DNA from: Cryobacterium aureum | Lineage (GTDB): Bacteria; Actinomycetota; Actinomycetes; Actinomycetales; Microbacteriaceae | Direction: 5' to 3' | Assembly (NCBI RefSeq): GCF_002954245.1 | Contig: NZ_PPTG01000046.1 | Span: forward strand, 62,001-126,000 | DNA length: 64,000 nucleotides | Shown: piece by piece, positions 1 through 64,000 of the stretch | Layout: each line of letters opens with the position of its first letter | How positions within the stretch are numbered: position 1 is the first letter of the stretch | Position numbers and translations under genes: made by a program | The notes under the pieces: model-generated | Database searches by the model: none | What the model saw: only the letters and a program-made list of their open reading frames with translations | What the model was told of the DNA's origin: nothing

Positions 1-77
1 GCCCTGCGCTGACAGTCTGGTCGGGTCTCGCCTGTTACCGTCAGAGTCCGCGCGCCAACCGTGTATGGCACCGCAGC

Positions 78-968
78 CTATTCGCCGATCAGTCGCAGAC
101 CGTTGTACCAGCAGACGGCGCGCAGCCAGTCGTCGTCGAGGCGCGGTTCCCGGTCGCGCAGCCGTTCGAGCGACTCGAGCTGGTGCGCATACGGGTACGG
201 AATGTTGGGAAAGTCGCTGCCGAGCACCACTCGGTCGGGCAGGTCGGCCAGCCGTGGCAGCAGGGCGGGGTCGAACGGTGCGAGCTGCTCGAAGAAATCC
301 GTGAACACCATGGTGGTGTCGAGGTGTACCCAGGGGTAGCGTTCGGCGAGATCGAGAAACTCGCCGTATTCCGGGCCGCCCATATGTGCAACGACGGCCG
401 TCAGAAGCGGATGCCGCGCCAGTACCCCCGCAAGTGGTTCCGGCCCGGTGATGCCCGGCCGGGACACCGGCCCGCTGCCGACGTGGATCACCACCGGAAT
501 CGCGGCATCCGCCAGCAGCCCCCAGACCGGGTCGAGCAGGGGTTCGCGCAGGTCGAAAGCCCCGATCTGCGCGTGAATCTTGAACACTCGAGCGCCCCGA
601 TCGAGGGCGGACTGCACCTGCTCAAGCACGCCCTCTTCCGGATAGAACGTGGCGCTCGGCACGCAATCGGCGTGCTCCGCCGCCAGATCGAGCGAGAAGT
701 CGGTCAGCGAAGCCGCCATCCCTGGGCGATGCGCATACGACAGCGCGGTAAAACGGCGCACGCCCAGACGACGGATGCTCGCCAGCCGCGACTCCTGATC
801 GTCGCGGTACTGGATCGGCCACTCCTGGCCGATCAGCGGTTCGATCTCGTCGAAGTGTGCCCAGACGCGCCGCAGCATGCGCTCTGGCAGAAAATGGGTG
901 TGCAGGTCGACCAGTCCGGGCAGGCCCAGGCCGCGCCACCAGGCCGGTACCTCGTTGTCGAGCATCAT
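78..968 (-). CDS. Amidohydrolase family protein (amidohydrolase_2-like metal-dependent hydrolase)
   Basis: A 296-residue TIM-barrel hydrolase of the amidohydrolase superfamily. Near the N-terminus it has the metal-binding HxH in DLHTHFLP, later histidines in VFKIHAQ, VIHVGSGP and VVAHMGG, and the late aspartate in VLGSDFPN, spaced as in amidohydrolase_2 (PF04909) proteins. The open frame runs 47 codons further upstream, but that stretch overlaps a toxin remnant and reads as non-coding. The ATG at 968 gives the natural MMLDNEVPAWWRG start. There is no signal peptide, so the protein is cytoplasmic. The substrate cannot be read from sequence; relatives cleave C-C or C-N bonds in decarboxylase or lactonase reactions. 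It has no operon partner. Confidence 0.8.
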   Translation of the reverse strand: MMLDNEVPAWWRGLGLPGLVDLHTHFLPERMLRRVWAHFDEIEPLIGQEWPIQYRDDQESRLASIRRLGVRRFTALSYAHRPGMAASLTDFSLDLAAEHADCVPSATFYPEEGVLEQVQSALDRGARVFKIHAQIGAFDLREPLLDPVWGLLADAAIPVVIHVGSGPVSRPGITGPEPLAGVLARHPLLTAVVAHMGGPEYGEFLDLAERYPWVHLDTTMVFTDFFEQLAPFDPALLPRLADLPDRVVLGSDFPNIPYPYAHQLESLERLRDREPRLDDDWLRAVCWYNGLRLIGE

Positions 969-985
969 TGACCCCAGTGTGTCAC

Positions 986-1246
986 CTATTCCAGAAGCGC
1001 CATGCCGGCCAGTCCGGCGGCACGCCGGTCGACGGTGCCGGTGCCGGTGCATCCGTTGGCCACGGCGCTGCGGGCGATTAAAGCATCGGCGCGAGTCAGT
1101 ACCCACCACGTTTCGACCACCATGACTGTGTCCAGGAAGCCCTGCTCCGTGCGCTCAGCGAACCCATGAACGTGCTGGCTAGTGCGAATTGCCGCTCGTC
1201 GTCACGGGTGGCGTACCGAACCAGCACGTTCGTATCGAGGGATCAT
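986..1246 (-). pseudogene. Decayed PIN-domain (VapC-like) toxin gene
   Basis: The complementary strand carries pieces of a PIN-domain ribonuclease in different frames. The first is LDTNVLVRYATRDDERQFA, holding the first acidic residue of the family. After a frame shift near 1147 comes GFLDTVMVVETWWVLTRA, and directly after that DALIARSAVANGCTG and VDRRAAGLAGMALLE, which is the family's C-terminus. About 40 codons that normally lie between VLTRA and ADALIA are missing. The ATG at 1246 is one base out of frame with LDTNVL. Two frameshifts plus an internal deletion mean this is a dead toxin gene; intact PIN toxins are about 130 residues. Confidence 0.72.
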
Positions 1247-1344
1247 TCTGTGAGATCGGCGAGAGTGGCGGCGACGGCATCATCCACCTGTTCGATGGTC
1301 AGGCTGACGGGTGCCGGGGCAAGAAATCCGGCGAGCGTTGCCAT
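1243..1344 (-). pseudogene. C-terminal remnant of the antitoxin partner of the PIN toxin
   Basis: A short frame ending LTIEQVDDAVAATLADLTE stops with a TGA that overlaps the toxin's ATG (ATGA at 1243-1246), the usual antitoxin-toxin coupling. Its tail resembles the C-terminal helix of AbrB/VapB-type antitoxins, but no DNA-binding N-terminal domain is recognisable upstream. It is therefore read as a truncated antitoxin. The family assignment is an inference from the tail and the toxin overlap only. Confidence 0.45.
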
Positions 1345-1550
1345 TGACACCGAGGCCGACCAGATCGTGTCGCCAACCCGGGGGTACGAAGAGTCCAAAT
1401 CGCATGGATTCAACCGAGACGGGCCCGCTGCCGTGATGTGAAACGATACGATTTAGCCAGTGGTGCTTACGCCGCCAGAACCTCGATATATACGACTCAC
1501 GTGACAACGGATGGGCGGTGGCAGTGCACGCTCTCGACTTCGCCGGAATC
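1345..1550. other. Intergenic stretch without a recognisable gene
   Basis: About 200 bases between the toxin-antitoxin remnant and the next gene. No open frame in it resembles a protein family, and there is no clear promoter, RNA or repeat. It may contain further decayed antitoxin sequence. Confidence 0.4.
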
Positions 1551-1919
1551 ATGAGCGAGATTCTCACTCTTGTCGGCCTCATTATCGGAGCGCTCCTCTA
1601 TATAGTCGGTCTCTCGGTGCGGGGCATCAGTGGCCGCTGGACTCGCACGACCGCCGTGATTGCCGCGTCGGGGCCAGCCACGGTCATCCGCTGGTTTGAC
1701 AACGACGGCGATGTGCACGAGTGCCCAGCCGACACCCACGAGACGCAGAATCTCGAGCCGGGCGATGACGTGCGCGTCTGGTTTCGCAATCGCCGGCCCG
1801 AAAAATGCCGCACGCACGACCCCGACCTTGACGGCAAGGGACTGCGCCTGATCGGCCTGGTGCTACTCGGCATTGGCGTTCTCGCCGGTGTGGCCGGCAT
1901 CGTATTGATGTTCATCTAG
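1551..1919 (+). CDS. Small two-helix membrane protein, DUF3592-like
   Basis: A 122-residue protein with a hydrophobic helix at each end (LVGLIIGALLYIVGLSV and LIGLVLLGIGVLAGVAGIVL). Between them is a soluble loop of about 60 residues containing TAVIAASGPATVIRWFDNDG and GDDVRVWF, the beta-rich pattern of DUF3592-type proteins. The start at MSEILTL places the first helix directly at the N-terminus; an in-frame ATG 33 bases upstream adds only unlikely residues. Its stop codon shares four bases with the stop of the convergent gene. Function is unknown; the DUF3592 assignment is tentative. Confidence 0.65.
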   Translation: MSEILTLVGLIIGALLYIVGLSVRGISGRWTRTTAVIAASGPATVIRWFDNDGDVHECPADTHETQNLEPGDDVRVWFRNRRPEKCRTHDPDLDGKGLRLIGLVLLGIGVLAGVAGIVLMFI

Positions 1920-2989
1920 GCGAACTTCACAACCGGGTATACCAGGCGGCGCTGGCGCCGCACCAGCAGCAGCACCGTCGCCCCGACCAGAATGAAGCCA
2001 GCCAGTGTCAGGTACGGCCAGATCACAATCGGTTCGTGGGCCGGCACGGCTGCGGCCGTGCCACTGCGCGGGAACGTGATTGACGCCTCGACTGTTCGTT
2101 CCAGCAAGCCGCTGCCGAGCGTAATCGTTGCCATCCACGGCCCATTGGGAATCTCTGTGGCGAGTTCAACGGTGACCGGCTCGGTGTCACCGACCGCGAC
2201 CGTGGTATTCAGGTTGACCGGAAAGGGACCAGCGCTGAGGCCGCCCGGCCCCGCCAGCAGTTCCAGCGTGCCCGACAGGTCGAGCGCACGCCCACCCGTG
2301 TTGTGAACGGATGCGATCACCATCGGCTGGCCGTTGTCCGCCCGGGCTGCGGCCAGGGAGTCGACCGTGAAGTCGGCGGCCGGTGCGGCGCCGGAGCCGA
2401 TCGAGAGATAAACCCGAATACCGACGCGGTTGACCGCGACGACTCCGGCATCCGCCGATGACCGTGCCTCGGCCCAGATCAGGGCGTACTGTTCGCCGGG
2501 AGCAGCGTCAGCGGGAACGGCGATGGTGACGGTGGCGGTCTGCGCACCGGCACGGGCCAGATCGATCTCGGCCGGCGTAATCGAGGTCCACGACGACAAT
2601 TCGTTGGGCGTGTGCCCCTCGGTGGCCAGAAAAGCGCCGTCTTGGACTGAGGCGGCGCCAGGATACAGGCTGATGTGCGCGCTGGAATCGCTGCCGTTGG
2701 AGACTTCGATCGTCCGATGGATCAGTGTGCCGGGTGCGACGTGGTCAACAATGTATTTTTGGGCCCGCGGATCGTCGGCCGCGTTGACGGGAATCTCCAC
2801 CAAGCGCAGACCGATACCGTCGCTCGGGGCTGGCGTGGCGCCGGCGGCGCTCGCGATTTCGGCGGCGCCCGGAGCAACCGCCGAAATGACGACGAGCGTA
2901 CCGACGACGATGCGCAGCGCTAACCGGGTCAGTCGGTGCTCAGAACCCGAGAGCTCTGCCCCAAGCCGGGGCCACCGAAACATTGGCAT
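1916..2989 (-). CDS. Exported DUF916/WxL-interacting-like protein with C-terminal membrane anchor
   Basis: A 357-residue extracellular protein with an N-terminal export helix (about residues 24-48). A beta-rich region follows, with KYIVDHVAPGTLIHRTIEVS, SLYPGAASVQDG and AAPGEQYALIWAE, a pattern of the DUF916 (WxL-interacting, peptidoglycan-binding) family. Next is a CARDB-like segment, and at the C-terminus one membrane helix and a basic tail (LLLVRRQRRLVYP). An AAGGAA ribosome site precedes the ATG. It is the second gene of a two-gene unit, 23 bases after the small secreted protein at 3013-3552. In Firmicutes, DUF916 proteins work with WxL-domain proteins on the cell surface; a similar role here is inferred. 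Confidence 0.72.
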   Translation of the reverse strand: MPMFRWPRLGAELSGSEHRLTRLALRIVVGTLVVISAVAPGAAEIASAAGATPAPSDGIGLRLVEIPVNAADDPRAQKYIVDHVAPGTLIHRTIEVSNGSDSSAHISLYPGAASVQDGAFLATEGHTPNELSSWTSITPAEIDLARAGAQTATVTIAVPADAAPGEQYALIWAEARSSADAGVVAVNRVGIRVYLSIGSGAAPAADFTVDSLAAARADNGQPMVIASVHNTGGRALDLSGTLELLAGPGGLSAGPFPVNLNTTVAVGDTEPVTVELATEIPNGPWMATITLGSGLLERTVEASITFPRSGTAAAVPAHEPIVIWPYLTLAGFILVGATVLLLVRRQRRLVYPVVKFA

Positions 2990-3012
2990 GTCACATTCCT
3001 TGAACGTCGCCG

Positions 3013-3552
3013 TTAGAAAACGGAATGAGTAATCATAGATGTGTACGTGGCCGCGCTCATGCCGCTCGGTACTTTGATGGTGATGGTCGGGTTCCAGGCC
3101 GCCGAACTGCTCGAATAGACAGAGCTGGCGGCGACCACGGCGGCTGCGGTTGCCATAGAGCTGAGATTGGTCGTAGTTACGATGTAGGACGGGGACCCGA
3201 CCTTCGTGACGGTCCCGACAGTGTAGCCAATCGCACTGGCGGGGATGGTGGTTGATTGACCAGACGCGACGAAGCCTGTCGCGCTAGCATTCACCGTCCA
3301 CGATGCTCCTGCGGAGTTCATGGGGCGAGCATCGCTCACGGTGACCTGGCCGAGGGAAGCCGTGACCACGCTTCCGCCGACAGTGTTGGGCTGAGATCCC
3401 ATGTAGGCAGCGTTGGGAACCGTGATCGACAGGGTTCCATTCTCGATAGCGAGTGTCGTCGTGGTGTCAGCGGCCGAGGCAGGCAGAGCCAGCCCCACGG
3501 TCAATGCCGCAACGCTCATGGTCGCCAGCAAAATACGCATTTTCAGTTTCAT
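3013..3552 (-). CDS. Small secreted WxL-like surface protein
   Basis: A 179-residue protein with a clean Sec signal peptide (MKLKMRILLATMSVAALTV ending LPASAA) and a threonine/serine/valine-rich beta domain. It contains SWTVNASATGF, resembling a WxL-type motif, and ends TYTSMITHSVF, similar to the terminal strand of WxL domains. The frame is open far upstream, but AAGGAA lies just before the ATG at 3552 and the signal peptide starts there. It is transcribed ahead of the membrane-anchored DUF916-like partner. It has no LPXTG sorting signal, so attachment would be non-covalent through the partner or peptidoglycan. Confidence 0.7.
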   Translation of the reverse strand: MKLKMRILLATMSVAALTVGLALPASAADTTTTLAIENGTLSITVPNAAYMGSQPNTVGGSVVTASLGQVTVSDARPMNSAGASWTVNASATGFVASGQSTTIPASAIGYTVGTVTKVGSPSYIVTTTNLSSMATAAAVVAASSVYSSSSAAWNPTITIKVPSGMSAATYTSMITHSVF

Positions 3553-3801
3553 TGAGTTCCTTCGCATGCAAATAGGTACCGCGGACGGGAAGACGATGTT
3601 CTTCGACAGACGCGAATGCGACATGCATTCGCGATCGCCGACGCTTAGTATGCTGGTCGCCGGGATGCCCATTGTGGGGGTTGACACGAAAAAAGATTGG
3701 GCAAAAACTGCCTGTAGCTGCCAGGTATCTCGTGGGGTGGCTCGCCTGACGGATACTGCGCGCAGTCCCGCAACAGGACGCGCAGGCGGCATGATGGGGG
3801 T

Positions 3802-4638
3802 ATGAGTCGAACCGTCGCCGGAGCCCGCGTGCTGATTACCGGAGCAGCCATGGGAATGGGCCGCCTGTATGCCGAGCGGTGTGTCGCCGAGGGGGCGAAA
3901 ACGCTCATTCTCTGGGATCGCGACGGTTCCGCGCTCGCTGCGACCACCGCCATCCTGAATGATCGTTCTAACGGACGCACGACGATCGCGCCTTACGTCG
4001 TCGATATCGCCGATCTGGGTGCCATCGCGCAGACCGCGCAGCGGGTGCGTACGGAGATCGGCGACCCCGACGTGGTCATCAACAACGCCGGCATCGTGCG
4101 CGGCAAGTATTTCTGGGAACACGACAACGGTGCAGACACCCGCCCGACCATGCAGATCAATGCGCTCGCGCCCATGTATATCGCCCGCGAGTTTCTGCCG
4201 GCGATGATTGCGAGCGGATACCGCGAGTCACGCATCGTAAACATCGCGTCGGCCGCAGGCACCCTCAGCACCCCGCGCATGAGCGTTTATGCCGCGTCGA
4301 AAGCGGCCCTGATCGGCTGGAGCGATTCGCTGCGGCTTGAGCTGGTGCAGCAGGGACACGGCCAGGTCAAGGTGACCACGGTGTGTCCGAGCTACATCGA
4401 CACCGGCATGTTCACGGGTGCCCGAGGGCCGTTGCTCACCCCGCTGATGACGCCGGAATACGTGGTGGATCGGGTCTGGCGGGCGATGCTGGCCGGCAAG
4501 CCGCAGCTACTGTTGCCGTGGACGGTGAACCTGTCGAAGGTCCTCCGCGGCGTGCTGCCGTTGGCGGCCTGGGACGCCGTGGCCGGTCGTGTTTTCGGCG
4601 TTTACCGGTCAATGGATCGCTGGGTCGGCCGCGGATAG
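3802..4638 (+). CDS. SDR family NAD(P)-dependent oxidoreductase
   Basis: A 278-residue classical short-chain dehydrogenase. It has the cofactor glycine motif TGAAMGMG near the N-terminus, NNAG at about residue 95, the catalytic serine in NIASAAGT and the catalytic tyrosine-lysine in YAASK. The C-terminal 60 residues (KPQLLLPWTVNLSKVLRGVL) resemble the membrane-associated tail of DHRS/SDR16C-like enzymes that act on lipophilic alcohols or ketones, which is inferred. A GGGGG ribosome site lies just upstream of the ATG. It stands alone, so the substrate cannot be deduced. Confidence 0.85.
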   Translation: MSRTVAGARVLITGAAMGMGRLYAERCVAEGAKTLILWDRDGSALAATTAILNDRSNGRTTIAPYVVDIADLGAIAQTAQRVRTEIGDPDVVINNAGIVRGKYFWEHDNGADTRPTMQINALAPMYIAREFLPAMIASGYRESRIVNIASAAGTLSTPRMSVYAASKAALIGWSDSLRLELVQQGHGQVKVTTVCPSYIDTGMFTGARGPLLTPLMTPEYVVDRVWRAMLAGKPQLLLPWTVNLSKVLRGVLPLAAWDAVAGRVFGVYRSMDRWVGRG

Positions 4639-4768
4639 CGTTCTGCAGCGCCGCCGGGATGACAGAATCAAGGCAGACAAGCACTCGTGGCGGGCCGATC
4701 GGTTCGTAGCCAGCGCACCATCCGGCGTCGCATCAGCGTTGACGTGAGCCGAAACAATCGGGGACACC

Positions 4769-6208
4769 ATCGCTACCACGCACCGCCACGACGCACCTGA
4801 TTCTCTGCTCAAAGTCCTCGGAAATCGAGACGCGCTCGCTCTCGGCTTCGGAGCCATGATCGGCTTCGGCTGGGTCGTACTGACCGGCGGCTGGATCAAC
4901 GACGCCGGCACGATGGGTGCCGTCACGGCCATGATTGCCGGCGGCATCATCATGGGCATCGTCGGCCTCACCTACGCCGAGTTGACCGCAGCCATGCCCA
5001 AGGCCGGCGGCGAACACAACTTTCTGCTGCGAGCCATGGGGCCACGCTGGTCGTTCGTCGGATCCTGGGCGATCACCGGCGGTTACGTCACCATCGTGGC
5101 GTTCGAGGCCGTCGCCCTGCCGCGCACGGCCGGGTATCTCTTTCCCAACCTGAGCCAGATCCCGCTCTGGCAGATCGCCGGTGAGCAGGTGTATTTGACC
5201 TGGGCGCTGGTGGGAGCCGTGGCCGCCGTCGTGATCACGGGCATCAACATCCGTGGTGTGAAACTGGCCGGTGTCGTGCAGACCTTCGTCGTATTATTCC
5301 TGCTGATCGTCGGCGCGATGCTGGTGCTCGGCTCGTTCACCGGCGGTTCGACCGTGCACATGGAACCGTTCTTCAACAATGGTATGGGCGGATTCTTCGC
5401 CGTGCTCGTCGTGGTGCCGTTTTTGTTCGTGGGTTTCGACGTCATTCCGCAGTCGGCCGAAGAAGTCAATGTGGCACCGCGACAGATCGGCAAGCTCGTT
5501 GTCGTCGCCGTGATTCTCGCGACCATCTGGTACGTCATGATCGTGCTCACCACCTCGTCGTCGATGCCGGCTGCCGAAATCGGCCAGGCCGATATTGCGA
5601 CAGCGGATGCCATGGGTGCGTTGTTCGGCAGCGATGTCATGGCGAAAGTACTCATCGCCGGCGGAATCGCCGGAATTCTCACCTCGTGGAACTCGCTGTT
5701 GCTCGGGGCTTCACGCCTGATGTTCTCGATGGCGCGCTCCGGCATGCTGCCGGCCTGGTTCGGCAAGCTGCACCCCAAATTTCGTACCCCCACCAACGCG
5801 CTCTACTTCATCGGTGCCCTGTCGTTTGTGGCGCCGTTCTTCGGCACGCAAATGCTCGGCTGGCTCGTTGATTCCGGTGCACCGAGCATCGTCATGGCCT
5901 ACATTCTGGTGGCCGTCGCCTTCGTGGTGCTGCGCCGCCGCGAACCAAAAATGGATCGCCCGCTGCGCGTGGGCGGCAAGGGCAACGGCGGAGTCGTGAT
6001 CGGCGTCGCCGCTGCCGCGCTGTGCCTGGGCCTGCTCAGTCTGTATATGCCGGGGATGCCGGCAGCACTGCCGTTCGAGCCCTGGGTCTTGTTCGGACTC
6101 TGGTGGGTCGGTGGCGTCTTCTTCTACCTGCGCATTCCGGCCGGAATCGCTCCTGGCCACGACGCCGAGGAGCGCCTGCTCGCGAGCTTGGGGTCGCGCC
6201 GCTCGTAG
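4769..6208 (+). CDS. APC family amino acid permease
   Basis: A membrane transporter with about 12 predicted helices. It belongs to the APC superfamily: LGFGAMIGFGWVVLTGGWI in helix 1 is the substrate/ion-binding unwound region, and the second half has SWNSLLLGASRLMFSMAR. The first ATG (4856) would cut helix 1 in half. The frame is open from 4748, and the upstream codons give a convincing N-terminus (TTHRHDAPDSLLKVLGNRDALA). No ATG, GTG or TTG lies between; the best candidate is the ATC at 4769, preceded by GGGGA. A rare ATC start is therefore proposed; the alternatives are a sequence error or a start at 4856. Substrate unknown. Confidence 0.8.
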   Translation: MATTHRHDAPDSLLKVLGNRDALALGFGAMIGFGWVVLTGGWINDAGTMGAVTAMIAGGIIMGIVGLTYAELTAAMPKAGGEHNFLLRAMGPRWSFVGSWAITGGYVTIVAFEAVALPRTAGYLFPNLSQIPLWQIAGEQVYLTWALVGAVAAVVITGINIRGVKLAGVVQTFVVLFLLIVGAMLVLGSFTGGSTVHMEPFFNNGMGGFFAVLVVVPFLFVGFDVIPQSAEEVNVAPRQIGKLVVVAVILATIWYVMIVLTTSSSMPAAEIGQADIATADAMGALFGSDVMAKVLIAGGIAGILTSWNSLLLGASRLMFSMARSGMLPAWFGKLHPKFRTPTNALYFIGALSFVAPFFGTQMLGWLVDSGAPSIVMAYILVAVAFVVLRRREPKMDRPLRVGGKGNGGVVIGVAAAALCLGLLSLYMPGMPAALPFEPWVLFGLWWVGGVFFYLRIPAGIAPGHDAEERLLASLGSRRS

Positions 6209-6425
6209 CTACGCTGCCCCGTTCGACTGCGTGCGGTTGGAACACGCGAGAACCGCCCAGCGCGAGCCGGTCCGTGGTCGCCCGCGCTCGTGCCCGCTTT
6301 TCTGCACGCTCCCTGAGCCGACACCGAGTTCGCGACACCCGCCCGGGCCGCAATCGACTGGCCTGAGTCGGTCTCGGGAACGTCTCCATGCGTCGAATAT
6401 AAATACGCACCAAAATCCTAGTACT
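6209..6425. other. Intergenic region upstream of the first DUF222/HNH gene
   Basis: About 215 bases. The first part is GC-rich like the neighbouring genes; the last 60 bases become AT-rich toward the promoter block. No gene, structured RNA or repeat was recognised. Confidence 0.4.
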
Positions 6426-6466
6426 TCTGAGAATTTCTCGACTTCAGCCCATGATTTTGGTACAAT
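6426..6466 (+). promoter_or_regulatory. Promoter of the first DUF222/HNH gene, conserved with the second copy
   Basis: A -35-like TCGACT (6438-6443), a 17-base spacer and a -10 TACAAT (6461-6466) lie six bases before the ATG, so the transcript may be leaderless. The 19 bases at 6426-6444 match 17 of 19 bases at 60861-60879, upstream of the other DUF222/HNH gene, with exactly the same distance to its -10. The block includes the near-palindrome GAGAATTTCTC, a possible regulator site overlapping the -35. Confidence 0.55.
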
Positions 6467-6472
6467 AAAACC

Positions 6473-8083
6473 ATGAGCCAGAGCGGCGACACCTCCCAAC
6501 CGGGCGGCATCGATCCCTCCGCCGATTTTTTCCTCCCCGATTCGGACTTCGACGCTTCGGACTTCGACGGCAGCCACGACGGAGAGCAGGTGGAGTGGTC
6601 CTTCTCCGCTGAGGACCGTGCGTTCATTGATGCGTTCCGGGAGGAGTGCCGGTTGGTATGGGAGGCCGAAGAACACGCCGACGCCGCCTTCCAGGCCGCC
6701 TTCCCGGCAGCTGCCCAGTCCGTGCCGGACCCACTCGCGGGCCTGAGTCCGTTCCAGCGCCGGCAGGCGGAGTTCGTGGACCGGGTTCTCGAGCTCGAGA
6801 AGGTCATCGCGTGGGCGCAGGCGAGCAAGGCTGAGGTCCTCACCGAGGCGTGGGACTACACCACCAACACCGCCGAAACCGGCCGGCCCCTGTCCGGGCC
6901 GGGCCATGAGCATGACTGGGACGCGACGTTCGCCGCGCAGCAGGGCCTGGTCGCCGAGATGGCGTGTGCGCTGCGCATCCCGGCCGGCACCGCCTCCGGC
7001 CTCCTGCAGGAAAGCCGCACCCTGGTCGAGTCCCGACCGAGCACCCTCACCGCGCTCCGTACCGGGGAGATCTCGCTGCGGCACGCCCGCCGAGTGCTCG
7101 AGCAGCTCGACTCCGTCCCCGAACTCGCCAGGGCCGAACTCGAAGCGGTGCTGTTGCCGCACGCCAAACGCCTCACCGCGACGCAGTTCGACGGCAAGGC
7201 CCGCAAATTGCGGGAACGGTTCCACCCTGACAGCATTACCGTGCGCCGCGCCAAGTGCCTGTCCGATCGCCGGGTGCTGTTCTTCCCCGATAAAGACGGC
7301 ATGGCAACGCTCTGGTTGCGCGCCGCTGGCGACGACCTGCAGGGTATCTATACCCGAGTTACCGACGCCGCCCTCAGTCTGCAAGGCCCGGGTGAACCGC
7401 GCACCCTCAGTCAGCTGCGCGCCGACGTCGCCGTCGACCTCCTCCAGCAGGGAGTCACCGGCAGCGGCCTCGGCGCCGGCCTCACCGCCAACGTCAACAT
7501 CACCGTCCCCGTTCTCACCCTCCTGGGAAAAAGCGACGAACCCGGCGACCTCGAAGGCTACGGGCCGATCGACCCGGAAACCGCCCGCCGCCTCGCCGGC
7601 ACCGCGACGAGTTTCCTGCGCATCCACACCCACCCGCACACCGGCATCGTCCTCGACGTCAGCGCCACGCCGTTCCGGGTGCCGGCGAGTCTGAAGAAGT
7701 ACCTGCGGCTGCGGGATGGAACCTGCCGGTTCCCCGGCTGTAACCGCTCCGCCGGCCACAGCGACCTCGACCACACCGTCGACAAACAATTCGGCGGTCC
7801 CACCACCGCCACCAACCTGCACTTTCTTTCGCCGGCGCACCACAACCTGAAGCACTTCAGCGATTGGAAGGCCGTCGCTGACCCCGATGGAACCCTGCAC
7901 TGGACCAGCCCCGCGGGCAAGCACTACGCCACCGACCCCGCCACCCGAATCAGCCCCCACCTACAACAAACCGCGCAGGCACCAGCAGCACCACCGGCCA
8001 CACCTCCACCCCTGCCCGACCCCTGGAACACCACCATGAACACCAACTGGAACGACACCGGCACCGATCCCCAACCGTTCTAA
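6473..8083 (+). CDS. DUF222 and HNH endonuclease domain protein (13E12 repeat family type)
   Basis: A 536-residue protein of the actinobacterial 13E12 family. An acidic N-terminal leader is followed by a helical DUF222 region (about residues 70-330, with TGEISLRHARRVLEQLDSVP). Near residues 415-460 is an HNH nuclease-like domain with CRFPGCNRSAGHSDLDHTV and NLHFLSPAHHNLKH; the paired cysteines and the DLDH histidine are the expected metal and catalytic residues. The tail is proline-rich. A related gene lies at 60927-62699 with a nearly identical promoter. These genes are multicopy in actinobacteria. The cellular role is not established; nuclease activity is inferred from the fold. Confidence 0.88.
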   Translation: MSQSGDTSQPGGIDPSADFFLPDSDFDASDFDGSHDGEQVEWSFSAEDRAFIDAFREECRLVWEAEEHADAAFQAAFPAAAQSVPDPLAGLSPFQRRQAEFVDRVLELEKVIAWAQASKAEVLTEAWDYTTNTAETGRPLSGPGHEHDWDATFAAQQGLVAEMACALRIPAGTASGLLQESRTLVESRPSTLTALRTGEISLRHARRVLEQLDSVPELARAELEAVLLPHAKRLTATQFDGKARKLRERFHPDSITVRRAKCLSDRRVLFFPDKDGMATLWLRAAGDDLQGIYTRVTDAALSLQGPGEPRTLSQLRADVAVDLLQQGVTGSGLGAGLTANVNITVPVLTLLGKSDEPGDLEGYGPIDPETARRLAGTATSFLRIHTHPHTGIVLDVSATPFRVPASLKKYLRLRDGTCRFPGCNRSAGHSDLDHTVDKQFGGPTTATNLHFLSPAHHNLKHFSDWKAVADPDGTLHWTSPAGKHYATDPATRISPHLQQTAQAPAAPPATPPPLPDPWNTTMNTNWNDTGTDPQPF

Positions 8084-8300
8084 CCGCCGGCACGTGCACC
8101 CCCGCCGATTCGTAAATGACCGGATCGATCGCGAACCACGGGCTGTGTGCCGTCGCGGAACCAACAGAGCGCCGCCCGACCCCAGCCAACGCAGAGCAAC
8201 ACAGCACAACAGAGCGCTGCAGCGCACCGCACCGCGGGGCACTGCGCGACACCAGCACCGAGCAAAACCAGCACCGCGCGGCTACCGCACTGCGCGACAC

Positions 8301-8353
8301 CGCTACAGCACCGCGACACCGCTACAGCACCGCGACACCGCTACCGCAGCGCG
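8301..8353. repeat. 19-bp tandem repeat at the 3' end of the membrane protein gene
   Basis: Two exact copies of CGCTACAGCACCGCGACAC (8301-8319, 8320-8338) and a partial third running into the stop end of the gene at 8341. It lies in a convergent 257-base gap (8084-8340) that is rich in short CACCGC/GCGACAC reiterations. No hairpin terminator is evident; nothing else was recognised in the gap. Confidence 0.8.
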
Positions 8354-11300
8354 CTGATCCGCAGAGCCACCGACTTGAGGTTCGCGATGCGCTGCTCGTA
8401 GCGTGCGGCGAGCACGATCAGCACGATGCCGCCGCCACCGAGCCAGAGGAACCACGGAATCACGCTGTAGGCGAGGGCGATCCACGGCCAGAGCTGGGCG
8501 ACACCGTGAATGAGCAGCACGACAGCGCCGATCACGAACGGGGCCTGCAGCCGCCGCGTGCTGCCGATCACGAGCACGATGACCGCGACAACTCCGAGGC
8601 TGACGATGCGCCACAGGTCGCTATAGCCGAGATCGAGCAGCAGTGACGGCACCAGAAGCAACAGCAGCCCCGGACCGAACCAGGGCCAACTGCGTGCCCG
8701 CGGGTCGCTCACGAGGCGCAACCAGCCCGACCCGATAAGTGCGAGGGCGACCGGAACGGTGACTAGTTCGAACGGGGCGACGACGCCAGTGCTGGCCACC
8801 GTGACAGCGGCCAGACCGGCCAGCCCAAGTACGCTCCAGGCGGTGAGCGCGCCCAGCGGCGCTCGCGGTCGCCAGAGGGCGAGCACGTGCACGGCCGAGA
8901 GAGCGAGCACGAGCAGCACGGCCCGGGGTGTCGACAGCCCGGCATCGGCGGTGGAGGTGACGACGGTGAGTTCAACCCAGGTTGAAATGGATGCCCACAC
9001 CAGCACGAGCGCGATGCTCGCGCCGCGACGCAGCTCCGTGGTTTCGGCATCAGCTTGGCGCACCAGCAGAACCGCCGTGAGGACCGCCGCCAGTGCGGGA
9101 AGGAGCAGCCAGACCTCGAGTCGCCCATCGGGCGCACCGGGAACGTCGAGCAGACGTTGGGTTTGCGCGAAGGCGGTGATCACGAGGGCGATCGCACCGG
9201 CCAGACCGGCCGCAGCCAGGTAGGTCGACGACGGCGGAGCCCATCGCAGCAGGCCAGCACCGATCATGAGGGTGACCGACACGAGGGCCAGCACGATGGG
9301 GCGCACCAGCGACCCCGACTCCGAGGAGACGGCGAGTGGTACCAGCGCAATGAGCAGCCCGGCAAAGGTCAGCAGGCCGGCCACCGCACTTGCTTCGCTC
9401 AAGCGATCGGTTGTGCCATAGCGACGAATCAGCGAAGCGGTGACCAGCACGACGCCGGCGACCGGCAGTACGTAGGGTTCGAGCGCCACAACGCCTGCCC
9501 GGTCGAGACCGAGCCAGAGACCGACCGTGCCAAGCAGCAGAGCAAGCCAGCCAAAATGGCGGCGATTCGACCGGGAGCCGAAGAGCCCGTCGGGTGCGAT
9601 CGCCATAATGAGCGCCACGATACCGGCCAGCACGATCGCGAGCCACCCGAGCGAACGCAACGTGACTACCGCTGTGAACACGGCCGGTACGAGCACAATC
9701 GCTGCACCGATTTCGAGGGCAATCCGGTCGCGACGGGCAGACAGATCCACGCCCAGCGTTCCGGTCGTGCCGGTCGTGCCGCGGAACAGCGCGAGCGAGC
9801 CGACCACCAGGGCTACTGCCGGTGCGGCCAGCGTGAAAACGGATGCCACGGCATCCGTTGCAAACAAAACCTCGCGTACCAGCAAAAAAACTGCCGGGCC
9901 CAGCGCGAGACCGGCGATGACACGTTCCCAGTGCAGGGCTCCACGATTGGCGCTCACAAAGACCCACACGGCGCACGCTGCGACGAGCAAGCCCGCGCGC
10001 AGAATCGCGCCGAGCGGTTCGGGCTGCAGCAGGGATTCTTCGACGGGAAGCGCCCAGTACCGAATGGGCAGCGCGAAGGCGACCACACACGGAACGAGAA
10101 GGGTGAAGAAGGCCCAACGCCGCTCGAGCAGTGGTAGGGCACGGGGCCGAAGCCCTGCCGCGGCAACGAGAAGGTGCAGGAGGGCCGTGCTGAGGGCGAG
10201 GGCCGCCGTGACGTTGGCCAGATTGATCGAATCAGACCAGCGCTGTTCCGGAGCGAGCGCCAGCGGAACACGCCCAACTCCGATCAGGGCGATCACGATG
10301 GCCGTGGCCAGCAGCGCTCCTCGGGCATGAGCGCGGGTGTCGCTGACGAGTACGGGGCTGGCGAGCACCGGGCTGGCGAGTGCGGGGCTGGCGAGCACAG
10401 GGCCGACGGGCACAGGGCCGGCGGGCTGCTGCGTGACGATGAGGCGGGCAAACCAGAGAGCGAGCACGAGCGACACCGTGCCGAACCACCAGGTTGTGGG
10501 GTGCGCCCAGCTGATGAGATAGCCCAAGACTTCGACCGCAATCAGGAGCCCAATGAGGGACGGTGCCAGGAAGCCGAGCGAGATCCTGCCGCTGGCCGGT
10601 GCCGGTGCCGGTGCCGGTGCCGGTTCCGATGTCGACGTCGACGTCGACGTCGACGTCGACTGAGGCGCCCGAGCGAGGAGCAAGCTGATCAGCGCAACGG
10701 CACCGAGCAGCAGGTAGAGCGCGACAATGACTCCGATGGACCCAGCGAAGGGTACCGAGAGAACGACGACGGCCAGCGCGAGGGCCGTCACAATCTGGCG
10801 ACGGGTGTGGATCAGGCCGCCAAGCCTCCACCCGCTGAGCAGAATCGCGCCGACCCCGACCAGCGCGAGCAGGGCCCAACCATTGTTTGCGTCGGCCAGG
10901 TTCGTGACTACCTCCCGGCCGCGCAACCCGTTCCCCAGAGCTTGAACGAGTGGCCAGGCCGCATAGCCGGCGGTGAGGAGCAGCCCAACGGCGGCGACGA
11001 TTGCCGCCGATCCGGCTGCCAGGAGCGCAGCGGTGCGCACGGCGTCAGGCGCCACGAACCGACGGCCAAAAAGCTCCAGGATTAGGGCCAAAGCCGCAGC
11101 GACGAGTAGGGGCACGGTGAGGGAGAACGGCAGGCTGTCGTAGCGACCGGCAACGACCGGCGCAATTCCGGCGGCCGCGAACGCGGCCAGGGACGCCGCA
11201 AGATAGGCAAAGGTTCGGTACTCAGTCATCAATCGGGCTGGCTGCACGCTCGGCGCGGTCAAGGAAGCGGTCGACGTAGAGGTCAAGGCAGAGCCCGGCG

Positions 11301-12561
11301 CGCGCAGCACGAGCACAGCGTGCGTCGTAGCGACGAGTGTGACCGCGCCGAGGCACCAGATCGGGGCGATCAGGCTGTCAGCGTCCACAAAAATCGCGAG
11401 AATGGCCGACGTGACCAGGGCGATCGCGCCCAGGGTGAGCAGCAGCATCCGCTCAGGGAAGCGATCGATGACCGGCCACCGCCCACCCGCTCCGGGCCGG
11501 GGGAGCGTTACGCGGTGCAGCAGGGCGGCGACGGCAGCGCCGAGAAAACCGACGAAAACGCGGGTGAGCGTGTCCTGGTTCTGAAAGAGACCGGCCGCCA
11601 GAAGCCCGACGCCGGGAACCGCGACGACGAAGCCCGCGATGCTGCCCACCCGCAGATTAGACCGGTCATGCCAGCCCAGAAAGAGCGCAGCGCAGACAGT
11701 CAGGGTGACGCCCCAGTAGAGTGCACCGTCGCCGGCAGCGAGGCCGAAGAGATTGTTCTGCCGCATACCCCAAACGTCGAGAAGCACGAGCACCACGGCA
11801 AAGCTGCCGATTCCCTCGGCGGTGGACGTGAGCCGCGAACGACGCATCCGGGCGGCGACCACGAGGGCGGCCACGGTCAGCAGCGCGACGACAACGGAGC
11901 GAAACCCCAGCCCGGTGAAGATCCACGCGACCGTGAGAAAGAAGATCGCGGCGACCGAGACCAACAGCACGCCGACGGAGAGAAGCACGACCTGCACGCT
12001 GGAACGCTGGGGCTTGGTGGGCAGAGCCAGCGCGGGGTAGGCCAGCGGGGGTACAACGGCTTGCTGAACAGGCTGAACAGGCTGAGCTGGCTGCGACCGC
12101 GAACTCTGCCGGGACGCGGTCGGATCGAACACCGGTGGCGCGGTGGGGAGCGCGGCCCGTGGCGTGCTTGGAGCGGCTGTCGGCCAAACCGAAGGCTGGA
12201 TCGGTGCTGCCACCGTCGTGGCGACCGAGTTGGCACCGACCGAATTGGTACCGACAGAGTTGGTACCGACCGGTCGGGGCACGGTGACCCGACCGATGCC
12301 AGTTTCATAGCGGATGCGACCGATCAGCTCCGCGCGCCGCTCCATGGCTGCAGCTGCAGCCGCTGAACTGGCCAGCAATTCTTTTGCGGCCGCATGCCGC
12401 AGGTTGAGCTGGCAACGTGAGCATACCGGCGAACTCAATGGTGCCTGGCAGGCCGGGCAGAGCGTCGTGTCAATGAGGTCGTTGGCAGTTCGTGGCCAGA
12501 GAATGCGACCGACATGCCGAAGGTAGAACTGCCCGCTCTGAACTGGCTCGTGCTCTGACAT
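8341..12561 (-). CDS. Very large multi-spanning membrane protein with N-terminal zinc ribbon
   Basis: A 1406-residue protein. Residues 35-50 form a zinc ribbon with two CxxC pairs (CPAC and CSRC). A low-complexity linker (VGTNSVGTNSVG repeats, then PVQPVQQ) leads to roughly 1150 residues of closely spaced hydrophobic helices with few loops; more than 30 segments are likely. The organisation matches the uncharacterised actinobacterial SCO7613-type integral membrane proteins, recalled rather than checked. Three low-complexity inserts interrupt the helices: a run of alternating Ser-Thr, a run of alternating Pro-Ala, and a PVLASPALASP repeat, all on exact DNA repeats. No enzymatic motif was seen. 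Function unknown. Confidence 0.8.
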   Translation of the reverse strand: MSEHEPVQSGQFYLRHVGRILWPRTANDLIDTTLCPACQAPLSSPVCSRCQLNLRHAAAKELLASSAAAAAAMERRAELIGRIRYETGIGRVTVPRPVGTNSVGTNSVGANSVATTVAAPIQPSVWPTAAPSTPRAALPTAPPVFDPTASRQSSRSQPAQPVQPVQQAVVPPLAYPALALPTKPQRSSVQVVLLSVGVLLVSVAAIFFLTVAWIFTGLGFRSVVVALLTVAALVVAARMRRSRLTSTAEGIGSFAVVLVLLDVWGMRQNNLFGLAAGDGALYWGVTLTVCAALFLGWHDRSNLRVGSIAGFVVAVPGVGLLAAGLFQNQDTLTRVFVGFLGAAVAALLHRVTLPRPGAGGRWPVIDRFPERMLLLTLGAIALVTSAILAIFVDADSLIAPIWCLGAVTLVATTHAVLVLRAPGSALTSTSTASLTAPSVQPARLMTEYRTFAYLAASLAAFAAAGIAPVVAGRYDSLPFSLTVPLLVAAALALILELFGRRFVAPDAVRTAALLAAGSAAIVAAVGLLLTAGYAAWPLVQALGNGLRGREVVTNLADANNGWALLALVGVGAILLSGWRLGGLIHTRRQIVTALALAVVVLSVPFAGSIGVIVALYLLLGAVALISLLLARAPQSTSTSTSTSTSEPAPAPAPAPASGRISLGFLAPSLIGLLIAVEVLGYLISWAHPTTWWFGTVSLVLALWFARLIVTQQPAGPVPVGPVLASPALASPVLASPVLVSDTRAHARGALLATAIVIALIGVGRVPLALAPEQRWSDSINLANVTAALALSTALLHLLVAAAGLRPRALPLLERRWAFFTLLVPCVVAFALPIRYWALPVEESLLQPEPLGAILRAGLLVAACAVWVFVSANRGALHWERVIAGLALGPAVFLLVREVLFATDAVASVFTLAAPAVALVVGSLALFRGTTGTTGTLGVDLSARRDRIALEIGAAIVLVPAVFTAVVTLRSLGWLAIVLAGIVALIMAIAPDGLFGSRSNRRHFGWLALLLGTVGLWLGLDRAGVVALEPYVLPVAGVVLVTASLIRRYGTTDRLSEASAVAGLLTFAGLLIALVPLAVSSESGSLVRPIVLALVSVTLMIGAGLLRWAPPSSTYLAAAGLAGAIALVITAFAQTQRLLDVPGAPDGRLEVWLLLPALAAVLTAVLLVRQADAETTELRRGASIALVLVWASISTWVELTVVTSTADAGLSTPRAVLLVLALSAVHVLALWRPRAPLGALTAWSVLGLAGLAAVTVASTGVVAPFELVTVPVALALIGSGWLRLVSDPRARSWPWFGPGLLLLLVPSLLLDLGYSDLWRIVSLGVVAVIVLVIGSTRRLQAPFVIGAVVLLIHGVAQLWPWIALAYSVIPWFLWLGGGGIVLIVLAARYEQRIANLKSVALRISALR
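10595..10660. repeat. In-frame hexanucleotide microsatellites in the membrane protein gene
   Basis: Five GCCGGT units (10595-10624) followed after six bases by five GTCGAC units (10631-10660). They encode an alternating Pro-Ala stretch and a Ser-Thr stretch on the complementary strand. Copy-number change by slippage would alter length without breaking the frame. Looser 15-base repeats lie at about 10350-10430 in the same gene. Confidence 0.9.
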
Positions 12562-12676
12562 CGATCTCCCCGCGGTCGGTCACCCTTCACACAGGCTACC
12601 GGGGCAGGGAATCTCTGGATCGACCGTGGTGCGTGACTGTGGATAACTTCTGCGCTGAGTAGGAGCGGAGGAGGGA

Positions 12677-13492
12677 TCAGAGACTGTTGGTAGCGAGCCA
12701 GCTGATCAGTACGCGCTGAAACTCCAGCGGATGCTCGACGCTTGGCAGGTGCGCGGTGTCGCGGAATGTGCATCCGCTGGCCTGCGGCAGCATCTCCAAC
12801 AAGAACTCGTACTGGGCCAGCGACGATGTGACGTCGAGCTCGCCCACAGTGACCAGCGCGGGAACGTCGATGTCACTCACCCGGTCGAGTGCCGGCGGCT
12901 CCAGCGGAATCAGGATCGGGGCTTCCGTGGCGTGGATGACGTTGCGCAGATTCAGCTCCTGCGCCAGCGCCAGGAACGCGGGGTCGACATCGGCCGCCTT
13001 GCGGGTCGGCCCGACCGCCCAGAGCGTGACCTCGAGCCGGGCCAGCCGCGGCCACTGGCGCGCTGCGAAGGCGGCATCCAGCTTGTCGAACAGGGCATCT
13101 TCCTTCTCGGTGAGCTCTACATCGGGGAACCCGCTGGGCCCCGACCCGATCGTGACCAGGCCGGCGACTCGCTCGGGGCTGGCCACGGCGAGGTCGATCG
13201 CGATCGTGCCTCCGCGCGCGCACCCGATCAGGGTGGCACGAGCGACGCCGAGATGATCGAGCAGCGCCGTGGCATCCGCTCGGTTGGAGAATTCCACATT
13301 CTCGGCCGTGGTCTGACCGAAACCACGGGTGTCAAAGCGGATGACGTAGTGGTGCGCCGCGAGGGCGGCGACCTGCGGATCCCACATGCGCAGGGTCGCG
13401 ATGCCCGCGTGAATCAGCAGCAAGGCTGGCGAGGCGGCGTCTCCCTGAGTCTCGTAATAGAGGGAAGCGCCAGGAACGTCGAGTCGGGGCAT
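12677..13492 (-). CDS. Alpha/beta hydrolase fold protein lacking the serine nucleophile
   Basis: A 271-residue alpha/beta hydrolase resembling 3-oxoadipate enol-lactonase/esterase-type proteins. The oxyanion region (LLIHAGIATLRMW), the strand RFDTRGFG, the acid in VGELDVTSS and the histidine in FRDTAHLPSVEHP are all present. The nucleophile elbow, however, reads IGCARGG instead of the expected IGCSRGG: the codon is GCG (Ala) where TCG (Ser) would be one base away. Unless another residue substitutes, it should not work as a serine hydrolase. It may be a binding protein, a non-hydrolytic enzyme or a recently inactivated gene. It is a single gene with no partner. Confidence 0.82.
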   Translation of the reverse strand: MPRLDVPGASLYYETQGDAASPALLLIHAGIATLRMWDPQVAALAAHHYVIRFDTRGFGQTTAENVEFSNRADATALLDHLGVARATLIGCARGGTIAIDLAVASPERVAGLVTIGSGPSGFPDVELTEKEDALFDKLDAAFAARQWPRLARLEVTLWAVGPTRKAADVDPAFLALAQELNLRNVIHATEAPILIPLEPPALDRVSDIDVPALVTVGELDVTSSLAQYEFLLEMLPQASGCTFRDTAHLPSVEHPLEFQRVLISWLATNSL

Positions 13493-13573
13493 GCTTGGAT
13501 CGTAGCAACGTCGATCGCATGATCGAAAGGGCCGCGCACGTGATCAGCTGAGTGAACCCGTAGGCTCAACCAA

Positions 13574-14494
13574 ATGGTCGGTGTTTTGGTCGGGTTTTCG
13601 ATTATCGGATTTGTGATCCTGATCGGGTACTTCGTCGAGCGATTCAGCCTGGTCGGGGCAGGCGCCGGCCGGGTGCTCAACCGCATGGCGTATTTCGTCG
13701 CGACCCCCGCACTGCTGTTCACCGTGCTCTTGCACGCCGACGTTTCTGTGCTGTTCTCCGAGTTTCTGGCCGCCATCGTCTGCACCGTCGTCGTGGGCGC
13801 TCTGCTCTATGTCGTCGCGTCCCGGCTATTCTTTCGCACTCCGCTGGCCGAGACGGTGCTGGGTGCGTCCAGCGCGACCTATATCAACGTCAACAACATC
13901 GGATTGCCCGTGGCGATCTATGTGCTCGGCAGTGCCCAGTATGTGGCGCCCGTGGTGCTTCTGCAGCTGGTGATTCTGGCCCCGACCATTCTGGCGATCC
14001 TCGACCTGGCCACTCACGGCCGGGCATCCATGCGATCGATCCTCACCCAACCGTTTCGCAACCCGATGATTCTCGCCTCACTGGCCGGAGTGGTCGTTGC
14101 GGTGTCCGGAATCACACTGCCTGACCCGGTACTGGCACCGTTCGAGCTCATCGGCGGAGCCGCTATTCCCATGGTCTTGCTCTCGTTTGGCATGTCCCTG
14201 CACGGCCAGCGCCTGCTCCAGGCCGGCACTGGCCGCAAACAGGTCGTTGTGGCCACGGTGATTAAGGTCGTACTGGCACCGATCGTCGCTTACCTGTTCG
14301 GGCATTTCGTCTTCGACCTTGACGGCGCCCAGCTGTTCGCGGTGGTCGCCGTGTCGGCCCTGCCGACCGCGCAGAACATTTTCAACTTCGCGTCGCGTTA
14401 CGACCGGGCGATCGTCGTCACCCGCGACACCGTGTTACTTACGACGATCCTGTCGATGCCGGCCTTGATCGTGGTTGCGGCCCTGCTGGCCTGA
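13574..14494 (+). CDS. AEC (auxin efflux carrier) family transporter
   Basis: A 306-residue membrane protein with about ten predicted helices and the two-repeat layout of the AEC/PIN-like family. Typical signatures are RMAYFVATPALLFTVL in the first half and ALPTAQNIFNFASRY in the second. Bacterial members move malonate, malate or other small anions; the substrate here is unknown. The ATG at 13574 gives a start immediately before the first helix. It is convergent with the FAH-family gene that ends 23 bases away and has no operon partner. Confidence 0.85.
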   Translation: MVGVLVGFSIIGFVILIGYFVERFSLVGAGAGRVLNRMAYFVATPALLFTVLLHADVSVLFSEFLAAIVCTVVVGALLYVVASRLFFRTPLAETVLGASSATYINVNNIGLPVAIYVLGSAQYVAPVVLLQLVILAPTILAILDLATHGRASMRSILTQPFRNPMILASLAGVVVAVSGITLPDPVLAPFELIGGAAIPMVLLSFGMSLHGQRLLQAGTGRKQVVVATVIKVVLAPIVAYLFGHFVFDLDGAQLFAVVAVSALPTAQNIFNFASRYDRAIVVTRDTVLLTTILSMPALIVVAALLA

Positions 14495-14517
14495 CTGGCC
14501 CGTGGCGTGACTGCGCG

Positions 14518-15387
14518 TTAGCGTGACTGGGCCACAACCGGGTTCTGCAGAACACCGATCCCCGGAATGCGACACTCGGCGACATCGCCTGGCCGAACCT
14601 GCACGGCGCCGGGCGTTCCGGTTGAAATGATATCGCCGGGAAAAAGCGGCATGACCTTACTGTGAAAGCTGATCAGGAAGGCCGGGTCGTAACGCATATT
14701 GGAGACGGTATTGCTGCGATGAACGGCTCCGTTGATCACGGTTGAGACCGTGACGTCGGCCAGGGAATCGTAGGACTCATACACTTCCGACAACGGCACG
14801 ATGCTCGGTCCGAACGAGAAGAATCCGGGAAAATTCTTCGACCGCGTGAGGAACCGGGGATTTCGCTGCAAGATATCTTCCGCCGTCTGGTCGAGGAGCG
14901 GAACGACGCCGGCCACATAGCTCAAGGCATCCTCCGGTTCAACGTCGCGGCAGTATTGTCCGATCACGATGCCCAGTTCGGCCTCAGCGGTCGTTCGGAT
15001 GCTTTGCCACGGGATCGGGATGTTTTCGCCTGGACCGATGATGGTGTGGTCGCCCTTGATGAACGAGGCCGGCTCGTCCGGGACGCCCTCGGCGAGATCC
15101 GACGCATGTTCCACATAGTTCAATCCAATGCCCCACAACATGCGGGGGTGCCGATACGGCGCACCGAAGGTCACTGAATCCGCCGGGCGAAAGACCGAGG
15201 CGTCAGCGGCGAGAGCTGCCGCCTCAATCGCATCCGCTGTGCCCGTGGCCAAGACGTCGAGAATGTCTCCCGTGAAGCCCGGGACTAGATCGCGAATAAG
15301 CGCTACGCCGCGATCATCGAAAATGATGGCGGCGATTTCGGACGAGCCGTCACGAACAGAGCCGTCACGAACAGTACAGAGACGCAT
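14518..15387 (-). CDS. Fumarylacetoacetate hydrolase (FAH) family protein
   Basis: A 289-residue FAH-fold enzyme. The metal-binding glutamates lie in AEAELGIVIG, the aspartate in PLLDQTAEDI and the catalytic lysine region in TRSKNFPGFFSFGP, with ISTGTPGAV at the C-terminus. FAH relatives hydrolyse acylpyruvates or 2,4-diketo-3-deoxy sugar acids, or decarboxylate 2-oxoacids. The frame is open 23 codons further, but GGAAAGG precedes the ATG at 15387. The gene is last in the TAXI-TRAP operon: its ATG lies one base after the transporter's TGA, implying translational coupling. Its substrate probably derives from the imported compound. Confidence 0.85.
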   Translation of the reverse strand: MRLCTVRDGSVRDGSSEIAAIIFDDRGVALIRDLVPGFTGDILDVLATGTADAIEAAALAADASVFRPADSVTFGAPYRHPRMLWGIGLNYVEHASDLAEGVPDEPASFIKGDHTIIGPGENIPIPWQSIRTTAEAELGIVIGQYCRDVEPEDALSYVAGVVPLLDQTAEDILQRNPRFLTRSKNFPGFFSFGPSIVPLSEVYESYDSLADVTVSTVINGAVHRSNTVSNMRYDPAFLISFHSKVMPLFPGDIISTGTPGAVQVRPGDVAECRIPGIGVLQNPVVAQSR

Positions 15388-15388
15388 G

Positions 15389-17437
15389 TCAAGCCTTTCC
15401 GGAAGCGCGAAGAGTGGATTTACGACCGATGAAGTGCACGATGATTCCCAGCGCAATGGCGGTCAGGCCGCAGACCATGGGAACGAGCGAGAGCGTGACC
15501 AGGGGAATCGCACCGGCACCGATGAGTACCCGCGCCGGCCACCGGGCCGGACCCCACAGCCAGCCACCGGTTCCCACCGAGAACGCGGCAACGGCAATGA
15601 TCGAAGTTACAGAGGCGAGCAGAATAGACCCGATCCCGCCCTGCAGGAGCAGACCAACACCCTGCTCTGACAACACGAAGATGAACGGCACCAGGAAGGC
15701 GGTGAGCGTGTAACGCCAGGTAAGCCACATCGTCGTGATGGGTTTTCCCCCGGTAATAGCGGATGCCGCGAACGGCGACAGCGCCGTCGGCGGGGACACC
15801 TCGCTGAGCACGGAGTAGTAGAAGATGAACATCGCCGCGGCGAAAGCCGGCACACCGACGTCCTGCAGGGCCGGCCCGATGATCACCCAGGAGATGATGA
15901 AGCTGGCCGTGACCGGAACCGCGAGCCCGAGCAGGGTAACGGCGATGGCCGAGAGGATAGCCGTCAGCAGCAGGTTGCCCCCGGCGGCGGAGACGATGAT
16001 GCCGGCTAGCTTCAGCCCGAGACCGGTGAGGGTCAGCACACCGACGATGAGTCCGGCGGCGGCCATCACGGGAATGATCGACATGGCTCCGGCAGCGCCC
16101 GTAGCGAGGGCATCCCACACGCGACGCGGCGTCATCCAGGAGTTGCGGTCGAAGAAGCTCAGCACGAAGGCGAGCACGGTGGCGTAGACGACCGCACGGA
16201 ACGGTGTCATGCCCAGCGACATGAACACCACGATCGCGGCCAGGGAACTGAAGTGGTAGCCGAAGCGCAGCAGCAACTTGCCGGCCGGCTTGACCTCCAT
16301 TGTGACGTCTGTGGTCTTGAACTTTCGAGCATCCATTTCAATCGAAAGGATGAGCCCCAGATAATACAGAATGGTCGGAATGATCGCCCACAGCAGCACT
16401 TGCAGGTAGGAGACACCGAGTAGCGCGGCGATGATGAAGGCTGCCGCACCCATCATCGGCGGTGCCATGATGGCCCCGATACCGGCAGCCGCGAGCAGGG
16501 CGCCGCCGTGTTCGCGCGGGTAACCGGCCCGGCGCAACAGCGGCCAGGACATGCCACCGAGCGTCACCGTCGTCGCCACACCGGAACCGGACACCGTGCC
16601 GAGCAGAAAACCGGCCAGAGTCACCGTACGGCCGGGGCCGGAGGCGGACTTACCGAACGCGGCAAAGGACAGGTCGATGAAGAACCGACTGGCACCCGAC
16701 GCGGTCAGTACGGCGCCATACACGGTGAACAGAATGACGAAGGTGGCCGCCACATTGGTCGGAACGCCGAACAATCCCTGTGTGCCCATGATGTTGTGAC
16801 CGACCAGGCGGGACCAGTCGAACGATGAGGTGCCGAATACGCCCGGAATATAGGAACCCCAGTGGGCGTAGGCGAAGAAGACAATGACGGCAATGGGGAT
16901 CATCAGACCCACGGTGCGCCGGGCGGCTTCGAGAGTCACCAGAATGGCGAGCGTGCCCATGATGACGTCGAGGTCGGTGGGAATGATCGCCCGACGAAAG
17001 AACGCGTCCCAGTCGGAAATGATGTACGCGAAAGGTACCACGGCGACCACGGCGAGCAACCAGTCCGCGATGCGGGGGTTGTCTTTAGCGCCGGGGACCT
17101 TGGTCTTGTTCTTGCTGCCCCAACCCCGGTAGGCGAGAAAGGTGGCCGACAGGGCGAGCATCAGAAAAGCCGGGAGGTAGAACTGCGACGCCATCGGGTT
17201 GAAGACCCAGTACAGACCGAACAGGGAGAGAGCGACGCCCATGATCTTGACCACGAGCTGGGGAATGCCGCTGAGCTTGCGGGCGGGAATTTCAGCATCG
17301 AACTCCGCGAGGAGCGCTTCCTCATCGATCGCGGGTTCGGCGTCGTCGAGCAGGTCGGATGCGGTGCCGGTCGGTGTTGACGTGCTCGGCAACGATTTGG
17401 TGTTGACGGCTGCGCTGCCGCCCGTTTCCTGGGTCAT
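15389..17437 (-). CDS. TRAP transporter fused permease, 4TM/12TM type (TAXI system)
   Basis: A 682-residue membrane protein joining the small (DctQ-like, about 4 helices) and large (DctM-like, about 12 helices) TRAP permease subunits, the form paired with TAXI binding proteins. The large subunit carries GSGVATTVTLGGMSWPLLRRAGYP and FIFYYSVLSEVSPPTALSPF, typical of the family. A cytoplasmic acidic N-terminus (DEEALLAEFDAEIPARK) comes first. Its start overlaps the DUF1850 gene by four bases. It should drive sodium- or proton-coupled uptake of an organic acid captured by the protein encoded at 17983-18975. Confidence 0.92.
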   Translation of the reverse strand: MTQETGGSAAVNTKSLPSTSTPTGTASDLLDDAEPAIDEEALLAEFDAEIPARKLSGIPQLVVKIMGVALSLFGLYWVFNPMASQFYLPAFLMLALSATFLAYRGWGSKNKTKVPGAKDNPRIADWLLAVVAVVPFAYIISDWDAFFRRAIIPTDLDVIMGTLAILVTLEAARRTVGLMIPIAVIVFFAYAHWGSYIPGVFGTSSFDWSRLVGHNIMGTQGLFGVPTNVAATFVILFTVYGAVLTASGASRFFIDLSFAAFGKSASGPGRTVTLAGFLLGTVSGSGVATTVTLGGMSWPLLRRAGYPREHGGALLAAAGIGAIMAPPMMGAAAFIIAALLGVSYLQVLLWAIIPTILYYLGLILSIEMDARKFKTTDVTMEVKPAGKLLLRFGYHFSSLAAIVVFMSLGMTPFRAVVYATVLAFVLSFFDRNSWMTPRRVWDALATGAAGAMSIIPVMAAAGLIVGVLTLTGLGLKLAGIIVSAAGGNLLLTAILSAIAVTLLGLAVPVTASFIISWVIIGPALQDVGVPAFAAAMFIFYYSVLSEVSPPTALSPFAASAITGGKPITTMWLTWRYTLTAFLVPFIFVLSEQGVGLLLQGGIGSILLASVTSIIAVAAFSVGTGGWLWGPARWPARVLIGAGAIPLVTLSLVPMVCGLTAIALGIIVHFIGRKSTLRASGKA

Positions 17438-17976
17438 GGTGTCTCCTCGATCTCAAGTACTAGGTAGGGGGCGGCATCGTCGACAAGCTGCCAGAGTGCG
17501 TACGGGGACGACCCGGGAATGTGAATGGTTCGTTCGCCGAGGTCGGTTGCCGCGATCGAGAGCGCCTCGAACACGGCCGGATGCAACGGGTTCGGCTCTA
17601 CGACATAGGCGCGTCGGTCGCCGGCCGGCGCTCGGCGGGGAGCGTCCGGCACGGCGTAATACTCTTCGATCACGGCCAGTTGGTCGGCCGCTATCTCGAC
17701 CAATTCGTAGGTTCCGTCGGCGGCCACGACATAGCGTTCCTCAGCCATGGTCTGGTAGATCGAATTGCGATAACTCACGGAGAACGAGTCTCCGTTCAGC
17801 GGGAGGCTGGCCAGCACATCGCCGCCCTGGTCGGTGACCACGATCATCCGTTCTGCGCCATCCCCGCCACCACCGCCGGCATCGGCGCCGACCGGCCCGA
17901 AGGCGGTGACGAGGCCGAGAGCTCCGACGGTGAGCGTGACGAGCGCCGCCGCGATGGCAACGGCTGGCTTGTGCAT
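17434..17976 (-). CDS. DUF1850 domain protein of the TAXI-TRAP operon
   Basis: A 180-residue protein with an N-terminal export helix and a small beta domain containing FSVSYRNSIYQTMAEERY, the DUF1850 signature region. DUF1850 genes are commonly encoded between a TAXI binding protein and the fused TRAP permease, as here: six bases after the binding-protein gene, with a four-base ATGA overlap into the permease gene. A glycine run (GADAGGGGGDG) separates helix and domain. It is presumed to be an extracytoplasmic accessory subunit; its exact role is unknown. Confidence 0.82.
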   Translation of the reverse strand: MHKPAVAIAAALVTLTVGALGLVTAFGPVGADAGGGGGDGAERMIVVTDQGGDVLASLPLNGDSFSVSYRNSIYQTMAEERYVVAADGTYELVEIAADQLAVIEEYYAVPDAPRRAPAGDRRAYVVEPNPLHPAVFEALSIAATDLGERTIHIPGSSPYALWQLVDDAAPYLVLEIEETP

Positions 17977-17982
17977 GGCGGT

Positions 17983-18975
17983 CTAGCTGGCCTGGTCGAA
18001 GTACGTCTGGGCGCCCGCACAGGTGGTGATGTAGGGAACGTCACCGGCCGTAGCGGCATCCAGTTCCTCGGCTGCCGGGTGCACCTGAATCAGGGCTTCC
18101 TTGTTGTCGAAGATGGCTGCCGTGATTTGCTCTTGCAGGGTCTCGTCCATGTCATTGCTGGCGACCAGCAGGTTCGGCGAGACGATCACGGAGACGGCTT
18201 CGGTCTGGCCCTCGTAGGTGTTGGCCGGGATGTCCTGTTCGACGTAGTAAGCACCGAATTCGGTGGCGAGAGCATCGGCGTACTCGCCGAAGTTCACCAG
18301 CACCATGTCGCCGGTGCTGGCATAGTCGACCAGCGCACCGGTGGGGATGCCGCCCGACCAGAAGCCGGCGTCAATCGTGCCGTCACGCAGGGCGTCGGCG
18401 GTTTCGGCGGCACCGAGCTGGCGTCGGTCGATGTCGGTCTCAACGTTGATGCCGGCGGCTTCGAGAATGCGAACTGCTCCGACTTCGGTCGCCGACGACG
18501 GGGAGCCGACGGAAACTCGCATTCCCTTCATGTCTTCGACACTCTCAATGCCCGTGCCGGTCGAGGTGACCAGCTGCATGTAGTTGTTGTAGAGGTTACC
18601 GAGCGAGCAAATGTCGGCAGGATTGTCGGCGAAGGAACCGACACCGTCCACGGCATCGGACACGACGTCGCCCACCACGAGGGCGAGGTCGGCTGCGCCC
18701 GTCTGAATCAGAAGCAGATTGTCGACGGATGCGTTCGTTTCCTGAACCGTGGCGCTGTACCCCTCGATGTCGTTACCGATCATGGTGGCGATACCGCCAC
18801 CGAGCGGGTAGTAAACACCACCAGTGCCGCCGGCAGCAATGGACAGGGCGCTGGAGCCACCAGTTTCACCGCCGCCCTCACTGCAGGCGGTGAGAAAGAG
18901 GGCCGGTACCGCGAGAGCGGCAATGGCAATGCGCACTGTGCGTCGTTGGGGGATTGAACGAGAGCGGATGGTCAT
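17983..18975 (-). CDS. TAXI family TRAP transporter solute-binding lipoprotein
   Basis: A 330-residue periplasmic-type binding protein, exported and lipidated: the signal helix ends in LFLTACSEGG with the lipobox cysteine. It has the TAXI hallmarks LSIAAGGTGGVYYPLGGGIA and GMRVSVGSPSSATEVGAV. TAXI proteins bind dicarboxylates such as glutamate or 2-oxoglutarate, or other organic acids; the ligand is not predictable here. It is the first gene of a four-gene operon (binding protein, DUF1850, fused permease, FAH hydrolase). Its promoter region of about 220 bases is shared with the divergent dehydrogenase operon. Confidence 0.92.
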   Translation of the reverse strand: MTIRSRSIPQRRTVRIAIAALAVPALFLTACSEGGGETGGSSALSIAAGGTGGVYYPLGGGIATMIGNDIEGYSATVQETNASVDNLLLIQTGAADLALVVGDVVSDAVDGVGSFADNPADICSLGNLYNNYMQLVTSTGTGIESVEDMKGMRVSVGSPSSATEVGAVRILEAAGINVETDIDRRQLGAAETADALRDGTIDAGFWSGGIPTGALVDYASTGDMVLVNFGEYADALATEFGAYYVEQDIPANTYEGQTEAVSVIVSPNLLVASNDMDETLQEQITAAIFDNKEALIQVHPAAEELDAATAGDVPYITTCAGAQTYFDQAS

Positions 18976-19172
18976 GAGCTGAGTGCTCCAAACTTCATTG
19001 GTTCGAGCGTCGCAAGCCGGGTCTCTCGAAAGAGCCGATGGCTTGGGGAAGGTAATTGTCCCTCTCTACATTTATACATTCCTCGTACTATCCACGTCAA
19101 CAAACCCGAATTATCGGCAAGTTTTCCTCGACATTGACAGGATTGTCTGAATTTCGTACAGTCGGGTTAGGA

Positions 19173-19186
19173 ATCAATCGATTGAT
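19173..19186. promoter_or_regulatory. 14-bp palindrome in the divergent promoter, candidate GntR operator
   Basis: ATCAATCGATTGAT is a perfect palindrome ten bases before the start of the dehydrogenase gene at 19196, in the AT-rich region between the two divergent operons. The GntR gene at 21919-22575 ends the right-hand operon, so autoregulation through this site is a reasonable inference. Confidence 0.45.
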
Positions 19187-19195
19187 AGGAACCCA

Positions 19196-20071
19196 ATGAA
19201 GCTGGCCATCATCGGTTGCGGTGAGGTTGGACGGCTCTACGCGGCCGCCGCGGCAGAGGCATTCGACGTGGTGCTGTGCGATTCGTTCCCCTCACCGCAG
19301 GCCCTGGACTGCGCCCGGTACCTCGACGTCGAGTTGAAGGAAAACATCGGCGAGTGGCTCGGTGAGATGGATCGGGTCTGGGCCTGCGTGCCCGGCGATG
19401 TCGCGCACAGCGCGGCCGAAGCGGCCCTGCCCTTTCTTCGCGCCGACGCGGTCTACGTGGACCTGAGTACCGCCACCGCCGCGGGCAAGAAAGAAATGAG
19501 CGAGCGGATGAGCGCCAGGGACGTCGCGTATGTCGACGCCGCGATCATGGGCGCCGTGGCGCTCACCGGGTTGCAGACCCCGATCCTTCTCGCCGGGGCT
19601 CGAGCGGAAACCGCACTGGCCGATTTCGCAAAGATTCTGGCCCCGGCCCGCGCCCTCACGGACGGCGAACCTGGCGATGCCATGACGTTGAAGCTTTTGC
19701 GCACGGTGCTTACCAAGGGGCTGGAAGCCCTCGGAGTGGAATGCCTGATCGCGGCCGAGAGTCAGGGCGTTCGGGACGAGTTGTACCTGGTCCTCGACGA
19801 CATCAACCAGGCCGGATTCACGCAATTTCTCAACGCCATCGTGCGCACGCACGTGGTGCACGCCGAGCGGCGATCCCACGAGGTGCATCGTGCCATCGCC
19901 CAGCTGAATGAAATCGGCCTGCCGGGAACGGTGCTGGCCGGCACCTCGGGGCGCTATCAGCAGACGATTCGTTCCCTGCGACAGACCCCGCCAGCTCCGG
20001 GCACGGCAGATCACATTGATTCTGCGGTCGGCTGGTTGCTCGAAACAACGCTCGCACGCGACCAGAACTGA
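19196..20071 (+). CDS. 6-phosphogluconate dehydrogenase-like NAD-binding oxidoreductase with DUF1932 domain
   Basis: A 291-residue enzyme of the beta-hydroxyacid dehydrogenase superfamily. It has an N-terminal Rossmann fold (LAIIGCGEVG), a substrate-loop region YVDAAIMGAV, and a helical C-terminal domain beginning LKLLRTVLTKGLEALGVECL with the lysine typical of DUF1932/phosphogluconate-dehydrogenase-like proteins. It probably oxidises or reduces a 2- or 3-hydroxy acid. It is the first gene of an operon with an SDR, a DapA-like lyase and a GntR regulator, which suggests one linear catabolic route, perhaps for the ligand of the divergent TRAP transporter. Confidence 0.78.
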   Translation: MKLAIIGCGEVGRLYAAAAAEAFDVVLCDSFPSPQALDCARYLDVELKENIGEWLGEMDRVWACVPGDVAHSAAEAALPFLRADAVYVDLSTATAAGKKEMSERMSARDVAYVDAAIMGAVALTGLQTPILLAGARAETALADFAKILAPARALTDGEPGDAMTLKLLRTVLTKGLEALGVECLIAAESQGVRDELYLVLDDINQAGFTQFLNAIVRTHVVHAERRSHEVHRAIAQLNEIGLPGTVLAGTSGRYQQTIRSLRQTPPAPGTADHIDSAVGWLLETTLARDQN

Positions 20072-20099
20072 CAGCCGGCACTTCAACGAAAGGATCACC

Positions 20100-20885
20100 A
20101 TGGACTTGGGAATCGCAACGAAAACGGCACTCGTGCTGGGTGCGGGCGGTGGCCTGGGAGGAGCCATCGCCCGCGCCCTGGCCGCCGAGGGCGCCTCTGT
20201 CGCTGTCGCCAGCAGAACCCTGGCCGGTGCCGTTGCTACCGTCACCGCCATCACCGACGCCGGCGGCCGAGCCGAAGCCTTCGCCTGGGACCTCGCCGAT
20301 CTGGTCGAGATGGACCGACAGGTCAGCCTGGTGGAACAGCGCCTCGGCGGAATCGACATCCTCATCAATATGACCGGCGGACCCAAACCCACGCCGGTGA
20401 GCGGCGTGCCCGCCGTGGAGTGGACCAGCTACTTCCAGTCCATAGTCCTTCCGGTGATCGCACTGACCGATCGGGTGCTTCCCGGAATGCGCCAGCGACA
20501 GTGGGGCCGCATCATCACGAGCACGAGTTCGGGAGTGATCGCCCCCATCCCCAACCTGGGATTGTCGAATGCACTGCGATCAACCCTGGTCGGGTGGTCC
20601 AAGACCCTCGCCCGCGAAGTCGGCGGCGATGGCATCACCGCGAACATCGTCTTGCCCGGCCGCATCATGACTGGGCGCATCGCCTTTCTCGACGAAGCGA
20701 AGGCCACACGCGACGGTCGTGCGGTGGCCGACGTGACCGCCGAAAGCGAAGCCGCTATTCCGCTCGGCCGCTACGGGACACCCGATGAGTACGGAAAAAC
20801 CGTCGCGTTCCTGGCCAGCGAGGCGGCTTCCTACATCACCGGATCGACCATCCGCATCGATGGAGGACTGATCGCTAGTGTCTGA
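20100..20885 (+). CDS. Atypical SDR oxidoreductase without the YxxxK motif
   Basis: A 261-residue short-chain dehydrogenase with LVLGAGGGLGGAIARALA at the cofactor site and a C-terminus ending TGSTIRIDGG. Where classical SDRs have YxxxK it reads LGLSNALRST, so the catalytic Tyr and Lys are replaced. This substitution recurs in a divergent SDR subgroup that still carries out 3-oxoacyl-type reductions, so it need not be inactive. An AAAGGA site precedes the ATG at 20100. It is the second gene of the operon; its stop overlaps the next gene's GTG start region by eight bases. Confidence 0.8.
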   Translation: MDLGIATKTALVLGAGGGLGGAIARALAAEGASVAVASRTLAGAVATVTAITDAGGRAEAFAWDLADLVEMDRQVSLVEQRLGGIDILINMTGGPKPTPVSGVPAVEWTSYFQSIVLPVIALTDRVLPGMRQRQWGRIITSTSSGVIAPIPNLGLSNALRSTLVGWSKTLAREVGGDGITANIVLPGRIMTGRIAFLDEAKATRDGRAVADVTAESEAAIPLGRYGTPDEYGKTVAFLASEAASYITGSTIRIDGGLIASV

Positions 20886-21864
20886 GCGGATGACTGCACA
20901 CGCGGGCAGCACGGCGGTGAAGACGGGATCATTTTCGCGAACTACCGCCGGGGTCTACGCCATCGCCCCCACCCCGTTCCTCGAGGACGGGGCCGTGGAC
21001 TACGTCTCGCTCGACCGCCTCATCGAGTTCTACAACGAGTCCGGGGTCGATGGGCTGACCGTTCTGGGACAGCTCGGCGAAGCACCGAAGCTCTCGGCCG
21101 AGGAAGCGGTACGGATCGCCACGCGGTTCGTGGAACGCACCACCTTCCCCATCATCGTCGGGGCTTCCGCACCGGGCTTTGCGGCGATGCAGGCCCTGAC
21201 TGCGGCCGTGATGGATGCCGGAGCGGCGGGCGTCATGATTGCCCCACCCGTTTCGCTGCGCACCGACGATCAAATCGTGGGCTACTACGCGGGAGCCAGT
21301 GCCGCCATCGGCACCGAAACGCCCTTTGTCATCCAGGATTATCCGCTGACCTTCTCCGTGGTGATGACACCCCAGGTGATCCGACGGATTGCCCTCGAGA
21401 ACGACAACGCCCTCATGCTCAAGCACGAGGACTGGCCCGGACTCGACAAGATCACCACCCTGCGCGGCTATGAGGCTACCGACACCATGCCGCGGCTGTC
21501 GATCCTCTGCGGCAACGGCGGCCTCTTTCTGGACTTCGAAACGGAACGTGGTGCCGACGGCGCCATGACCGGCTATTGCTTTCCGGAAATGCTCGTCGAC
21601 ACGGTTGCATTGACCGCTGCGGGCAAGCGCGACGCGGCGCACGACCTGTTCGATGCCCACCTTCCGCTGATTCGCTACGAGCAGCAGCCGGGCATCGGTT
21701 TGGCGGTACGCAAGTACGTCTTCCAGCAACGTGGTGTTCTTGCTTCTGCCGCCCAGCGGTCGCCGGCGGGGAGAATGACAGACGCGACCAGGGCCGAGGT
21801 CGATTACCTGCTGGAGCGTTTGTCGCACCACGACTCTCGGGCGAGAATGCCGCGCGAACACTGA
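20878..21864 (+). CDS. Dihydrodipicolinate synthase (DapA) family lyase
   Basis: A 328-residue (beta/alpha)8 class I aldolase/lyase. The Schiff-base lysine lies in LMLKHEDWPG and the catalytic tyrosine in VIQDYPLT. The substrate loop reads VLGQLGEAPKLS instead of the GTTGE of true DapA, so lysine biosynthesis is unlikely; 2-keto-3-deoxy-sugar-acid aldolases and related lyases look like this. The GTG at 20878 has GGAGG about ten bases upstream; an ATG at 20890 is the alternative. It probably cleaves or dehydrates a keto-acid intermediate in the operon's pathway. Confidence 0.83.
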   Translation: MSERMTAHAGSTAVKTGSFSRTTAGVYAIAPTPFLEDGAVDYVSLDRLIEFYNESGVDGLTVLGQLGEAPKLSAEEAVRIATRFVERTTFPIIVGASAPGFAAMQALTAAVMDAGAAGVMIAPPVSLRTDDQIVGYYAGASAAIGTETPFVIQDYPLTFSVVMTPQVIRRIALENDNALMLKHEDWPGLDKITTLRGYEATDTMPRLSILCGNGGLFLDFETERGADGAMTGYCFPEMLVDTVALTAAGKRDAAHDLFDAHLPLIRYEQQPGIGLAVRKYVFQQRGVLASAAQRSPAGRMTDATRAEVDYLLERLSHHDSRARMPREH

Positions 21865-21918
21865 CGCTAAGCTTCAGCTGCTGTACAGCAGCTGAGTCGA
21901 TTGAGAACGGGAAGAACA

Positions 21919-22575
21919 ATGGCAGGTGCAGACGACAGCGTCTACGCGTTGGTGCGTGGCCGCATCGTTTCGGGTGCCTACCGACCGGGCCAGCACCTGC
22001 TCGAGTCCGTTCTCACCGACGAGCTCGGCGTCAGCCGTTCTCCCGTGCGGGCGGCCCTGCGCCGACTGACCGAGGAAAGTCTCGTCATCACGGAGCCCCA
22101 TCGGGGTGCTTTCGTGGCACAGCTGACCCGCTCTGACATTGACGAAGTCTTTGACCTGCGACAAATTCTGGAGTCCAAAGCGGCGGGGCTGGCCGCGATC
22201 ATCCGGTCGGACGACGAAGCCGATGCGCTGTTTGAATCGGTGCGGGCGATGGAGGCGATCAATGAAACGCGGTCACCGACCTATCGCGCGGAGCTGTTGA
22301 CGAACAACCAGGAGTTCCACGATCTCATTCTGGCGGCGGCCAGAGCCCCCCGACTGGTTCAGATCGTGCGAACACTCACGGCATCGTCACTGTCGCTGGG
22401 TACCTTCTATTACTACTCCGACGAGGACATCGCCCGCAGCGTGGCGTTTCACCGCGATCTCGCCGTCGCCATCCTGAAACGGCACCCCGAGGTGGCGGCC
22501 GCGCTCATGGCCGCCCACCTCGGCATCGCCCATCACGCTTTCGTCGACCGCAGGTTCGGTGACGCGCGCGCCTAG
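21919..22575 (+). CDS. GntR family regulator, FadR (FCD) subfamily
   Basis: A 218-residue repressor. The winged helix-turn-helix at the N-terminus has SVYALVRGRIVSGAYRPGQ and LGVSRSPVRAALRRL. The helical FCD ligand-binding domain includes FDLRQILESKAAGLAA and later histidines (HDLILAAARAP, HRDLAVAILKRH) that normally bind a metal and a carboxylate ligand. It is the last gene of the dehydrogenase/SDR/DapA operon, so it probably controls that operon in response to a sugar acid or organic acid. A TTG 18 bases upstream is an alternative start. Confidence 0.88.
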   Translation: MAGADDSVYALVRGRIVSGAYRPGQHLLESVLTDELGVSRSPVRAALRRLTEESLVITEPHRGAFVAQLTRSDIDEVFDLRQILESKAAGLAAIIRSDDEADALFESVRAMEAINETRSPTYRAELLTNNQEFHDLILAAARAPRLVQIVRTLTASSLSLGTFYYYSDEDIARSVAFHRDLAVAILKRHPEVAAALMAAHLGIAHHAFVDRRFGDARA

Positions 22576-22596
22576 CGCCATTCAACTGGCAGCGGT

Positions 22597-23016
22597 CTAG
22601 CCGTGGTCTTCGCCGTCGATTCGGCCCGTTACACCGGTGTCCACCATCGTGCGGGTGGCATCGGCTGACCCGTAGGTCCAGAGGATGCGCATGGGGTTGA
22701 CCATCGACGCGTTGCGAAAGTGATGCGGGATATCGGCGGGAACAAACGTGGTGTCAAAGGTCGACAACGGTGTTTCCACGCCGTCGATGTTCACGATTGC
22801 TTCGCCCTGAACGACAACCACGCTCTCGATGCAGTTGTGGCTGTGGTGACCGATAGCGGCTCCCGGTTCGAAGGTGGTCAGGCCGTTGAGAAAGGTCTGG
22901 GCGCCAATCGCCTTGGTGACGAGAGCAACAGTGGATGCGCCGTTGCCGCGATCCCGCGCGGGCAGCGCGCCCGGGACCAGAATGCGCGGCAGCACCACCC
23001 GCGTCGGCTCAGTCAT
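22597..23016 (-). CDS. Cupin domain protein
   Basis: A 139-residue single-cupin protein. Motif 1 is GHHSHNCIESVVVVQGEA and motif 2 is PADIPHHFRNAS, so three to four metal-binding histidines plus the glutamate are present. It overlaps the end of the L-2-hydroxyglutarate oxidase gene by four bases and is co-transcribed with it. Small cupins beside catabolic enzymes can be isomerases, dioxygenases or sensors; no specific function is assignable. Confidence 0.8.
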   Translation of the reverse strand: MTEPTRVVLPRILVPGALPARDRGNGASTVALVTKAIGAQTFLNGLTTFEPGAAIGHHSHNCIESVVVVQGEAIVNIDGVETPLSTFDTTFVPADIPHHFRNASMVNPMRILWTYGSADATRTMVDTGVTGRIDGEDHG

Positions 23017-24200
23017 CGTATGGCCGCCAATTCATCGGCAACAGCACGGCCGATTTCCAACCCGGCCGTCGCGGCCGGGGACGGCGCATTCAGCACGTGA
23101 ATTTGCCGGGGGGCGCGTTCGAAGTAGAAATCGTCGACCAAGCTGCCGTCTCGCCGCATGGCCTGAGCGCGCACCCCGGCGTGGGTGGGCACCAGACTGT
23201 CGTCGGCCAGGGCGGGAACGAGCTCGCGCAGGCTCGCCAGAAAGCGCTTCTGCGACAGGGAACGGGCGACCTCATCGAGGCCGTTTCGCCAGAACTTCTT
23301 GCCCAACTTCCACAGACCCGGCCACCTGGCGCTCTCCCAGGTATCCCGGGGGTTGATCTGAAGCCAGGTATAGCCTTCGCGGGCGAGAGCGAAGACCGCA
23401 TTGGGGCCGGCGTGAACGCCACCCTTGACCATCTTGGTCAGGTGCACTCCGAGGAACGGAAACGCCGGGTCCGGCACCGGATAGATGAGACCGTTTACCA
23501 GGTGCGTGGACTCGGGCGTGAGCTCAAAGTATTCGCCCCGAAACGGAATGATCCGAACGTCCGGTTTCAGGCCGGCCAGACTGGCGACCCGATCGCTGTG
23601 CAGCCCGGCGCAGTTCACGAACTCGTCGGCACGAAATTCCGCCACCTTCGTGCTGACCGTCACCGCGTCCGGATGGGTCGTGACGGCCACGATCTTCTGG
23701 TCGAAGAGCACCTCGCCGCCGCCCTGCTCGATCAGCCGACGCAGTGCGGTACAAACGCCGCGGTAGTCCACGATTCCGGTCGACGGCACCTTCAACGCTG
23801 CCACGGCGTTGACGTGAGGCTCAACTTCGCGCGCTTCTGACGTACTGACAACGCTGCAGCCCACCCCGTTGGCCTGACCGCGCTTGTACAGCCGTTCCAG
23901 CGCGGGTACCTGAGACGCATTCGTGGCCACAACGAGCTTTCCGCAGATATCGATGGCCACCCCGTTGTCTTTCGCAAAGCGTTCCATCGAAATCGCCCCG
24001 GCCTGGCCCAGCGTCGCCTTGAGACTTCCAGGGGTGTAGTACAGGCCGGAGTGGATGACGCCGGAATTGTTGCCGGTCTGGTGCGCCGCAACGCCAGGTT
24101 CCTTCTCCAGCACGGTCACGCGGTGGCCTCGGCGCGTGAGCTCGTAGGCAGTGGACAGCCCGACGATGCCCGCTCCGGCGACGATGACGTGAGTCTTCAT
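23013..24200 (-). CDS. lhgO: L-2-hydroxyglutarate oxidase (LhgO) family FAD enzyme
   Basis: A 395-residue FAD-dependent oxidase of the DAO superfamily. It shows the dinucleotide motif VAGAGIVGLSTAYELTRRGH, then HQTGNNSGVIHSGLYYTPGS, a hallmark of L2HGDH/LhgO, then FVNCAGLHSDRVA and IPFRGEYFEL. The enzyme oxidises L-2-hydroxyglutarate to 2-oxoglutarate, passing electrons to quinone or oxygen. It is first in a two-gene operon with a cupin and diverges from an FAH-family gene across a 52-base promoter containing a strong inverted repeat. A glutarate-hydroxylating partner (CsiD) is not in the window, so the source of substrate is unclear. Confidence 0.88.
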   Translation of the reverse strand: MKTHVIVAGAGIVGLSTAYELTRRGHRVTVLEKEPGVAAHQTGNNSGVIHSGLYYTPGSLKATLGQAGAISMERFAKDNGVAIDICGKLVVATNASQVPALERLYKRGQANGVGCSVVSTSEAREVEPHVNAVAALKVPSTGIVDYRGVCTALRRLIEQGGGEVLFDQKIVAVTTHPDAVTVSTKVAEFRADEFVNCAGLHSDRVASLAGLKPDVRIIPFRGEYFELTPESTHLVNGLIYPVPDPAFPFLGVHLTKMVKGGVHAGPNAVFALAREGYTWLQINPRDTWESARWPGLWKLGKKFWRNGLDEVARSLSQKRFLASLRELVPALADDSLVPTHAGVRAQAMRRDGSLVDDFYFERAPRQIHVLNAPSPAATAGLEIGRAVADELAAIR

Positions 24201-24214
24201 TGATTCGATCCCGC

Positions 24215-24245
24215 CTATAGTTTGCTTACTAAGAGCATACTATAG
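24215..24245. promoter_or_regulatory. Inverted repeat in the lhgO/FAH divergent promoter, candidate GntR operator
   Basis: Arms CTATAGTTTGCT (24215-24226) and AGCATACTATAG (24234-24245) match at 11 of 12 positions in inverted orientation around TACTAAG. The 11-mer CTATAGTTTGC recurs exactly at 25709-25719, in front of the GntR gene at 25006-25692. The repeat sits where it could block both divergent genes. Confidence 0.6.
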
Positions 24246-24252
24246 TGAAATA

Positions 24253-24987
24253 ATGAACCCGATCAATCCGCTCCCTGCCGTCTCCTCGCCGCCGACCGCG
24301 CCGAGCCTTCCGATCACTGAGTCGGAGGATCGCTACTACCTGCGCCGGGTGTATTGCGTTGGGCGCAACTATGCCGATCACGCGCGCGAACTGGGTAACG
24401 ACCCCGATCGGGAGCCGCCCTTCTTCTTCGCCAAGCCGGCCGATGCCGTGTTCGCCGTCGACGAGGGCGTTCCGGAGTTGGGGATCGCCCCGCACGAGGT
24501 GCCCTATCCGCCGGAGACCGCCAATCTGCACTATGAGATGGAACTCGTCGTGGCGATCGGCACCGGCGGCAGCAATATCACGGCAGCGGATGCCCTCAGC
24601 CACGTCTGGGGCTACGGCGCCGGGATAGACCTGACGCGGCGCGACCTCCAGGACGAGGCCAAGTCGCTTCGGCGCCCGTGGGAGCTGTCCAAGGGGTTCG
24701 ACTTTTCCGGACCCTGCACCCCGCTCGTGGCGGCCTCCCGGATCGGCCATCCGGCTGCCGGAACCGTGTGGTTGAGCGTGGGTGGCCACAGCCGTCAGCG
24801 CGGCGATCTCGACGACCAGATCTGGTCGGTTCCGGAGGTGGTCGCATCGCTGTCGCGCTTCGTCACACTCCGGCCGGGCGATCTGATCTTCACCGGCACG
24901 CCGGCCGGGGTCGGCGCCATCGTGACCGGCAATGAGGTTCGTGGTGGTGTCGACGGAGTCGGCGAGCTGAGCTTTCGCGTCGTCTAG
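24253..24987 (+). CDS. FAH family hydrolase, fumarylpyruvate hydrolase-like
   Basis: A 244-residue FAH-fold hydrolase. The N-terminal YCVGRNYADHARELG and DREPPFFFAKPADAV are close to fumarylpyruvate hydrolase (NagK type), which cleaves fumarylpyruvate to fumarate and pyruvate. The metal site is in LHYEMELVVAIG, the aspartate region in YGAGIDLTRRDLQ, and the C-terminal IFTGTPAGVGAI is typical. No gentisate dioxygenase is nearby, so the substrate may be another acylpyruvate. It is divergent from lhgO and tail-to-tail with a GntR gene, and probably under that regulator through the shared inverted repeat. Confidence 0.85.
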   Translation: MNPINPLPAVSSPPTAPSLPITESEDRYYLRRVYCVGRNYADHARELGNDPDREPPFFFAKPADAVFAVDEGVPELGIAPHEVPYPPETANLHYEMELVVAIGTGGSNITAADALSHVWGYGAGIDLTRRDLQDEAKSLRRPWELSKGFDFSGPCTPLVAASRIGHPAAGTVWLSVGGHSRQRGDLDDQIWSVPEVVASLSRFVTLRPGDLIFTGTPAGVGAIVTGNEVRGGVDGVGELSFRVV

Positions 24988-25005
24988 CCGGCTGCCGGAA
25001 CGCGG

Positions 25006-25692
25006 CTATTCGTTCGCGAGGATGGTTTTGCGGTCGCTGAGAGCACGCAGCCGGGCGCTTTCAATGTGGTGGCGCATCAGATCCGCAGCGGCTTCTGGCG
25101 CACGCGCCACGAATGCATCGTAGATCTTCCGGTGTTCCGCGGCGGCGAATCGGGCATCCGCTGAACCGAGTTTCACGAACAGACGAAAGCGCTGTACCTG
25201 CCCGCCGAGCGACCGGTAGGCCCCCTCGAGAAAGGGGTTCGCCGACTGCTTGGCGATGAGAGTGTGAAACTCTTCGTCGGCGGACCAGTACTCCCGAAAT
25301 GAACGCACCACCTGGGACTCCGACAGACGCAGCAGGTCATCGATGGGCACCAGAAGCTTCGCGAGAAACTCGGGCGTCACCCGTCGGCCGGCCTCCAGCG
25401 CCAGTGCCGGTTCGAGCACGAGTCGGGCTTCCATGAGCTTGTCCAGCTCGACCTCGCTGAACAGCGGCGCCACGAAATAGCCGCGGAGGGCTTCGCGATG
25501 CACGAGCCCGGTGTGTTCGAGACGAGCGAGCGCCTCGCGGATGGGAGTTTGGCTCACCTCGAACTCCCGCGACAGCGTCGGAATGTTCAGCGCAGCACCC
25601 GGATCGAACGTGCCGTTCATTAATTGACCAAACAACAGGGTGTAAACCTTGTCAGCGTGCGTTGTGCGTTCCGGTGCGTCGTCTCGTGCCAT
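25006..25692 (-). CDS. GntR family regulator, FadR (FCD) subfamily
   Basis: A 228-residue regulator. The N-terminal winged helix has KVYTLLFGQLMNGTFDPGA and FEVSQTPIREALARLEHTG; the FCD ligand domain follows (LDKLMEARLVLEPALALEA, EFHTLIAKQSANPFLEGAY). Its start lies 17 bases from a copy of the 11-mer CTATAGTTTGC that also forms one arm of the inverted repeat between lhgO and the FAH gene. It is therefore the best candidate repressor for that divergent pair and for itself. Confidence 0.88.
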   Translation of the reverse strand: MARDDAPERTTHADKVYTLLFGQLMNGTFDPGAALNIPTLSREFEVSQTPIREALARLEHTGLVHREALRGYFVAPLFSEVELDKLMEARLVLEPALALEAGRRVTPEFLAKLLVPIDDLLRLSESQVVRSFREYWSADEEFHTLIAKQSANPFLEGAYRSLGGQVQRFRLFVKLGSADARFAAAEHRKIYDAFVARAPEAAADLMRHHIESARLRALSDRKTILANE

Positions 25693-25708
25693 AGTAAAAT
25701 CCTACCGG

Positions 25709-25719
25709 CTATAGTTTGC
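25709..25719. promoter_or_regulatory. Half-site shared with the lhgO/FAH promoter
   Basis: CTATAGTTTGC, identical to the left arm of the inverted repeat at 24215-24245. It lies between two same-strand GntR genes, upstream of the gene at 25006-25692, and suggests autoregulation. No clear second arm is visible. Confidence 0.5.
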
Positions 25720-25733
25720 GCGAGTCTGGTGCT

Positions 25734-26411
25734 CTATGTCAGCAGGGTCTGGAGGGCATTCGTAGCGTGTCGCCGATGGTCGTCCAGAAGCTGGACCAGC
25801 CGATCGGTGTCGCCGGCGGCGAAGGCCTCCACCATCTGGGAGTGTTCACTCTCCACGCGCTCCCGGTTGCTGGGGGTTTCGTAGTAGAGCAGCCGGTAGG
25901 CCTCGGTCGAGTCCCACAGGGCCCCGACAATACGTTCCAGCCGCGGCAGACCGGCTGCCGCTACCAGCACGAAGTGAAACCGTCGATTGGCTTCGGTCAT
26001 CGCCAGCAGGTCGCCGCCGTCACTGGCGAGTTCGACTGCCCGAGCAGCGGCGCGAAAATCGCTGAGCACGCCGGTCGGCGGATTGGCCATGGTCGTTCGT
26101 ACGGCTTCGGTCTCGAGTAGTTGCCGAAGTCGGTAGACCTCCAGTAGGTCGTCCAATGACAATCGCGCAACCCGGTAGCCACGGTGCGGCTCGTGCACCA
26201 CCCGGCCCTCGGCTGCCAGCGTGTTCAGGGCTTCGCGAACCGGTACCCGGCTCACCCCGAGGCGTTCGGCCAGGGTGTCCTGCCGAAGCGGCTGGTCGGG
26301 AACCAGCTCGCCGACGACGATCAGCCGTCGCAGCTCCTTGAGTACGAATTCCGGAGCCGTCGATGGCCGTGGGCCGGTCACCGAGGGGAGAGTTAGTCGC
26401 GTCACGGTCAT
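25734..26411 (-). CDS. GntR family regulator, FadR (FCD) subfamily
   Basis: A 225-residue regulator with a winged helix (FVLKELRRLIVVGELVPDQ, LGVSRVPVREALNTL) and an FCD domain (VYRLRQLLETEAVRTTMA, RRFHFVLVAAAGLPRLERI). It lies 29 bases after the glutaryl-CoA dehydrogenase gene and is probably the last gene of the SDR/CMD/CoA-transferase/dehydrogenase operon. The 17-bp palindrome at 30224-30240, in that operon's promoter, is its likely binding site by position. Confidence 0.88.
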   Translation of the reverse strand: MTVTRLTLPSVTGPRPSTAPEFVLKELRRLIVVGELVPDQPLRQDTLAERLGVSRVPVREALNTLAAEGRVVHEPHRGYRVARLSLDDLLEVYRLRQLLETEAVRTTMANPPTGVLSDFRAAARAVELASDGGDLLAMTEANRRFHFVLVAAAGLPRLERIVGALWDSTEAYRLLYYETPSNRERVESEHSQMVEAFAAGDTDRLVQLLDDHRRHATNALQTLLT

Positions 26412-26440
26412 GACTCTAACCCACCCGTCACGCTCGCTTA

Positions 26441-27601
26441 TTAGCGGAAGGCCGCGATGCCGGTGATGTGCTGGCCGAGAACGAGGGTGTGCACCTCATC
26501 GGTACCTTCATAAGTGCGCACGCTTTCGAGGTTGTTCGCGTGGCGCATCGGGGAGTAGTCCAGGGTGATGCCGTTCCCGCCGAGCATGGCGCGCGCCTCC
26601 CGGCAGACTTCGATGGCCTCCCGGCAGTTGTTCAACTTGCCCACCGAAATTTGGTGCGGTGACAGCGTGCCCAGGTCCTTGAGCCGACCGATCTGCAGGG
26701 CCAGCAGGGTCCCCTTGTTGATTTCGAGTGCCATGTTGACGAGCTTCTGCTGGGTCAGCTGGTAGCCGGCGAGCGGCTTGCCGAACTGCATCCGCTCGCG
26801 AGAGTAGTCGAGAACGGTGAGGTAGCTGTCTCGGGCAGCGCCCATCGCGCCCCAGATGATGCCGTAGCGAGCCTCGTTGAGGCACTCGAAGGGTCCGCGC
26901 AGACCGCGAGCCTTGGGCAGCATCGCCGAGTCCGGCAGTCGCAGGTCGGTGAGCTGGATTTCGCATTGGATGGAGGCACGCATCGACAGTTTTTGCTCGA
27001 TCGGGGTCGCGACGAAGCCGGGAGTGTCGGTGGGCACGATGAAGCCGCGGATACCGTCTCCGGTCATGGCCCAGATGATGGCTACCTGCGCTACGGAGGC
27101 GAGTCCGATCCACCGTTTCGTGCCGTTCAGTACCCAGTCGGAGCCATCACGATGAGCGAAGGTGGTCATGCTTCCCGGGTCAGACCCGGCCGTCGGCTCG
27201 GTCAGGCCGAAGCAGCCGATGATCTCGCCGGCGGCCATGCGGGGCAGCCACTCGTTCTTCTGCTCCTCGGAGCCGTGCTTGTGAATCGCGCTCATGGCGA
27301 GGGAGCCCTGCACGCTCACGAAGGTGCGCAGGCCAGAATCGCCCGCCTCCAGTTCCATTGCCGCGAGGCCGTATTCCACCGACGTGCGGCCCGGGCAGCC
27401 GTAGCCGGACAGGTGCATGCCGAGAAGCCCAAGCCTGGCCATTTCCGGCACGATCTCAAGCGGAAAAATCGCTTTCTCGTACCAGAGCGCGATATTAGGT
27501 TTGATCGACGAGTCGACGAAGGAACGAACCTCTCCGCGCAGGGCGATCTCGGTGTCGGTGAGCAGGGATTCAATGCCGATGAGATCTGAGGTGTCAAGCA
27601 T
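26441..27601 (-). CDS. gcdH: Glutaryl-CoA dehydrogenase-like acyl-CoA dehydrogenase
   Basis: A 386-residue flavoenzyme that would oxidatively decarboxylate glutaryl-CoA to crotonyl-CoA. Seen are the FAD/substrate motif CFGLTEPTAGSDPGSM, LNGTKRWIGLASVA, and the C-terminal RTYEGTDEVHTLVLG, in which the Glu after TY is the catalytic base position of the GCDH family. Length is normal for the family. It follows a class III CoA-transferase with an eight-base overlap (ATGCTTGA). That pairing matches the known CoA-transferase plus GcdH route for glutarate, so both genes probably act on glutarate or a related dicarboxylate. Confidence 0.85.
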   Translation of the reverse strand: MLDTSDLIGIESLLTDTEIALRGEVRSFVDSSIKPNIALWYEKAIFPLEIVPEMARLGLLGMHLSGYGCPGRTSVEYGLAAMELEAGDSGLRTFVSVQGSLAMSAIHKHGSEEQKNEWLPRMAAGEIIGCFGLTEPTAGSDPGSMTTFAHRDGSDWVLNGTKRWIGLASVAQVAIIWAMTGDGIRGFIVPTDTPGFVATPIEQKLSMRASIQCEIQLTDLRLPDSAMLPKARGLRGPFECLNEARYGIIWGAMGAARDSYLTVLDYSRERMQFGKPLAGYQLTQQKLVNMALEINKGTLLALQIGRLKDLGTLSPHQISVGKLNNCREAIEVCREARAMLGGNGITLDYSPMRHANNLESVRTYEGTDEVHTLVLGQHITGIAAFR

Positions 27602-28805
27602 GGGCTGTCCTTCTGGTCGTGGTGGGTGCTGTGGTATTTAGTGCGGTGGTATTTAGTTCTGCGGTGCTGAACCTGGCTCCGGCGTGTTCGCCGAGCAACG
27701 GTGGCGGTCGCAGATAGCGTGCGGGGGTGCGCGAGAGCCGAATGGGATTAGCGATCTGCCGACTGCTACGGGAGCCGTCTGTCACCTCCACGACGGGAGC
27801 CAGGCCGAGCGTCGTGGCGAGTTCGAGCGCTTCGAGAATCGAGTTCACCTTGCCGGCCGGCACTCCGGCCGGGAGCAGAGCGGCCGACCACTCTGCGGCA
27901 GGCCGTTGCTGCAATCGCTCCTCGAGCAGTTCCTTGAGCTGCACCCGATGCGCCAGACGCTCAGTATTGCTGCCGAAGCGGTCGTCGTCGGCCAGCTCGG
28001 GCAGACCGAGCACGCGAACCAGATTGGCGAACTGTTTGTCGGTGCCGACCGCCACGGCAATGGGGCCGTCCTGGGTGCTGAAGGTTTCGTAGGGCGCAAT
28101 GCTCGGGTGTGCGTTTCCCATTCGGTGCGGTGCCGTTCCGGTGGCAAGCGTGCTCGACGACTGGTTGACCATGCCGGCGAGCAGCGAGGAGAGCAGGTTC
28201 ACCTCAACGCGTTGCCCCTGACCGGTGCGATCTCGCACCCGCAGGGAGGCGAGGATTCCCACCACGGCGTTTTGGCCGGTGATCACGTCGACGAGCGCGA
28301 CGCCCACCTTGCTGGGCTCGGAATCGGGGGATCCGGTGACGCTCATGAGGCCACCGACGGCCTGCACCAGCAGGTCGTACCCGGGAAGGTGAGCGCCGGC
28401 ATCCGTTCCAAAACCGGTGATCGAACAGTAGACCACGTCTGGTCGCTCCAGTCGCAATGAAGTATCGTCGAGCCCATATCTTTGCATCACGCCCGGACGA
28501 AAATTCTCGATCACCACATCGGCGGCGAGGGCAATGCTGCGGGCTTCGGCCAACCCCGCTTCGGTGCGCAGGTCGCAGACGACGGACCTTTTATTGCGGT
28601 TGACGCTGGCAAAGTAGGAGCCCATGCCGTTCGCATCGACCGGTGGAACCCAGGCCCGGGTGTCGTCCCCGGCCGGGTGCTCGATCTTGATGACGTCGGC
28701 TCCAAAGTCGGCGAGCATCATGGAGGCAAACGGACCGGCCAGAACGCGGGAGAAATCGGCTACCTTGATGCCGTCCAGCGACGACCTGGTATCGGTGTCG
28801 ATCAC
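27594..28805 (-). CDS. Class III CoA-transferase (CaiB/BaiF, SUGCT-like)
   Basis: A 403-residue family III CoA-transferase. It starts KVADFSRVLAGPFASMMLAD, continues with FGADVIKIEHP and FRPGVMQRYGLD, and holds the catalytic aspartate in PGYDLLVQAVGGLMS. The frame is open further upstream, but the GTG at 28805 has a strong GGAGG site and overlaps the previous stop by four bases (GTGA). Relatives next to glutaryl-CoA dehydrogenase transfer CoA from succinyl-CoA to glutarate, which fits here. The C-terminal tail is threonine-rich and variable (LNTTALNTTAPTTT), on a short DNA repeat. Confidence 0.87.
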   Translation of the reverse strand: MIDTDTRSSLDGIKVADFSRVLAGPFASMMLADFGADVIKIEHPAGDDTRAWVPPVDANGMGSYFASVNRNKRSVVCDLRTEAGLAEARSIALAADVVIENFRPGVMQRYGLDDTSLRLERPDVVYCSITGFGTDAGAHLPGYDLLVQAVGGLMSVTGSPDSEPSKVGVALVDVITGQNAVVGILASLRVRDRTGQGQRVEVNLLSSLLAGMVNQSSSTLATGTAPHRMGNAHPSIAPYETFSTQDGPIAVAVGTDKQFANLVRVLGLPELADDDRFGSNTERLAHRVQLKELLEERLQQRPAAEWSAALLPAGVPAGKVNSILEALELATTLGLAPVVEVTDGSRSSRQIANPIRLSRTPARYLRPPPLLGEHAGARFSTAELNTTALNTTAPTTTRRTAHA

Positions 28806-29416
28806 GAGGATACCTCCGTCACTCCAGAGGGAGCGGGAACGTCGAAGGCGATCAACAGACCGGCCAGCAACTGGTAGTACCCCGCCAAGATGGTGATCTC
28901 GACCAGGCCGGCGTGGCCGTGGTGCTGCTTCGCTCGTGCGTGGGTGGCCGCATCGACGGCCCGCTTCCGCACGAGTGCCAGCGCGAAGGCGAGAGCGGAT
29001 GCCTCCAGCTCGGTCACTGTGTCGGGCGCCGCCCCATCGGCGAGCGCCTGCAATTCCAGCGGGGTGATGCCGACGGTGGTCGCCACGCGGCTGTGGGCGT
29101 ACCACTCGTACTCACAGCCATATTCGGCGGCGATCAGGCACACCACCAGTTCGCGGGTGCGGTTCTCGAGCGTGCCGGCAAAGCGCAGCGACGCGCCGAG
29201 GGCCGCAACGGCCTGGCCCAGGGCGGGGGAGTACAGCAGCGCGTTGAACGGACCGGCCAGCAGGCCGTCATCGTCGACCACGAGGAACGGCCCGTCACCG
29301 CGAGGGGGAGCGACGATGTCGTCGTAGAGGCGTTGCCCGGCGGGGTCGAGGTCGGCCGGGGACAGCAGCGGAAGGCGCCCGCCCTGAGCATGTTCGAACA
29401 CGGCCCGATCAGACAA
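28802..29416 (-). CDS. Carboxymuconolactone decarboxylase (CMD) family protein
   Basis: A 204-residue all-helical protein with the CMD core RTRELVVCLIAAEYGCEYEWYAHSRVA-type region (about residues 85-112) and a second CMD half ending LAGYYQLLAGLLIAFDVP. The redox CxxC of AhpD is absent, so peroxidase activity is unlikely. The probable start is the TTG at 29416 (giving LSDRAVFEHA), which overlaps the end of the SDR gene; a GTG five codons in is the alternative. It sits between the SDR and CoA-transferase genes in a tightly overlapping operon; its reaction is unknown. Confidence 0.78.
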   Translation of the reverse strand: MSDRAVFEHAQGGRLPLLSPADLDPAGQRLYDDIVAPPRGDGPFLVVDDDGLLAGPFNALLYSPALGQAVAALGASLRFAGTLENRTRELVVCLIAAEYGCEYEWYAHSRVATTVGITPLELQALADGAAPDTVTELEASALAFALALVRKRAVDAATHARAKQHHGHAGLVEITILAGYYQLLAGLLIAFDVPAPSGVTEVSS

Positions 29417-30158
29417 GGGTTCGCCCGCCGTCGATGAAGAGCACCTGACCGGTGACGAAGGCCGCCTGGCGGGAGGCCAGAAAGAGCACGGAGCCGGTGA
29501 GGTCATCCACGGTGCCGAGCCGGCCGGCCGGTACGAGCTCGGTGTAGTGGTCCCGCATTCCGGGCCGGTCCAGGTGGGCGCGAGTCAGTTCGGTCTCGGT
29601 GTAGCCCGGCGCGATGGCGTTGACCGTGACGCCGGACGCGGCCCACTCGCGCGCCATCACCCGCACGAGCTGGTTGAGGCCGCCCTTGCTCGCCGCGTAC
29701 GGCGCGTGGTCGGCGTGGGCGAGAGTGCTCGAAACCGAGGAGCAGAACACCTGACGCCCGTAGCCGGCATCGATCATAATTCGGCCGGCAGCCTTGCCGA
29801 GACGGAATGCGCTGGAGAGGTTGACGTTGAGGATGCGCTGCCAGTCGTCGTCGTTCAGGTCGAGCACGGGAACCCGATGGTTGATACCCACCGCGTGAAC
29901 GAGCACATCGAGGCCGCCGAGCCGTTCCACCACACTGCCGACCACGCTCTCGCACCCGGCCGTGGTCGTCAGGTCTGCCTGCACGCCGATGATGCGTGGA
30001 TCCAGCTCGGCGAGCCGCTCGGCATTGAGGTCGGCAACGATAACCTGGGCGCCAACCTCCAGAAAGGCGAGTGCGCAGGCGGTGCCGATTCCCCCGGCAC
30101 CGGCAACGAGAACGCGCTGGGCGTCCAGGCCGAGCCAGTCATCGCTGGCGCCGGTCAT
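29409..30158 (-). CDS. SDR family NAD(P)-dependent dehydrogenase
   Basis: A 249-residue classical SDR with LVAGAGGIGTACALAF at the cofactor site, an acidic residue in VADLNAERL suggesting NAD preference, SSVSSTLAHADHAPYAASK holding the catalytic Ser, Tyr and Lys, and FVTGQVLFIDGG at the end. It is the first gene of the operon SDR, CMD, CoA-transferase, GcdH, GntR; most adjacent pairs overlap. It likely oxidises a hydroxy-acid or alcohol intermediate. Confidence 0.87.
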   Translation of the reverse strand: MTGASDDWLGLDAQRVLVAGAGGIGTACALAFLEVGAQVIVADLNAERLAELDPRIIGVQADLTTTAGCESVVGSVVERLGGLDVLVHAVGINHRVPVLDLNDDDWQRILNVNLSSAFRLGKAAGRIMIDAGYGRQVFCSSVSSTLAHADHAPYAASKGGLNQLVRVMAREWAASGVTVNAIAPGYTETELTRAHLDRPGMRDHYTELVPAGRLGTVDDLTGSVLFLASRQAAFVTGQVLFIDGGRTLV

Positions 30159-30223
30159 CGTGTGCCCCGGCCACGGGGCGCCGGAACGGGTGTCGGCTGG
30201 ATTGCATCATTGCAAAGACTCAT

Positions 30224-30240
30224 TTGGATACTGTATCCAA
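30224..30240. promoter_or_regulatory. 17-bp perfect palindrome in a divergent promoter, candidate GntR operator
   Basis: TTGGATACTGTATCCAA has two perfect 8-base arms around one T. It lies between the start of the SDR gene (30158, minus) and the 2-hydroxyacid dehydrogenase gene (30322, plus), where it could control both. Size and symmetry fit FadR-subfamily GntR operators; the regulator at 25734-26411 in the same operon is the natural candidate. Confidence 0.6.
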
Positions 30241-30321
30241 TTTGAGGCGGGAGTCAAAGGCCGGGCGCAAGAATTTTCGGAGCGCATTGTGCACAATACG
30301 ACGCCGGTAGCATTGCTACCC

Positions 30322-33138
30322 ATGCACACCGTCGTCGCACATCCGCAATCTCTGGCCACCGCTCTGCGCTCTCGGGGGGTGCGGCATGTGCGCGACGACG
30401 ACACGACGCGGGCGGCGTATTCCTCGGATGCTTCGCTGTACCGGGTCGTTCCGTCGGCCGTCGTGATGCCGCGCGACGTTGATGATGTGGCCACGACGTT
30501 GGCATTGTGCCGAGACCGTGGCATTCCCCTCACCTCGCGCGGTGCCGGCACGTCGGTTGCCGGTAACGCCATCGGTTCCGGCGTCATCCTGGATTTCAGT
30601 CGGTACCTGAACCGGGTCGTGTCGATCGACGCCGAGGCCCGCACGGCGGTCGTGCAGCCGGGAACGGTGCACGCCACGCTGCAGCAGGCGGCTCTGAAGC
30701 TCGGCTTGCGCTTTGGCCCCGACCCGTCGACGCACACCCGCTGCACCATCGGCGGCATGATCGGCAATAATGCCTGCGGTTCGCGCACCCTGGCCTACGG
30801 TCGAACCGCCGACAACGTGACCCATCTCGACGTGCTCACCGGAACCGGCGAACGGCTTTTTCTCGGGGGCGAGGGCACCCCGACCGCGCCTCAAACCGAC
30901 GCCCTGCGCGAGCTCGTGCGCGGTGAGCTCGGCACGATTCGCACGGAACTCGGCCGTTTCGGACGCCAGGTCTCCGGCTATGCCCTCGAACACCTGCTGC
31001 CCGAGCGCGATTTCGATCTGCGGCGCGCGTTGGTCGGCAGCGAGGGAAGCCTGGCGATTGTGCTGGAAGCTGGCGTCAGTCTGGTCGCCGATGTGGCCCA
31101 CAAGCGGATGGTCGTGCTCGGCTTCTCCGATATCGGTTCAGCCGGCGATGCGGTCATGACCGTGCTGCCCTTTCAGCCGACCGCCTGCGAGGGGCTCGAC
31201 TCGCGCATCGTCGATGTCGTGCGCACCCGAAAAGGCCGAGAGGCCGTTCCCGAGCTTCCGGCCGGCACGGCCTGGTTGTTCATCGAGGTGTCGGGCGAAG
31301 ACCAGCAGGAGGTGAGCGACCGAGCCCGGCGCGTGAGCCAGATCGGTGCGGCGGTGGACGCGAAGGTGATCACCGACCCACGCCAGGCTGCCCAACTGTG
31401 GAAGATTCGGGAGGACGGCGCTGGACTGGCCGGCCGTTCGCCGGTCGGGGCGCCGGCCCACTCCGGCTGGGAAGACGCCGCCGTGCCGCCGGAGCGACTC
31501 GGCGCCTACCTGCGCGACTTCGACGAGCTCCTCCGCGGGCATGACCTGGTGGGTTTTCCGTATGGGCACTTTGGTGACGGCTGCGTGCACGTGCGCCTCG
31601 ATTTTCCGTTCGGGCGTCCCGACGGTTCGTCCCGATTTCGGGCGTTCATGACGGATGCGGCCCGGCTCGTGGCCAGCTATGGCGGGTCGCTCTCCGGTGA
31701 GCACGGCGACGGCCGGGCCCGGAGCGAGCTGCTGCCCATCATGTATTCCAGGGCCGCACTCGCCCTGTTCGGCTCGGTGAAGGCCATCATGGACCCGGAC
31801 AACGTGCTGAACCCCGGGATCGTCGTTGATCCGCGCCCGCTGGATGCGGACATCCGTTCGGCACACGCGCCGTCGGTACGCGCCGGGCTGGCCCTGTCGT
31901 ATGCCGCTGACGGGGGCGACTTCAGCCAGGCCGTGCACCGGTGCACCGGCGTGGGCCTGTGTCGAGCGGAGAATGCCGGCGACAGCGTAATGTGCCCCTC
32001 CTACCTGGCGACCCGGGAGGAGAAGGATTCCACGCGGGGCCGGGCGCGGGTGCTGCAGGAGATGATCAATCAGGGTGGCGCGAACTGGCGCTCGCCCCAG
32101 GTGCACGATGCCCTTGATCTGTGTCTGTCCTGCAAGGGCTGCGCCTCGGATTGTCCGACCGGGGTGGACATGGCGGCCTACAAGGCGGAGGTGCTGCACC
32201 AGAGTTTTAAGGGGCGCCTGCGCCCGATCACCCACTACTCGCTGGGCTGGCTGCCGCGGTGGGCGCGACTGGCCTCCGTCGCCCCGAAGCTGCTCAACCG
32301 GCTCGTGCGGCTGCCCCTGCTGAGCCGACTGGCGCTGCGGCTGGCCGGTATCGACCACCGTCGCTCGATTCCCGCCTTCGCCGAGCAGACCTTCACCGAC
32401 TGGTTTCAGGCCCGCGAGCCGCGCCGCACCGCCGAGAACACACGCCCGGTGTTGCTCTGGGCGGATTCCTTCACGAACTATTTCACGCCCGAGATTGGCC
32501 GTGCGGCCGTGCGGGTGCTCGAAGCCGCTGGGTGCACCGTGCAGATTCCCGAGCAGCCGCTCTGTTGTGGCCTTACCTGGATCTCGACCGGTCAGCTCGA
32601 TGCGGCGCGCACCATCCTCGGCAGAACGGTCGGCCAGCTGGCCGCGGTCGCGGCCGACGGAATCCCGATCGTGGGGCTCGAGCCCTCCTGCACCGGTGTG
32701 CTCCGCTCCGATGCCCTCGAATTACTCGGGCATGAGACGGCACAGCCCGTGGCGGCGGCCACCCACACGCTCGCCGAATTTCTGGCGACGCTGCCCGACT
32801 ACCTGCCGCCGAGCCTTGCGGGCACGACGGTGGTGGCCCAACCGCACTGCCACCACCACGCCGTGATGGGCTGGAGCCCTGACGCGACACTGTTGCAGAA
32901 CGCTGGCGCCGAGCTGACCCAGCTGGGCGGATGCTGTGGGCTGGCCGGCAACTTCGGCGTCGAACGCGGCCACTACGACGTGTCGGTCGCCGTGGCCGAG
33001 CAGCAACTCCTCCCGGCGGTGCGCGGCGCCGCGGCCGAGACGGTGGTGCTCGCCGACGGCTTCTCCTGCCGCACCCAGCTGCAGGATCTCAGCGACCGAC
33101 GCGGCATCCACTTGGCGCAGTTGCTCGATCCGTCCTGA
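30322..33138 (+). CDS. Fused FAD-linked and Fe-S 2-hydroxyacid dehydrogenase (YdiJ/D-2-hydroxyglutarate or D-lactate type)
   Basis: A 938-residue fusion. Residues 1-220 form a PCMH FAD-binding domain (PLTSRGAGTSVAGNAIGSG, IGGMIGNNACGSRTLAYG). Residues to about 510 are the FAD-oxidase C-terminal domain with metal/catalytic histidines in YGHFGDGCVH and SGEHGDGRARSE. A two-cluster 4Fe-4S ferredoxin-like domain follows (CTGVGLCR, MCPSY, CLSCKGCASDCP), then two CCG modules (QPLCCGLTW, LGGCCGLAGNFG). This is the architecture of E. coli YdiJ and Dld-type respiratory D-2-hydroxyacid dehydrogenases. With lhgO nearby, D-2-hydroxyglutarate is a plausible substrate; D-lactate or glycolate remain possible. 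A GTG 33 bases upstream is an alternative start. Confidence 0.85.
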   Translation: MHTVVAHPQSLATALRSRGVRHVRDDDTTRAAYSSDASLYRVVPSAVVMPRDVDDVATTLALCRDRGIPLTSRGAGTSVAGNAIGSGVILDFSRYLNRVVSIDAEARTAVVQPGTVHATLQQAALKLGLRFGPDPSTHTRCTIGGMIGNNACGSRTLAYGRTADNVTHLDVLTGTGERLFLGGEGTPTAPQTDALRELVRGELGTIRTELGRFGRQVSGYALEHLLPERDFDLRRALVGSEGSLAIVLEAGVSLVADVAHKRMVVLGFSDIGSAGDAVMTVLPFQPTACEGLDSRIVDVVRTRKGREAVPELPAGTAWLFIEVSGEDQQEVSDRARRVSQIGAAVDAKVITDPRQAAQLWKIREDGAGLAGRSPVGAPAHSGWEDAAVPPERLGAYLRDFDELLRGHDLVGFPYGHFGDGCVHVRLDFPFGRPDGSSRFRAFMTDAARLVASYGGSLSGEHGDGRARSELLPIMYSRAALALFGSVKAIMDPDNVLNPGIVVDPRPLDADIRSAHAPSVRAGLALSYAADGGDFSQAVHRCTGVGLCRAENAGDSVMCPSYLATREEKDSTRGRARVLQEMINQGGANWRSPQVHDALDLCLSCKGCASDCPTGVDMAAYKAEVLHQSFKGRLRPITHYSLGWLPRWARLASVAPKLLNRLVRLPLLSRLALRLAGIDHRRSIPAFAEQTFTDWFQAREPRRTAENTRPVLLWADSFTNYFTPEIGRAAVRVLEAAGCTVQIPEQPLCCGLTWISTGQLDAARTILGRTVGQLAAVAADGIPIVGLEPSCTGVLRSDALELLGHETAQPVAAATHTLAEFLATLPDYLPPSLAGTTVVAQPHCHHHAVMGWSPDATLLQNAGAELTQLGGCCGLAGNFGVERGHYDVSVAVAEQQLLPAVRGAAAETVVLADGFSCRTQLQDLSDRRGIHLAQLLDPS

Positions 33139-33150
33139 TCCTAGAAGTAC

Positions 33151-34845
33151 CTATCTCAGAAAGTCCAGATCCGCACCCTCGGGCGCCTGCAGTACCGTTG
33201 ACGCGTGCAGTCGACTCCAGCCTCGAGGAGGCAGGATCGGCAGCTGCAGGTTGGCACGCCGACGCGTGAGTTCTTCGTCATCGACGAGCAGGTCGACGGT
33301 ACGTCCGGGCACGTCAAGCCGAATCCGGTCGCCGTCCCGAACCAGGGCGAGCGGCCCGCCGATCGCGGCCTCCGGCGCACAGTGCAGCACGATCGTGCCG
33401 TAGGCGGTGCCGCTCATGCGGCCGTCCGAGATGCGCACCATGTCGCGAACGCCCTGCCGGGCCAGATAGCGGGGGATGGGGATCGACCCGGCTTCCGGCA
33501 TTCCGGCGCCGACCGGCCCGATGTTGCGCATGACCAGCACGTGATCCGGGGTCAGCGCGAGACTCTCATCATTGAGCCGCGCCTCCACGTCGTCGAGGGA
33601 GTCGAACACCGCAGCGATCCCCTCGTGCACGAGCAGGTGAGCGGATGCCGCCGCCACCTTGATCACGGCGCCGTCCGGTGCGAGCGACCCGGTCAATGCC
33701 ACGAGCGAGCCGGTCGGTCCGAGCGGGTCATCGAGCGCGTGCACCGTGTTTTGCCAGGCCTGGGGGGCAATGGCACCGTCGAGGGCCTCGCCCAGGGTCT
33801 GGCCGGTGATGGTCAGCACCTCCAGATCGAGCAGCGGAGAGAGGGTTTTAAGCAGGGCCGGAACCCCGCCGTCTCGGTGCATGTCCGGCAGGTAGTTCCG
33901 GCCGGCCGGTTTGCAGTCCACCAGCAGCGGCGTGCTCGCCGCGATCTCGTGAAAGTCGTCGAGGTCGAGCTCAATTCCGAGACGCCGGGCAATCGCCGTC
34001 AAATGGATGATGGCGTTCGTCGAGCCGGAGATCGCCGCGAGCACGGTCACCGCATTGCGGAATGCTCCCGCGGTCATGATCTGCGACGGCCGGCGGCCGG
34101 CGGCGGCGATCTCGACGGCCCGGCGACCGGTCTGCACGCCGAGTCGCAGCCGGTGGGCTGATACGGCCGGGGCGGTGCCGGCGAAGGGAAGCGACATTCC
34201 CATCGCTTCAACGACGCAGGCCATGGTCGAGGCCGTCCCCATCACCATGCAGGTGCCCGCGGTCGGCGCGAGCTCCTGGTTGATCTCACCGATGGTGGTC
34301 TCGTCGATCGTGCCGGCGCGAAATTCCGACCACAGGCGTCGACAGTCGGTGCAGGCACCGAGCCGTTCGCCCTTGTAGCTGCCGACGGACATGGGGCCGA
34401 CGACGAGCGAAATCGCCGGAATGTCGGCCGACGCCGCCGCCATGAGTTCGGCCGGAACGGTCTTGTCGCAGCCGCCAAGCAGAACCACCGAATCCATCGG
34501 CTGGCTGCCGAGCTGCTCCTCGAGTTCCATGGCCATGAGATTGCGAAAGAGCATGCTCGTGGGGGTGGTCAGAATTTCGCCGATGGACATGACCGGAAAG
34601 ACGAAGGGCAGGCCGCCGGCTTCGAGCACTCCACGTTTCACGCTCTCGATCAGCTGCGGCATATCCCGGTGGCAGGTCGTGAAATCCGAGGACGTATTGA
34701 CGATGCCGACGACGGGTCGTTCGAGGTCTTCGGGGTCCAGTCCGGCTGAGGCAAGAAAGGCCCGCCGAATGAACTTGCTGAAATCCCGGTCAGCATAATT
34801 GGTCAGTTTGCGGTCAACGCCGACAGCTCTGTCATTTGTGTGCAT
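33151..34845 (-). CDS. IlvD/EDD family sugar-acid dehydratase
   Basis: A 564-residue Fe-S dehydratase. It has VLLGGCDKTVPAELMAAAS, then GACTDCRRLW, and APTAGTCMVMGTASTMACV with the cluster cysteine. The GTC..MGTASTM pattern is that of aldonate dehydratases (arabonate, xylonate, gluconate) rather than the branched-chain enzyme IlvD. It should convert an aldonate to a 2-keto-3-deoxy acid, which a DapA-like lyase or FAH enzymes in this region could process further. The ATG at 34845 is chosen; an in-frame TTG lies two codons upstream. It ends 13 bases from the convergent dehydrogenase and diverges from putP. Confidence 0.85.
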   Translation of the reverse strand: MHTNDRAVGVDRKLTNYADRDFSKFIRRAFLASAGLDPEDLERPVVGIVNTSSDFTTCHRDMPQLIESVKRGVLEAGGLPFVFPVMSIGEILTTPTSMLFRNLMAMELEEQLGSQPMDSVVLLGGCDKTVPAELMAAASADIPAISLVVGPMSVGSYKGERLGACTDCRRLWSEFRAGTIDETTIGEINQELAPTAGTCMVMGTASTMACVVEAMGMSLPFAGTAPAVSAHRLRLGVQTGRRAVEIAAAGRRPSQIMTAGAFRNAVTVLAAISGSTNAIIHLTAIARRLGIELDLDDFHEIAASTPLLVDCKPAGRNYLPDMHRDGGVPALLKTLSPLLDLEVLTITGQTLGEALDGAIAPQAWQNTVHALDDPLGPTGSLVALTGSLAPDGAVIKVAAASAHLLVHEGIAAVFDSLDDVEARLNDESLALTPDHVLVMRNIGPVGAGMPEAGSIPIPRYLARQGVRDMVRISDGRMSGTAYGTIVLHCAPEAAIGGPLALVRDGDRIRLDVPGRTVDLLVDDEELTRRRANLQLPILPPRGWSRLHASTVLQAPEGADLDFLR

Positions 34846-35002
34846 GACCAATCAGGATCCCACACGATCGCGAGCCAGTTGGGCAAATGGGGGACAGAAA
34901 ATGGTAAAAAGCCCGTGTTTCTGCGAGACTGGAACTTTGAGCTTGCCCGGCACCTCGGGTAATCACGTCCAGTACGTCGGGCATCCCAACAAAGGAATCC
35001 CA

Positions 35003-36505
35003 TTGACGGATCAAACATTTCAGTTAATCGCAATCGTTTTATACCTCGCTGGCATGGTCGCCATCGGGTACTTCGCCTTTCGGCAGACGAAAGATCTTGA
35101 CGACTACATGCTCGCCGGCCGCGGCCTCAAACCGGGCACAGCAGCCCTGAGCGCCGGAGCTTCCGACATGTCCGGCTGGCTTCTGCTTGGCCTTCCCGGC
35201 GCAATCTACGTGTCTGGTCTCGTTGAGGCCTGGATCGCTATCGGCCTCACCATCGGTGCCTGGCTGAACTGGAAATTCATCGCCCCACGGCTGCGCTCCT
35301 ATACCTTCGTTTCGAAGAACTCCATTACCATTCCGAGCTTCTTCGAGAACCGGCTCAAGGACACGTCGCGCCTGTTGCGGGTGGTCTCCGGCCTGATCAT
35401 CCTGGTCTTCTTTACGTTCTATGTGTCGTCCGGCATGGTAGCCGGCGGCGTCTTCTTTGAAGAATCCTTTGGCTCCACCTTCCTCACCGGCATGCTCATC
35501 GTGGCCGGCGTCACCCTGCTCTACACGCTGTTCGGCGGTTTTCTCGGCGCTACCCTCACCGACGTCGCCCAGGGCATCCTCATGCTCGCTGCGCTAATTG
35601 CTGTTCCCCTCGTAGCTCTCAACGCCACCGGCGGAATCACCGCAACCCTCGACTCCATTCGTGAGGTCAATCCTGACCTGCTCTCCCTGACGGCCGGCGG
35701 ATCTGTGCTGGGCGTCATCTCGGCCGCAGCCTGGGGCCTCGGCTACGTCGGACAGCCGCACATCATCGTGCGCTTCATGGCCATGCGCACCCCGCAGGAT
35801 GCCAAGGCCGGTCGCCGCATCGGCATCGGCTGGATGATCCTCACCGCTCTTGGTGCTGTCGCGACGGCGCTTATCGGCATCGCGTACTTCCAGCAGAACC
35901 CCGACCTGTCGCTCGCGAACCCGGAAACGGTCTTCCTGCTGCTCTCCCAGACGCTGTTCCACCCCTTCATCGCCGGCCTCGTACTGGCCGCGGTGCTGGC
36001 AGCCATCATGAGTACGATCTCCTCGCAGCTGATCGTGTCTTCCTCGGCACTGGTCGAGGACCTGTATCGAATCGTCGGCAAGGACGCCTCCCCGAAGCAG
36101 TTGGTCACGTTCGGGCGCCTCGGCGTGCTGCTCGTGGCGGTCATTGCGGGCCTCATCGCCCTGCAACAAAATTCGACTATTCTTGACCTGGTCGGCTTTG
36201 CCTGGGCCGGTTTTGGAGCTGCCTTCGGCCCGGTGGTTCTCCTCTCCCTGTACTGGAAGAAGCTGTCCACCCCGGGCGCGCTGGCCTCCATGATCACCGG
36301 TGCCGTCGTCGTCTTCATCTGGGGCAACTCCGAGCTCGGCGACATTCTGTACGAGATCGTGCCCGGCTTTGCCGCCAGCCTGATCGTAGCCGTCGTCGTT
36401 TCCCTTGCGACCTACAAGCCCAACGCCGACATCGACGCTGAATTCGACGCCGCCGCCGAGCAGGCTCACCCGAAGTATCAGGTACCGGAGAAGATCTCCG
36501 CGTAA
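35003..36505 (+). CDS. putP: Sodium/proline symporter PutP
   Basis: A 500-residue sodium:solute symporter with about 13 helices, matching the length of E. coli PutP (502). Signatures include GRGLKPGTAALSAGASDMSG (ion/substrate site serines), GLGYVGQPHIIVRFMA and AAIMSTISSQLIVSSSALVE. The frame is open 68 codons further, but AAAGGAA at 34991-34997 lies just before the TTG at 35003, giving LTDQTFQLIAIVLYLAG, so a TTG start is assigned. It imports L-proline with sodium as nutrient or osmoprotectant. A strong hairpin follows the stop. Confidence 0.93.
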   Translation: MTDQTFQLIAIVLYLAGMVAIGYFAFRQTKDLDDYMLAGRGLKPGTAALSAGASDMSGWLLLGLPGAIYVSGLVEAWIAIGLTIGAWLNWKFIAPRLRSYTFVSKNSITIPSFFENRLKDTSRLLRVVSGLIILVFFTFYVSSGMVAGGVFFEESFGSTFLTGMLIVAGVTLLYTLFGGFLGATLTDVAQGILMLAALIAVPLVALNATGGITATLDSIREVNPDLLSLTAGGSVLGVISAAAWGLGYVGQPHIIVRFMAMRTPQDAKAGRRIGIGWMILTALGAVATALIGIAYFQQNPDLSLANPETVFLLLSQTLFHPFIAGLVLAAVLAAIMSTISSQLIVSSSALVEDLYRIVGKDASPKQLVTFGRLGVLLVAVIAGLIALQQNSTILDLVGFAWAGFGAAFGPVVLLSLYWKKLSTPGALASMITGAVVVFIWGNSELGDILYEIVPGFAASLIVAVVVSLATYKPNADIDAEFDAAAEQAHPKYQVPEKISA

Positions 36506-36524
36506 CAAGCACCTGGCACCATAC

Positions 36525-36567
36525 GACGGCACCTGCCCTCGGCCTCACGGCGGGGACAGGTGCCGTC
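36525..36567 (+). terminator. Hairpin downstream of putP
   Basis: An 11-base perfect stem, GACGGCACCTG (36525-36535) with CAGGTGCCGTC (36557-36567), around a 21-base GC-rich loop that can pair further (CCC/GGG). No long T run follows. It sits between two convergent genes, putP and xthA, and may stop transcription in both directions. Confidence 0.65.
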
Positions 36568-36593
36568 TGTGTCTGTGTGGCCGGCTGCAGGGT

Positions 36594-37430
36594 TTAGAAA
36601 ATCATTGGGCGGTCGTCGTCATCACCGCCGAGGTCGAGGTCGACGAGCACCGGAACGTGGTCGCTCGGGGCGTCGCCCTTGCGTTCGTTGCGGTGGATGC
36701 TGGCATCCGTTACCAGGTCGGCGAAGGCGGGCGAGCCGAGGATAAAGTCGATGCGCATGCCCTCGTTGCGTGGAAAGCGCAGCTGCTTGTAGTCCCAGAA
36801 GGTGAATCCTTCGGGCACGATCGGCCGCACGACGTCGGTCAGTCCTGCCCGTTCGAACGCGTCGAACGCCGCCCGTTCCTCGGGTGAGATGTGGGTGGAC
36901 TGGCCAGGCACGAAGCTCGGGTCGCCCATGTCTTCGTCGCGTGGGGCGACGTTCCAGTCGCCCATCATAGCCAGGGCGAGCGCGGGGTGCCGGCGAAGTT
37001 CCTCGGCCGTGTGGGTCTGGAGCGCCTTCAGCCAGGCCAGCTTGTAGGCGAAGTGCGGGTCGCCGAGGGCGCGGCCATTCGGCACGTACAGACTCCACAG
37101 GCGCAGGTCGTTGACGGTCACGCCGAGGGCGCGGGCCTCGAGCGGCTGATCGGGGCCGGCCGACCCCTTCTGAAAGCCGGGCATATTCGGAAAATTGGTA
37201 ACGACATCCGTCATCGGTTCTCGGCTCGCAAACGCCACACCATTCCACTGGCTCAGGCCGTGAATGGCGAGGTCGTAACCGGCATCTTCGAACGCCTGCG
37301 ACGGAAACTGCTCTGGCTTGCACTTGATCTCCTGCATGGCCAGAACGTCGATGTCCTCGCGTTCCATCCAGTCGACGATTCGCCCGGAGCGGGCACGAAC
37401 GGAGTTAACGTTCCAGGTGGCAATGCGCAT
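36594..37430 (-). CDS. xthA: Exodeoxyribonuclease III (AP endonuclease)
   Basis: A 278-residue member of the EEP nuclease family. It starts MRIATWNVNSVRAR, has the catalytic glutamate in AMQEIKCKPEQFP, the tyrosine and asparagine in LYVPNGR, the metal-site aspartate/asparagine in MGDWNVAP, and the final DFILGS and SDHVPVLVDL with the catalytic histidine. It cleaves DNA at abasic sites and degrades 3' ends in base-excision repair. Length fits XthA. The C-terminus is acidic (GGDDDDRPMIF). Confidence 0.94.
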   Translation of the reverse strand: MRIATWNVNSVRARSGRIVDWMEREDIDVLAMQEIKCKPEQFPSQAFEDAGYDLAIHGLSQWNGVAFASREPMTDVVTNFPNMPGFQKGSAGPDQPLEARALGVTVNDLRLWSLYVPNGRALGDPHFAYKLAWLKALQTHTAEELRRHPALALAMMGDWNVAPRDEDMGDPSFVPGQSTHISPEERAAFDAFERAGLTDVVRPIVPEGFTFWDYKQLRFPRNEGMRIDFILGSPAFADLVTDASIHRNERKGDAPSDHVPVLVDLDLGGDDDDRPMIF

Positions 37431-37540
37431 GCCACCAGCCTATAAGGAGTGAAGCGGATGCCGCCGCCGCGGTATCGAAAGCGGCTCGCGCCGTGTTGCG
37501 ATTGAATGGGTACAACAATCTCGAGCGCGGAAAGGTCACA

Positions 37541-38542
37541 GTGACGGAGTTGCAAATTGGCTATGCGGCCATGTTGGAGCAGTTCCCACCGGCCGAAGCG
37601 GTCGCACTCTCGGCCTACGCCGAGCAGCACGGTTTCACCGGTGTGATGGCGGCCGACCACTTTCAGCCCTGGGTTCCGGCGCAGGGGCAGTCGAGCTTCG
37701 TCTGGAGCGTGCTCGCCTCGATCGCCGAACGCACCACGGGCAATTTCGGCCCTGGCGTGACCGCCCCGACCTTTCGATGGCACCCGGCCATGGTGGCCCA
37801 GGCCTCGGCGACGCTCGCTTCGATGCATCCCGGCCGCCACTGGCTGGGACTGGGCAGCGGTGAAGCCCTGAACGAACACATCGTGGGCGGCTACTGGCCA
37901 GAGGCTCCCGAGCGCATCAACCGCATGTTCGAGGCCATTGAGATCATCTCCAAGTTGTTCGCCGGTTCCCTGGCCGGCCGGGACGTCAAACACACCGGCC
38001 AGTTCTTCAAGCTCGAGTCGACCCGGCTGTGGACCATGCCGGCGGTTGCCCCGGAGATTCTGGTCGCCACCGCCGGCCCGGTCACAGCCAAACGCGCCGG
38101 CCGGCTGGCCGACGGCCTGATCACGGTCGGCGCCCCGCTGGAGAAGATCTCAATGCTGTTCGGCAAGTTCGACGACGGTGCTCGCGAGGCAGGGAAAGAC
38201 CCTTCGACGATGCCCAGGGTGCTACAGCTGCACCTGAGCTGGGCTGAGACGGACGAAGAGGCGATGGCCAATGCGCTGCACGAGTGGCCGAACGGCGGCA
38301 TGCGATTTCCGAAGAGCGACATCCGTTCACCGTTTGAGTTCGAGCAGCTGGCCAAGCTTGTGCGCCCGGAGGATTTCGAGGGTCGCATGATCATCTCGGC
38401 CGACCCCGACGAGCACCGCCGATACATTCAAAGGTTCGTCGACCTCGGGTTCGACCGAATCTACCTGCACAACGTGGGCCGCAACCAAAAACAGTGGATC
38501 GACGTCTTCGGCGCATCCGTTCTACCGAAACTGGTGCGCTAG
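37541..38542 (+). CDS. LLM-class F420-dependent oxidoreductase (G6PDH-related family)
   Basis: A 333-residue luciferase-like TIM barrel related to F420-dependent glucose-6-phosphate dehydrogenase. It keeps AADHFQPW (the active-site His and Trp region of Fgd), TAPTFRWHPAMVAQA and LGLGSGEALNEH, but the phosphate-binding C-terminal region diverges, so glucose-6-phosphate is not an assured substrate. A GGAAAGG site precedes the GTG at 37541. The next gene, CofE, begins at the base right after its stop, tying it to coenzyme F420 metabolism. Confidence 0.87.
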   Translation: MTELQIGYAAMLEQFPPAEAVALSAYAEQHGFTGVMAADHFQPWVPAQGQSSFVWSVLASIAERTTGNFGPGVTAPTFRWHPAMVAQASATLASMHPGRHWLGLGSGEALNEHIVGGYWPEAPERINRMFEAIEIISKLFAGSLAGRDVKHTGQFFKLESTRLWTMPAVAPEILVATAGPVTAKRAGRLADGLITVGAPLEKISMLFGKFDDGAREAGKDPSTMPRVLQLHLSWAETDEEAMANALHEWPNGGMRFPKSDIRSPFEFEQLAKLVRPEDFEGRMIISADPDEHRRYIQRFVDLGFDRIYLHNVGRNQKQWIDVFGASVLPKLVR

Positions 38543-39379
38543 ATGCCACACGATTCGCTGCCCGACGCGGCCACCGCCGAAGTGGGTGCCATGGAACTGT
38601 TCGGCCTCAAGGTGTTCACCCTCGGTGGTTTCGGGGAGATCGCTGCTGGCGATGACCTCGCTGCCCTGATCAATGAGGCCGCGCAGTCGCGCCTGGTCGA
38701 CGGCGACATCGTGGCGGTGACCAGCAAGATCGTCTCCAAGGCCGAGGGACGCGTCGTTCAGGCCGCCGACCGCGAACAGGCGATCACGGACGAGACCGTG
38801 CGCGTCGTGGCGTCGCGGGCGCACCCGGGCGGCGTCACCCGCATCGTCGAGAACCGGCAGGGCCTGGTCATGGCCGCGGCCGGCGTCGACACCAGCAATG
38901 CGCCCGAGGGTGTGGTGCTGCTGCTGCCGGTCGATCCGGATGGTTCGGCGCGCGCGATCTGCGCTGCCCTCCGGGAGCGCACCGGGTTGCGCCTCGGAGT
39001 GCTGATCACCGACACCGCCGGGCGCCCCTGGCGGGAAGGCCAGACCGATATCGCCATCGGCGCGGCCGGGCTCGCCGTGCTCGACGACCTGCGCGGCACA
39101 ACGGATGTCTCGGGTCGCCGCCTCGACGTCACCGCCGCGGCGGTCGCCGACGAGATCGCCGGCGCCGCTGATCTGGTCAAGGGCAAGACCAGCGGCAACC
39201 CGGTCGCCGTAATTCGGGGGCTCGGCCGACTGGTCGGCGAGCTGGACGCAGCCGGCGCTCGGGCGCTACAGCGACCGAGTGACACGGACATGTTTCGACT
39301 CGGCACGGCAGAGGCGCGCGCTGAAGGGTATGGCGAGGGGTTTGTTGCCGGGTTGGCTGCAGCGGCTGGGAAGAGCTAG
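38543..39379 (+). CDS. cofE: Coenzyme F420-0:L-glutamate ligase (CofE)
   Basis: A 278-residue gamma-glutamyl ligase that adds glutamates to F420-0. Family motifs are [35 protein letters not shown] and [18 protein letters not shown]. In mycobacteria this activity is the N-terminal half of the 448-residue FbiB, whose C-terminal FMN domain reduces dehydro-F420-0. Here the protein ends around the linker ([17 protein letters not shown]) and that domain is absent. The ATG follows the previous stop directly without a clear ribosome site; ATG 38591 is an alternative. The last four bases overlap the convergent SnoaL-like gene. Confidence 0.9.
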
Positions 39380-39726
39380 ATCGAGATGGTGAGGGCTTGA
39401 ATCAGGCCACTCTCGGCGTCGAGCTCGAAGCGGTAGTTCAGGTCGACACTGCGGCCCGGAAAGTTGCCCTCGATGCGGTTGACGACGGTCGTCGACGACT
39501 CGTCCTTCTCGGTGCGGAGCTGGGTGGTCGTGTACTCGAATTCGGCGGCGCTGCCGGAGAGCCAGGCGGTGATGGCCGTTTCGCCCGTGTAGGTCTTGCC
39601 GTCATCGACGACGACCGCATTCTCGGTGAAGGTCGTTCCGGCGGAGGCGGGCTTCGCGCTGGCGCTGCGTTCGAGGTAGGTCATGATGGCCATCGGCAAC
39701 GTGCGGGACTGAGTGGTGAGTGACAT
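39376..39726 (-). CDS. SnoaL-like / nuclear transport factor 2 family protein
   Basis: A 116-residue protein with the NTF2-like alpha+beta cone pattern: an N-terminal helix ([13 protein letters not shown]), [20 protein letters not shown] with the conserved G-tetrad region, then strands ([38 protein letters not shown]). A GGAGG site precedes the ATG. Such proteins are isomerases, cyclases or binding proteins; none can be assigned. It lies between cofE and cofC on the opposite strand. Confidence 0.75.
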
Positions 39727-39847
39727 GGAACCTCCTGGGCCGTTCAAACGAACGTATTCGAGTCGACGGATATTGCAGTCGACCCTTGAGGCTACCGCGC
39801 GCCGGGTTGCGGCACAGGGCACGAACGCTGCTGGTACCGTTTGGCAG

Positions 39848-40516
39848 ATGGAAGAATACCCGGGTGCCGGCCATGAAGCGTCGCCTTCGGCCGCACCGTC
39901 CTGGGTGGTGGTGGTTCCGGTGAAGGGAAGCGCAGAGGCGAAGAGCCGACTCGGTGCTGGGCTCGAGCGGGCGGCGCTCGCCGATGCGTTCGCGCTCGAC
40001 ACGGTGGCGGCGCTGGTGGAAGCATCCGCTGTGGAGCAGGTATTCGTGGTGACCGCGAGTGCGCGTCTGGGCGCGCTGCTCGCTGGGCTCGGTGCGGTCA
40101 TCGTGTCGGAAACGCCGAGCGCTGAAACGGGGCATGCCCGGTTGAACGCGGCGATCCTGCGGGGCCTGGCTGCCACTCGGCTGGCGTATCCCCGAGCGAA
40201 TCTGGCCGTGATGACCGGGGATCTGCCCGCCCTGCGCCCGGCCGACCTGGAGAAGGCGTTTGCACTCGCCGCAGTGCACTCACGCTCGATGGTGGCCGAT
40301 GCCGACGGTGTGGGTACGACGACCCTGTTCGCCCGTGCAGGAGTCACGGTCACACCGCGGTTCGGTCTCGGCTCTCGCGCCGCGCACGAGGCCGACGGAC
40401 ACGCGGTGCTCGACCTGTCGCCGACGTCGTCGCTGCGGCGCGACGTCGACACCGCGGCCGACCTTGACGCGGCGCGCCTGATCGGGCTCGGGCCGCACAC
40501 GAGCGCGCTGCTCTAA
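39848..40516 (+). CDS. cofC: Nucleotidyltransferase CofC/FbiD of F420 biosynthesis
   Basis: A 222-residue nucleotidyltransferase. The GTP-binding start WVVVVPVKGSAEAKSRLG, the metal site MTGDLPALRPADL and ADGVGTTTLFARAG are typical of CofC/FbiD, which makes the lactyl- or phosphoenolpyruvyl-diphospho-guanosine donor for CofD. In actinobacteria phosphoenolpyruvate is the usual substrate, giving dehydro-F420-0. The ATG at 39848 gives a short leader before the first strand. The final four bases overlap the convergent cofD stop. Confidence 0.87.
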   Translation: MEEYPGAGHEASPSAAPSWVVVVPVKGSAEAKSRLGAGLERAALADAFALDTVAALVEASAVEQVFVVTASARLGALLAGLGAVIVSETPSAETGHARLNAAILRGLAATRLAYPRANLAVMTGDLPALRPADLEKAFALAAVHSRSMVADADGVGTTTLFARAGVTVTPRFGLGSRAAHEADGHAVLDLSPTSSLRRDVDTAADLDAARLIGLGPHTSALL

Positions 40517-41517
40517 GAGACGGCCGCGAGAGCCAATACGGCGGCAGCCATAGCGGTCGTCGCGGGCAGGTCGGTCATCCACAACGGCACAGCAGCAGAG
40601 CGGATGCCGGCGGCCGCGAGAGCTGGCAGCGCTGCGGCATCCGTTTCGTCGATGAGCCAGGCATCGAGGAGGCCGCCGCTGCCGTCGGCGCCCGCGGCGC
40701 GAGTGCCATAGTGCAGGCCGACGGCGAGCGCACTGGTCTCGACGCCGATGGCGTGCAGGCAGGCATCGGCCATGCCGCGCACCGCCGCGCCACCGATGAT
40801 CGGGGACACCCCGACGACTCGCGCACTGGTGGAACGCAGGGCTTCGCGCACGCCCGGTACGGCCAGGATCGTGCCGACCGACACGACCGGGTTCGACGGT
40901 GGCAGCACCACGAGGTCGGCCTCGGTGATGGCTGCCAGCACACCGGGAGCGGCGACCGCGTCGGCCAGCCCACGCTGCTCGAACCCGGTGATCGCAACTC
41001 GAGCGCGGTAACGCACCCACCATTCCTCAAAGTGAATATAGTCGCCCGCGGCGTGCTCGTCGATATTCTCGGCGAGGCATACGTGGGTTTCCACCGGCTG
41101 GTCGCTCATCGGCAGCAGGCGTACTCCTGGCTGCCAGCGGCGGCACAGAAATTCCGTGGCCTGTGAGAGCGTTGAGCCGTTTCGGAGCAGGTCGGTGCGC
41201 ACAATGTGCGTCGCCAGGTCGAGGTCGCCGAGGGTGAACCAGGACCAACCCCGACCGTAGGCGGCGATCTCAGCTGACGCGCGGCGGGATTCTTCGGGGC
41301 GCCCCCAGCCCTGCTCCTCATTGATGCCGCCGCCAAGCGTGTACATGACCGTGTCGAGATCGGGGCAGATGCGCAGCCCATCGAGCCACATGTCATCGCC
41401 GGTGTTCACGATCACCGTCACCGCTGCATCCGGGGCGGCCAGGGCGAGGTGCGCGAGCAGCCCGCGAGTGAAGCGGGCACCGCCGACACCGCCAGCCAGC
41501 ACCGTCACTCGCTTCAT
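40513..41517 (-). CDS. cofD: 2-phospho-L-lactate transferase CofD/FbiA
   Basis: A 334-residue enzyme that joins the CofC product to the deazaflavin Fo. Diagnostic segments are MKRVTVLAGGVGGARFTRGL, VIVNTGDDMWLDGL, CPDLDTVMYTLGG, GWGRPEESRRASAEIAAYG and PPSNPVVSVGTILAVPGV. The ATG at 41517 overlaps the upstream ATPase stop (ATGA), making cofD the last gene of the operon binding protein, permease, ATPase, cofD. Fo synthase (fbiC/cofGH) is not in the window. Confidence 0.93.
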   Translation of the reverse strand: MKRVTVLAGGVGGARFTRGLLAHLALAAPDAAVTVIVNTGDDMWLDGLRICPDLDTVMYTLGGGINEEQGWGRPEESRRASAEIAAYGRGWSWFTLGDLDLATHIVRTDLLRNGSTLSQATEFLCRRWQPGVRLLPMSDQPVETHVCLAENIDEHAAGDYIHFEEWWVRYRARVAITGFEQRGLADAVAAPGVLAAITEADLVVLPPSNPVVSVGTILAVPGVREALRSTSARVVGVSPIIGGAAVRGMADACLHAIGVETSALAVGLHYGTRAAGADGSGGLLDAWLIDETDAAALPALAAAGIRSAAVPLWMTDLPATTAMAAAVLALAAVS

Positions 41518-42293
41518 GCCGACACCGCCGCGGAATAGACGATGACCGGATGCCCGCCGCGCGGATGCTCCAGAATGAAGCAGTCCACGCCATAGACGGC
41601 GCCGATGATCTCGGGGGTGAGCACCTCGGCGGGCGTGCCGGAGGCCACGAGCAGACCGCCATCGAGCAACAGAATGTGGTCGCAGTACGCCGCCGCGAGA
41701 TTGAGGTCGTGCAGGGCCATGATGGCGCTCACCCCGAGCTCGCGCACCTGTCCAAGCAGCGAGAGCTGGGCGCTCACGTCGAGGTGGTTGGTCGGTTCGT
41801 CGAGCAGCAGCAGGCTCGGTTGCTGAGCCATAGCCCGGGCAATCTGCACGCGCTGCTGCTGTCCGCCGCTGAGCGTGTGCCACAAACGGTCGGCGAGCGA
41901 TAAGGCGCCGACCGCCTCGAGGGCGTCGCGAGCGACGGCGCGATCCTCGTCACCGCTGAACGAGCCCATGAGTTTGGTGCGGTGCGGAATGCGCCCGAGG
42001 AGTGCGACTTCGAGCACGGTCAGTTCAACGCTCGGCGCCGCATTCTGTTCGAGCAGGGCGATGCGCCGGGCAGCTTCGCGCCGGGACAGCGACCCGACCG
42101 AGACGCCGTCGAGGGAAACAGTGCCGGCATCCGCTTTGTCGATGCCGGCCACGAGGCGCAGCAGGGTGGACTTGCCGGCGCCGTTCGGCCCGAGCAGACC
42201 CGTGACGGTGCCGGTGGGCAGCGACGCCGAGACGCCCCGCAGAATCCTGGTGCCGTCGATCGAGAACGACAGCCGGTCGAGGTCTACGCCCAC
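41514..42293 (-). CDS. ABC transporter ATPase, proposed F420-0 transport family
   Basis: A 259-residue ATPase of the iron-siderophore/cobalamin (FecE/BtuD) class. It has Walker A GPNGAGKSTLLRLVAG, Q-loop LLEQNAAPS, signature LSGGQQQRVQIARAM, Walker B LLLLDEPTNHLD and the switch histidine in ALHDLNLA. It overlaps both neighbours. FecCD-type systems next to cofD in actinobacteria were named proposed F420-0 ABC transporters in TIGRFAMs (recalled); transport of F420-0 is not proven, and iron or cobalamin uptake is an alternative. Confidence 0.87.
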   Translation of the reverse strand: MGVDLDRLSFSIDGTRILRGVSASLPTGTVTGLLGPNGAGKSTLLRLVAGIDKADAGTVSLDGVSVGSLSRREAARRIALLEQNAAPSVELTVLEVALLGRIPHRTKLMGSFSGDEDRAVARDALEAVGALSLADRLWHTLSGGQQQRVQIARAMAQQPSLLLLDEPTNHLDVSAQLSLLGQVRELGVSAIMALHDLNLAAAYCDHILLLDGGLLVASGTPAEVLTPEIIGAVYGVDCFILEHPRGGHPVIVYSAAVSA

Positions 42294-43300
42294 AGGTGCG
42301 ACTTCCTTCTCTTGATCAGCAGAATGAACACGGGCACGCCGATGAACGCCGTGATGATGCCAACGGGCAGCTCGCGCGGGTCGAACACCGTGCGGGCGAG
42401 CGTGTCGGCGATGACCAGGAACAGCCCGCCACAGATGGCAACGAGTGGCAGCAGTCGGCGGTGTCCTGGCCCGCTCACTCCGCGCACGAGGTGCGGCAGA
42501 ATGAGCCCGATGAAACCGATCGATCCGCTGACGGCCACCATGGCGCCGGTCAGCAGGGCCACCGATCCGAGCAGCGCCCAGCGGGTGCGGTTGACGTTGA
42601 TGCCGAGGCTCGCCGCCGAGGTATCACCGAAGGCGAAGGCGTCGAGCCGGGTCGCCGACAAGAGGATGCCCGTGCCTACGACGAAAACGGCTGTCGCTGC
42701 GATCGCGACGCTCTCCCAGGTGGCGCCGGCCACCGAGCCGAGCAGCCAGTTGAGAATCTCTCGGTAGGAATCGCCCTTGGCTGCCCAGAAGATGATGAAC
42801 GAAGTCAGCGCGCCGGCCAACTGTGCGATGGCCAGCCCCGCGAGTACCGCCCGCACCGGGGTGATCGTGCCGCCGACCTTCGCGATGCTCAGCGTCGCCA
42901 TGAGGGCAAGCAGCGCGCCAAGAAAAGCGGCGGCGGGCAGCGCAAAGCCGATGCCGAGAATGACCACGCAGACCGCGCCAACAGATGCCCCGCTCGACAA
43001 ACCCAGCAGGTACGGGTCGGCGAGGGGGTTGCGTGTCACGCTCTGCATCACCGCGCCACTGAGCGCGAGCCCAGCGCCGACCAGCGCGGCGGTGAGCACC
43101 CGTGGCAGCCGCAGCTGCCAGACGATCGAATCGACGAGAACCGGGACAGGTTCGCCCAAGAGCCCGAGGTGCGCGCCGATGCTGCCCGCCACCTGCCCGA
43201 GGCTCACGGCTGCCGGCCCGATGGTAACTGCGACCCCGCACACGAGAACGAGCGCCGCGGATGCCGCGACCAGCCACCCGAGGTACCTGCCCCGAGTCAC
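42284..43300 (-). CDS. FecCD-type ABC permease, proposed F420-0 transport family
   Basis: A 338-residue inner-membrane permease with about ten helices and the FecCD hallmarks RLPRVLTAALVGAGLALSGA, NPLADPYLLGLSSGASVGA and GFIGLILPHLVRGVSGPGHR. It overlaps the ATPase gene by ten bases and lies downstream of a large hairpin that separates it from the binding-protein gene. It forms the channel of the importer encoded at 41514-44390. Confidence 0.9.
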   Translation of the reverse strand: MTRGRYLGWLVAASAALVLVCGVAVTIGPAAVSLGQVAGSIGAHLGLLGEPVPVLVDSIVWQLRLPRVLTAALVGAGLALSGAVMQSVTRNPLADPYLLGLSSGASVGAVCVVILGIGFALPAAAFLGALLALMATLSIAKVGGTITPVRAVLAGLAIAQLAGALTSFIIFWAAKGDSYREILNWLLGSVAGATWESVAIAATAVFVVGTGILLSATRLDAFAFGDTSAASLGINVNRTRWALLGSVALLTGAMVAVSGSIGFIGLILPHLVRGVSGPGHRRLLPLVAICGGLFLVIADTLARTVFDPRELPVGIITAFIGVPVFILLIKRRKSHLWA

Positions 43301-43318
43301 TCGAGCCTCCGCCAGGCT

Positions 43319-43379
43319 CGCGAGAGCGGGAAATTCGCTGCTTCAACCGTGCTGAAGCAACATTTTTCCCGCTTTCGCG
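43319..43379. repeat. About 60-bp palindromic element, copy 1 (intra-operon hairpin)
   Basis: Outer arms CGCGAGAGCGGGAAA (43319-43333) and TTTCCCGCTTTCGCG (43365-43379) pair at 14 of 15 positions; an inner stem TGCTTCA/TGAAGCA (43339-43345, 43353-43359) adds to the fold. It lies between the binding-protein and permease genes. A closely related element is at 57229-57285. In RNA it would be a strong hairpin that could protect or attenuate the operon message. Confidence 0.7.
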
Positions 43380-43394
43380 ACCAGGGGGAGGGGG

Positions 43395-44390
43395 TCACTC
43401 GTTTAGGTCGGCTAATTGCGTGATTGTCGAGGATGCCGCCTCGACGTTGCGCAGGCCGGCCTCGGTGGAGGCAAACGGCAAAATGATGTAGCGCTGGTTC
43501 TGCACGGCATCGAGCACCTGGGTAGCCGGGTCCGATTCGAGGTGGGCGATCTTCGCGGCGGCGGTGTTCCAGGTGGCGTCGACCAGCACGATGACGCTCG
43601 GGTTGGCTTCGATGATCGATTCCCAGCCCACCGAGGTCCAGGTATCACTGACATCGGCGAAGATGTTGGTGAGCCCGGCGGCCTCCATGATCATTTCCGG
43701 TGAGCCGATGCCGGCGCCCACGTAGGGGGTGGTGGTGCCGCTGGAGTACCAGAGTGCCGTGGTGGTTCCGGCGGTAGGCTCCAGGCCGGCGAGGTCGTCG
43801 TTCAGGGTGCTGACCAACTCGGCGGCGGCGGGCTCGACACCAAAGATGGCGCCGGCTTCCTCGATCTCGGTGAACACCGAGTTGAAGGTGAGCGGGTTCG
43901 GCATGAAGTCGCCCTTGCAGGCAGCCGGTGAGACATAGCTGCCGACGCCGAGCGCCGTCAGGGCGTCGCGTTCGCCCACACCGTCGGCGCTGAAGTTGGA
44001 TTCCCAGCCGCCGTAGATGAAGTCGGGGTTCAGGCCGAGTACCGCCTCCTGGCCGGGCAGAAAGTCGCTGATCACGTTGAGGTCGCCGCCGGCAGCGGCA
44101 AGCGACTCCGGCAGCGGACCGTCGAGAAAAGCCGAGCCGACGATGCGGTCGCCGAGGCCGAGCGCCAGCAGCAACTCGGTCGTCGAGGACTTGATCGACA
44201 CGATCCGCTCGGGCGCCTTCGTCACCGTGAGGCTCGTGCCGCAATTCTCCACGGTGACCGGGTAGCTAGCGGTTGCGCCGGTGGAAGAGGAGTGGGTGGC
44301 GGCCGGGGTTGCGGCGGCGGCGCATCCGCTGAGCAACAGGGCGGCGCTGGCGGCCACGCCGAGAGATACAAAACGGGAATGACGCTGCAT
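43395..44390 (-). CDS. ABC substrate-binding lipoprotein, proposed F420-0 transport family
   Basis: A 331-residue FepB/BtuF-like binding protein with a lipoprotein signal peptide (SAALLLSGCAAAA) and the helical-backbone fold: APERIVSIKSSTTELLLALG, then GGDLNVISDFLPGQEAVLGL and later SVGWESIIEANPSVIVLVD. The ATG at 44390 has AGG upstream; another ATG lies four codons earlier. It is the first gene of the operon with permease, ATPase and cofD. The ligand may be F420-0 by family naming; siderophore or corrinoid binding is the alternative. Confidence 0.87.
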   Translation of the reverse strand: MQRHSRFVSLGVAASAALLLSGCAAAATPAATHSSSTGATASYPVTVENCGTSLTVTKAPERIVSIKSSTTELLLALGLGDRIVGSAFLDGPLPESLAAAGGDLNVISDFLPGQEAVLGLNPDFIYGGWESNFSADGVGERDALTALGVGSYVSPAACKGDFMPNPLTFNSVFTEIEEAGAIFGVEPAAAELVSTLNDDLAGLEPTAGTTTALWYSSGTTTPYVGAGIGSPEMIMEAAGLTNIFADVSDTWTSVGWESIIEANPSVIVLVDATWNTAAAKIAHLESDPATQVLDAVQNQRYIILPFASTEAGLRNVEAASSTITQLADLNE

Positions 44391-44511
44391 GCAGAACCTC
44401 ATAATTTTGGGCGCGGGAGACTGGATTGTCCAGAGACCTGCTGCCCAAATCGAGGCAAGCTCAACCAATAACATCTAATTGGTGGTCAGGAACACCGTAG
44501 CAGGGACCGGC

Positions 44512-44543
44512 CAGTGCAAACATTGAGTCAGTGCAAACATTGA
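44512..44543 (+). promoter_or_regulatory. 15-bp direct repeat upstream of fgd
   Basis: CAGTGCAAACATTGA occurs at 44512-44526 and again at 44529-44543, a 17-base period, about 20 bases before the fgd start. The second copy runs into TTGACT, a possible -35. Two same-face sites of this kind can bind a dimeric regulator, or may be a recent duplication. Confidence 0.5.
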
Positions 44544-44563
44544 CTACCACAAGAGGAGAGCGC

Positions 44564-45568
44564 ATGTTGAAGCTGGGACTAAAAGCGTCGGCGGAGCAGT
44601 TCGCACCACGAGAATTGGTGGAGCTCGGCGTCATGGCCGAGGAGCACGGGCTCGACAGCGTGACCGTGAGTGACCATTTTCAGCCGTGGCGGCACGAAGG
44701 CGGCCACGCACCCTACGCGATGGCCTGGATGGCCGCGGTCGGCGAGCGCACCAAACGGGTGCAGATCGGCACGTCGGTGATGACCCCCACCTTCCGCTAC
44801 AACCCCGCCGTGCTGGCCCAGGCCTTCGGAACCATGGGCTGCCTGTACCCCGGGCGCATCATGCTCGGTGTCGGAACGGGCGAGGCCCTCAATGAGATCG
44901 CCACGGGCTATCAGGGCGAGTGGCCCGAGTTCAAGGAACGATTTGCGCGCCTGCGTGAGGCCGTCAACCTCATGCGGCAACTGTGGACCGGCAAGCGCAT
45001 CGACTTCACGGGTGAGTACTATTCCACTGTCGGCGCCACCCTCTACGACATTCCGGATGCCCCGGTGCCGGTGTATATCGCGGCCGGTGGCCCCGTCGTG
45101 GCCCGCTATGCCGGCCGTGCCGGCGACGGTTTCATCTGCACCTCGGGTAAGGGCATGGAGCTTTACACCGAGAAACTGCTGCCGGCCGTCGCTGAGGGCC
45201 TCGAGAAGGTGGGGCGCCCGCAGGACGACATTGACCGCATGATCGAGATCAAGATCTCCTACGACACCGACCCGCAAGCCGCACTGGAGAATACCCGGTT
45301 CTGGGCCCCGCTGTCACTCACGCCCGAGCAGAAGCAATCCATTCACGACCCGCTCGAGATGGAGGCCGCCGCCGATGCGCTCCCGATCGAGCAGGTCGCC
45401 AAGCGCTGGATCGTCGCCTCCGACCCCGACGAGGCCGTGGCGCTGATCAAGCCCTACCTGGACGCGGGCCTCAACCACCTGGTCTTCCACGCCCCGGGCC
45501 ACGACCAGAAACGTTTTCTCGACCTGTTCGAGCGCGACCTGGCCCCGCGGCTGCGCCAGCTGGGCTGA
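44564..45568 (+). CDS. fgd: F420-dependent glucose-6-phosphate dehydrogenase
   Basis: A 334-residue LLM-family enzyme that oxidises glucose-6-phosphate and reduces F420. Similarity to mycobacterial Fgd1 is obvious along the whole length: [76 protein letters not shown] and [13 protein letters not shown]. Active-site His 38, Trp 42 and the GEALNE glutamate are present, as are the lysines and arginine lining the phosphate pocket. An AGAGGAGAG site precedes the ATG. It provides reduced F420 for the other LLM enzymes here. Confidence 0.95.
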
Positions 45569-45588
45569 AGCCGGGCAAACGAGACCGA

Positions 45589-46956
45589 CTACGACCAGCG
45601 CGCACCGACCGAGTGCACGGCCGAATCAAGCGGATGCGCCGCAGCGGCGAGGGCTTCGGCCACCGGACGGATGTCGTCGGGCAGGGCGCCGGCGGTCACC
45701 CGAATGAACGCGGGGCCACCCTCCACGGCCTGGAACGGCGAGCCGCCGGCCACGCGAATGCCGGACGCGGCGAGCCGCACCAGGGCATCACGCTCGTTCT
45801 GCACGGGCAGCCAGGTATTGATGCCGTCGGCCTGCACCACGACGAGCCCGAACTCGGCCAGGGCGTCGGCGAGGGCACGCTGGCGGGCGAAATAGATGCG
45901 GCGCGCCTCGCTGACCTGCGCCATGCTCTCGCCGTTGGTGAGCAGGTCGTGCAGAATCGTCTGCAGCATGCGGCTAGTCCAGCCGGGGCCGAGCATGCGC
46001 CGCGACACGATCGGGTCGATGAGTGCGGCCGGGCCGCCGAGCGCGGCCATGCGCAGGTCGGGGCCGTGCGACTTGGAGAAGCTGCGCACGTGCAGGGTGC
46101 GTTCGGGCAGCCAGAGTCCAAGACTCACGTCGGGGGCGATGCTGATCTCCGCAGAGTGGTCGTCTTCGATCACGATGGTGTCGGCGCTCGCCGCAGTGCT
46201 GTGCAATAGCCCGGCCAGCTCCTCTGCCCGGTGCGCGGTCATCGAGGCGCCGGTCGGGTTCTGCGCGCGCGGTTGCAGCAGTACGACGGCCGGGCCGAGC
46301 TTGAGGGCCGCGGCGAAGTCGGCCGGAATGATGCCGTGCTCGTCGACGGCCACCGGCAGGCGTTCCAGGCCGAGCTGGTCGAGCAGATCGAAGAACGGTG
46401 GAAACGACGGGTTCTCCACGATGACGCGGTCGCCGAACCGCGCGACCGCATCGAGGCTGCGCGAGATGGCGTCGAGGGCGCCGTCGACGATGGTGACGGT
46501 TTCGACCGGGTAGGGCCACGAAGCCCGCAGCACCTCGAGCAGCTCCGGAATGATCGGGAGGTCCTGATAGCTCGGCGTCACCGCGCGCTGCGCTACCCGG
46601 GAGAGCGCAGGTCCGAGCGCCGGCAACAACTTCGGGTCGGGAGTGCCGCGCGAGAGGTCGAGGCGGGCCGGACCGACCGCGCCGATCATGGACTGGCTGC
46701 GGGCGGGCAGCCACTTGGGCGCGGCATCCTGAACGAAGGTGCCGCCCCGACCACGCGACACGATCAGGCCGACCGCGGAGAGCGCCCGCCAGGCATGACT
46801 GACCGTGGCCGGGCTCACGCCGAGGTCACCGGCCAGCACCCGCACCGTCGGCAGACGGTCGCCTGGCACGAGGCGACCGCTCGCGATCAATCGGCCGATG
46901 GCCGCGGCAATCCCCGCCGGTGTGCGCTGCTCGATTTCAGCGATAAAGTTCTGCAT
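45589..46956 (-). CDS. MocR-type GntR/aminotransferase transcriptional regulator
   Basis: A 455-residue fusion. It has an N-terminal GntR winged helix (AAAIGRLIASGRLVPGDRLP, LGVSPATVSHAWRAL) and a class I aminotransferase-like domain (SYQDLPIIPELLEVLRAS, LQPRAQNPTGASMTAHR). The region VRSFSKSHGPDLRMA holds the PLP-binding lysine. MocR proteins use PLP to sense amino compounds. It diverges from the pyrimidine-degradation cluster, so it may respond to beta-alanine or a related amine and control that cluster; this is inferred from position. Confidence 0.87.
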   Translation of the reverse strand: MQNFIAEIEQRTPAGIAAAIGRLIASGRLVPGDRLPTVRVLAGDLGVSPATVSHAWRALSAVGLIVSRGRGGTFVQDAAPKWLPARSQSMIGAVGPARLDLSRGTPDPKLLPALGPALSRVAQRAVTPSYQDLPIIPELLEVLRASWPYPVETVTIVDGALDAISRSLDAVARFGDRVIVENPSFPPFFDLLDQLGLERLPVAVDEHGIIPADFAAALKLGPAVVLLQPRAQNPTGASMTAHRAEELAGLLHSTAASADTIVIEDDHSAEISIAPDVSLGLWLPERTLHVRSFSKSHGPDLRMAALGGPAALIDPIVSRRMLGPGWTSRMLQTILHDLLTNGESMAQVSEARRIYFARQRALADALAEFGLVVVQADGINTWLPVQNERDALVRLAASGIRVAGGSPFQAVEGGPAFIRVTAGALPDDIRPVAEALAAAAHPLDSAVHSVGARWS

Positions 46957-47018
46957 TGCTCTTGCCCCAAGGTGCCGTGGACGACAGGATGATTAATGCG
47001 TGCGATACACAGAGAAAC

Positions 47019-47031
47019 ACATTTGAAATGT
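47019..47031. promoter_or_regulatory. Palindrome in the MocR/pyrimidine-cluster divergent promoter
   Basis: ACATTTGAAATGT, with two perfect 6-base arms, lies in the AT-rich 153 bases between the MocR gene and the beta-ureidopropionase gene. It is a candidate operator for the MocR protein. The short arms make chance occurrence possible. Confidence 0.35.
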
Positions 47032-47109
47032 TTACGTCAAATAATAACAATACGAACAGCGCAGTTCGTAGCGACCCTTGACTAACGAAAAGCAAGTGGA
47101 AGGCACAGC

Positions 47110-47964
47110 ATGAACAGTCAGATCGTTCGAACCGCCATCACCCAGGCCACCTGGACCGGCGACGAAGAATCCATGATTCAAAAACACGAAGGCTTCGTGC
47201 GCACCGCGGCTGCCCAGGGCGTGCAGGTGATCTGCTTTCAGGAGCTCTTCCACGGCCCCTATTTCGGCATCGTGCAAGATGCCAAGTACTACGACTACGC
47301 GCAGGCCGTGCCCGGCCCCATCGTCGAGCGCTTTCAAAAGCTCGCGAGCGAGTACAAGATGGTCATCGTCGTGCCCATGTACGAAGAAGAACAGCCCGGC
47401 GTGCTCTACAACACCGCTGCGGTCATCGACGCCGACGGAACTTACCTCGGCAAGTACCGCAAACACCACATCCCCCACCTGCCGCAGTTCTGGGAGAAGT
47501 TCTACTTTCGTCCCGGAAACGCCGACTACCCGGTCTTCGACACCGCGTACGGCAAGATCGGCGTGTACATCTGCTATGACCGCCACTTCCCGGAGGGCTG
47601 GCGTGCCCTCGGCCTGAACGGCGCCGAGATCGTGTTCAACCCCTCGGCCACCAAACCCGGCCTGTCGAACCGACTGTGGGAGCTCGAGCAGCCGGCTGCC
47701 GCTGTCGCCAACCAGTACTACGTCGGCGCGAACAACCGTATCGGCAACGAAGAGGCGGAGTTCGGCGATGAGGCCGTCACCTTCTACGGCAGCTCGTACT
47801 TCGTCGACCCCAAGGGCAACTACGTGGGCGAGCGAGCCTCGACCGACACCGAGGAGATTCTCGTGCGCGACCTCGACCTCGGCGTGATCCGCGAGGTGCG
47901 CAACTCCTGGCAGTTCTACCGTGACCGTCGCCCCGACTCCTACGAGCCCCTCGTCGCCCCTTAA
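47110..47964 (+). CDS. Beta-ureidopropionase-like carbon-nitrogen hydrolase
   Basis: A 284-residue nitrilase-superfamily amidase. The catalytic glutamate is in CFQELFHGPYFG, the lysine in GKYRKHHIPH and the cysteine in GVYICYDRHFPEGWR. These motifs match N-carbamoyl-beta-alanine amidohydrolases, which release beta-alanine, CO2 and ammonia. The GGAAGG site is ideal. It is first in the one-strand cluster with dihydropyrimidinase, whose product it would consume. N-carbamoyl-D-amino acid hydrolysis is the alternative. Confidence 0.87.
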   Translation: MNSQIVRTAITQATWTGDEESMIQKHEGFVRTAAAQGVQVICFQELFHGPYFGIVQDAKYYDYAQAVPGPIVERFQKLASEYKMVIVVPMYEEEQPGVLYNTAAVIDADGTYLGKYRKHHIPHLPQFWEKFYFRPGNADYPVFDTAYGKIGVYICYDRHFPEGWRALGLNGAEIVFNPSATKPGLSNRLWELEQPAAAVANQYYVGANNRIGNEEAEFGDEAVTFYGSSYFVDPKGNYVGERASTDTEEILVRDLDLGVIREVRNSWQFYRDRRPDSYEPLVAP

Positions 47965-47975
47965 AGCGCATAGAA

Positions 47976-48010
47976 CGGATGCTGTCGACCGACCCGGCCG
48001 ACAGCATCCG
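47976..48010 (+). terminator. Hairpin between the ureidopropionase and dihydropyrimidinase genes
   Basis: A 12-base perfect stem, CGGATGCTGTCG (47976-47987) and CGACAGCATCCG (47999-48010), with an 11-base loop and no T run. It lies inside an apparent operon and could reduce downstream expression or mark an RNA processing point. Both arms contain the RCGGATGC octamer frequent in this window. Confidence 0.5.
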
Positions 48011-48042
48011 CTACCCCTGACACTTTCAGCGAAGAGGATGCC

Positions 48043-49476
48043 ATGAAGACTTTGATCAAGAACGGCACCGTGGTCAACGCCACGGGCCGAGGACTCGCCG
48101 ATGTGCTCATCGACGGCGAGAAAATTGCCGCGGTGCTCGCACCCGGCTCGACCCTGCTCGGCTTCGACGTGGCGGGCAACGTTGACCGCGTCATCGACGC
48201 CGGGGGCAAGTACGTCATTCCGGGCGGCATCGACGCCCACACCCATCTGGAGATGCCGTTCGGCGGCACCCAGGCCAGCGACACCTTCGAAACCGGTACC
48301 CGCGCTGCCGCCTGGGGCGGCACCACGAGCATCGTCGACTTCGTCGTGCAGTACGCCGGCGAAGACGTGCTGGAGCGTTATGCCGCCTGGCAGCAGAAGG
48401 CCGCCGGCCAGTGCGCCATCGACTACGGCTTTCATCAGATCCTCTCCGACGTGCAGGACAGCTCGCTGACCGCGATGGACAAACTCGTCGACGAGGGCGT
48501 CTCGAGCTTCAAACTGTTCATGGCCTACAAGGGCGTGTTCCTCAGCGACGACGGCCAAATCGTCAAGGCCATGCAGCGCGCCGCCACCAACGGCAGCATG
48601 ATCATGATGCACGCCGAGAACGGCAGCGTCATCGACCTGCTCGTGCAGCAGGCGGTTGCCGCCGGCAACACCGGCCCGCTCTATCACGGCCTGACCCGAC
48701 CCTGGCAGGCCGAAGAAGAGGCCACCCACCGGGCCATCATGCTTGCCAACCTCACCGGCGCTCCTCTATATATAGTGCACGTGTCGGCGAAGCAGGCCGT
48801 GGACCAGATCGCGCAGGCCAGAGACAATGGCCAGAATGTGTTCGGCGAGACCTGTCCGCAGTACCTCTACCTCTCGCTCGAGGACAACCTCGGTGCCGAG
48901 AGCGACGAGTGGGGCCGGTTCGAGGGCGCCAAATGGGTCTGCTCCACGCCGCTACGGGCTAAGGCCGAGGGACACCAGCACCACATGTGGCAGAGCCTTC
49001 GCACAAACGACATCCAGATGGTCTCCACCGACCACTGCCCGTTCTGCATGAAAGGCCAGAAGGACTTAGGGCTGACCGATTTTTCCAAGATTCCCAACGG
49101 CATCGGCTCGGTCGAACACCGCATGGACCTCTTGTACCAGGGCGTCGTCGACGGCAAGATCTCGCTCGAACGCTGGGTCGAGGTGTGCTCAACGACCCCG
49201 GCGCGCATGTTCGGCATGTATGGCCAGAAGGGCGTGATCGCGCCCGGCGCCGACGGCGATGTGGTCATCTACGACCCGAACGGGCACACGTCTATTGGGG
49301 TGGGAAAGTCCCACCACATGAACATGGACTACTCGGCCTGGGAAGGCTATGAGATCGACGGCCACGTCGACACCGTCATCTCCCGCGGCAAGGTCGTCGT
49401 CGACGATCACGCCTACCTCGGCACCAAGGGTGACGGCCGTTTCATCAAGCGCGGCCTGAGCCAGTACCTCATCTAA
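48043..49476 (+). CDS. hydA: Dihydropyrimidinase / hydantoinase
   Basis: A 477-residue cyclic amidohydrolase that opens dihydrouracil to N-carbamoyl-beta-alanine. It has the zinc-ligand motif GGIDAHTHLEMPFGG, the carboxylated lysine in SSFKLFMAYKG, histidines in MMHAENGSV and YIVHVSAK, and the aspartate in STDHCPFCMKGQKDLG. Length and motifs fit dihydropyrimidinase rather than allantoinase. It is followed nine bases later by an LLM oxidoreductase gene with which it is co-transcribed. Confidence 0.93.
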   Translation: MKTLIKNGTVVNATGRGLADVLIDGEKIAAVLAPGSTLLGFDVAGNVDRVIDAGGKYVIPGGIDAHTHLEMPFGGTQASDTFETGTRAAAWGGTTSIVDFVVQYAGEDVLERYAAWQQKAAGQCAIDYGFHQILSDVQDSSLTAMDKLVDEGVSSFKLFMAYKGVFLSDDGQIVKAMQRAATNGSMIMMHAENGSVIDLLVQQAVAAGNTGPLYHGLTRPWQAEEEATHRAIMLANLTGAPLYIVHVSAKQAVDQIAQARDNGQNVFGETCPQYLYLSLEDNLGAESDEWGRFEGAKWVCSTPLRAKAEGHQHHMWQSLRTNDIQMVSTDHCPFCMKGQKDLGLTDFSKIPNGIGSVEHRMDLLYQGVVDGKISLERWVEVCSTTPARMFGMYGQKGVIAPGADGDVVIYDPNGHTSIGVGKSHHMNMDYSAWEGYEIDGHVDTVISRGKVVVDDHAYLGTKGDGRFIKRGLSQYLI

Positions 49477-49485
49477 GGGGACGAC

Positions 49486-50502
49486 ATGGATTTCGGCGCA
49501 GTACTTCAGACCAACCCGCCGTCGGCGCGCACCGTGCAACTGGCCAAATTGGCCGAGGCACACGGGTTCAGCCACGTCTGGACCTTCGACTCGCACCTGC
49601 TCTGGCAGGAACCCTACGTGATCTACAGCCGCATTCTGGCCGAGACCAGCAGAATCATCGTCGGCCCCATGGTAACCAACCCGGCCACCCGGGACTGGAC
49701 CGTGACGGCATCCACTTATGCGACCCTCAACGAAATGTACGGCAACCGCACCATCTGTGGCATCGGGCGCGGCGACTCCGCGGTGCGCACCACCAACGGT
49801 GCCCCGACCACACTGAAGACCCTGCGCGAGTCGATCCACGTCATTCGCGAGCTCGCCAACTCTCGCCCGGTGGAATACAACGGCGCCACGGTGCAGTTTC
49901 CGTGGAGTCGCGGCTCCAGCCTGGAGATGTGGGTCGCGGCCTACGGCCCGCTCGCGCTCAAGCTCGCCGGTGAGGTGGGCGACGGCTTCATCCTGCAGAT
50001 GGCCGACCTCGACGTGGCCAAGTGGATGATCGAGAGCGTGCGTACCGCAGCCTCCAACGCCGGCCGCGACCCGATGGAGATCAAATTCTGCGTCGCCGCC
50101 CCCGCCTATGTCGGTTCGGACTGGGAGCACATGCGCAACCAGTGCCGCTGGTTCGGCGGCATGGTCGGCAACCACGTGGCCGACATCGTGGCCAAGTACG
50201 GCGTCGATTCCGCGGTTCCGAAGGCACTCACCGACTACATCAAGGACCGTGAGGGCTACGACTACAACCAACACGGTAAGGCGGGCAATGAGCACGCCGC
50301 GTTCGTGCCAGACGAGATCGTCGACCGGTTCTGCCTGCTCGGCACGGCGAAAGACCACATCGAGAAGCTCGAGGCGCTCAAAGACCTCGGCGTCGACCAG
50401 TTCGCCGGCTACCTGCAGCATGACAACAAGGAAGAAACGATGCGCGTCTACGGCGACACCGTGATTCCAGCGCTGACCGACGCCATTACGGCTAAGAAAT
50501 AA
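49486..50502 (+). CDS. LLM-class F420-type oxidoreductase of the pyrimidine cluster (TIGR03842-like)
   Basis: A 338-residue luciferase-like TIM barrel related to methylene-H4MPT reductase (Mer). It shows HGFSHVWTFDSHLLWQEPYV, then TICGIGRGDSAVRTTNGAPT, WVAAYGPLALKLAGEVGDGF and EIVDRFCLLGTAKDHIEKLE. It probably uses F420 (or a flavin) for a hydride transfer. TIGR03842, a family recalled as occurring near nitrilase and dihydropyrimidinase genes, looks similar. It sits nine bases after hydA and four before the ABC permease, in a pathway that otherwise lacks a dihydropyrimidine dehydrogenase, so it is a candidate for the uracil/dihydrouracil redox step. Confidence 0.87.
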   Translation: MDFGAVLQTNPPSARTVQLAKLAEAHGFSHVWTFDSHLLWQEPYVIYSRILAETSRIIVGPMVTNPATRDWTVTASTYATLNEMYGNRTICGIGRGDSAVRTTNGAPTTLKTLRESIHVIRELANSRPVEYNGATVQFPWSRGSSLEMWVAAYGPLALKLAGEVGDGFILQMADLDVAKWMIESVRTAASNAGRDPMEIKFCVAAPAYVGSDWEHMRNQCRWFGGMVGNHVADIVAKYGVDSAVPKALTDYIKDREGYDYNQHGKAGNEHAAFVPDEIVDRFCLLGTAKDHIEKLEALKDLGVDQFAGYLQHDNKEETMRVYGDTVIPALTDAITAKK

Positions 50503-50506
50503 GCGG

Positions 50507-51463
50507 ATGCCGACGACCAGCGAGCAGGCCGCGCCACTTACGCGCGGCGCGCTCGGAGTGGCTAAAGCGCGCCAGCCCGGGCGTTCCGGCGTGCACCCGC
50601 GCTTGCGTGGTGGCCTTTTCGGTCTGGCCGGCCTCGCGCTGCTCGCCCTCATCTGGGAGCTCTACAAAACGCTCGGACCGGTCGACGGTGTCGTCATTGG
50701 CACGCTCACCGTGCTTCCGCGAACGAGCGATCTCGCCATGCCGCACCTCTGGGTCATGTTCGAGCGACTGTTCGAGCCGGTGACCGGCGCGGCATCCGCT
50801 CTGCCGCTGTGGCAGGCGGTGCTGGCCGGTTCGCTGTTCACCCTGGGAATCGCCGCAGTCGGCTGGCTGGTTGGCGTGACCGTTGGGCTCGCGCTTGCCC
50901 TGCTCATGCAGCGCTTTCGCCTGGCCGAGTCAATGATTCTGCCCTGGATCATTCTGAGCCAGACCGTGCCGCTGATCGCGATCGCCCCGCTGGTTCGACG
51001 CTGGGGCGCGCAGATCCAGTTCGGCGAATTCACCTGGGAAAGCTGGATGTCGGTGGCCATGATCGCCTCCTACCTCGCGTTCTTCCCGGTGTCGATCGGC
51101 GCCCTGCGGGGCCTCGCCTCGCCCGACGCCAACCACGTCGACCTCATGCACTGCTACGCAATCGGCTGGTGGAAGACGCTCTGGCGGCTGCGCCTACCGG
51201 CCAGCGTCGGCTACCTGCTGCCAGCCCTGCGCCTGGCTGCGGTCAGCGCGGTCGTCGGCAGCGTCGTGGCCGAAGTGTCGATCGGGCTGCGCGGCGGCAT
51301 CGGTCGGCTCATCGTGGAATACGCCGGCGCGGCCGGCAACGACCCGGGCAAGCCCTGGGCGCCCATCTTCGGTTCGATCCTGGTCGGCCTCGTCGCCGCC
51401 GGTTTTGTGGGCCTGATCGGCCTGTTCCTTCGTCGTTTTCGCAGGGGAGAGGTGTCAGCATGA
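50507..51463 (+). CDS. ABC transporter permease (NMT1/SsuC-type system)
   Basis: A 318-residue inner-membrane permease with about six helices in the binding-protein-dependent transport fold. The EAA-like loop reads HCYAIGWWKTLWRLRLPASVGYLLPALRLAA-type sequence (about residues 207-240), which contacts the ATPase. It starts four bases after the LLM gene and overlaps the ATPase start by four bases. With the permease at 52299-53069 it would form a heterodimeric channel. Confidence 0.87.
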   Translation: MPTTSEQAAPLTRGALGVAKARQPGRSGVHPRLRGGLFGLAGLALLALIWELYKTLGPVDGVVIGTLTVLPRTSDLAMPHLWVMFERLFEPVTGAASALPLWQAVLAGSLFTLGIAAVGWLVGVTVGLALALLMQRFRLAESMILPWIILSQTVPLIAIAPLVRRWGAQIQFGEFTWESWMSVAMIASYLAFFPVSIGALRGLASPDANHVDLMHCYAIGWWKTLWRLRLPASVGYLLPALRLAAVSAVVGSVVAEVSIGLRGGIGRLIVEYAGAAGNDPGKPWAPIFGSILVGLVAAGFVGLIGLFLRRFRRGEVSA

Positions 51464-52302
51464 CCAACACAACGAGTGTGCCTGCTGTTGATGTACACAG
51501 TGTCAGTCGCATCTTCGCCGCCCGCAAGGGCCCCGGCGTCACCGCCCTCGACGATGTGAGCCTCACGGTCGCGCCCGGCGAGTTCGTCAGCCTGATTGGG
51601 CCAAGCGGATGCGGCAAGAGCACGCTTTTGAGACTGGTCGCCGACCTCGACGTGCCCACCAGCGGCAGCATCGAGGTGTTTGGCAAGCCCGCGCGGCGGG
51701 CACGCATCGACCAGTCCTACGGCATCGCTTTTCAGCAGGCCGGCCTGCTGCCCTGGCGCACGGTTGCCGGCAACATCGAGCTGCCGCTCGAACTGCACGG
51801 AGTGGGTAAGGCGGCCAGGCGGGGGCGCGCCGCCGAACTCATCGCGCTGGTCGGGCTCTCGGACTTCGCCAGCCACTACCCGGACCAGCTCTCCGGCGGT
51901 ATGCAGCAGCGTGTCGCGATCGCCCGTTCGCTCGCTGAAAGCCCGAGCCTGCTGCTCATGGACGAACCCTTCGGCGCCCTCGACGAGATGACCCGCGAGC
52001 GCATGCAGAACGAACTCGTGCGTATCTGCGCCGAAACCCAGGCGGCCGTGGTTTTCGTCACGCACTCCATTCCCGAAGCGGTGTTTCTCTCCAACCGGGT
52101 GGTGGTCATGTCGCCGCGGCCTGGGCGCATCCGTTCTATTGTGAGCGTGGGACTTGGCGATATGAGCGGCCGGGGCGAAGACCTGCGCGAAGATGAGGGC
52201 TTCTTTCGCTCCCTCAGCGAGGTGCGCGACCTGCTGCACGGCGATGAAGCGGCCGGGGCTGGCCACAACCAGGCCGGCGCTCGCGGAGTCGAGACGCGAT
52301 GA
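51460..52302 (+). CDS. ABC transporter ATPase (NitT/TauT class)
   Basis: A 280-residue ATPase: Walker A GPSGCGKSTLLRLVAD, Q-loop AFQQAGLLPWRTV, signature LSGGMQQRVAIARSL, Walker B LLLMDEPFGALDEMT and the switch histidine in FVTHSIPEAVFLS, the pattern of nitrate/taurine/pyrimidine-precursor importers. The ATG overlaps the upstream stop (ATGA) and its end overlaps the next permease, so translation is coupled through the transporter genes. Confidence 0.92.
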   Translation: MTNTTSVPAVDVHSVSRIFAARKGPGVTALDDVSLTVAPGEFVSLIGPSGCGKSTLLRLVADLDVPTSGSIEVFGKPARRARIDQSYGIAFQQAGLLPWRTVAGNIELPLELHGVGKAARRGRAAELIALVGLSDFASHYPDQLSGGMQQRVAIARSLAESPSLLLMDEPFGALDEMTRERMQNELVRICAETQAAVVFVTHSIPEAVFLSNRVVVMSPRPGRIRSIVSVGLGDMSGRGEDLREDEGFFRSLSEVRDLLHGDEAAGAGHNQAGARGVETR

Positions 52303-53069
52303 GAACCGCCCAGCCGGGGCTCGTTCAGACCGTCCTCGCCCCGATCGTGTTCGGGGTTGCCGTCATTTTGCTCTGGCAGGGCCTGGTCACCGGGCTGGCG
52401 ATCAAGGCGTTCATTCTTCCGGCCCCGTTTGCGATCGGCGCCGAATTCGCCGGCAATCTGAACAATGTCGCCGGGGGAATGGTGGTCACCGGCCGTAACT
52501 CGCTGATCGGCCTCGTCATCGGTGCCGTGCTCGGAATCGCGCTGGCGATCGTGGCGGCGCTCGCGCGCCTGCTCGATGAGATGGCGGCGCCCATCGTCGC
52601 CGCCCTCTCGGTGGTGCCGATCGTGGCGCTCGCGCCGGTGCTCTACACGATGTTCGGCGCCGGCGCCGAGACCGCCCGGCAGCTGGTCGCTGCGCTTGCC
52701 GTGTTTGTGCCGGTCTACTTCAACACCCTCAAGGGCCTGCGCCAAGTGCGTCCGGTGCACCGCGACCTCATGCGTGCCTACGCCGTCACCGGTTGGCAGG
52801 CCACCCGGGCGGTCACCCTGCCCACCGCGTTGCCCTACGTCTTCACCGGCCTGCGCGTGGCATCCTCGCTCGCCGTAATCAGCGCTCTGATCGCCGAATA
52901 TTTCGGCGGACCGGTCGGCGGCCTCGGCAAATCGATCACGTCAGCCGCGTCGAGCAGCAACTACGGCCTGGCTTGGGCCTACGTGCTCGGCTCGATCATT
53001 CTCGGACTTGCTTTTTACTGCGCAGCTCTCATCGTTGAGAAGCTCGTCACCCGCCGTTCCGGCGGCTAG
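52299..53069 (+). CDS. ABC transporter permease (second subunit)
   Basis: A 256-residue permease with about six helices. The coupling loop is near AYAVTGWQATRAVTLPTALP followed by YVFTGLRVASSLAVISALI, typical of NitT/TauT-type systems. Its start overlaps the ATPase stop by four bases. It pairs with the other permease (50507-51463). Confidence 0.88.
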   Translation: MRTAQPGLVQTVLAPIVFGVAVILLWQGLVTGLAIKAFILPAPFAIGAEFAGNLNNVAGGMVVTGRNSLIGLVIGAVLGIALAIVAALARLLDEMAAPIVAALSVVPIVALAPVLYTMFGAGAETARQLVAALAVFVPVYFNTLKGLRQVRPVHRDLMRAYAVTGWQATRAVTLPTALPYVFTGLRVASSLAVISALIAEYFGGPVGGLGKSITSAASSSNYGLAWAYVLGSIILGLAFYCAALIVEKLVTRRSGG

Positions 53070-53113
53070 ACCACCACCCCACCACACACAGCACCAGCAA
53101 CCAAGGAGGCACC

Positions 53114-54250
53114 ATGAAACACCGCATTACATGGCTTGGCGCAATCACCGCCGTCGGCGCGCTCGTTCTCTCCGGCTGCAGCACGGCGAGCACTGCTCCC
53201 ACAACGGATGCCGCTGGCGATCTCACCCCGATCACCCTGCAGCTGCAATGGTTCGCGCAGGCCCAGTTCGCTGGCTACTACGCCGCTCTCGACCAGGGTT
53301 ACTACGAAGACGAAGGCCTCGACGTGACCATCGACGAGGGTGGCTCCGACATCGTGCCGCAGGATGTACTCGCCGCCGGCGACGCCGACTACGCCATCTC
53401 CTGGGTGCCCAAGGTGCTCGGCTCGATCGAGCAGGGTGCCAACATCACCGACGTCGCCCAGATCTTCGAACGCAGTGCCACCACCCAGATCTCGCTCAAG
53501 GACAAGGACATCACGACCGCGGCCGACCTAGCGGGCAAGAACGTCGGCAGCTGGGGCTACGGCAACGAGTGGGAGCTGTTTGCCGGCATGCAGAAGGCCG
53601 ACGTTGAGCTCGGCGACATCAACCTCATTCAGCAGGCCTTCGACATGACCGGATTCCTCGCCGGCGATATCGATGCTGCCCAGGCCATGACGTACAACGA
53701 GTACGCCCAGGTTCTGGAAACCATCAACCCCGATACCGGCAAGCTGTTTCAGCCCGATGAACTCAACGTTATCGACTGGAACGATGAGGGCACCGCGATG
53801 CTGCAGGACTCCATCTGGGCCAACGCCGACAAGCTCGAAAGCGACTCGGACTACGCCGACAACACGGTGAAGTTCATCAAGGCGTCGATCAAGGGCTGGA
53901 TCTACGCGGCCAACAATCCGTCCGAAGCGGCCGGCATCGTCACGGCCGCCGGTTCGACCCTCGGTGAGAGCCACCAGCTGTGGATGACCAACGAGGTCAG
54001 CAAACTCATCTTCCCGTCGACCAACGGCGTCGGAATGATCGACGAAGCGGCCTGGGCCAACACGGTCGATATCGCCATGAACACCAAGAATGAGACCGGC
54101 GCGACCATCATCACCACCGAACCACCGGCGACGGCGTACTCGAATGAATACGTGACGAAGGCGCTCGACGAGCTGAAGGCCGAGGGCGTCGACGTTATGG
54201 GCACCGACTGGAAGCCCACCGAGGTCACCCTCAACGAGGGCGGCAACTAG
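53114..54250 (+). CDS. NMT1/THI5-like substrate-binding lipoprotein
   Basis: A 378-residue binding protein with a lipoprotein signal (ALVLSGCSTAS). The start of the mature domain, ITLQLQWFAQAQFAGYYAA, with LDQGYYEDEGLDVTI and ADYAISWVPKVL, is the NMT1/THI5-like family, which includes binding proteins for pyrimidine compounds. A strong AAGGAGG precedes the ATG. The gene ends the ABC unit and is followed by a strong hairpin. Given the neighbours, a pyrimidine, dihydropyrimidine or ureido compound is the likely ligand. Confidence 0.9.
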   Translation: MKHRITWLGAITAVGALVLSGCSTASTAPTTDAAGDLTPITLQLQWFAQAQFAGYYAALDQGYYEDEGLDVTIDEGGSDIVPQDVLAAGDADYAISWVPKVLGSIEQGANITDVAQIFERSATTQISLKDKDITTAADLAGKNVGSWGYGNEWELFAGMQKADVELGDINLIQQAFDMTGFLAGDIDAAQAMTYNEYAQVLETINPDTGKLFQPDELNVIDWNDEGTAMLQDSIWANADKLESDSDYADNTVKFIKASIKGWIYAANNPSEAAGIVTAAGSTLGESHQLWMTNEVSKLIFPSTNGVGMIDEAAWANTVDIAMNTKNETGATIITTEPPATAYSNEYVTKALDELKAEGVDVMGTDWKPTEVTLNEGGN

Positions 54251-54271
54251 CTGCTGCACCACTGGATGACC

Positions 54272-54302
54272 GGCCGGGCGGCTCCAGGCGGGCCGCCCGG
54301 CC
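54272..54302 (+). terminator. GC-rich hairpin after the binding-protein gene
   Basis: Perfect 11-base stem GGCCGGGCGGC (54272-54282) and GCCGCCCGGCC (54292-54302) with a 9-base loop, followed by CACAATCTTT. It is likely a terminator or partial terminator separating the importer from the aminotransferase/dehydrogenase pair. Confidence 0.65.
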
Positions 54303-54366
54303 CACAATCTTTCCGATTTCCGAATCCCTGTTCCACCCACCACCACAGAGAAAGCCAGCGATATAC

Positions 54367-55689
54367 GTGACTGACACCAGCACACAAACTCTCAACGCGC
54401 ACACCAGCGAACTCGACCGGGCGCACGTGTTCCATTCCTGGTCGGCACAGGCGAAGCTTGCGCCGCTCGTCATCGCCGGCGGGTTGGGCTGCCGCGTCTG
54501 GGATCATGACGGACGCTCGTATCTCGACTTCTCGAGTCAGTTGGTGAACGTGAACATCGGCCATCAGCATCCGGCCGTGGTGCAAGCCATCACCGAGCAG
54601 GCCGCTCTGCTGACGACCATCGCGCCGTCCACCGCCAACCTGGCCCGCGGCGAGGCGGCCAAGCGCATCACCGACCGTGCCCCGGTCGGTTTCAACAAGG
54701 TCTTCTTCACCAACGGTGGAGCGGATGCGAACGAAAACGCCATGCGCATGGCCCGCGTACACACCGGCCGCGACAAGGTGCTCTCCCTCTATAAGTCGTA
54801 CCACGGCAACACCGGTGCGGCCATCGTGGCCACCGGCGACTGGCGCCGCATTCCCAACGAGTATTCGCGCGGCCACGTGCACTTCTTCGGCCCGTTCCTC
54901 TACCGCAGCGAATTCTGGGCGACCAGCGAGGCCGAGGAATGCGCTCGCGCGCTGCACCACCTCGAACGCGTCATCCAGGGCGAGGGCGTGGCCTCGGTTG
55001 CGGCCATTCTGCTCGAATCCATTCCGGGGACCGCCGGAATCATGATGCCGCCGGCCGGCTACCTGCCCGGAGTGCGCGCACTGTGCGACAAGTACGGCAT
55101 CAAGCTCATCCTCGACGAGGTCATGTGCGGCTTCGGCCGCACCGGCCACTGGTTCGCCTTTCAGGCGTACGACGTCGTGCCCGATCTGATCACCTTCGCC
55201 AAGGGTGTCAACTCCGGTTACGTGCCCACCGGCGGCGTGATCATCTCCGATGCCATCGCCGCCACCTTCGACGAGACGGTCTTTCCCGGCGGACTCACTT
55301 ACAGCGGGCATCCGCTCGCGATGGCGTCGATCGTCGGCGCACTCGACGCCATGGAGGCCGAGGGCATCGTCGAGAACGCCGCTCGCATCGGACGCGACGT
55401 GCTCGAGCCGGGCCTGGAAGCCCTACAGGCCAAGCACCCGATCATCGGCGAAGTGCGCGGTGTCGGCGTGTTCTGGGCTCTCGAGCTCGTCGCCGACCCG
55501 TCGACCCGCGAACCGGTGAGCGCCGCGGTCATGGCCCGGGTGAAGGCCGAACTGCTCGGCCGGGGCCTGCTGCCGTTCCTGATGGAGAACCGTATCCACG
55601 TCGTGCCGCCCTGCGTCGTCACCGACGCTGAGGTGGCCGAAGCGCTCGCCATCTACGACGAGGTGCTCAGCCTCGACCTGCTCGCTTAA
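54367..55689 (+). CDS. Omega-aminotransferase, probable beta-alanine:2-oxoacid transaminase
   Basis: A 440-residue class III PLP aminotransferase. Motifs are FTNGGADANENAMRMAR (phosphate/cofactor binding), SYHGNTGAAI, LILDEVMCGFGRTG (PLP aspartate) and LITFAKGVNSGYVPTGG with the Schiff-base lysine. Such enzymes act on beta-alanine, taurine or related omega-amines. Between beta-ureidopropionase and malonate-semialdehyde dehydrogenase genes, beta-alanine to malonate semialdehyde is the natural reaction. It uses a GTG start and is followed 27 bases later by the dehydrogenase gene. Confidence 0.9.
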   Translation: MTDTSTQTLNAHTSELDRAHVFHSWSAQAKLAPLVIAGGLGCRVWDHDGRSYLDFSSQLVNVNIGHQHPAVVQAITEQAALLTTIAPSTANLARGEAAKRITDRAPVGFNKVFFTNGGADANENAMRMARVHTGRDKVLSLYKSYHGNTGAAIVATGDWRRIPNEYSRGHVHFFGPFLYRSEFWATSEAEECARALHHLERVIQGEGVASVAAILLESIPGTAGIMMPPAGYLPGVRALCDKYGIKLILDEVMCGFGRTGHWFAFQAYDVVPDLITFAKGVNSGYVPTGGVIISDAIAATFDETVFPGGLTYSGHPLAMASIVGALDAMEAEGIVENAARIGRDVLEPGLEALQAKHPIIGEVRGVGVFWALELVADPSTREPVSAAVMARVKAELLGRGLLPFLMENRIHVVPPCVVTDAEVAEALAIYDEVLSLDLLA

Positions 55690-55716
55690 TCCCTCCAACC
55701 ACTAAGGACCTTCACA

Positions 55717-57216
55717 ATGACTGACATCCCCACTATTCAGCACTACATCGACGGCAAAGCTGCCGCTGGCACCTCGACCCGCACCGCGCCCGTTTACAAC
55801 CCGGCCACCGGCAAAGTCGCCAAAAACGTGCTGCTGGCGAGCACGGCCGACCTCGACGCAGCCGTCGCGGTCGCCCAGGCCGCCTACCCGGCCTGGCGCG
55901 ACACGAGCCAGGCCCGCCGCCAGACCATCATGTACAACTTTCGCGAGCTGCTGAACGCACGGAAAGGCGACCTGGCCGATATTCTCACCGCCGAACACGG
56001 CAAGGTCACCTCCGACGCGCTCGGCGAAATCATTCGCGGCCTCGAGGTCGTCGAATTCGCCCTCGGCATGCCGCACCTGACCAAGGGCGAGTACTCCGAA
56101 AACGTCTCGACCGGCGTTGATGTCTACTCGATTCGCCAGTCGCTCGGCGTCGTGGGCATCATCAGCCCGTTCAACTTTCCGGCCATGGTGCCACTCTGGT
56201 ACTTCCCGATTGCGATCGCGGCCGGCAACACCGTCGTGCTCAAGCCGAGTGAGAAGGACCCTTCGGCGTCGAACTGGCTGGCCGAGCTGTTCACGGAGGC
56301 CGGCCTGCCCAATGGTGTGCTCAACGTCGTGCACGGCGACAAAGAGGCCGTCGATGCCCTGCTGGTGAACCCCGACGTGCAGGCGATCTCCTTCGTCGGT
56401 TCCACCCCGATCGCCCGCTACATCTACGAGACCGCTGCCAAGAACGGCAAGCGTGTGCAGTCCCTCGGCGGTGCGAAAAACCACATGCTGGTTCTGCCAG
56501 ACGCCGATCTCGAGTTGACAGCGGATGCCGCAGTGAATGCCGGTTTCGGATCCGCCGGTGAGCGCTGCATGGCCATCAGCGTCATCGTGGCCGTCGAGCC
56601 GGTCGCAGACGAACTCATCGCCAAGATTGCCGAACGCGTCAAGGGCCTCACCGTCGGCGACGGCACGCGCGGCTGCGACATGGGCCCGCTGATCACCCAG
56701 GTGCACCGCGACAAGGTGGCCGGCTACATCGACATCGCTCAGGCAGACGGTGCCGACGTCGTCATCGACGGCCGCGACATCACGGTGGATGGTGACGCCG
56801 ACGGCTTCTGGCTCGGCCCGACCCTGTTCGACAAGGTCAGCGTCGACTCGGCCGTGTACCTCGACGAAATCTTCGGCCCGGTGTTGTCGATCGTGCGCGT
56901 GGCCAGCTACCAAGCGGGCCTCGACCTCATTAATGCGAGCCAGTACGGCAACGGCACCGCGATCTTCACCAACGACGGTGGGGCCGCTCGCCGGTTCCAG
57001 AACGAGGTTCAGGTGGGCATGGTCGGCATCAACGTGCCGATTCCGGTGCCGGTCGCATACCACTCCTTCGGCGGCTGGAAGAACTCGCTGTTCGGCGACG
57101 CCAAGGCCTACGGCCCCGCCGGAGTGAACTTCTACACCCGAGAAAAAGCCGTCACCAGCCGCTGGCCGGATCCCAGCCACGGAGGCATCAACCTGGGCTT
57201 TCCCCAGAACAACTAG
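55717..57216 (+). CDS. mmsA: CoA-acylating methylmalonate/malonate-semialdehyde dehydrogenase
   Basis: A 499-residue aldehyde dehydrogenase of the MmsA type. It has GIISPFNFPAMVPLWYFPIA, KPSEKDPS, FVGSTPIARYIYETAAKNGK, ALGGAKNH-like LGGAKNHMLVLPDADLE and the catalytic cysteine in GSAGERCMAISVIVAV. MmsA enzymes convert malonate semialdehyde plus CoA and NAD to acetyl-CoA and CO2, the last step of beta-alanine breakdown. Length is typical. It ends just before a 19-base perfect inverted repeat shared by sequence with copy 1 at 43319-43379. Confidence 0.93.
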   Translation: MTDIPTIQHYIDGKAAAGTSTRTAPVYNPATGKVAKNVLLASTADLDAAVAVAQAAYPAWRDTSQARRQTIMYNFRELLNARKGDLADILTAEHGKVTSDALGEIIRGLEVVEFALGMPHLTKGEYSENVSTGVDVYSIRQSLGVVGIISPFNFPAMVPLWYFPIAIAAGNTVVLKPSEKDPSASNWLAELFTEAGLPNGVLNVVHGDKEAVDALLVNPDVQAISFVGSTPIARYIYETAAKNGKRVQSLGGAKNHMLVLPDADLELTADAAVNAGFGSAGERCMAISVIVAVEPVADELIAKIAERVKGLTVGDGTRGCDMGPLITQVHRDKVAGYIDIAQADGADVVIDGRDITVDGDADGFWLGPTLFDKVSVDSAVYLDEIFGPVLSIVRVASYQAGLDLINASQYGNGTAIFTNDGGAARRFQNEVQVGMVGINVPIPVPVAYHSFGGWKNSLFGDAKAYGPAGVNFYTREKAVTSRWPDPSHGGINLGFPQNN

Positions 57217-57228
57217 CTCCCTATCTCG

Positions 57229-57285
57229 CGAGAGCGGGAAAAGTGTTATTTCAGCATGGCCGAAGCAACACTTTTCCCGCTCTCG
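57229..57285. repeat. About 60-bp palindromic element, copy 2; bidirectional terminator position
   Basis: A 19-base perfect inverted repeat: CGAGAGCGGGAAAAGTGTT (57229-57247) and AACACTTTTCCCGCTCTCG (57267-57285). It lies between the convergent mmsA and LysR genes and would stop transcription in both directions. The right half, GAAGCAACACTTTTCCCGC, is almost identical to copy 1 (43355 onward). Confidence 0.8.
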
Positions 57286-57290
57286 ACGAC

Positions 57291-58205
57291 CTATTTAGGG
57301 GTGTGGGATTGCTGCACCGTCGCGGCCTCGGATTGCAGCGCGGCGATTATGGTGCGCACGGCTAAGCGTTCGGCTCGGTCGGGGCGCATCAGGGCCACGA
57401 TCTGGCGCTCGGATTCGATGCCCCGCAGGGGCTTCAATACGAGGCGACCGGGCTGGCCGCCACCGGAGGTGTAGCGCGGCACGAGAGCGATGCCGAGCCC
57501 GGCGATCACGAATGATTCGATCAGGGCCAGGTCGGCGAAGCGCTGCGACATCGACAGTCGGGCGCCGGCTTCCTGCTCGATCGCGTGCAAAATGCGCTCG
57601 AACGGGTAACCGTCGGTCACCCCGATCCAGGTCTCTCCGATGAGGTCGCTTGGGCGCACCCAGGCGCGATCGGCAAGCGGATGCCCCACCGGCAGACCCA
57701 CATCGAGCGGCTCGGTCATCAGCGGAACGACCGTGAGACCGCGGCCGGCCCAGGACAGCTGCCCACTCATCGAGTGCGCCAATACAATGTCATACTCGGC
57801 GGTGAAGGCGGGAAAGTCGCTCAGTTCGGGGTCTTCGTCGGCGCAGTTGAGCACGAGCCCTGGCCCCAGGTTTTTAATGACACCGGGCAACAGCATTTGA
57901 CCGGCCGTTGGAAAGGTGACGAGGCTCACTTCGCCGGTGGCGTTGTTGCGAAAGTCGTCCCAGAGCGCGGTTGCTTTCGCGAGTGACACCGCGACATCCG
58001 TTGCACTGCGGGCGAGGGCCCGGCCAGCATCGGTGAGTACAAGGCCGCGTCCTTGCCGCTGGGTGAGCGGCAGACCTGCCTCACGTTCGAGTACCTTGAG
58101 CTGTTGTGAGACCGCCGACGGGGTGCGGTGAGTGGCGAGGGCGACCGCCGTGACACTGCCGCGGTCGGCGAGTTCACGGAGAAGCTCGAGTCGTTGCACA
58201 TCCAT
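57291..58205 (-). CDS. LysR family transcriptional regulator
   Basis: A 304-residue LysR-type protein. The N-terminal helix-turn-helix reads LLRELADRGSVTAVALATHR followed by SAVSQQLKVLEREAG; the effector domain has VSLVTFPTAGQMLLPGVIK and IAGLGIALVPRY. It is convergent with mmsA and may regulate the pyrimidine/beta-alanine cluster, though LysR proteins usually act on a divergent neighbour; here that is only a 39-residue membrane peptide. Confidence 0.9.
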   Translation of the reverse strand: MDVQRLELLRELADRGSVTAVALATHRTPSAVSQQLKVLEREAGLPLTQRQGRGLVLTDAGRALARSATDVAVSLAKATALWDDFRNNATGEVSLVTFPTAGQMLLPGVIKNLGPGLVLNCADEDPELSDFPAFTAEYDIVLAHSMSGQLSWAGRGLTVVPLMTEPLDVGLPVGHPLADRAWVRPSDLIGETWIGVTDGYPFERILHAIEQEAGARLSMSQRFADLALIESFVIAGLGIALVPRYTSGGGQPGRLVLKPLRGIESERQIVALMRPDRAERLAVRTIIAALQSEAATVQQSHTPK

Positions 58206-58337
58206 GTAGGCAGTCTAAACAATTCATACAGAATAAATCGATTGTGCTGCACGGTCAGGGGTGGTCAAATAAGAGAGTCATACACGAGCAGTGACGCCTC
58301 CGTGCCGGGCCAGTCCACCTCCTTCGAAAGGCACCTC

Positions 58338-58457
58338 GTGTTCATCCTCATCGCCATCGTGCTCATTGCCGTTGTTTCAACCGTCGCCCTCGTCGTCGAG
58401 GTGCACCGCGACGGCTACCGCCAGGTAGAGCGTCGCAACTTGGTGCGCATCTTCTAG
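58338..58457 (+). CDS. 39-residue single-helix membrane peptide
   Basis: Starting at the GTG with CGAAAGG seven bases upstream, the peptide is one hydrophobic helix (FILIAIVLIAVVSTVALVV) followed by a charged tail (EVHRDGYRQVERRNLVRIF). Nin/Cout or regulatory small proteins look like this, and the helix-plus-basic-tail design and good ribosome site support real translation. It lies divergent from the LysR gene. Function unknown. Confidence 0.55.
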   Translation: MFILIAIVLIAVVSTVALVVEVHRDGYRQVERRNLVRIF

Positions 58458-58461
58458 CTCT

Positions 58462-58486
58462 CACTTCTCTTCCCGCTCTCGCGGGA
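58462..58486. repeat. Half copy of the palindromic element
   Basis: CACTTCTCTTCCCGCTCTCGCG-type sequence resembles the right arm of copy 2 with a three-base insertion, and TCCCGCTCTCGCGGGA forms a small palindrome. It lies just after the 39-residue ORF. It is too short to be certain. Confidence 0.4.
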
Positions 58487-58681
58487 GGTTGAGGGGGCGC
58501 TCCTTCGCGGGGCGGCGGGAACAGGGTCACCTGCTCCTCGCTCAAACATGTGGATGTCCCGGGGACTACCGCGAAATGCGTGCGGCGACCCCGAAACACC
58601 CGAAAACTCGAAGGCGCCGCAGGAAACCCCGCCCCCACCTCGACTCTTTGCGGCTGTGAGGCATGCCCTAAACTGGCGATT

Positions 58682-59230
58682 GTGACTGATACACGGCAGA
58701 AACTCATCGACTTCATCTCGGCCGAGGCCGTTTTTCACGGAGACTTCGTTCTCACCAGCGGTAAAAAGGCCACGTACTACGTCGACCTGCGCCGGGTGAG
58801 CCTCGACCACCGGGTCGCCCCGCTGATCGGGCAGGTAATGCTCGACCTCATCAAGGATGTGCCCGATGTCGTCGCCGTCGGCGGCATGACCATGGGCGCC
58901 GACCCGATCGCCGCCTCGGTCATGCACCAGGGCGCGGCCCGCGGCGTGAGTTATGACGCGTTCGTCGTGCGCAAGGAACCCAAGGACCACGGCCGCGGAC
59001 GCCAGGTCGAGGGTCCCGACCTCGCCGGCAAGCGCGTGATCGTGCTCGAAGACACCTCGACCACCGGGGGGTCGCCCCTCGCCGCCATCGAAGCGCTGCT
59101 CAAGGTTGGTGCCAAGATTGCCGGCGTTGCCGTCGTGGTCGACCGCAACACCGGTGCTCGCGAAGTGATCGAGGCCGCCGGCTACCCCTATTTCGCCGCG
59201 ATCTCCCTTGAGGACCTGGGGCTCAACTAG
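58682..59230 (+). CDS. pyrE: Orotate phosphoribosyltransferase
   Basis: A 182-residue enzyme making orotidine monophosphate from orotate and PRPP. It has the flexible-loop motif VVRKEPKDHGRG and the PRPP-binding VIVLEDTSTTGGS, with FVLTSGKKATYYVDLRRV at the N-terminus. The frame is open 44 codons further, but the GTG at 58682 gives the normal family start (VTDTRQKLIDFI). It overlaps the next gene by one base. It belongs to pyrimidine synthesis, by coincidence or design close to the pyrimidine-degradation genes. Confidence 0.94.
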   Translation: MTDTRQKLIDFISAEAVFHGDFVLTSGKKATYYVDLRRVSLDHRVAPLIGQVMLDLIKDVPDVVAVGGMTMGADPIAASVMHQGAARGVSYDAFVVRKEPKDHGRGRQVEGPDLAGKRVIVLEDTSTTGGSPLAAIEALLKVGAKIAGVAVVVDRNTGAREVIEAAGYPYFAAISLEDLGLN

Positions 59231-60501
59231 TGGCATCAGACGACGACGAGCGGGGAATCGACTGGCTCGCGTCGCAGCTCGACCCGGAAGGCACCGGTGC
59301 TGACTCACCCAACGACTCAGCTGCCGCCGCTTCAGATAATGCCAAAACGGATGCTGCCAAAACGGATGCCGCCGCCCCCACGAGCCGCTTTGGACGTCGC
59401 GCACGTCGCGCCAAGCCGGTCGTAGCAGAGCCCGAGGTCGTCGAGCCCGTTGAGCCGCCCGTTCCGGCAGCGCCCGCCGGGCCGGTTCCCTGGTGGAACA
59501 CTCCGCTGCCTCGATCGGTCGAAGTTGACGCTGACACCGTTGAGGCTGCTGAGCGCAGTGTGCACTCCGATTCGGCGGATGACGATGAGCCGGCCACTGC
59601 TCTCGAGCAGGAAGCCGTTCCGCCGACCGATAGTTCACCAGAGCTGGCCCCGCAGCCCGCTGCAAGGGCCGAGCCGATCGCTGTAGAGCCGATCGCGCCT
59701 GTGCCCAGCACCGCCGAGCTGATCACACCGGCACCGGCACCGGCGGCAGCTGTCGTGCCCGAAGCGGTCGAAGAGCAGGCCACGGCCGCAACCGAGCTGC
59801 TTCCCGTCTCGGCAGCGGATGCTGACGCACCCGACTCGGGGGCGAGCATCCGCTTAGCCGAAACCGACCAGCCAACGCACACCGAGGCGCCGAGTCGCCA
59901 CCGGTCCCGGCGAGTTCTTGCCGGGGGAACGCAGGCCGCCCTGGTCTGGACCGCCGTCGGGCTGCTTGCCCTCATCGTGCTGGTGGGGCTGTTCTATCTC
60001 GGCCAGCGTCTGGTCGCGAGCCCGGTAGCGGCTCCGGCACCGACCCAATCCGCGACGCCGACTCCCACTCCAAGCCCCACGCCCAGGCCGGTCCCGGAGA
60101 TCACGGCGGCGCAGGCCGCCGGCGTGCACGAGTGGAACACCCTATTCGGTGGCGAGTGCCTCGAACCGTACGTCTCGCCGTGGGAGGAAGAGCTCACGGT
60201 CGTGGATTGCGCCGTCGCACACACCGCGCAGCTGGTCTACCGCGGCAACTTCGGCGGCGACGCAACCACCGTGTTTCCGGGCGAGGCGGCACTCGCCGCC
60301 CAGATCAACCTGCTCTGCACGGCACCCGGAATCCTTGACCTGAACGCCGCGGGTGCTTACCCGAACCTGCAAATGCAGGGCAGTTACCCGATCACCGAAG
60401 AACAGTGGACCACCGGCCTACGCAACTACTACTGCTTCGTGAGCCGTGCCTCGGTCGAACCGCTGGCCGCGACCATCATGGGCGCCGGCCCCACCGCCTG
60501 A
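59230..60501 (+). CDS. Membrane protein with acidic N-terminus and Septum_form-like extracellular domain
   Basis: A 423-residue protein. About 225 acidic, proline/alanine-rich cytoplasmic residues lead to one membrane helix (ALVWTAVGLLALIVLVGLFY), a Thr-Pro linker (SATPTPTPSPTPRPVP) and a 130-residue outside domain. That domain has conserved cysteines and WNTLFGGECLEPY plus VVDCAVAHTAQLVYRG, resembling the Septum_form family. A GTG start overlaps the pyrE stop by one base, implying coupled translation. The link to septum formation is inferred only. Confidence 0.7.
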   Translation: MASDDDERGIDWLASQLDPEGTGADSPNDSAAAASDNAKTDAAKTDAAAPTSRFGRRARRAKPVVAEPEVVEPVEPPVPAAPAGPVPWWNTPLPRSVEVDADTVEAAERSVHSDSADDDEPATALEQEAVPPTDSSPELAPQPAARAEPIAVEPIAPVPSTAELITPAPAPAAAVVPEAVEEQATAATELLPVSAADADAPDSGASIRLAETDQPTHTEAPSRHRSRRVLAGGTQAALVWTAVGLLALIVLVGLFYLGQRLVASPVAAPAPTQSATPTPTPSPTPRPVPEITAAQAAGVHEWNTLFGGECLEPYVSPWEEELTVVDCAVAHTAQLVYRGNFGGDATTVFPGEAALAAQINLLCTAPGILDLNAAGAYPNLQMQGSYPITEEQWTTGLRNYYCFVSRASVEPLAATIMGAGPTA

Positions 60502-60860
60502 TCCAGAAACGGCCGTGACCGCGACGCATTCGCTGATGCGCGGGCTCATGGCTGAGTCTCAAAATTCATCGAGGTTTACGGTGAGGCTGTGGCGCTGACG
60601 CTGTGGAGGATATGGGCCGGATCGCGGCCGGGCCTCGGCGACGCGGAATTGGCTCGGGTATAGTGTGCGCGGCCGTGGAGTAGACCCGAATCGTCGGATG
60701 CATGTGTAATGAAAAATCGTCTATTGATTCGATAATAAACCCTTGACAGCAAATCGTGACGGCGGTGAAACTCGCGCGATCGCCCTCGCTCTGTCTGCTC
60801 GCGATGGCGTTATTGTTGGCGAATTCGGATCAGGCGGTCATATCTGCTGCTGGGAATCTA
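60502..60860. other. Intergenic region upstream of the second DUF222/HNH gene
   Basis: About 360 bases. The middle is AT-rich (TCGATAATAAACCCTTGACA around 60728-60748) with a good -35 (TTGACA) but no matching -10. The frame of the downstream gene is open from 60756 but reads as non-coding until about 60906. No RNA gene or repeat was recognised. Confidence 0.4.
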
Positions 60861-60901
60861 TCTGAGATTCTCTCGACTTTATGTTCGATTCGCGGTAGAA
60901 T
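60861..60901 (+). promoter_or_regulatory. Promoter of the second DUF222/HNH gene, conserved with the first copy
   Basis: A -35-like TCGACT (60873-60878), a 17-base spacer and a -10 TAGAAT (60896-60901). The block 60861-60879 matches 6426-6444 at 17 of 19 positions and keeps identical spacing to the -10, although the sequences around it differ. AAGGAGG follows at 60909-60915, fitting a very short leader. Confidence 0.55.
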
Positions 60902-60926
60902 TGGCATGAAGGAGGCAATGGCACCC

Positions 60927-62699
60927 ATGTTCATGGAAAACCCGAGTGAGTTCAGTTCACACCCCGTCATTGTGGCGGTGGAGCAGGCTCGGGAGATTCT
61001 GTTGGCGGCGTTGCGTGGGGTGTCGTTCGGGCTGCTCGGTGACGAAGAGTCGCTGACCATGTTGCTCGCGCTGGAGAGTGTGGGCCGAGTGGTCGACGGG
61101 GCCCGGGTGCTCTCCACGACCGATGTGCTGCGCCGGTCCGAATATTTCGATGCTGCCGCTGCCCAGGCCGCTGCTACGAGTGCTGCTGCGGAGTCTGCGA
61201 TGGCGGAGAGCGCCGCGCCGGCGGGGTCGGGCGAGGCTGCTCCTGGCACGGCGACGACTCTGGGTGCGCCGACGCTGGCCCGTCGGCTGGGCTGCCGCAG
61301 CGGCGTCGAGCTGGTCTGCACCCTGGCCCGGCTGTCTCGCTCGGAGGTGCGGCAGCGGTCAGCGCTCGGTGAGAAAGCCGGCCAGCGGATGCTGCTCGGT
61401 CGCCCCCTCACTCCCACCTACCCCGTTCTCGGCGAAGCCCTGCAAGGTGGGGAACTCGGTCTCGAGCAGGCCCGGGTGATCGTCACGGTGCTCGACGGCC
61501 TGCGCTCTTCAGTTCTGGTGGAAGACCTCGACCGGGTCGAACGCTCCCTCGTCGCCAGCGGCTCCGGCGCAATCACCCCCGAAACCGACGGGCTCCCCGG
61601 TGCGGGTATCGCGTTTGCGCCGGAGTTGCTGCGGCAGCAGGGCATCCAGTGGAAGGCGCGCCTCGCTCCCGACGGCACGGCGCCCGGCGAGGCGCCGCCG
61701 GAGCGGCGCAGCTGGCTCACCTTCGGCACCCTCAGCAACGGCGGCTACAGCCTCAACGGCTGGTTCACCACCCTCGACCGCGCCATCATCGGCAACGTCT
61801 TTGACGCGTACCTGTCCGCCGCCGCGTCCAACCCGGTCCCCGGAGCCAACGCCACCGCAGCTACTCCTGGCACCCAAGTAACACCGCGCGCCACGGTCGC
61901 GTTTCGTGACACCGACCCCGCCGACCCCAGCACCAGCGAAAAGAAGAGCACTGGCAACAGCCCTGACACCCAAGCCGAAGCCGAGGTCGAGGTCGAAATC
62001 GAAATCGAAATCGAAATCGAAATCGAGGTCGAGAGTAACGACCTGCCCGACCCGCTCAGCTCCGACAGACTCAGTCCGTGCTCGCAGCAACCCGACGACA
62101 CCCGCTCCCGCAGCGAAAAGCAAGCTGGCATCCTCCGCGCTGTGTTCGAAGCCGCCGCCCGGCAGCCCGGCACCCCGACCATGGGCGGAGCCGCCCCCAC
62201 CGTGCTCGTGCACATCAACATCAACGACCTCCTCGCCGGCCGCGGCGCCGGCTGGATCGATGGCCTCGACGGCCCCCTCACCACCAACCAAGTCGACGAA
62301 CTCATCTGCGCCGGCGGGTATCAACCGGTGCTGTTCGGCCACAACGGAAAGATCCTGCACCTCGGCACCAGCAACCGATTCTTCACCGCCCAACAACGCC
62401 GAGCACTCGCCGCCCGAGATGGCGGCTGCGTCATCCCCGGCTGCACCATGCCACCCCACCTCACCCAAGTGCACCACGTCGTCCCGTGGCGCCAGGGCGG
62501 CCCCACCGATATCGACAACGCCGTCCTGCTCTGCAACGCCGGCCATGCCAGCATCGACACCTCCGGCTGGGACATCGACATGCGAGACGGCCGCCCCTGG
62601 ATCCGCGGACCCCTCATCTTCGACCCCACCCAAACCTGGCGCCCCGCCGCACAAAACCGCGCAGCCACCCCCACCGAAAAACCCAACTGGAACAAGTAA
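60927..62699 (+). CDS. DUF222 and HNH endonuclease domain protein (13E12 repeat family type)
   Basis: A roughly 590-residue second member of the 13E12 family. It has an N-terminal DUF222 region (QAREILLAALRGVSFGLLG, then LGCRSGVELVCTLARLSRSE and GELGLEQARVIVTVLDGL), an acidic low-complexity insert of alternating Glu with Val or Ile, and a C-terminal HNH domain with GGCVIPGCTMPPHLTQVHHV, then PTDIDNAVLLCNAGHASID. Several in-frame ATGs are possible (60906, 60918, 60927, 60933); the one at 60927 has AAGGAGG about 11 bases upstream. Its promoter matches that of the gene at 6473. Nuclease activity is inferred. Confidence 0.87.
   Translation: MFMENPSEFSSHPVIVAVEQAREILLAALRGVSFGLLGDEESLTMLLALESVGRVVDGARVLSTTDVLRRSEYFDAAAAQAAATSAAAESAMAESAAPAGSGEAAPGTATTLGAPTLARRLGCRSGVELVCTLARLSRSEVRQRSALGEKAGQRMLLGRPLTPTYPVLGEALQGGELGLEQARVIVTVLDGLRSSVLVEDLDRVERSLVASGSGAITPETDGLPGAGIAFAPELLRQQGIQWKARLAPDGTAPGEAPPERRSWLTFGTLSNGGYSLNGWFTTLDRAIIGNVFDAYLSAAASNPVPGANATAATPGTQVTPRATVAFRDTDPADPSTSEKKSTGNSPDTQAEAEVEVEIEIEIEIEIEVESNDLPDPLSSDRLSPCSQQPDDTRSRSEKQAGILRAVFEAAARQPGTPTMGGAAPTVLVHININDLLAGRGAGWIDGLDGPLTTNQVDELICAGGYQPVLFGHNGKILHLGTSNRFFTAQQRRALAARDGGCVIPGCTMPPHLTQVHHVVPWRQGGPTDIDNAVLLCNAGHASIDTSGWDIDMRDGRPWIRGPLIFDPTQTWRPAAQNRAATPTEKPNWNK
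61983..62030. repeat. In-frame hexanucleotide microsatellite in the second DUF222/HNH gene
   Basis: Two GAGGTC units, five GAAATC units (61995-62024) and one more GAGGTC encode an alternating Glu-Val/Glu-Ile stretch between the DUF222 and HNH regions. Slippage would change linker length without breaking the frame. Confidence 0.9.
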
Positions 62700-62995
62700 G
62701 TCCGATCGGCCGGAGGCACTCGACCGACGGGATGGCTGGGCGGCGCAGGGAGCCAGCGCAGGCAGCCAGCGCAGGACTATGGCGGTCTCGACGGGCTTGA
62801 GCAGCGGAGTGGCGCTGCCGCGGGGCGTCGGCTGGCGGCCTTCCGTTGCGATCTCAGGCGGGTACGGGGATAGGCCGGCTACGCGTGCAGCAGCCGACCA
62901 CGCAGCCGACCACGCAGCCGAGCTGCGCGGGCAGGTCAGCGCCGACCGGGAACGGCGCGTAGGAGCGGGCGAGCGAGCGCCTGTGGAGGAGGCGC
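62700..62995. repeat. Gap with short tandem repeats after the second DUF222/HNH gene
   Basis: Two adjacent copies of AGCCAGCGCAGG (62751-62775) and about 2.6 copies of CAGCCGACCACG (62891-62921) in otherwise featureless GC-rich DNA between convergent genes. No gene or clear terminator was seen. The gap after the first DUF222/HNH gene also holds tandem repeats. Confidence 0.7.
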
Positions 62996-63796
62996 TTAGA
63001 TCTCGTCGCTCTCGATGAGATCGGTCGAGAGCAGCTCGTGCACGCCGGCCACGATCTCGTCGGGCCTAAACGGGTAGCGATTGATCTCGGCCTCGTCGCT
63101 GATGCCGGTCATTACGAGAATGGTGTGTAGTCCGGCCTCGATACCGGCGACGATGTCGGTGTCCATGCGGTCGCCGATCATGCCGGTGTTCTCCGAGTGT
63201 GCGCCGATCTTGTTCATCGCCGAGCGAAACATCATGGGGTTGGGCTTGCCGACGACGTAGGGTTCCATGCCGGTAGCTTTGGTGATGAGCGCCGAAATCG
63301 CGCCGGTTGCCGGCATCGGACCGTCCTTGCTCGGTCCGGTCGCATCCGGATTGGTCGCGATGAACCGCGCCCCGCCCAGAATCAACCGGATCGCCTTGGT
63401 GATCGCCTCGAACGAGTAGTTGCGGGTCTCACCAACCACAACATAGTCGGGGTTGGACTCGGTCATGATAAACCCGGCCTCGTGCAGCGCGGTCGTAATG
63501 CCGACCTCGCCGATGACGAAGGCGGTGCCGTTCGATACCTGCGATTTCAGAAAGTCCGCCGTGGCGAGAGCGGAGGTCCAGATGCGATCCTCCGGCACGT
63601 TCAGCCCGCTCGAGCGCAGCCGGGCGCTCAGATCACGCGGGGTGAAGATGGAGTTGTTGGTGAGCACCAGAAACGGCGTGCCAGAGTCGGTCCACTGCTG
63701 TAGCAGCTCGGCCGCGCCCGGTAGAGCCTGGTTCTCGTGTACGAGCACACCGTCCATGTCGGTGAGCCAGCATTCGATCTCGTCGCGTCGTGCCAT
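62996..63796 (-). CDS. HAD-IIA family phosphatase (NagD-like)
   Basis: A 266-residue HAD hydrolase. The nucleophile motif I is CWLTDMDGVLVHE, motif II is FLVLTNNS, the lysine motif is YVVGKPNPMMF and the metal motif is MIGDRMDTDIVAGIEAGL. The cap insertion between motifs II and III is of the C2/IIA type (VVVGETRNYSFEAI). NagD relatives dephosphorylate sugar phosphates or nucleotides as housekeeping enzymes; the substrate is unknown. A stand-alone gene. Confidence 0.9.
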   Translation of the reverse strand: MARRDEIECWLTDMDGVLVHENQALPGAAELLQQWTDSGTPFLVLTNNSIFTPRDLSARLRSSGLNVPEDRIWTSALATADFLKSQVSNGTAFVIGEVGITTALHEAGFIMTESNPDYVVVGETRNYSFEAITKAIRLILGGARFIATNPDATGPSKDGPMPATGAISALITKATGMEPYVVGKPNPMMFRSAMNKIGAHSENTGMIGDRMDTDIVAGIEAGLHTILVMTGISDEAEINRYPFRPDEIVAGVHELLSTDLIESDEI

Positions 63797-63890
63797 CGGG
63801 CGCTCCTTTTCGTCGTGTTCAGCCTAGCCGCGCAACGTTTCCCTACGGTTACGGGTATTGCTCAAATAAGCGGATGCCGTACAAGTCGCC

Positions 63891-64000
63891 TCAGGCGGTC
63901 ACCCAGATCGACGCGGCCGCAGCCGGCGTCACCAGCCGACTCTGGCCATCCGCTAGAACGATGGTGAGGGGCGCTGCCAAGGTGAACTCGGTTCCGGGCC
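63891..64000 (-). CDS. Truncated C-terminus of an unidentified gene
   Basis: A frame entering from the right edge and ending at a TGA (63891-63893) encodes FTLAAPLTIVLADGQSRLVT and then a short alanine-rich end. Codon use matches neighbours, and it looks like the final beta strands of a cytoplasmic enzyme. The family cannot be named from 35 residues. Confidence 0.45.
   Translation of the reverse strand, partial: PGTEFTLAAPLTIVLADGQSRLVTPAAAASIWVTA

Follow-up and report, generated by a model that had tools for sequence, protein, structure and literature searches.

The reduction of uracil and thymine at the head of pyrimidine degradation has been assigned to PreTA, DPYD and PydA, among them PydAc from Clostridium chromiireducens, which depends on ferredoxin in the available text of that report (PMC7332683), and it is this same step that we propose here for a luciferase-like (LLM) oxidoreductase. 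The two enzyme types are unlike in several respects. PreA is related to dihydroorotate dehydrogenase and, in the portion of the report at hand, works with Fe-S and flavin sites (PMC7332683), whereas the LLM belongs to the luciferase-like family PF00296; the electron donor is NAD(P)H or ferredoxin in PreTA, DPYD and PydA, and would be reduced F420 in the LLM. The kinds of partner are shared, as PreTA clusters and LLM clusters alike contain HydA, a carbamoylase, an NCS1 or NMT1-type importer and a RutR-like regulator.

Two described enzymes resemble the LLM in other ways. By description it is similar to the putative 'yanthine reductase' of Chloroflexota, in the accessible text of PMC12507026 a predicted F420-dependent LLM of PF00296 that reduces an N-heterocycle ahead of a hydantoinase and replaces a PydA-like or YgfK enzyme; this enzyme differs in being placed in a uric-acid pathway with SsnA, YgeY and YgeX, and its function is its authors' prediction. 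By proposed function it can be likened to NpsU / SSGG-03002, a putative F420/FMN oxidoreductase genetically required for uracil C5-C6 reduction in mureidomycins, which differs in serving antibiotic tailoring and for which, in the excerpted report, the authors saw no in vitro activity (PMC10714638). A literature search found no link between the LLM and pyrimidine degradation, the nearest case being the predicted F420-dependent reductase of the uric-acid pathway (PMC12507026, available in part), and a search by Streptomyces coelicolor locus numbers found these genes in no title or abstract.

We analysed a stretch of 64,000 nucleotides from Cryobacterium aureum, referred to below as the window (Table 1). 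Family-model searches bore out the open reading frames and gene content that an initial annotation had given to an importer and degradation cluster at 47110-57216, and the 9 and 4 bases counted there between the LLM gene and its neighbours are correct. The window LLM lies well above the curated cut-off of TIGR03842 (F420_CPS_4043; 589 versus 295.45 bits), and PF00296 was its sole match in a Pfam search. Against aguB, the equivalog model that fits it best, the carbamoylase reaches 260 bits where 410 are required; that it acts as a beta-ureidopropionase is probable from the cluster and from its 55-60% identity to carbamoylases of PreT-PreA clusters (L200, L215 and L216). A homologue of the MocR/GabR-like regulator scoring >200 bits was present in 21/80 actinomycete LLM loci.

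Table 1. Genes of the proposed pyrimidine cluster and of F420 metabolism in the window
Product	Position	Strand	Evidence
CN-hydrolase, probable beta-ureidopropionase (N-carbamoyl-beta-alanine amidohydrolase)	47110..47964	+	PF00795
Dihydropyrimidinase HydA	48043..49476	+	TIGR02033 549 bits, cut-off 393
TIGR03842 LLM oxidoreductase, proposed F420H2-dependent dihydropyrimidine dehydrogenase	49486..50502	+	TIGR03842 589 bits; PF00296
ABC importer permease 1	50507..51463	+	BPD_transp_1; homologues in PreTA clusters L207, L214, L217, L218
ABC importer ATPase	51460..52302	+	ABC_tran; 49-54% identity to ATPases of PreTA clusters L207, L214, L217, L218
ABC importer permease 2	52299..53069	+	BPD_transp_1; homologues in PreTA clusters L207, L214, L217, L218
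NMT1/THI5-type substrate-binding protein, probable pyrimidine binder	53114..54250	+	PF09084; 32-39% identity to binding proteins of PreTA clusters L207, L214, L217, L218
Class-III omega-aminotransferase, probable beta-alanine or beta-aminoisobutyrate aminotransferase (substrate inferred)	54367..55689	+	PRK06062 738 bits, cut-off 472; PF00202
CoA-acylating (methyl)malonate-semialdehyde dehydrogenase (MMSDH)	55717..57216	+	TIGR01722 678 bits, cut-off 448.5
MocR/GabR-like regulator, divergent, candidate cluster regulator	45589..46956	-	GntR + Aminotran_1_2
Fgd, F420-dependent glucose-6-phosphate dehydrogenase, likely F420H2 source	44531..45568	+	TIGR03554 674 bits, cut-off 420
CofE, F420-0:glutamate ligase	38543..39379	+	TIGR01916 237 bits, cut-off 181
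CofD, phospholactate transferase (longest ORF)	40513..41883	-	TIGR01819 338 bits, cut-off 257; tblastn 40570-41517

The statement that the window makes F420 is borne out in part: it encodes CofD, CofE and Fgd along with a putative transporter for F420-0, but tblastn with Paracoccus CofG, CofH, CofC and NpdG as queries gave no match within it at E 1e-6. The CofD model match starts only at residue 126 of the longest reading frame, which probably puts the actual start close to 41517. PreA, the PreA-type catalytic protein of model NF006183, was not found in the genome as a whole, where the best match scored 32.9 bits and the cut-off is 335 (assembly given as 98.48% complete).

Our main conclusion is that the LLM is very probably an F420H2-dependent dihydropyrimidine dehydrogenase, the first enzyme of reductive pyrimidine degradation and non-homologous to PreTA/DPYD. 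A pyrimidine reductase of the F420 type had been suggested from the window, and the idea now has strong comparative support, drawn from several phyla, from gene order, F420 operons, the division of HydA-encoding genomes, co-occurrence with cofH and exchange with PreT-PreA. Among 296 genomes of the actinomycete class, the LLM was found in 82, HydA in 84 and both in 79, with PreA over its cut-off in 0/296. Thus 79/82 LLM genomes encode HydA and 79/84 HydA genomes encode the LLM (Fisher p about 1e-61, the species not being independent), the exceptions being five HydA genomes without the LLM and three LLM genomes without HydA. The LLM family is cleanly delimited in this class, with 82 genomes above the TIGR03842 cut-off and a best match of 147.6 bits outside the frames that exceed it. 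The order carbamoylase-HydA-LLM on a common strand is kept in 72/80 fetched actinomycete loci, and only two of the 80 have neither HydA nor a carbamoylase in the fetched flank.

The LLM and PreT-PreA were found to swap places beside shared kinds of partner genes. Like partners accompany unlike first enzymes in clusters L197-L199 versus L200-L205, and in two cases (L206/L207 and L208/L209) both kinds of cluster occur within one genome. A HydA tree, built by a quick method on 64 rows thinned from 126 extracted, requires five changes between LLM and PreA, three of them forced by well-supported branches.

In the Halomonadaceae, genomes with a high-scoring HydA are divided between the two enzymes. 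Here 51/151 genomes have a best HydA of at least 580 bits, a limit chosen after the gap (585 to 566) had been seen, and of these 46 encode PreA, five the LLM, none both and none neither. All 17 HydA genomes with neither enzyme lie below 580 bits, as does one LLM genome (G562, 566 bits). Moreover, cofH is confined to the genomes with the LLM (6/6 versus 0/145 others). The earlier suggestion that homologues in organisms lacking F420 may use FMN was therefore unsupported where it was tested: no such case occurs in the Halomonadaceae.

The proteobacterial LLM is often the final gene of an F420 operon, typically cofG-H-D-C-E-npdG-LLM. At least one of cofH, cofE and npdG lies in the flank of 51/62 Pseudomonadota loci and at least two in 42/62, shares that may be inflated because similarity to a Paracoccus LLM, itself in an F420 operon, set the ranking of the named loci; the 62 include a Myxococcota metagenome-assembled genome (L186) with none of the three. 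HydA or a carbamoylase is in the flank of only 31/62 Pseudomonadota loci. In Chloroflexota the flank has one or the other in 12/12 loci (partial HydA copies included). In eight of the 80 named loci the fetched flank has no HydA, carbamoylase or cof gene. Of 50 named LLM genomes (80 loci), 48 have HydA and seven PreA over the respective cut-offs. The Rhodobacterales, with the LLM in only 2/196 genomes, are too small a sample for a test of mutual exclusion. A review gives a mere trace of F420 for Paracoccus denitrificans (PMC8498797).

The predicted fold is in keeping with F420. In a Foldseek search of the PDB with the AlphaFold2 model of the LLM (pLDDT 90.2), ranks 1-15 were all F420 enzymes, Mer among them; luciferase appeared at rank 16 and FMN monooxygenases from there on. 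The predicted fold class is thus nearest to F420-dependent enzymes. F420 is the probable cofactor, a link drawn from the cof operons and the distribution of cofH. The F420-dependent methylene-H4MPT reductase Mer is closest to the LLM in the PDB (8qpm, 119 bits; fold E 4.9e-23, TM 0.77), and the two have VTNP and G-x-G-D stretches in common. The LLM is distinct from Mer, however, scoring 135.7 bits against the Mer equivalog TIGR03555 (cut-off 348.7). Glu6 of Mer, changed in the E6Q mutant of PDB 8qq8, is replaced by V, T, C or A in 147/148 rows of the LLM family and by a gap in one; Glu occurs in 0/148, and the window LLM has V. Fifteen residues are invariant in the 148 rows and missing from Mer 8qpm (R95, S98, R101, W140, Y153, Q171, W222, F223, H230, Y251, R255, Y260, H263, Y309 and Y322). 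In the LLM tree Mer falls within the family, at the end of a long and weakly supported branch (80/83), a position made unreliable by long branches, and so the tree does not demonstrate a single origin of function.

Other activities have to be weighed against reduction of uracil or thymine. The LLM could use F420 to reduce a related ring, either a modified pyrimidine or a purine-derived one such as yanthine; for Chloroflexota, the accessible text of PMC12507026 predicts that a PF00296 enzyme next to SsnA is a reductase dependent on F420, and different substrates would explain why PreA and the LLM occur together in 7/50 genomes. We regard this as improbable, as the carbamoylase, aminotransferase and MMSDH of the window suit the products of uracil and thymine, and as HydA, NCS1-type and RutR-like partners are shared with PreTA clusters (the NCS1 and RutR model scores being below cut-offs). 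Two Chloroflexota loci, L170 and L174, both carry an aminotransferase and MMSDH, and L174 has a carbamoylase and HydA as well; no carbamoylase was found in L170. No SsnA-like name is among the NCBIfam families listed for ten proteins of these loci, in a collection that may hold no SsnA model. A purine-type function in Chloroflexota was rejected on the gene content of these two loci.

PF00296 includes RutA and other FMN monooxygenases, and FMN monooxygenases follow from Foldseek rank 16 on; the NCBI label 'F420-dependent' is, furthermore, itself a prediction. An FMN-dependent monooxygenase, opening the ring in the manner of RutA or oxidising dihydropyrimidines, is nonetheless very unlikely given the 15 best solved folds, the LLM genes that end cof-npdG operons in many Proteobacteria and the distribution of cofH in the Halomonadaceae. 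RutA (TIGR03612) is absent from the 24 NCBIfam families matched by the window LLM at E 0.001, and HydA would have no task if a monooxygenase opened the ring; a RutA-like oxidative opening was rejected for these two reasons. Least probable of all is a downstream role on three-carbon products (malonate semialdehyde or 3-hydroxypropionate), like that of F420 alcohol dehydrogenases. Adf and Fgd, which share the LLM fold and whose structures are among the Foldseek matches, oxidise C-OH groups, but MMSDH is already present in the window and the LLM alternates with PreT-PreA and not with any downstream gene. The LLM is tied to carbamoylase-HydA in 72/80 actinomycete loci, versus close homologues (>400 bits) of the window aminotransferase in 22/80 and of MMSDH in 31/80.

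We favour a pathway in which the LLM stands in for the unrelated Fe-S flavoprotein PreTA/DPYD. Uracil or thymine would be imported. Fgd would make F420H2 from glucose 6-phosphate in the window organism, and NpdG would do so from NADPH in Proteobacteria. The LLM may then transfer the hydride of F420H2 onto the C5=C6 bond to give the dihydropyrimidine, whose ring HydA would open. The carbamoylase would free beta-alanine or beta-aminoisobutyrate, to be converted by the aminotransferase and the semialdehyde dehydrogenase to acetyl-CoA or propionyl-CoA. It is from the remaining genes of the cluster that we infer uracil versus thymine as substrate and the direction of the reaction in vivo.

We consider it likely that a further non-homologous dihydropyrimidine dehydrogenase runs on F420, and that pyrimidine catabolism is why scattered Proteobacteria gained the whole F420 pathway horizontally, with F420 there serving mainly the LLM. 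The proposal ties a single enzyme to a single class of substrates and a single phenotype, and is directly testable in culturable species. If true, a textbook enzyme would gain another non-homologous replacement, and an annotation hole would be filled in actinomycetes, where dihydropyrimidinase is common (84/296) and PreA was not found (0/296). In Streptomyces and its relatives the LLM would represent a primary-metabolic role for F420, and in marine and soil Proteobacteria this rare cofactor would gain a defined job.

All nine genes of the pyrimidine degradation cluster reported in the initial annotation were found where it had placed them and family searches were concordant, including the spacing around the luciferase-like oxidoreductase gene (LLM), with hydA 9 bases upstream and the first permease gene 4 bases downstream. 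The importer, HydA, carbamoylase, aminotransferase and MMSDH make up a complete route from dihydropyrimidine to acyl-CoA. An NCBIfam profile search assigned LLM to TIGR03842 (589 bits, cut-off 295), a hypothetical equivalog with no reaction in its name. Against its best equivalog model, aguB, the carbamoylase scored below cut-off, but it shares 55-60% identity with carbamoylases located in PreT-PreA clusters; its role is better fixed by this identity than by its name. The lack of the known dihydropyrimidine dehydrogenase, first noted for the window, held genome-wide: PreA was absent from the C. aureum assembly (4.31 Mb, 52 contigs, 98.48% complete), the best match reaching 32.9 bits where the cut-off is 335. 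The window encodes F420 functions (cofD, cofE, fgd and a putative F420-0 ABC transporter), with cofE directly following a second LLM protein.

Features near the pyrimidine degradation cluster (window positions)
Feature	Position	Strand	Observation
Second LLM protein, Fgd-like subfamily	37493-38542		TIGR03557 280 bits, cut-off 210; TIGR03885 below cut-off
Putative F420-0 ABC transporter	41514-44474	-	Lies between cofD and fgd; matches TIGR03868 and TIGR03869 above cut-off and TIGR03873 under it
MocR/GabR-like regulator	45589-46956	-	Divergent, before cluster

Across the class Actinomycetes, LLM scored over its cut-off in 82 of 296 genomes and HydA was detected in 84 (E 1e-110), the two occurring together in 79; PreA was found in none of the 296 (E 1e-60). 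Five genomes contained HydA without LLM (G016, G031, G068, G159 and G009, where HydA lies near a contig edge), and three contained LLM without HydA (G029, G229 and G074, where a contig edge cuts HydA off). Gene order was compared at 80 of the 82 LLM loci, leaving out C. aureum itself and G284; in 50 of these 80 loci one flank or both fall short of 9 kb. HydA lies upstream of LLM on the same strand in 77/80 loci (within 500 bases in 55) and the order carbamoylase-HydA-LLM is found in 72, with an NMT1-type binding protein in 27 and the full window-like gene set in 16. The MocR/GabR-like regulator is kept in many LLM clusters (21/80 class loci); as a guess, it may respond to beta-alanine by way of PLP, in contrast to the RutR-like regulators of Proteobacteria.

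A scan of named genomes covered the best 80 of at least 590 relatives, ranked by likeness to a Paracoccus LLM. Within this set, HydA (partial genes included) or carbamoylase flanks LLM in all 12 Chloroflexota loci, two of which (L170 and L174) additionally contain aminotransferase, MMSDH and importer parts. In Pseudomonadota LLM typically closes the series cofG-cofH-cofD-cofC-cofE-npdG-LLM, an arrangement annotated on plasmids of Paracoccus alcaliphilus and Leisingera caerulea and seen at many other loci. At least one of cofH, cofE and npdG flanks LLM in 51/62 Pseudomonadota loci of the set and at least two in 42/62, counts drawn with a ranking query that itself sits inside an F420 operon and from loci sorted by title, among them one Myxococcota locus (L186) that has none of the three genes. 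This linkage to cof operons is the main evidence that the LLM cofactor would be F420. Four Devosia loci (L159, L160, L162, L181) have a CofE-like gene at a distance of 3.6-3.9 kb from LLM, encoding a protein with 41-43% identity to the Paracoccus CofE, and no npdG or further cof match was found in the flank. HydA or carbamoylase is present in the flanks of 31/62 Pseudomonadota loci of the set. Genome-wide, among 50 named LLM genomes drawn from the 80 loci, 48 contained HydA over cut-off and seven contained PreA over cut-off: three Leisingera, Aquamicrobium, Devosia psychrophila, Limimaricola and a Geminicoccaceae MAG. A divergent family member in the haloarchaeon Saliphagus infecundisoli (L187) lies near an aminotransferase and an MMSDH-like gene, whose product is 42% identical to the window MMSDH.

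Eight of the 80 named loci have neither HydA, carbamoylase nor cof genes in the flank (L125, L154, L163, L165, L182, L183, L184 and L186); these LLMs may have another role, or their partners may lie elsewhere in the genome. The Halomonadaceae, the family of Halomonas organivorans, were picked since the scan had shown LLM genomes there, and among 151 genomes LLM was found in 6, PreA in 46 and HydA in 69. No HydA score falls between 585 and 566 bits; with the limit placed in this gap, a choice made after inspecting the data, the 51 genomes above it comprise 46 with PreA, five with LLM, none with both and none with neither, and below it are 17 genomes lacking both and one (G562) with LLM. CofH was found in exactly the six LLM genomes. 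Based on these counts F420 synthesis, LLM and the absence of PreA go together in this family, although the six genomes may represent only two or three events.

The surroundings of the two first enzymes point to exchange beside shared partners. Three Halomonadaceae LLM loci (L197-L199) contain HydA, an NCS1-type transporter, an M20 carbamoylase, a RutR-like regulator, cof genes and LLM, and PreA loci L200-L205 contain an NCS1-type transporter, a CN-hydrolase carbamoylase, HydA, PreT, PreA and a RutR-like regulator, the NCS1 and RutR assignments resting on model scores under their cut-offs. Four further Halomonadaceae LLM loci (L135, L140, L141 and L196) have the same gene kinds in a different order. 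Leisingera G298 (L206/L207) and Limimaricola G337 (L208/L209) each have one cof-LLM and one PreT-PreA cluster, every cluster with its own HydA, M20 and RutR-like gene. On plasmids of Roseinatronobacter, Qingshengfaniella and Deinococcus, PreT-PreA clusters contain an importer homologous to that of the window (ATPase 50-54%, binding protein 32-38% identity); at one of the seven PreA plasmid loci fetched, Sinorhizobium L212, no HydA or importer match was found beside PreA. On a HydA tree built by a quick method from 64 proteins, a thinned subset of 126, the LLM/PreA label changes at least five times, three changes being forced by starred branches. Related dihydropyrimidinases have thus worked with both first enzymes repeatedly, implying that LLM and PreA clusters would act on the same kind of substrate.

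The structure model of LLM is confident (pLDDT 90.2, pTM 0.90), and its 15 best PDB matches are all F420 enzymes (Mer, FGD2, Adf and FGD1). The closest solved sequences belong to Mer, the methylene-H4MPT reductase that depends on F420. In an alignment of 148 rows (the window, 78 actinomycete and 69 named sequences) Mer Glu6 is replaced by V, T, C or A in 147 and by a gap in one, and 15 residues invariant in all 148 are absent from Mer 8qpm; these are candidates for a pyrimidine pocket.

A genetic precedent for F420/FMN-type reduction of the uracil C5-C6 bond comes from mureidomycin biosynthesis, where genetic evidence implicates a putative F420/FMN oxidoreductase (PMC10714638). For a uric-acid pathway, an F420 LLM has been predicted to take the position of a PydA-like enzyme (PMC12507026). 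Among the open-licence papers listed, none was seen to tie an F420 enzyme to the dihydropyrimidine dehydrogenase step, a search that could miss a subscription-journal report, and family TIGR03842 was not found there by name.

In the mechanism we propose, F420H2 would be supplied by Fgd in C. aureum and by NpdG in Proteobacteria, and LLM would use it to reduce uracil or thymine, delivering a hydride to C6 while C5 is protonated; the remaining steps would fall to HydA, carbamoylase, aminotransferase and MMSDH. F420 is a low-potential obligate hydride donor, suited to such a reduction. Taken together, the comparative evidence supports the earlier interpretation of LLM as an F420-type first enzyme, and LLM is very probably an F420-dependent dihydropyrimidine dehydrogenase. 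More broadly, it seems likely that a pyrimidine-degrading LLM explains the presence of F420 in Proteobacteria.
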